The notes under the pieces were generated by a model that ran no database searches, was not told the origin of the DNA, and worked only from the letters and a program-made list of their open reading frames with translations. DNA of 17,980 nt from a bacterium (GTDB lineage Bacteria > ARS69), in the NCBI GenBank assembly GCA_025774865.1, contig JALGZO010000705.1, positions 1-17,980 of the forward strand. The letters run 5' to 3'. Positions 1 through 17,980 of the stretch are shown here, in pieces. Made by a program: the position numbers and the translations under genes. How positions within the stretch are numbered: the stretch's first letter is position 1; every line of letters begins with the position of its first letter.

Positions 1-438
1 GAACTCCGACGCATCGCCCGTCGCGACGCCCGAACGGCCCATTCCGGTATCGATCTCCACGTGAACGGGTGTGGGATCCCTCAGGGCGAGCGAACATTGA
101 CTGACGGCTCGCGCGGCCTCCAGGTTGCCGACGGTCGGGATGAGGCCGTGGGCGACGATGCGGTCCGCTTCGCTCGCGAGCGTCGGCGAGAGAATGATGA
201 TGGGGAGCGCCGCCCCGTCCCGCCGGAGCTCCGCACCCTCGTCGAGGGTCGCGACACCGAGCGAGTGGACCCCCTCGTCCTCTGCGACGCGGGCGATGCG
301 CGACGCCCCATGTCCGTAGGCGTCGGCCTTCACCACCAGATGCAGGTGAACCGCCGGCCCCACGAGACGGCGAACGAGACGGAGGTTGGAGGCGAAGCAG
401 TCGAGGTCCACCTCGACCCAGGCGCTCAGCGAGTTCAC
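1..438 (-). CDS. alr: Alanine racemase, N-terminal part (runs off left edge)
   Basis: PLP-dependent enzyme that interconverts L- and D-alanine in the cytoplasm, supplying D-Ala for peptidoglycan. The visible 146 residues are the start of the fold-type III TIM barrel. They include the PLP lysine K37 in VVKADAYGHGA (residues 35-45) and the conserved TGMGR (131-135). The reading frame stays open to base 1, so the C-terminal half, with the catalytic Tyr and the beta domain, lies outside the window. I chose the GTG at 436-438 because GGGAGGGG lies about five bases upstream and the protein then begins just before the family's first strand (WVEVDLD). An in-frame GTG slightly further upstream is less well placed. 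It is the last visible gene of a minus-strand series, 81 nt after mazG. The family assignment is secure. Completeness cannot be judged. Confidence 0.9.
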   Translation of the reverse strand, partial: MNSLSAWVEVDLDCFASNLRLVRRLVGPAVHLHLVVKADAYGHGASRIARVAEDEGVHSLGVATLDEGAELRRDGAALPIIILSPTLASEADRIVAHGLIPTVGNLEAARAVSQCSLALRDPTPVHVEIDTGMGRSGVATGDASEF

Positions 439-519
439 GTCGTCCCCTCCCTTCACACGGGCCCGCAGCCGATTGGCCAGAATAGGAGAGGCCGGCCCGA
501 CGGACAAGCCTCGCGGCGG

Positions 520-1287
520 CTACTCCTTCTCCTTCGCCTTCTCCCAAATGGCGTCCATCTCCTCGAGCGTCATTCTACGGCCTTCCGCGTTCATCGCCTT
601 CTCGACCTCGCGGAAACGACGCTCGAACTTCTTGATCGCAGACACCAGAACCTCCTCGGGGTTCCGGTTCAAGAAGCGGAGCAGGTTGACGACGGCGAAG
701 AGGACGTCGCCGAGCTCCTCGACGGCGTGATCCGTATCACCCCGGTGCCAGTCCTCGCGCACCTCCTCCATCTCTTCCTCGACCTTCGCCATGACGTCGT
801 CCGGATTCTCCCAGTCGAAGCCGATCGCGGCGGCGCGCTCCTGGACGCGGCGAGCTCGCATGAGGGCCGGCAGGCTGTGCGGAATCCCGTCGAGGACGGA
901 CGCACGATCCTTCTTGCCCTCCTTCCTCTTCATCTCTTCCCAGACGCGCTTGGCGTCGTCGGCGCTCTCGGCCGCGGCGTCCCCGAAGACGTGCGGATGC
1001 CGGGAGTAGATCTTGTCGTGCGCCTTTTGGATCAGCTCGCGTACCGTGAACAGCCCGTCGTCCTCCGCCACCATCGCGATGAAGACGAGGACGTAGAAGA
1101 GGTCGCCGAGCTCTTCGCGGAACTCTTCGGGATCCCCGGACGAGTGGGCCTCCAGGACTTCGTACGTTTCCTCCAGGAGGTTCGGCTTCAGGGTCTCGAT
1201 CGTCTGCTGTGCGTCCCAGGGACAGCCGCCCGGTCGCCGGAGGGTGCGTTCCAGTTCCAGGAGCTTGCGGAAAGCCTCGGTCGGCAT
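520..1287 (-). CDS. mazG: Nucleoside triphosphate pyrophosphohydrolase MazG
   Basis: Cytoplasmic house-cleaning enzyme that hydrolyses (d)NTPs to NMP and pyrophosphate. The 255-residue protein has the full tandem two-domain MazG layout. The first all-alpha domain has CPWD at 22-25, LLEETYE around 37-43 and the Mg-binding ELGD at 59-62. The second has an EEEMEE helix around 170-175 and ELGD at 191-194. Length is typical of E. coli-type MazG. The ATG at 1285-1287 is supported by AAAGGA about six bases upstream, and the protein starts directly at the family N-terminus. It lies 60 nt downstream of the barrel/OmpA gene and 81 nt upstream of alr on the same strand, consistent with one transcript. 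No key residue is missing. Confidence 0.95.
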   Translation of the reverse strand: MPTEAFRKLLELERTLRRPGGCPWDAQQTIETLKPNLLEETYEVLEAHSSGDPEEFREELGDLFYVLVFIAMVAEDDGLFTVRELIQKAHDKIYSRHPHVFGDAAAESADDAKRVWEEMKRKEGKKDRASVLDGIPHSLPALMRARRVQERAAAIGFDWENPDDVMAKVEEEMEEVREDWHRGDTDHAVEELGDVLFAVVNLLRFLNRNPEEVLVSAIKKFERRFREVEKAMNAEGRRMTLEEMDAIWEKAKEKE

Positions 1288-1347
1288 CGGCGTCCTTTCG
1301 AGGAGGGCCCCGCAGGGTAATCGGGAGGCGGTCTTCCTTCAACCGGA

Positions 1348-3000
1348 CTACTGCGGCGCCGCCTCGGACGGAACGAGGAAAACCCTCGTTCCGGGATCCC
1401 CGTCGAGATTCGGCCGTCGCTCGAGCCCGCTCGCGACGACCCGGCCCGATGGAACCCCGGCCTGGACCAGGAACGTCTTCAGGAAGTCCGCCCGCTGACC
1501 GGCGAGCTCCAGGTCGCCCGCGCCCTCTCCCGTCGCCGGCGGGTAAACCCGAATCTCCAGAGCGAGACGCGGCGAGCGCGCGAGCCTCGTGGCGATCGCC
1601 GCCAGGCCCGCGAACGAGCCCGGACGGGCCGGGACGTCTGCGCCGCTCCATTCGATCCCCGGGAACTCGAACGGTGCCTCGAACTCCGCCTCTTCCGGGC
1701 AACCATGGAGCCCACCCTCGGGCGCCGGCCGCTCCGGGCACGCGTCGTGGGTATCGGGAACGCCATCACCGTCCGCGTCGGTCTCCGGGCAACCGTCGCC
1801 GTCCGCAACTCCGTCGAGGTCCTCGGCTTCGTCCGGGCACGCATCTTCGTCGTCCGGGATCCCGTCGCCGTCGTTATCCGGGTCCGGGGCGCCGTCGGAG
1901 TCGAGATAGCCGTCCCGGTCTTCGGGTTCGTTCGGAACCGCGTCGATTTCATCACGGATTCCGTCCCCGTCGTTGTCGGCGTCAGGACAGCCGTCCTGGT
2001 CGTCCCAACCGTCGACATCCTCCGCATCCCGTGGGCAACGATCCCGAATGTCGGGGACGCCGTCGTCGTCCCTGTCGACCGCCGGGCCGAAGCGCGACCA
2101 GGCGAACGAGAAGCCGAGCTGCCAATCGGGATAGATCTGCTCGGGCGGCAGGAACTTCGTCGTCGATTCGTGGTCGCTCGAGATCGCCACCTTGCTGGCG
2201 AGCATGAAGGAGAACGACTCGGTGATCGAGTAGCGGAAACCCGGAGTGAGGAAGATCGGCGACTCCTGGAACTTGATCTCGTCGGATTCGTAGAGCTGAT
2301 CCAGCAAGAGCTCCGCGAAGATCGTCATCTTCTCGGAGCCGAATTCGATGGCGGCGCGCAGGTCGATCCGATCGTTGTCCCCTTCAGGGTAGACCGGCCC
2401 CAGGTAGTAAAGCGGGTTGCCCTCGAACGCGCGCCCGCGGCTGTCACCGTGGAAGTGATAGCCCAGGTTTACGTGCAGGCTCGAGTACGTGGCCGCGTTG
2501 GACTCGGGCAAGTGGAACGTCAGAAGTCCGGAGACGGAAGGATCGATCGCACCCGTGGAGAAGCCGCGCTCGCGATCGGCCCACGGCAGGTTGAGGCTCG
2601 ACGCGAGGGCCGTCTCCATCCACGGCCACTTCGACGGCAGCGCGAGCTTCGCACCCAGGAGGCCGTCCCGGTGCGACATCTCGGACTCCCCGTCGACGCG
2701 AATCCACGCCTCGTTCCAACGGCCCCACACCTCGATGCGGTCCCAGAGCGCAAGGGAGCCTCGGACGCCCCAATCCACGACGTCGCGATCACTGGCGGGT
2801 ACGATCTCCAGGTCCGTGACGCGATAGGCGACGCCGCTGAATCCCAACGAGGAGGATCCCGACACCGGAACGTGGGCGGTCTGCACGTCGAAGAGCCCGG
2901 TGCCGCCGGAGTGTGAGGGGAACGCGCCCGCGCCGTCGGCGACCAGGAGACTCGAGAGAATCGCGACGATGACGGGGGCGGCGCGAAAGGTCGGTCTCAC
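1348..3000 (-). CDS. Outer-membrane barrel protein with TSP type-3 repeats and degenerate OmpA-like C-terminus
   Basis: Predicted exported envelope protein of 550 residues. Residues 1-26 are a signal peptide (basic start, hydrophobic core, GAGA before the likely cleavage). Residues 27-305 are rich in aromatic, alternating strands (WGVRGSLALWDRIEVWGRW at 77-95) and look like a beta barrel. Residues 309-435 hold thrombospondin type-3 calcium repeats with four DxDxDG-type loops (309-317, 340-350, 373-383, 408-416) and paired Cys. Residues 440-550 follow the OmpA-like pattern, including GQRADFLKTFL at 501-511. However, the Asp expected 15 residues before the motif Arg (R503) is Pro, and the terminal NRRVE-type motif is replaced by GTRVF, so peptidoglycan binding may be lost. 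Its ATG overlaps the stop of the upstream DUF1844 gene by 4 nt, which suggests translational coupling. The exact function is unknown; a structural porin or a cell-wall tether are both possible. Confidence 0.85.
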   Translation of the reverse strand: MRPTFRAAPVIVAILSSLLVADGAGAFPSHSGGTGLFDVQTAHVPVSGSSSLGFSGVAYRVTDLEIVPASDRDVVDWGVRGSLALWDRIEVWGRWNEAWIRVDGESEMSHRDGLLGAKLALPSKWPWMETALASSLNLPWADRERGFSTGAIDPSVSGLLTFHLPESNAATYSSLHVNLGYHFHGDSRGRAFEGNPLYYLGPVYPEGDNDRIDLRAAIEFGSEKMTIFAELLLDQLYESDEIKFQESPIFLTPGFRYSITESFSFMLASKVAISSDHESTTKFLPPEQIYPDWQLGFSFAWSRFGPAVDRDDDGVPDIRDRCPRDAEDVDGWDDQDGCPDADNDGDGIRDEIDAVPNEPEDRDGYLDSDGAPDPDNDGDGIPDDEDACPDEAEDLDGVADGDGCPETDADGDGVPDTHDACPERPAPEGGLHGCPEEAEFEAPFEFPGIEWSGADVPARPGSFAGLAAIATRLARSPRLALEIRVYPPATGEGAGDLELAGQRADFLKTFLVQAGVPSGRVVASGLERRPNLDGDPGTRVFLVPSEAAPQ

Positions 3001-3326
3001 TCCCCTTCTGGGGCCTCCGTCTCACTCGAGGACGGGGCTTTCTCGGGGGAAGGAGTGTCGCCGGGATCGGCCGGCGTCGCGGGCCCGGCGATCACGGCCA
3101 TCCGGAGCTCGAACAGCACGCTCTCCAGCAGCCCCGCCTCTTCCTCGCCGACATTCCCCGCCGTCTTCGCCTGAAGGCTCTCGACCGAATCGACCAGGCC
3201 GCGCGCCTCGGTCAGTTGGTTCTCGGCGATCAGCTGCGTCGCCATCTGGCGGAGAAACAGTACCAGTCCCATGAAGTTCATGCGGTGTCGCTCGTCCGCC
3301 GACAATCCCGACGCCTCTTCCGTCAT
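2997..3326 (-). CDS. DUF1844 family protein
   Basis: Small soluble protein of 109 residues with no signal peptide or membrane segment. The core (about 17-80) matches the DUF1844 pattern: an N-terminal helix FMGLVLFLRQMATQLI, a middle helix with LVDSVESLQAKTAGNV, and LLESVLFELRMAV at the end. It is followed by a low-complexity Pro/Ser/Glu tail (about 81-109) that looks disordered. The molecular function of the family is unknown. The gene sits 16 nt after serS and its TGA overlaps the ATG of the barrel protein, so it belongs to the same transcript. A purine-rich run (GGGGGGCAGGGA) precedes the ATG at 3324-3326. The family call rests on recognised sequence pattern only. Confidence 0.8.
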   Translation of the reverse strand: MTEEASGLSADERHRMNFMGLVLFLRQMATQLIAENQLTEARGLVDSVESLQAKTAGNVGEEEAGLLESVLFELRMAVIAGPATPADPGDTPSPEKAPSSSETEAPEGE

Positions 3327-3342
3327 TCCCTGCCCCCCATCT

Positions 3343-4650
3343 CTACTTTTCTACTTTGGCGGCCGGCCGCCCGGCCCGACCCGGTTCGATGGCCTCCACG
3401 CCCAGGTAAGGCCTGAGCACGTCCGGCACCGTGATCGAGCCGTCTTCGCGCTGATAGTGCTCCAGGAGCGCGATGAACGTGCGGGGCGTGGCGAGCCCCG
3501 ACCCGTTGAGCGTATGGACGAGCTGCGGCTTCGCCCCGTCCTCCGAGCGGTAGCGGATCTTCATGCGCCGGGCCTGGAAGTCGCGGAAGTTCGAACAGGA
3601 ACTCACCTCGAGCCATTTCTCCTGCCCCGGCGCCCACACTTCGAGATCGAACTTCTTCGCCTGGGTGAATCCCATGTCGCCGGCGCACATGAGCAATACG
3701 CGGTAGCGGAGCCCGAGCTGCCGGAGCAGATTCTCCGCGTCCTCGACGAGCTCTTCGAGCTCCTCGTCCGACGTGTCCGGCTCCACGAACTTGACGAGCT
3801 CGACCTTGTTGAACTGGTGCACGCGGTTCAGTCCCCGCACGTCGCGGCCGTGCGACCCCGCCTCCCGCCGGAAATTCGGCGTGTAGGCCGCGTAGCGGAC
3901 GGGCAGGTCGGCGGCCGAGAAGATCTCGTCTCGGTGCAGGTTCGTGACGGGAACCTCGGCCGTCGGTACGAGGAACATCTCGTCGCGTGTGATCACGTAC
4001 ATCTGGTCTTCTTTGTCGGGAATCTGGCCCGTGCCGAACGCGCTGTCCTCGTTCACGAGAATGGGCGGCAGCACCTCGCGGTAACGCCCGTTCGCGGTGT
4101 GCACGTCGAGAAACCAGTTGAGGAGCGAGCGCTCCAGTCGCGCGCCGAGCCCTTTGTAAACCGGAAAGCCCGAGCCCGTGACCTTGACGCCGCGCTCGAA
4201 GTCGAGGATGTCGAGCGCCTCGGCGAGCTCCCAGTGGGGCTTCGGGTCGAAGTCGAGCTCCGGCACCGCTCCCCCCTCCCGGACGACCTGATTGTCCTCC
4301 GGGGTCCGACCCGCGGGAACGTCCGGGTCGGGGAGGTTCGGCACGGTGAGGAGAAGCCCCTGCAGAGCTTCCTCCACCCGACCGCTCTCCTCCTCGCGCT
4401 CCTTGACCCGCTCGCCGAGCTCCCGCACCTCCGCCTGCGCGGTGGCCGGGTCCTCGCCCGCCTGGATCCTGGCGCCGATCTCCTTCGACCGGACGTTTCG
4501 CTCCTGGCGGAGCTTCTCGATCTCGACCAGGAGCTCGCGGCGCTGCACGTCGAGGCGGAGGATCTCCTGGAGGTCGACCTCGATGCCCTTCGCCTCGCAG
4601 CCCAGACGGACTTTCTCCGTCGCGTCGCGGATCACTCGAATGTCCAGCAT
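3343..4650 (-). CDS. serS: Serine--tRNA ligase
   Basis: Class II aminoacyl-tRNA synthetase that charges tRNA-Ser (and tRNA-Sec where present) with serine in the cytoplasm. The 435 residues show an N-terminal coiled-coil tRNA-binding arm (about 27-100, rich in E/K/R/L). The catalytic core has TAEVP at 230-234, motif 2 with NFRREAGSHGRD at 259-270, and motif 3 with NGSGLATPRT at 382-391 leading to VPDVLRPYLG. All hallmark residues are present. I start at the ATG at 4648-4650 (MLDIRVIRD), which has GAGGA seven bases upstream and matches the family N-terminus. A further in-frame ATG at 4719 would add 23 residues unlike the family. The DUF1844 gene follows after 16 nt. The selenocysteine pathway, if present, would also rely on this enzyme. 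Confidence 0.97.
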   Translation of the reverse strand: MLDIRVIRDATEKVRLGCEAKGIEVDLQEILRLDVQRRELLVEIEKLRQERNVRSKEIGARIQAGEDPATAQAEVRELGERVKEREEESGRVEEALQGLLLTVPNLPDPDVPAGRTPEDNQVVREGGAVPELDFDPKPHWELAEALDILDFERGVKVTGSGFPVYKGLGARLERSLLNWFLDVHTANGRYREVLPPILVNEDSAFGTGQIPDKEDQMYVITRDEMFLVPTAEVPVTNLHRDEIFSAADLPVRYAAYTPNFRREAGSHGRDVRGLNRVHQFNKVELVKFVEPDTSDEELEELVEDAENLLRQLGLRYRVLLMCAGDMGFTQAKKFDLEVWAPGQEKWLEVSSCSNFRDFQARRMKIRYRSEDGAKPQLVHTLNGSGLATPRTFIALLEHYQREDGSITVPDVLRPYLGVEAIEPGRAGRPAAKVEK

Positions 4651-4692
4651 GCCGGATTCCTCGCGGAGGCGAGCGCGGCGGCTCGAGGGCGG

Positions 4693-4721
4693 AGAGTACC
4701 GCGGATCCCGGCAACCCACAA
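4693..4721 (-). promoter_or_regulatory. Possible sigma-70 promoter for the serS operon
   Basis: In the 150-nt gap between the transporter gene and serS, the minus strand carries TTGTGG (4716-4721) and TACTCT (4693-4698) separated by 17 nt. This would place the transcription start about 35 nt before the serS ATG. Each hexamer matches the consensus at only three of six positions, so this is a weak candidate that rests mainly on spacing and position. Confidence 0.22.
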
Positions 4722-4800
4722 CGCGAGGGGGCGATGCGCGGGACGGAAGCCGGCGGAGGCGACCCGGCGGGCGGCGCCTCGGCGTCGTGCCGCCGCTCCG

Positions 4801-6066
4801 TCAGCCGCCGAGTACTTTGTCGCGGATCTGGACGAGGGCCAGATAGCAGAAGAGGAGAACGCAGACGACGAGCCCACCGTTCGCCAGCGGACCGTTTCGC
4901 AGCGGGCCGAGCTCCCGGCGGTTGTTCATCACGAGGAGCGTGACCGCGAGGAACGGCATGAACAGCGCGCCGACCGCGGCGTACGCCACGACGATCCAGA
5001 CCGGCTTGCCGATCGCCAGGATCGCCATCGGCGGGATCGTGAGAAAGGCGAGATAGCCGCGGTAGAGCGGCCCGCGGACGGCCACCGTCCGGCGTCGCCG
5101 GTCGTCGGGCTCGCTCCGGAGCATGCCGACGAAATCCGCGAACAAGTACGGTACGCCCTGCCACACCCCGAGGATGGACGTGGCGACGGCCGCCCAGAAC
5201 CCGACGAGAAAGAAGAGTTCCCCGGGACGGCCGAAGCGTTCGCCCAGGATGCCCGCCATCTGAAGGACTCCTTCGGAACCGGTCACCCGCACGCCGGCCG
5301 GATGCAACACCGTGCCGGCCAAGAGCACGAGCCCGATTCCGAAGATTCCGGTGAGCACGTATCCGGTTCCCAGGTCGAATCGCACGGGGCGCATCCACTC
5401 CGCCCCCGACCATTCCTTTTCGCGCATCCAGTAGTTGTAGGAGAGGAGGGTGAGCGTGCCCCCGATGCCGCCGATGACGCCCAGCAGGAGCAGCGTGCCG
5501 CCGGCGGGAACGCGCGGCAGGACGAGGCCCTTCAGCGTCTCGGCCAGGGGCGGCGCCTGGATCGAGGCCGTTCCCACGATCGCGACGAACATGACCCCGA
5601 TCGCCCACTTCATCGCCCGTTCGAACGCGCCGTAGCTTTCGAACCAGACGAACGCGAACGCGGCGAGCGCATGGCAGATTCCCCAGGTCGTGACCGACAG
5701 CTGAGGCACGAGCGCGTGAGCCGCGAGACCGCACGCCGCCATGAGCGCCGCCGCGACGATCAGCGTCCAGAGAACGAGATAGATGAGAAACCAGATCCGG
5801 ACCGCGGGACCGAAGTGCCGAACCCATCCCTCGAGCACGGTCGTGCGGGTCGCGAGCTGCCAGCGGGCGACACCTTCTGCGAGCGTGTACTTCAGAACGG
5901 CGCCGAGCACGGCCGTCCACAGGACGGGAAGCCCGTACGTCGCACCGGCCTTCGCCGCCGCCACCATGTCCCCGGCGCCGACGCCCGTCGCCGCCACGAC
6001 GAGACCCGGCCCGACGATCCGGAGCGCCCCTTTGAGTCCGGCCGGGGGCGGGCCCTGGGAAGCCAT
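4801..6066 (-). CDS. Divergent Nramp-superfamily membrane transporter
   Basis: Integral inner-membrane protein of 421 residues with about 11 hydrophobic segments and the Nramp opening GPGLVVAATGVGAGD (19-33). Nramp proteins are LeuT-fold, usually proton-coupled, Mn2+/Fe2+ importers. Here the metal-binding TM1 motif DPGN is replaced by GAGD (30-33). The TM6 region (about 200-214, GGIGGTLTLLSYNYW) lacks the Met-Pro-His metal site. It therefore belongs to a divergent branch and its substrate should not be assumed to be manganese or iron. The ATG at 6064-6066 has AGGA seven bases upstream. The gene is divergent from the DNA glycosylase gene, with 59 nt between start codons, and lies 150 nt upstream of serS. 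The superfamily call is good; the substrate is unknown. Confidence 0.85.
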   Translation of the reverse strand: MASQGPPPAGLKGALRIVGPGLVVAATGVGAGDMVAAAKAGATYGLPVLWTAVLGAVLKYTLAEGVARWQLATRTTVLEGWVRHFGPAVRIWFLIYLVLWTLIVAAALMAACGLAAHALVPQLSVTTWGICHALAAFAFVWFESYGAFERAMKWAIGVMFVAIVGTASIQAPPLAETLKGLVLPRVPAGGTLLLLGVIGGIGGTLTLLSYNYWMREKEWSGAEWMRPVRFDLGTGYVLTGIFGIGLVLLAGTVLHPAGVRVTGSEGVLQMAGILGERFGRPGELFFLVGFWAAVATSILGVWQGVPYLFADFVGMLRSEPDDRRRRTVAVRGPLYRGYLAFLTIPPMAILAIGKPVWIVVAYAAVGALFMPFLAVTLLVMNNRRELGPLRNGPLANGGLVVCVLLFCYLALVQIRDKVLGG

Positions 6067-6125
6067 GGTGGTATCCTAGCCGGCGATTTTCGCGCCCGCA
6101 ATCATGGGCCCGTAGGGAGGCCGCG

Positions 6126-7010
6126 ATGCCGGAGCTGCCCGAGCTCGAGATCTATCGTGAGCGACTAGTGGAGGCCCTCGTCGGTCGGACGGTCGAGGCG
6201 GCGGCGGCCCCCAGTCCGTTCGTTCTGCGAACGGCGGACCCGCCGCTCTCCGATCTGGAGGGCCGCGCCGTGGAGGGCGTCGAGCGCTGCGGCAAGCACT
6301 TGCTGGTGGAGCTCGGCGGACCGCGGTTCGTCGCGATCCACATGATGCTCGCGGGGCGATTGCACCTGAAGGCAGTGGAAGGTTACAAGCCCCACCGCAA
6401 ACGCACTCTCCTGACGCTCGCCTTCGACGACGGCACGCTCCTCGAGATGACGGAAGCTGGCACGAAGAAGCGGGCGTCGGTGCATATGCTCGCGCGGCGC
6501 GAAGATCTGGGGCGGCTCGACCGCGGCATCGATCCGTTCGACCCGGAGCTGACCCCGGAGCGGCTCGGCGCGCTCCTCGGGGAGAGGAACCGTCAGCTCA
6601 AAGGAGCGCTCCGCGCGACGGATCTCCTCGCCGGCATCGGCAATGCGTACTCGGACGAGATTCTCTTCGCCGCGCGCCTCTCCCCCGTGCGTCTGACGCG
6701 GAAGCTCGGCGACGACGAGATCGTCGTGCTCCACGCCGCCATTCGCGACACGCTCGGGAGCTGGATCGACCGAGTGCGCGAGCGCTGTCCGAAAGGGCTT
6801 CCCGTCAAGCAGGACCTCTGGCGTCGGGAGATGGCGGTCCACGGGAAGACCGGCGCGCCCTGCCCGACGTGCGGAGGCGCGGTGGCGCACATCTCGCTCA
6901 AGGACTCCGAGACGAACTACTGTCCCCGGTGCCAGAACGAGGGTCGGCTCCTCGCCGATCGCCGGCTCTCGAAGTTCGGAATCCGCCGCCCCCCGCGCCC
7001 CCGAGAGTGA
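6126..7010 (+). CDS. mutM: Fpg/Nei-family DNA glycosylase (formamidopyrimidine-DNA glycosylase-like)
   Basis: Base-excision repair glycosylase/AP lyase acting on oxidised bases. The 294-residue protein begins MPELPELE with the catalytic Pro2 (N-terminal after Met removal) and Glu3. Lys57 lies in RCGKHLL, and the helix-two-turn-helix region contains GIGNAYSDEILF (170-181). A C-terminal zinc finger uses C246, C249, C266 and C269. The finger reads SETNYCPRCQ, and the Arg that usually precedes the second Cys pair and contacts DNA in Fpg is Ser/Glu here. This points to a divergent subclade whose lesion preference (8-oxoG or other) cannot be read from sequence. AGGGAGG precedes the ATG by about six bases. 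fabI follows on the same strand after 76 nt. Confidence 0.88.
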   Translation: MPELPELEIYRERLVEALVGRTVEAAAAPSPFVLRTADPPLSDLEGRAVEGVERCGKHLLVELGGPRFVAIHMMLAGRLHLKAVEGYKPHRKRTLLTLAFDDGTLLEMTEAGTKKRASVHMLARREDLGRLDRGIDPFDPELTPERLGALLGERNRQLKGALRATDLLAGIGNAYSDEILFAARLSPVRLTRKLGDDEIVVLHAAIRDTLGSWIDRVRERCPKGLPVKQDLWRREMAVHGKTGAPCPTCGGAVAHISLKDSETNYCPRCQNEGRLLADRRLSKFGIRRPPRPRE

Positions 7011-7086
7011 GGCTTGCGCCCGGCTCGCATCCCTGCGACCCTCCGGCGAGCGGCTGGCGGCCACGGCCGCCCGGGAGGCAGCCCCC

Positions 7087-7905
7087 ATGGCGGACGGACC
7101 GAGCGAGGCGACGGACGTGATGACCGAGATCGAGGGCGCAGGGCTCCTCGCCGGCAAGAAGGGGCTGGTCGTCGGGGTCGCGAACGACCGATCGATCGCC
7201 TGGGGGATCGCCCAGCGCGCCGCCGCGGCGGGAGCCAAGCTCGCGTTCACCTACCAGGGCGAATTACTCGAACGGCGCGTCAGGCCGCTCGCCGAAAAGG
7301 CGCAGTCCGACGTCCTCGTGCCCATGGATGTCACGGACGAGGCGCAAGTGGACGCCGCGTTCGGACAGGTCGAGCGGGACCTCGGCGGGCTCGACTTCCT
7401 CGTGCACTCCGTCGCCTGGGCCGACCGTGCCGATCTCGCCGGCCGCACCGTCGACACGTCGCGGGGAGGCTTTCTGAAGGCCCTCGAGATCAGCGCCTAC
7501 TCGCTCCTCCTGCTGGCGCGCAAGGGCGAAGCTCTCATGACGAACGGCGGGAGCATAGTCGCGCTCACGTACTACGGGTCCGTCAAGGTCGTCCCCAATT
7601 ACAACGTGATGGGAATCGCGAAGGCCGCGCTGGAGGCTGCCGTCCGATACCTCGCGATCGACCTCGGTCCGAAGAACATTCGCGTGAACGCGCTCTCCGC
7701 CGGTCCGATCAAGACGCTCGCCGCGTCCGGAATTTCCGGAATGCGCACCATGCTCGCGGACGCCGCGGAGCGAGCGCCGCTGAAACGCAACGTCGACATC
7801 GACGACGTGGGCGCCGCCGGCCTCTACCTTCTGTCGTCGTTGTCGAAGGGCGTGACGGGCGAAATCCACTATGTGGACGCGGGATTCAACGTCACGGCGA
7901 TGTGA
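7087..7905 (+). CDS. fabI: Enoyl-[acyl-carrier-protein] reductase (NADH) FabI
   Basis: Short-chain dehydrogenase that performs the last reduction of each fatty-acid elongation cycle in the cytoplasm. The 272 residues contain the FabI-type nucleotide-binding motif VGVANDRSIAWGIA (29-42). The catalytic TYYGSVKVVPNYNVMGIAK (161-179) has Y162 and the Y172-x6-K179 pair, and the C-terminal end is YVDAGFNVTAM. The ATG at 7087 has GGGAGG eight to nine bases upstream. A later ATG (Met12) lacks a comparable site. The first 18 or so residues form a slightly long N-terminal extension. It follows the glycosylase gene by 76 nt and converges on the phosphatase gene with 4 nt between stop codons. All catalytic residues are intact. 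Confidence 0.95.
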   Translation: MADGPSEATDVMTEIEGAGLLAGKKGLVVGVANDRSIAWGIAQRAAAAGAKLAFTYQGELLERRVRPLAEKAQSDVLVPMDVTDEAQVDAAFGQVERDLGGLDFLVHSVAWADRADLAGRTVDTSRGGFLKALEISAYSLLLLARKGEALMTNGGSIVALTYYGSVKVVPNYNVMGIAKAALEAAVRYLAIDLGPKNIRVNALSAGPIKTLAASGISGMRTMLADAAERAPLKRNVDIDDVGAAGLYLLSSLSKGVTGEIHYVDAGFNVTAM

Positions 7906-7909
7906 TCGA

Positions 7910-9616
7910 TCACTCCACCCGCATCGTGAGCAGGGTCAGATCGTCCTGCTGCGGCCCGAGGTCCGTGTGCCGCTCGACGGCGGTCAGCACTTCTTCCAGA
8001 AGCTCCGTCCCGCAGGCCGTCGACGCCCGCACCATTCCGCGCAGCCTCTCCTCCCCGAACTCGCCGGCGGAGCCCTCCGCCTCCGTGATCCCGTCGGTGT
8101 GGAGGAACACCCGGCTGCCCGCCGGCACGCGAATCTGACGAACGTTCCAGGTCGAGTCGAACGCGGGTGACAGGAGAAGCCCGGTCTGCGTGATCTCGAT
8201 CGCGCGTCCCTGCGGCGTGACAACGAGCCCCGAGGGGTGTCCCGCGTTCACGTACTCGAGCGTGCCGGAGGCGGGACGGTACCGTGCACAGATCGCCGTG
8301 ATGAACAGCGACGCTTCGAAATAGCGGATCCGCCGGGAGATCCGTCGGATCACCGAGCGCGGCGACGGGTTGCCGCCCTGCTGGTCGTGGAACGCGGATT
8401 TGACGACGGCGGTGAGCATCGCGGCCTCCGCCCCGTGTCCGGAAACGTCGGCGATGAGAAACGTGACGTCGCCGGTCGCGTCCACGTGGACGTCCACGAA
8501 ATCACCGCCGAGCTCGTCCCACGGCTTGATCACGAACGCCAGCGACGCGCGGTCCGTGCGCGTTTCCGTCGCCGGCAGAAGGCTCTGCTGAAAGTCACGA
8601 GCCTTGGCCAACCGGAGGCGCATCCCCTCGAGCACTCTGAGGTTCTCCACCGCGACGGCGGTATGCGGCAGAAAGCCCTTCACGAGCTCCGTTTCCCACG
8701 CCCCGAACGTGCCGGGGTGAGTGGCGGCGATCTTGAGCACGCCGAGCACCGTGTCCTCGCTGACGAGCGGCGCGCAGAGGATCGCTTGTTCGCGACGATC
8801 CTCGTCCGAGCGGTTGTAGTCGAGCGCTGCGGCCAGCTCCGTGACATCGCGGCCCTCCCAGTCCTTCCAGGTCTCGCCGTCGCGATCGAAGCCCATGACC
8901 GCGCCGGACCGCAAGAGCGATCGCGCCGCTGTACCGATCGCGAGCTCCTGCCCGATGCGTCGACTGCGCCCTTTCGTCCACACGAGGCGCTCCGCGACGA
9001 TCTCCAGAGCGGCCGCCGCGTCGCCGAGGACGTTCTCGTCGTACGTCAGGAACGCCGCGGAGTGGTCGTACTCCGTCAGCGTCTCGAGACCGTGCAGAAT
9101 CTGATAGAAGAGGTCCTTCGGACTCAACCGACGGATCACCTTGCGGTCGATCTTCGACCGGACCTCGAGATAGCGAAGGCGGTCGATCCGCGCCCCGACT
9201 CGGGACGTCGTCTTCGCGACCTTCTTCACGACCTTGACATCCGCGGACCGCAGCCCGGCGCCGGGGTCGCGCATGACGAGGACGCCCCACCGTCGCCCGC
9301 GCCGGGCCACGGGCACGTAGAGGCGCTCAGCCGACGTCGCAGGGTGGATCCCGGCCAGGTACTCTTCGAGAGTCCGATTCTCGCCCTCGTCCGGCGGCGA
9401 CGGGAACCAGCGCCGGGTCTCCCGCGCGCCCCGAGAGCCCAGCATCACGAGTCGAACGTCGGTCCCTTCGAAGAGCTCCCCGAGTCCGCGCACGACCACC
9501 TTCAGGATCTTCTCGAAGTCGTGGACTTCGTCCTGCAGCGCTCCGATCCGCGACAAGAGGCGCAGCACGGTGAGCTCGCGATCAGGCGATTCCACGGAAA
9601 GGCTCTCCTGAGTCAC
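7910..9616 (-). CDS. GAF-domain SpoIIE-type serine phosphatase (RsbU-like)
   Basis: Cytoplasmic PPM-type phosphatase that probably acts on a phosphorylated anti-sigma-factor antagonist or similar regulator. The 568 residues contain two GAF-like sensory regions (about 30-150 and 165-330). A short linker helix ending in FQQSLLP (342-348) leads to the SpoIIE catalytic domain (about 355-568). The metal-binding Asp residues are visible: D372 (GGDF), D390 (ADVSGHG), D508 (HTDGITEA) and D558 (QQDDLTLL). No membrane segment was seen, so the signal is probably cytoplasmic. The start is a GTG (9614-9616) with GAGGA about six bases upstream. It lies 30 nt downstream of a DinB-like gene on the same strand. 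No partner STAS or kinase gene is adjacent, so the target is unknown. Confidence 0.92.
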   Translation of the reverse strand: MTQESLSVESPDRELTVLRLLSRIGALQDEVHDFEKILKVVVRGLGELFEGTDVRLVMLGSRGARETRRWFPSPPDEGENRTLEEYLAGIHPATSAERLYVPVARRGRRWGVLVMRDPGAGLRSADVKVVKKVAKTTSRVGARIDRLRYLEVRSKIDRKVIRRLSPKDLFYQILHGLETLTEYDHSAAFLTYDENVLGDAAAALEIVAERLVWTKGRSRRIGQELAIGTAARSLLRSGAVMGFDRDGETWKDWEGRDVTELAAALDYNRSDEDRREQAILCAPLVSEDTVLGVLKIAATHPGTFGAWETELVKGFLPHTAVAVENLRVLEGMRLRLAKARDFQQSLLPATETRTDRASLAFVIKPWDELGGDFVDVHVDATGDVTFLIADVSGHGAEAAMLTAVVKSAFHDQQGGNPSPRSVIRRISRRIRYFEASLFITAICARYRPASGTLEYVNAGHPSGLVVTPQGRAIEITQTGLLLSPAFDSTWNVRQIRVPAGSRVFLHTDGITEAEGSAGEFGEERLRGMVRASTACGTELLEEVLTAVERHTDLGPQQDDLTLLTMRVE

Positions 9617-9646
9617 GTTCGATCCTCGCGTTTCCGCACGGAGCCG

Positions 9647-10105
9647 CTACGTTCCGAGCTCTCCGTCGAGCCAGCGGTGGAGCTGCCGGATGTGCCGCCC
9701 CGGGTGACAAGTGGCGTGCTCCATCATCTGCTCGCCGTCGTACTCCTGGTTCCAGCGCGTCACGAAACGTCCGTTCTCGAGCGCTTCGTCGGTGACGTCC
9801 GCGAGCGCTTCCCTCGTGAACCGAACGACGTCCAGGAGCGCGGCGATCCATGTCTCGGGGTCGTCGATGGGCTCCGGCTCCGGGAACTTCTTCTCGGGAA
9901 CGACCCCGCCGCAGTTCTCGGCGACGTACTTGACGTGCCCGTACCCGGCCAGCACGACGTGTCGGAGAATCGCGCGAACGCTGCCCTCTTCGCCGGGAAC
10001 GGCTTCGTCGTAGAGGTCACGCGGGAGCTCGCGCACGAACTCCCCGAATTCCAGGAACGCCCTCTCGAGCTCGTCGACGAGGGCTCGCCGGGCGGCATGG
10101 GTCAT
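9647..10105 (-). CDS. DinB-like (putative metal-binding) protein
   Basis: Small helical protein of 152 residues resembling the DinB/YfiT four-helix-bundle superfamily, whose members often bind a metal through three His and act as thiol-dependent transferases or are uncharacterised. Visible candidates are H49 in ILRHVV and the HxxxH pair H134/H138 in CHPGRHIRQL, which matches the family's HxxxHxxQ end. The ATG at 10103-10105 has GGGGGAG about seven bases upstream. It is the first gene of a two-gene minus-strand unit with the GAF/SpoIIE phosphatase, and it is divergent from the molybdenum hydroxylase gene. Substrate and role are unknown. The assignment rests on size, helical pattern and His spacing. 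Confidence 0.72.
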   Translation of the reverse strand: MTHAARRALVDELERAFLEFGEFVRELPRDLYDEAVPGEEGSVRAILRHVVLAGYGHVKYVAENCGGVVPEKKFPEPEPIDDPETWIAALLDVVRFTREALADVTDEALENGRFVTRWNQEYDGEQMMEHATCHPGRHIRQLHRWLDGELGT

Positions 10106-10176
10106 GGGTCACTCCCCCGGCGCCGACGCGCCGCGCCGCGCCCAGAGTAGCATGGTCGTCCGAGTCGTGCGTCACC

Positions 10177-10211
10177 GGGACCCGCCCCCCGAACTTGCGC
10201 GGTGGGGTCCC
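10177..10211. promoter_or_regulatory. Inverted repeat in the DinB/hydroxylase divergent region
   Basis: Perfect 7-bp arms GGGACCC (10177-10183) and GGGTCCC (10205-10211) are separated by 21 nt, in the 155-nt region between the divergent start codons at 10105 and 10261. The location suits an operator or a leader hairpin for the accessory operon. GC-rich arms of this size also arise by chance. Confidence 0.3.
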
Positions 10212-10222
10212 CTGCCCTAGCC

Positions 10223-10261
10223 TGGTCAGATTCGGCGGCAAGCGGAGGCGATTGCTGACCA
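10223..10261 (+). promoter_or_regulatory. Inverted repeat flanking the hydroxylase ribosome-binding site
   Basis: The arms TGGTCAG (10223-10229) and CTGACCA (10255-10261) are perfect 7-bp complements. They enclose the GGAGG at 10244-10248 and end on the A of the ATG start codon. If formed in mRNA, the hairpin would hide the start codon. The GGAGG-to-ATG spacing is long (12 nt), so an alternative CTG start at 10255 cannot be excluded. Confidence 0.28.
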
Positions 10262-12909
10262 TGGCGATCCGGTTCACGTTGAACGGCGAGGCTCGGGAAG
10301 CGGACTTTCCGCCCGGTGAGTCGCTCCTGGAGGTCCTGCGGGTCGGTTGCGGCGTCACCTCGCCGAAGGACGGCTGCCAGCCGCAGGGCCAGTGCGGTTG
10401 CTGCCTCGTCCTCGTCGACGGGCTGCCGAAGATGAGTTGCGTGGTCCCGGCGGAGAAAGCCGACGGCAAGGAGATCGTCACGCTCGAAGGGATTCCCGAC
10501 GAAGAGCGGGAGCTGATCGCGCGGGCCTTCGTCGCCGCGGCGGGGCTCCAGTGCGGCTTCTGCATCCCGGGGATTGCCCTGCGCGCGAAGTCTCTGCTCG
10601 ACAAGAACGCGGCGCCGAGTCGAGCCGAGATCGACAAGGCCCTCCACGGACACCTCTGCCGCTGCACCGGCTACGCCAAGATCGTCGACGCGATCGAGCT
10701 TCTGGCCGCAGCGAAGCGCGGCGAGGCCGATCCGCAACCCGAACTGGCGGGCCGCGTCGGTGATCGGCTCGCCAGGGTGGCGGGACGCGAGAACACGCTC
10801 GGGGACCAGCCGTACGTCGACGACCTCGACTTCCCGGGTATGCTGCACGGTGCTGTCGTTCTTTCGGAGCAAGCGCGGGCCGGCGTGAAGAAGATCGACA
10901 CGTCGGCCGCCGCGGCACTGCCCGGGGTAGCGGCGGTCGCGACCGCCACCGACGTACCGGGCGAACGCTGGTACGGACTCATCCTGAACGATTGGCCGGG
11001 CTTCGTCGCCGAGGGTGAAGAGGTCCGCTGCGTCGGCGACGTGTTGGCGGCAGTCGCGGCGGTGGACGAGCGAACGGCGCGCGAGGCCGCGGCGCTGGTG
11101 CGCGTGGTGTACGAACCGCTCCCGCCGGTGCTCGATCCGGTCGACGCGATCCGCGGTCGCGCCCCTCGCGTCAATCCGAAGCACGAGAACCTGCTGTCGC
11201 GAACGGTCGTGACGCGAGGCAACGCGGATGCGGCGCTGGCGGAGTCCGCTCACGTCGTCGAGGGCACCTGGAAAACGCAGCGGGTCGAGCATCTGTACCT
11301 CGAGCCGGAGAGCTGCGTGGTCCGACCGCTCGACGACGGCCGCCTCCACCTCTACTCCCAGGGGCAGGGCGTCTTCGACGATCGGCGGCAGGTCGCCGCG
11401 TTCCTCGGAATCCCAGAGGACGACATCTTCGTCGAGCTGGTACCGAACGGCGGCGCCTTCGGCGGCAAGGAGGACATGTCCGTCCAGGCCCAGACGGCGC
11501 TCTTGTCGAAGATGACCGGCCAGCCCGTGAAGCTCGCACTCACGCGCGAGGAGTCGATCCGGATTCACCCGAAGCGCCACCCGATCACCATGGAGCTCGA
11601 GGTCGGATGCGACGAAGAGGGGCAGCTGACGGCGTTGAGGGCGCGGATGGTCGGCGACAGCGGCGCGTACGCGTCGGTCGGGATGAAGGTGCTCGAACGC
11701 GCCGCGGGTCACGCGTGCGGACCGTTCAAGGTGCCGAACGTGGACATCGAGTCGATCGCCGCCTACACCAACAATCCGCCGTGCGGGGCAATGCGCGGCT
11801 TCGGCGCGAATCAGGCCCACTTCGCACTCGACGGCGCGCTCGATCTCCTCGCCGAGAAGACCGGTCTCGACGGCTGGGAGATCCGGTGGCGGAACGCGGT
11901 CGAGGTAGGTGACGTCTTCACGACGGGACAGATCCTCGAGAAGTCGGTCGGCGCGAAGAAGACTCTGGAAGCGGTCAAGGACCTCTACTACCGGGCGAAG
12001 GTGGAAGGGCGCGCGGTCGGCATCTCGTGTGGATTGAAGAACAGTGGCATCGGCAACGGCGCGGCCGAGTGGGGCAAGGCGCGGCTCGTCGTCGAGAAAG
12101 ACGGGACGGTTTCCCTCTACAACGGCTACACGGAGATGGGCCAGGGTCTCAACACGGTGCTCGTCCAGTTTGCGGTGGAGGTCACCGGACTGCCGGCGTC
12201 CGTCTTCCGGCCGAAGATCGACTCGACGTTCGCGCTCGCCTGCGGCCAGACGACGGGGTCGCGCGCGACGCTGTTCGGCGGGCGGGCCGTATCGAGCGCG
12301 GCCGAGAAGCTGCGCGCGGAGCTCGACGCCGGCAGGACGCTCGCGGATCTCACCGGCAAGGTGTTCGCCGCCGACGTCGTCATCGACGACACCACCGCGC
12401 CGGGGGAGACGAAGAACGGCAAGATCAAGACCCACACCGCGTTCGGCTACGCCACCCAGGTGTGCATTCTGGACAAGGACGGCCGGGTGGAGAGATTCGT
12501 CGCCGCGCACGACGTGGGACGCGCCGTGAACCCCGCGCTTTGCGAGGGACAGATCGAGGGCTCGATCCACATGGGCCTCGGGTACGCGTTGACGGAAGAG
12601 CTCCCGTGCGAGAACGGGTGGCCCGTCACGTACAAGCTTCGTGACCTCGGCGTCCTGCGAGCCGTCGACATGCCGAAGCTCGAGGTGATCCTCGTGGAGG
12701 AGCCGGAGCCGGAGGGCCCGTTCGGCGCGAAGGGCGTCGGGGAGATCGGGCTCGTTCCGACCGCGGGCGCGGTGGCCGGGGCGCTCGCCGCGTTCGACGG
12801 GATCCGGCGTTACGAGCTCCCGATGAAGGACTCCCCCGCCGCCCGCGCGATGAGCGTGGGGACAATCCGAAAGCGGGAGGCGCGCGCCGCCGGAACGGCG
12901 GCCCCTTGA
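10261..12909 (+). CDS. Molybdopterin-dependent purine-type hydroxylase, fused [2Fe-2S] and molybdenum subunits (xanthine dehydrogenase family)
   Basis: The 882-residue protein joins the small and large parts of a xanthine dehydrogenase-type enzyme without a FAD domain, as in the selenium-dependent molybdenum hydroxylases found beside ssnA and ygeW. The N-terminal ferredoxin-type cluster uses C39, C45, C48 and C60; the helical cluster uses C98, C101, C133 and C135. The molybdenum domain has NGGAFGGKED (396-405), VLERA (477-481), MRGFG (511-515), MGQG (626-629) and GAKGVGEIG with the likely catalytic E828. By alignment, E404, R480, F514 and E828 correspond to Glu802, Arg880, Phe914 and Glu1261 of bovine xanthine oxidase, favouring a purine substrate. 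The ATG at 10261 begins the family N-terminus. The electron-transfer FAD partner is not in the window. The TGA overlaps the next gene's TTG. Confidence 0.9.
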   Translation: MAIRFTLNGEAREADFPPGESLLEVLRVGCGVTSPKDGCQPQGQCGCCLVLVDGLPKMSCVVPAEKADGKEIVTLEGIPDEERELIARAFVAAAGLQCGFCIPGIALRAKSLLDKNAAPSRAEIDKALHGHLCRCTGYAKIVDAIELLAAAKRGEADPQPELAGRVGDRLARVAGRENTLGDQPYVDDLDFPGMLHGAVVLSEQARAGVKKIDTSAAAALPGVAAVATATDVPGERWYGLILNDWPGFVAEGEEVRCVGDVLAAVAAVDERTAREAAALVRVVYEPLPPVLDPVDAIRGRAPRVNPKHENLLSRTVVTRGNADAALAESAHVVEGTWKTQRVEHLYLEPESCVVRPLDDGRLHLYSQGQGVFDDRRQVAAFLGIPEDDIFVELVPNGGAFGGKEDMSVQAQTALLSKMTGQPVKLALTREESIRIHPKRHPITMELEVGCDEEGQLTALRARMVGDSGAYASVGMKVLERAAGHACGPFKVPNVDIESIAAYTNNPPCGAMRGFGANQAHFALDGALDLLAEKTGLDGWEIRWRNAVEVGDVFTTGQILEKSVGAKKTLEAVKDLYYRAKVEGRAVGISCGLKNSGIGNGAAEWGKARLVVEKDGTVSLYNGYTEMGQGLNTVLVQFAVEVTGLPASVFRPKIDSTFALACGQTTGSRATLFGGRAVSSAAEKLRAELDAGRTLADLTGKVFAADVVIDDTTAPGETKNGKIKTHTAFGYATQVCILDKDGRVERFVAAHDVGRAVNPALCEGQIEGSIHMGLGYALTEELPCENGWPVTYKLRDLGVLRAVDMPKLEVILVEEPEPEGPFGAKGVGEIGLVPTAGAVAGALAAFDGIRRYELPMKDSPAARAMSVGTIRKREARAAGTAAP

Positions 12910-13985
12910 GCGACCCGGGCTGGATCAACGCGCACACACACATTTACAGCGGACTCGCGCCGCTCGGGATGCCGGATCCCGGGACGCCGCCTGAGAACTT
13001 CATCCAGATTCTGGAGCGCGTCTGGTGGCGGCTCGACCGCGCGCTGGATGAGCGGTCGTTGAGGGCCGCGGCGCGGTACTACGTCGCCGAGTCGTTGATG
13101 CTCGGCACGACGACCTTGATCGATCATCACGAGTCGCCGGAGTTCATCGAGGGCTCGCTCGACGTTCTGGCCGACGTGTGCGACGAGCTCGGGATGCGCG
13201 CGCTGCTCTGCTACGGCGCCACGGAGCGTAACGGCGGCCGCGACGAGGCGAGGCGCGGACTCGCCGAGTGCCGGCGGTTCATCGAAGCGAACCCGCGGCC
13301 GCGGGTGAGAGGCGTCGTGGCGCTGCACGCGTCGTTCACGGTGTCGGACGAGACGATCCGGGAGGCGGGCAACCTCTGCCGCGAGCTCGGCACGGTGATG
13401 CACGTGCACCTCGCGGAGGACGGCGCGGACGTGGCCGACGCAAAGGAGCGCGGCTTCCCGGGGCCGCTCCAGCGGCTCCACGAGCTCGGCGCCCTGCCGG
13501 AGGGCTCGATCCTCGCGCACGGCGTCTGGCTCGAGCCGCACGAGGTGAGGCTCGCCCGTGACCTCGGATGCTGGATCGTGCAGAACCCGCGTTCGAATCG
13601 CGGCAACCGCGTCGGCTATCCGAAGGCCCTCGGGGAGAGTGATCGCGTCGCGCTCGGGACCGACGGGTATCCGTCGGATCTGCGCGAGGAGACGGACGTG
13701 CTACGGGGCGAGGCGCAAGAGCACGGCGAGGACGAAGGGGTGGCGATGCGCAGGACCGAGACGGCGCGGCAGCTCGTGGCCGACCGGTTCGGGGCCGACG
13801 CGCTTTCGGGCGACGCGGTCGTGCGAGACGAGGCCGGCGTGCGCGAGGTCACCGTGGGCGGGCGACCCGTCGTCCGGGCGGGTGACCTCGAGACGGGCGA
13901 TCTGGCCGGGATCCGCGCGGAGGCCCGCGAGGAAGCGCGTAGGCTCAAGGAGCGCATGCTCGCGCGGAGGCGAGACGGAGGGTAG
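12906..13985 (+). CDS. ssnA: SsnA-like amidohydrolase lacking the N-terminal domain
   Basis: Metal-dependent amidohydrolase (TIM barrel) of the SsnA type, a family tied to purine/urate catabolism clusters. The likely metal ligands are visible: H10 and H12 in NAHTHIYSGL, H168 in HVHLAED (with E171), H205 in ILAHGVW and D253 in GTDGYPSD. The protein is only 359 residues, against roughly 440 in E. coli SsnA. It starts at PGWINAHTH, so the roughly 60-residue N-terminal beta-sandwich segment that normally precedes this motif is absent; a piece of the C-terminal sandwich (VREVTVGGRPVV) remains. The TTG at 12906-12908 overlaps the upstream TGA in TTGA, and no earlier start is possible without deep overlap into the hydroxylase gene. 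The substrate is unproven. Confidence 0.8.
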   Translation: MSDPGWINAHTHIYSGLAPLGMPDPGTPPENFIQILERVWWRLDRALDERSLRAAARYYVAESLMLGTTTLIDHHESPEFIEGSLDVLADVCDELGMRALLCYGATERNGGRDEARRGLAECRRFIEANPRPRVRGVVALHASFTVSDETIREAGNLCRELGTVMHVHLAEDGADVADAKERGFPGPLQRLHELGALPEGSILAHGVWLEPHEVRLARDLGCWIVQNPRSNRGNRVGYPKALGESDRVALGTDGYPSDLREETDVLRGEAQEHGEDEGVAMRRTETARQLVADRFGADALSGDAVVRDEAGVREVTVGGRPVVRAGDLETGDLAGIRAEAREEARRLKERMLARRRDGG

Positions 13986-13994
13986 GATCCCCCC

Positions 13995-15487
<1,493 letters not shown>

Positions 15488-15491
<4 letters not shown>

Positions 15492-16903
15492 GACTTCCCA
15501 CGCGGTTCGAGTGCGTCGGCTGCGGCGCGACGATCAACGACGAGACGACCCCCCCGTTCCGCTGCCCTGCGCAGAAGCGCGGCGATGACATCGATCACCT
15601 ACTCGTCCGGAATCTGAACCCTGAACACGCCACCTTCCCCCCGCCGGGAGGCGCAACCAACCCGTTTCTCGCTTACCGGGATCTGTTTCACGCACGACAC
15701 CTCGCGCGGGGACACGGGCTCGCGGACGGCACCGTGGACGAGATCATCGAGAGACTCGACGCGGCGGTCGCTGCGGTGGACGGCCGCGGCTTCCGGCGGA
15801 CCCCGTTCCCTCGCTCGGACTCCTTGTCGAACGCGCTCGGCTTCGAGAGGCCGGGCGGCGTGTCGGTGAAGGACGAGACCGGTGGCGTCGGGGGTTCGCA
15901 CAAGGCGCGTCACCTCTTCGGGATTCTCGTGTACCTGGAGGTCACGCGCCGCCTCGGGATCGGCCCGGGCGTCGATGCGCCGCTCGCGATCGCGAGCTGC
16001 GGGAACGCCGCACTCGCGGCCGCGATCGTGGCCCGCGCGGCGAAACGGCCGCTCGAGGTGTTCGTGCCGGTGTGGGCGAACGGCCGCATTGTCGCCCGGC
16101 TCCGCGAGCTCGGCGCGCGTGTCACCGACTGCCCCCGCCGAGGCGACGAGGCCGGCGATCCGAGCGTGCTCCGCTTTCGGGAAGCCGTGAACAGCGGGGC
16201 CATTCCGTTCACGTGCCAGGGATCGGAGAACGGGCTCACGATCGAGGGGGGCGAAACGCTCGGCTGGGAGATGGCGTCGGCGTTCGCCCGGGAGGGGCGG
16301 GTGCCCGATCGCCTGTTCGTACAGGTGGGGGGCGGCGCGCTCGCGACCGCGGTGATCGCGGGATTGCGGGAGGCCCGGGATCTCGGCGCGATCGAGACGC
16401 TGCCGCGCGTGCACACGGTGCAAACGGAAGGCGGCTGGCCGCTCAAGCGCGCGTACGATCGCGTGGCGGCTCGGATGCTGATCCGCCTCGGCGGCGACGC
16501 CCTGAATCCGCCGCCGGGAAGTCCCGACGCCGTGGAACAGTTGCGCGACGCCTTCCCGTCCGACCGAGTCCAGAGCGAGCTGGAGTACGCGTCAACGCAT
16601 CGGTCGGAGTTCATGTGGCCGTGGGAACCGGAGCCGCACAGCCTGGCCGACGGCATTCTGGACGACGAGACCTACGACTGGCTCGCGGTCGTCCGCGGCA
16701 TGATCGAGACCGGCGGCGGCCCGGTCGTCGTGAGCGAGGATCTGATCAAGGAAGCGAACGACCTGGCCCAGAACGCTTCGCCGAACGGCGTCAGCCATAC
16801 CGGTTCGGCGGGGCTGGCCGGCCTCGTGAAGCTGGTCCGGGACGGCGAGGTGAAGCCATCCGAGTCGGTCGTCGTGCTCCTGACGGGGCTGCGCCGGGTC
16901 TAG
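15488..16903 (+). CDS. Threonine-synthase-like PLP-dependent lyase with N-terminal Cys motif
   Basis: Second fold-type II PLP enzyme of the operon, 471 residues. The N-terminus has C9, C12 and C26 (CVGCG then RCP), like the zinc-ribbon start of some threonine synthases. The probable PLP lysine is K139 in GGSHKARH, the substrate loop is SCGNAALA (170-177), and the phosphate loop is VGGGAL (280-285). SHTGSAGL near 437-444 follows the family pattern close to the C-terminus. It differs from YgeX (about 400 residues, no Cys motif). The TTG at 15488-15490 overlaps the upstream TGA as TTGA, and the codons after it lead straight into the Cys motif; no ATG or GTG lies in frame before that motif. It is likely translated by coupling to the preceding PLP gene. 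An ammonia-lyase role is plausible but unproven. Confidence 0.8.
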
Positions 16904-16960
16904 CTGCTTCCGCGTATCTAGTCCCGTCGCTTGGGATGGAGGCGCCCAGCGCAACAAACG

Positions 16961-16984
16961 GCGACGCCGGAAGAGGCGTCGCTA
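16961..16984 (-). terminator. Stem-loop terminator after the kinase remnant
   Basis: Perfect 8-bp arms GCGACGCC (16961-16968) and GGCGTCGC (16975-16982) enclose a 6-nt loop. Read on the minus strand, the hairpin starts within the last codon (TAG, 16982-16984) of the kinase remnant and is followed by a short T-rich stretch (GTTTGTTG). It therefore looks like the old rho-independent terminator of that gene. It may also help stop plus-strand reading from the PLP operon, although no T run follows on that strand. Confidence 0.5.
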
Positions 16985-17335
16985 ATGAAAGGCTTCGGTG
17001 ACCTTCACGGGCGCTTCTCGGCCGAAGCTCGGGTGTGCTGCCCCGCGCGCTGGCTTGTGCGTATTCCACCACCGCTCCGCCCGCACCTGATCCCAGTGGT
17101 CAGCATCCACCGCCGCGTCCAGGCGACGGGACAGCTCCGCCGCTCACGTCGGCCGGTCAGTCGGCTTCTTCTCGAGACACTCCAGGACGAGTGCATCCAG
17201 CCGTTGAGGAACCGCGATTTCACTCGTGCTCGAGGGCGGCGTCGGTGTGCCTCATTGACGTGAGCGAGGATGGTCGCCATGGAGGACTCCCGCTCAAACG
17301 CGTCTGCGGCCGTGTCCACCGTGTAGGACGAATGA
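16982..17335 (-). pseudogene. Remnant of a Hanks-type Ser/Thr protein kinase C-terminus
   Basis: Minus-strand translation in pieces gives the end of a bacterial Ser/Thr kinase domain. One frame holds AFERESSMATILAHVNEA (from about 17311 down to 17248), the usual segment after the activation loop. The next frame continues TPTPPSSTSEIAVPQRLDAL, then VLECLEKKPTDRP, the kinase subdomain XI pattern with its conserved Arg. After an in-frame TGA at 17144-17146, 53 further codons run AAELSRRLDAAVDADHW and QVRAERWWNTHKP to the TAG at 16982-16984. Joining the pieces requires restoring one base near 17249 and reading through one stop. The N-lobe, catalytic loop and DFG segment are not recognisable upstream, so the gene is truncated and non-functional. 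The upper boundary is uncertain. Confidence 0.75.
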
Positions 17336-17521
17336 TCCACGCAGTGCCTCTCCGCCTGGAGGGTCCAAGGGCGCATCGGAGGGTGTCAAGCTGACATTGG
17401 CTGCGCGAGCGACGAGCCTCTCAAACCGATGACGCTCGATGACTCGGGCGTTCCCAGGGGTGGGCGTCGACCGTCTCTCGTAGGAAGAACTCGGGGGCCT
17501 CTCAGGCGGCGGCCCGCGCGG
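17336..17521. other. Non-coding stretch with no recognised content
   Basis: About 190 bases between the kinase remnant and the YgeW stop codon. A minus-strand reading frame gives a short run (RVIERHRFERLVARAANV) that ends at an internal stop and matches nothing I recognise. SDAPLD further along weakly recalls the kinase SDxxSD segment, so part of this may be more decayed kinase sequence. No promoter, repeat or RNA structure stands out. Confidence 0.35.
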
Positions 17522-17980
17522 TCACCCGACCCAACCGTCCAAGAGCGCGGCGGCAGGCTCGCGGAATCGCGTCAGCAGAATCATGGCCGCGACGATGAAC
17601 GGCTTGTGCCCCGCCTCCCGGTAGGTGTCCAGGCGATACCGTTCGAACACGCTCGCCGCCACCTCGCCCTGCTCGCAGCTGACGCCGGAAATGTCCGCCG
17701 GCAAGCAGTGCATGTAGAGCGCCCGACCGTCCTTCGTCCGCGCCATGCGCTCCTCGGTGCACTCCCAGTCCGCGAACTTCGCGTTGTGTGCGAGCGCTTC
17801 CTTCTCCAGCCGGGCAAGCTCGTCCGTCTTGCCCGCGCCGCGCAGCTCGGTGCGCTTCTTCATCGCCCAGAGCGGCGCCCAGCTCTTGGGATAGACGATG
17901 TCCGCGCCGTCGAACGCCTCGTCCATCGAGTCGGTGATCGCGAACGAGCCGCCACTTGCGGTCGCGTGACGTCGCGCCGC
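17522..17980 (-). CDS. ygeW: YgeW-type knotted carbamoyltransferase-like protein, C-terminal part (runs off right edge)
   Basis: C-terminal 152 residues of an aspartate/ornithine carbamoyltransferase-superfamily protein of the YgeW type; the start lies beyond base 17980. The frame is open to the edge (GGSFAITDSMDEAFDGADI), so the internal Met at 17926 is not the true start. Diagnostic segments are DIVYPKSWAP, FADWECTEERM and MHCLPADISGVSCEQGEV; the HCLP element corresponds to the carbamoyl-phosphate site of the superfamily. YgeW genes occur with ssnA, ygfK, hyuA, ygeX/ygeY and selenium-dependent molybdenum hydroxylase genes in purine/urate catabolism clusters. Its exact reaction is not established. 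Here it is transcribed toward the hydroxylase operon, separated from it by the kinase remnant. Confidence 0.88.
   Translation of the reverse strand, partial: AARRHATASGGSFAITDSMDEAFDGADIVYPKSWAPLWAMKKRTELRGAGKTDELARLEKEALAHNAKFADWECTEERMARTKDGRALYMHCLPADISGVSCEQGEVAASVFERYRLDTYREAGHKPFIVAAMILLTRFREPAAALLDGWVG

What the first reader, a model, noticed from the sequence alone, without database searches (positions are those of the whole stretch)
10261..17980. Variant ygeW-ssnA-xdh cluster with two PLP lyases in place of YgeX
The sequence shows a fused molybdenum hydroxylase, an SsnA-like amidohydrolase and two fold-type II PLP enzymes in one operon, with YgeW nearby. Known clusters of this kind (E. 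coli ygeW-to-xdhD region, urate-degrading gut anaerobes) use YgeX, a 2,3-diaminopropionate ammonia-lyase, with YgeY, HyuA and YgfK. Neither PLP enzyme here looks like YgeX. I infer an alternative branch of purine or N-heterocycle breakdown in which two PLP enzymes act in series or on different amino-acid intermediates.
Basis: partly seen in the sequence, partly recalled or inferred. Interest (0 to 1): 0.8.

Follow-up and report, generated by a model that had tools for sequence, protein, structure and literature searches.

The report
Urate-degradation cluster with replacement lyase
An uncultured bacterium carries the gene set for breaking down uric acid without oxygen, but the usual last enzyme (YgeX) is missing from its genome and two unrelated, never-studied vitamin-B6 enzymes stand in the operon instead, an arrangement found in many soil and water bacteria that the published survey, made with broad family markers, would have counted as YgeX or missed.

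Summary
The window (a whole 18-kb contig of a 4.7-Mb MAG) carries an overlapping operon: fused Fe-S/Mo hydroxylase (TIGR03311, above cut-off), a short SsnA-like amidohydrolase, a 498-aa CysK-fold PLP enzyme ("PLP1") and a threonine-synthase-fold PLP enzyme ("PLP2"). The C-terminal part of ygeW faces it, cut by the contig end. The missing genes lie on other contigs of the same genome (ygeW N-terminus, ygeY, a short ygfK; hyuA elsewhere). In the 100% complete sister genome, xdh-ssnA-PLP1-PLP2 faces ygeW-ygeY-ygfK. YgeX is absent from all held genomes of this family. PLP1 has 110+ invariant residues across at least nine phyla. In 396 Acidobacteriota genomes all 8 with the short SsnA have PLP1 next to it. 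Two divergent PLP1 clades also sit in urate clusters (one with UacT), mostly without PLP2 or YgeX. Best reading: a variant of the recently solved reductive urate pathway in which PLP1 does YgeX's job (2,3-diaminopropionate to pyruvate), PLP2 being an accessory lyase or racemase. Against strict replacement: PLP1 also occurs outside urate clusters (arginase-, CoA-transferase- and carbamoylase-linked) and sometimes beside YgeX. Substrates are inferred, not shown.

The parts
10261..12909 (+). Fused [2Fe-2S]/molybdopterin hydroxylase, 882 aa, no FAD domain (XdhAC/XdhD type; proposed urate-to-yanthine reductase)
   Evidence: TIGR03311 935.7 bits > 830.45; Pfam Fer2, Fer2_2, Ald_Xan_dh_C, MoCoBD_1/2; 63-86% identical relatives directly upstream of ssnA-PLP1 in other phyla
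12906..13985 (+). Short SsnA-like amidohydrolase, 359 aa, start overlaps the hydroxylase stop (proposed ring-opening aminohydrolase)
   Evidence: NF005540 262 bits, TIGR03314 240 bits, both below cut-off; HxH, H, H and D ligands aligned with E. coli SsnA; an SsnA gene lies within 250 bp of PLP1 in 24 of 112 loci
13995..15491 (+). PLP1: 498-aa fold-type II PLP enzyme with a CysK-like core and N- and C-terminal extensions; proposed replacement of YgeX
   Evidence: PF00291; no YgeX match; 39-row alignment with more than 110 invariant columns, K112 and STGN loop; AF2 pLDDT 93.1, best PDB matches beta-cyanoalanine synthase/CysK, Z 33-35
15488..16903 (+). PLP2: 471-aa threonine-synthase-like PLP enzyme with N-terminal Cys motif, TTG start overlapping the PLP1 stop; proposed accessory lyase or racemase
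   Evidence: PF00291 114.7 bits; K139 and S-C171-G-N invariant; AF2 pLDDT 92.0, threonine synthase Z 37.6
17522..17980 (-). C-terminal part of ygeW (knotted carbamoyltransferase), truncated by the contig end; N-terminal part on G000:C134
   Evidence: NF005538 223.8 bits over model 240-384; N-terminal model positions 7-229 at G000:C134:2420-3094, next to ygeY

Best explanation
The locus is one half of a reductive urate (purine) degradation cluster of a variant kind. Proposed route, by homology with the pathway worked out in E. coli, C. difficile and C. sporogenes: the FAD-less hydroxylase reduces urate to yanthine; a short YgfK without the NAD(P)H/FAD half reduces that further; the SsnA-like enzyme and HyuA open the two rings to 2,3-diureidopropionate; YgeW and YgeY remove the two carbamoyl groups; and PLP1, a CysK-fold beta-eliminating lyase, takes YgeX's place and splits 2,3-diaminopropionate to pyruvate and ammonia through 2-aminoacrylate. 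PLP2 is a partner of the same fold type acting on the other enantiomer or converting it (lyase or racemase). Shown here: gene content, order, genome-wide absence of YgeX, conserved linkage, intact catalytic lysines, folds. Inferred: every substrate and product, and the division of labour between PLP1 and PLP2.
For: Own genome: YgeY (575.7 bits, over cut-off), YgeW N-terminus, short YgfK and HyuA (542 bits, over cut-off) present; YgeX absent at E <= 1e-20. Contigs C154-C134-C709 are linked through split ygfK and ygeW genes. Sister G001 (100% complete): xdh-ssnA-PLP1-PLP2 facing ygeW-ygeY-ygfK in one stretch, no YgeX. Acidobacteriota, 396 genomes: 8 of 8 with the short SsnA have close PLP1 (10 such genomes), all adjacent; hypergeometric 3e-15, 1e-13 without the seed, not corrected for kinship. 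Divergent PLP1 (35-50% identical) in urate clusters: ygfK-uacT-hyuA-ygeW-PLP1-ssnA-yqeB (L202), hyuA-ssnA-PLP1-ygeY-ygeW (L197), xdh-ygeY-ygfK-ygeW-carbamate kinase-ssnA-PLP1 (L209). Of 38 loci with two or more urate genes only 3 hold a YgeX relative. Ancalomicrobiaceae genomes G024 and G042 carry the hydroxylase-ssnA-ygfK cluster plus PLP1-PLP2 and no YgeX. Fold and active-site loops fit beta-elimination or replacement. Pathway: PMC12507026, PMC12990295.
Against: No activity has been measured. PLP1 also occurs away from urate genes: with an arginase-family enzyme, with CoA-transferase A/B and an LLM oxidoreductase, or alone. It coexists with YgeX in L016, L204 and L208, and in Pleomorphomonas a YgeX-like gene sits in the urate cluster while PLP1-PLP2 lies elsewhere. 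PLP1 lacks the Asp120 of YgeX (STGN in place of TDGN), so it cannot use both enantiomers by the YgeX mechanism. SsnA and YgfK here are both shortened, so their substrates may have shifted. On two rhizobial plasmids the neighbours of PLP1 (TauE/SafE; in one also RidA and gamma-glutamyltransferase) suggest other beta-substituted alanines.
Confidence: 0.55

Rival explanations
1. The two enzymes act before full decarbamoylation: PLP1 eliminates the 3-ureido group of albizziin (3-ureidoalanine) directly, so that 2,3-diaminopropionate is never formed, or the two act in series on the mono-ureido intermediates.
For: PLP1 core is close to enzymes handling O- and N-substituted alanines, including O-ureido-L-serine synthase (Z 33.3); linkage with N-carbamoyl hydrolases (M20 and/or nitrilase type) in L028, L061, L072, L074 and L079.
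Against: YgeW and YgeY, which together remove both carbamoyl groups, are kept in the window genome, in G001 and in many clusters, so 2,3-diaminopropionate should be formed. Urea-type leaving groups are poor.
Confidence: 0.12
2. PLP1 is a general beta-lyase for beta-substituted alanines (diaminopropionate, cysteine S-conjugates, cysteate and the like) that was recruited into urate clusters as one of several uses; PLP2 does the specific step.
For: Many contexts: arginase family, CoA-transferase pair, CuyA-like lyase, plasmid loci with TauE/SafE, RidA and gamma-glutamyltransferase; only 1 of 12 PLP1 genomes (the seed) among 385 Alphaproteobacteria has the short SsnA.
Against: The two most divergent PLP1 clades in the tree are mainly urate-linked (7 of 9 and 4 of 5 rows), while non-urate contexts are nested inside the largest clade (midpoint root only). 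Very high conservation (70% mean column identity) argues against loose specificity.
Confidence: 0.2
3. The PLP pair is assimilatory: it moves the three-carbon unit or nitrogen of diaminopropionate into cysteine, threonine-like or other amino acids by beta-replacement (CysK- and ThrC-like chemistry) instead of lyase breakdown.
For: PLP1 has a cysteine-synthase-like core and PLP2 a threonine-synthase-like fold.
Against: PLP1 replaces the CysK GIGAGF stretch with GIGDKH, kept in all three clades, and scores far below the CysK cut-off (69.6 against 350.95); the cluster is otherwise catabolic.
Confidence: 0.08
4. The cluster acts on another N-heterocycle (a different oxopurine or hydantoin) and not on urate.
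For: SsnA and YgfK are shortened relatives below the curated cut-offs; TIGR03311 hydroxylases are annotated as xanthine dehydrogenases.
Against: YgeW and YgeY orthologues accompany it, and one PLP1 cluster holds the urate transporter UacT at 55% identity (L202).
Confidence: 0.05

Closest known systems
E. coli K-12 ygeW-ygeX-ygeY-hyuA-yqeA / ygfK-ssnA-ygfM-xdhD reductive urate pathway (PMC12507026; L092)
   Same: Hydroxylase, SsnA-like, YgfK relative, HyuA, YgeW and YgeY all present in the window genome
   Different: No YgeX; PLP1-PLP2 in the operon instead; hydroxylase and YgfK lack FAD/NAD(P)H parts; hyuA in another locus; two facing operons
C. difficile / C. sporogenes type (UacX, UacY, XdhAC; PMC12507026, PMC12990295)
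   Same: FAD-less fused hydroxylase and a reductase without the FAD domain, suggesting a ferredoxin-like donor
   Different: Keeps YgeW instead of UacY, a shortened YgfK instead of UacX, and lacks YgeX, which C. difficile has
YgeX, 2,3-diaminopropionate ammonia-lyase (TIGR03528)
   Same: Fold-type II PLP enzyme; same place at the end of the gene set
   Different: PLP1 and PLP2 do not match the YgeX models; STGN and SCGN replace TDGN with Asp120
CysK / beta-cyanoalanine synthase / O-ureido-L-serine synthase
   Same: Core fold of PLP1 (Z 31-35)
   Different: About 40 extra N-terminal and 75 extra C-terminal residues; GIGDKH instead of GIGAGF; 17-29% identity
Threonine synthase / threonine deaminase / serine racemase
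   Same: Fold of PLP2 (threonine synthase Z 37.6)
   Different: Invariant Cys171 where serine racemase has its re-face base Ser84; 18-26% identity; far below family cut-offs

Membership tests
Reductive urate-degradation gene cluster | XdhD/XdhAC-type molybdenum hydroxylase | tested here: met
   TIGR03311 935.7 bits against 830.45
Reductive urate-degradation gene cluster | SsnA of family TIGR03314/IPR017700 | tested here: not met
   239.6 bits against 455.5; catalytic ligands kept, N-terminal part missing: SsnA-like, not SsnA by the curated rule
Reductive urate-degradation gene cluster | YgfK or UacX reductase | tested here: inconclusive
   Short relative on C154/C134 (N-terminal model match only, 290 bits; sister 365 bits, cut-off 835); the sister's copy has no Pyr_redox domain
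Reductive urate-degradation gene cluster | YgeW knotted carbamoyltransferase | tested here: met
   Two parts over contigs C134 and C709 (350.6 and 217.8 bits); intact sister copy 580.8 bits over the 500 cut-off
Reductive urate-degradation gene cluster | YgeY hydrolase | tested here: met
   G000:C134 575.7 bits over 321.5
Reductive urate-degradation gene cluster | HyuA hydantoinase | tested here: met
   G000:C417 542.4 bits over 393.25, not in the cluster itself
Reductive urate-degradation gene cluster | YgeX ammonia-lyase | tested here: not met
   Absent from G000-G004 at E <= 1e-20
Reductive urate-degradation gene cluster | Conversion of urate to pyruvate and ammonia | not testable with these tools
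   Needs growth or enzyme assays
YgeX (diaminopropionate ammonia-lyase) | Match to TIGR03528/NF006058/TIGR01747 | tested here: not met
   No match at E <= 1e-3 for PLP1 or PLP2
YgeX (diaminopropionate ammonia-lyase) | Asp120 in the TDGNHG loop | tested here: not met
   T141 in the PLP1 loop (PSTGN in 111 of 111) and C171 in PLP2 (SCGN in 54 of 54); D in all 7 YgeX relatives
Cysteine synthase (CysK/CysM) | Equivalog HMM cut-off | tested here: not met
   69.6 bits against 350.95; fold shared
Threonine synthase | Equivalog HMM cut-off | tested here: not met
   77.9 bits against 303; fold shared
Selenium-dependent molybdenum hydroxylase system | selD and yqeB/yqeC in the genome | not tested

The most novel reading that the evidence does not exclude
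The single two-base enzyme YgeX (Lys77 plus Asp120) has been replaced by two unrelated one-job enzymes of the same fold type: PLP1, a new CysK-like lyase family for diaminopropionate (or ureidoalanine), and PLP2, whose invariant Cys171 lies where serine racemase has its re-face base and YgeX its Asp120, handling or racemising the D form that a D-specific HyuA route produces.
Probability: 0.25. Interest if true: 0.75.

Novelty: new variant of a known kind. Interest (0 to 1): 0.62.

Why it matters
The reductive urate pathway was solved only in 2025 and is discussed mainly as a gut trait. This variant puts it in soil, marine and groundwater phyla (Acidobacteriota, Myxococcota, Planctomycetota, Gemmatimonadota, Eisenbacteria, Actinomycetota and others) and points to a conserved, uncharacterised PLP family as its last step. 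The published survey (PMC12507026) took SsnA as IPR017700 and YgeX as any PF00291 protein near it; the short SsnA falls below that family's cut-off and PLP1/PLP2 would be read as YgeX, so the variant is hidden there. It is directly testable: one complementation in an E. coli ygeX mutant decides the main claim, and the chirality of the pathway, an open question in PMC12990295, can be read from the enantiomer preference of PLP1 and PLP2.

Tried and rejected
A normal ygeX just off the contig: excluded. Filing PLP1 as CysK or PLP2 as threonine synthase: far below cut-offs. PLP1 as a dead partner of PLP2: rejected, the Schiff-base lysine and cofactor loops are conserved in both. PLP1 as an obligate purine enzyme: rejected by the Alphaproteobacteria sample. 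Exact end overlaps between contigs C709, C134 and C154: none found; the join rests on split genes, a 51-residue overlap with two differences at the ygfK break, and synteny with G001/G004. Plasmid search: two rhizobial plasmids only, annotated 'pyridoxal-phosphate dependent enzyme'. No paper on these two PLP families was found in the open library.
Full report
What is in the window. The window is the whole of contig C709 of a 785-contig, 4.7-Mb MAG (92.65% complete, 8.3% contamination). From 10261 to 16903 four genes run on the + strand with overlapping or nearly touching ends: hydroxylase 10261-12909, SsnA-like 12906-13985, PLP1 13995-15491, PLP2 15488-16903. About 620 bp on, facing them, is the C-terminal part of ygeW (17522-17980), cut by the contig end. 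The hydroxylase passes the TIGR03311 cut-off. The amidohydrolase is closest to SsnA but far below the curated cut-offs and lacks the N-terminal ~57 residues; aligned with E. coli SsnA it keeps the HxH motif, the two further histidines and the aspartate. PLP1 and PLP2 are both PF00291 proteins with no match to the YgeX models.

The rest of the cluster. The same genome holds ygeY (C134:1200-2381), the N-terminal part of ygeW (C134:2420-3094) and the C-terminal part of a short ygfK at the start of C134, whose N-terminal part ends contig C154. The contig ends share no identical DNA. The order is inferred from the two split genes, from a 51-residue overlap with two differences at the ygfK break, and from the sister genomes. 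In G001 (same family, 100% complete) the order is xdh-ssnA-PLP1-PLP2 facing ygeW-ygeY-ygfK-acetate-CoA ligase in one stretch. In G004 ygfK-ygeY-ygeW follow a separate three-subunit xanthine dehydrogenase set. HyuA is present but in other loci (G000:C417, G001:C9). YgeX is absent from G000 to G004 at E <= 1e-20.

Shortened reductases. The YgfK relatives here (about 650 aa) match only the first ~400-450 positions of the 1012-position model and have 4Fe-4S motifs but not the Pyr_redox_2 part of E. coli YgfK. The hydroxylase has no FAD subunit next to it. Both features resemble the C. difficile enzymes, for which ferredoxin was proposed as the donor (PMC12507026). That is an inference here.

How conserved the PLP genes are. 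A scan of genome contigs gave 446 stretches encoding PLP1 relatives; the best 80 are 57-69% identical and come from Acidobacteriota, Actinomycetota, Bdellovibrionota, Chloroflexota, Eisenbacteria, Gemmatimonadota, Myxococcota, Planctomycetota and Pseudomonadota, besides unnamed bacteria. In 39 of them more than 110 columns are invariant, K112 and the STGN loop included. PLP2 follows PLP1 within 300 bp on the same strand in 59 of 112 loci (a few loci are the same genome fetched twice), and its K139 and S-C-G-N loop are invariant.

Linkage to urate genes. By tblastn annotation within 12 kb, 38 of 112 loci hold two or more of Xdh, SsnA, YgfK, YgeW, YgeY, carbamate kinase and HyuA; only three of these (L016, L204, L208) also hold a YgeX relative; SsnA lies within 250 bp of PLP1 in 24. 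In an even draw of 396 Acidobacteriota genomes, 8 have a close short SsnA (>= 330 bits) and 10 a close PLP1 (>= 640 bits). All 8 overlap, and in all 8 the two genes are neighbours on one contig (hypergeometric 3e-15, without the seed genome 1e-13; kinship is not corrected for). Two more distant PLP1 clades in the same phylum are also in urate clusters: L202 is ygfK-uacT-hyuA-ygeW-PLP1-ssnA-yqeB, L197 hyuA-ssnA-PLP1-ygeY-ygeW, L209 xdh-ygeY-ygfK-ygeW-carbamate kinase-ssnA-PLP1. These lack PLP2 next to PLP1 and mostly lack YgeX. In the tree the distant clades are mainly urate-linked, and close PLP2 linkage is confined to the large clade (midpoint root, quick method).

Where the link fails. In 385 Alphaproteobacteria only 12 have PLP1, and of these only the seed genome has the short SsnA. 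The others place PLP1 beside an arginase-family enzyme, a CoA-transferase pair with an LLM oxidoreductase, or nothing recognised. Gammaproteobacterial and Kiloniellaceae loci place it with a TRAP transporter, a YgeX relative, an M20 carbamoylase and a nitrilase-type carbamoylase. In Pleomorphomonas the urate cluster (YgeX-like, two carbamoylases, ygfK, xdh, ssnA) is separate from PLP1-PLP2, whereas Ancalomicrobiaceae have the same cluster without YgeX, and PLP1-PLP2. So PLP1 is not tied to urate alone, and where both exist it is not simply a substitute.

Mechanism. The PLP1 core superposes on beta-cyanoalanine synthase, CysK, H2S-producing lyases, SbnA and O-ureido-L-serine synthase (Z 31-35, about 290-320 residues, rmsd 2-3), PLP2 on threonine synthase and more weakly on threonine deaminase and serine racemase (Z 37.6 to 30). 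E. coli YgeX has Lys77 and Asp120 as potential catalytic residues (PMC4000059); Asp120 is the D of TDGNHG. Serine racemase has its re-face base Ser84 (PMC6424897) in what I take, from general knowledge of the fold, to be the corresponding SxGN loop. PLP1 has T141 there, PLP2 C171, both invariant. PLP1 also swaps the GIGAGF of CysK for GIGDKH in all three clades. I infer that PLP1 eliminates the beta-amino group of 2,3-diaminopropionate from one enantiomer and that PLP2 deals with the other, by elimination or racemisation. The presence of both YgeW and YgeY argues that diaminopropionate is formed. None of this has been assayed.

Verdict. The interpretation (an alternative branch of purine breakdown with a different terminal lyase) is well supported at the level of the pathway, moderately for PLP1 as the functional replacement of YgeX, and weakly for what PLP2 does.

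Noticed in passing
G000:C154/C134 (L120, L119), L088 14497-16443: Short YgfK variant (~650 aa) lacking the FAD/NAD(P)H half of E. coli YgfK, common in PLP1 genomes; its electron donor is unknown.
   Followed up: partly
L067, L069, L075, L080, L211, L214, L215, L217: PLP1 followed by a family I CoA-transferase pair and an LLM-class oxidoreductase in Burkholderiales and Alphaproteobacteria; no known pathway fits.
   Followed up: no
L038, L048, L210, L219: PLP1 directly downstream of an arginase/agmatinase-family ureohydrolase (27-97 bp); a guanidino- or ureido-alanine substrate would fit.
   Followed up: no
L226, L227 (Rhizobium NXC24 and Bosea vaviloviae plasmids): PLP1 relatives on conjugative plasmids near TauE/SafE exporters, M20 hydrolases and, in Bosea, RidA, a TPP enzyme and gamma-glutamyltransferase, suggesting beta-lyase chemistry on sulfur compounds.
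   Followed up: partly
L055 1011-2039: A CuyA/D-cysteine-desulfhydrase-like PLP lyase takes the place next to PLP1 in one Rhodospirillales locus.
   Followed up: no
L121 5306-8969: In sister genome G004 a complete three-subunit xanthine dehydrogenase set directly precedes ygfK-ygeY-ygeW, as if feeding urate into the reductive pathway.
   Followed up: no
window 1348-3000 (-): 550-aa protein with acidic thrombospondin type 3 repeats, probably an outer-membrane protein; unrelated to the cluster.
   Followed up: no
window 1-10105: Ordinary housekeeping flank: alanine racemase-like (cut), MazG, seryl-tRNA synthetase-like, Nramp transporter, Fpg/Nei glycosylase, FabI-like reductase, GAF-SpoIIE phosphatase, DinB-family protein.
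   Followed up: no
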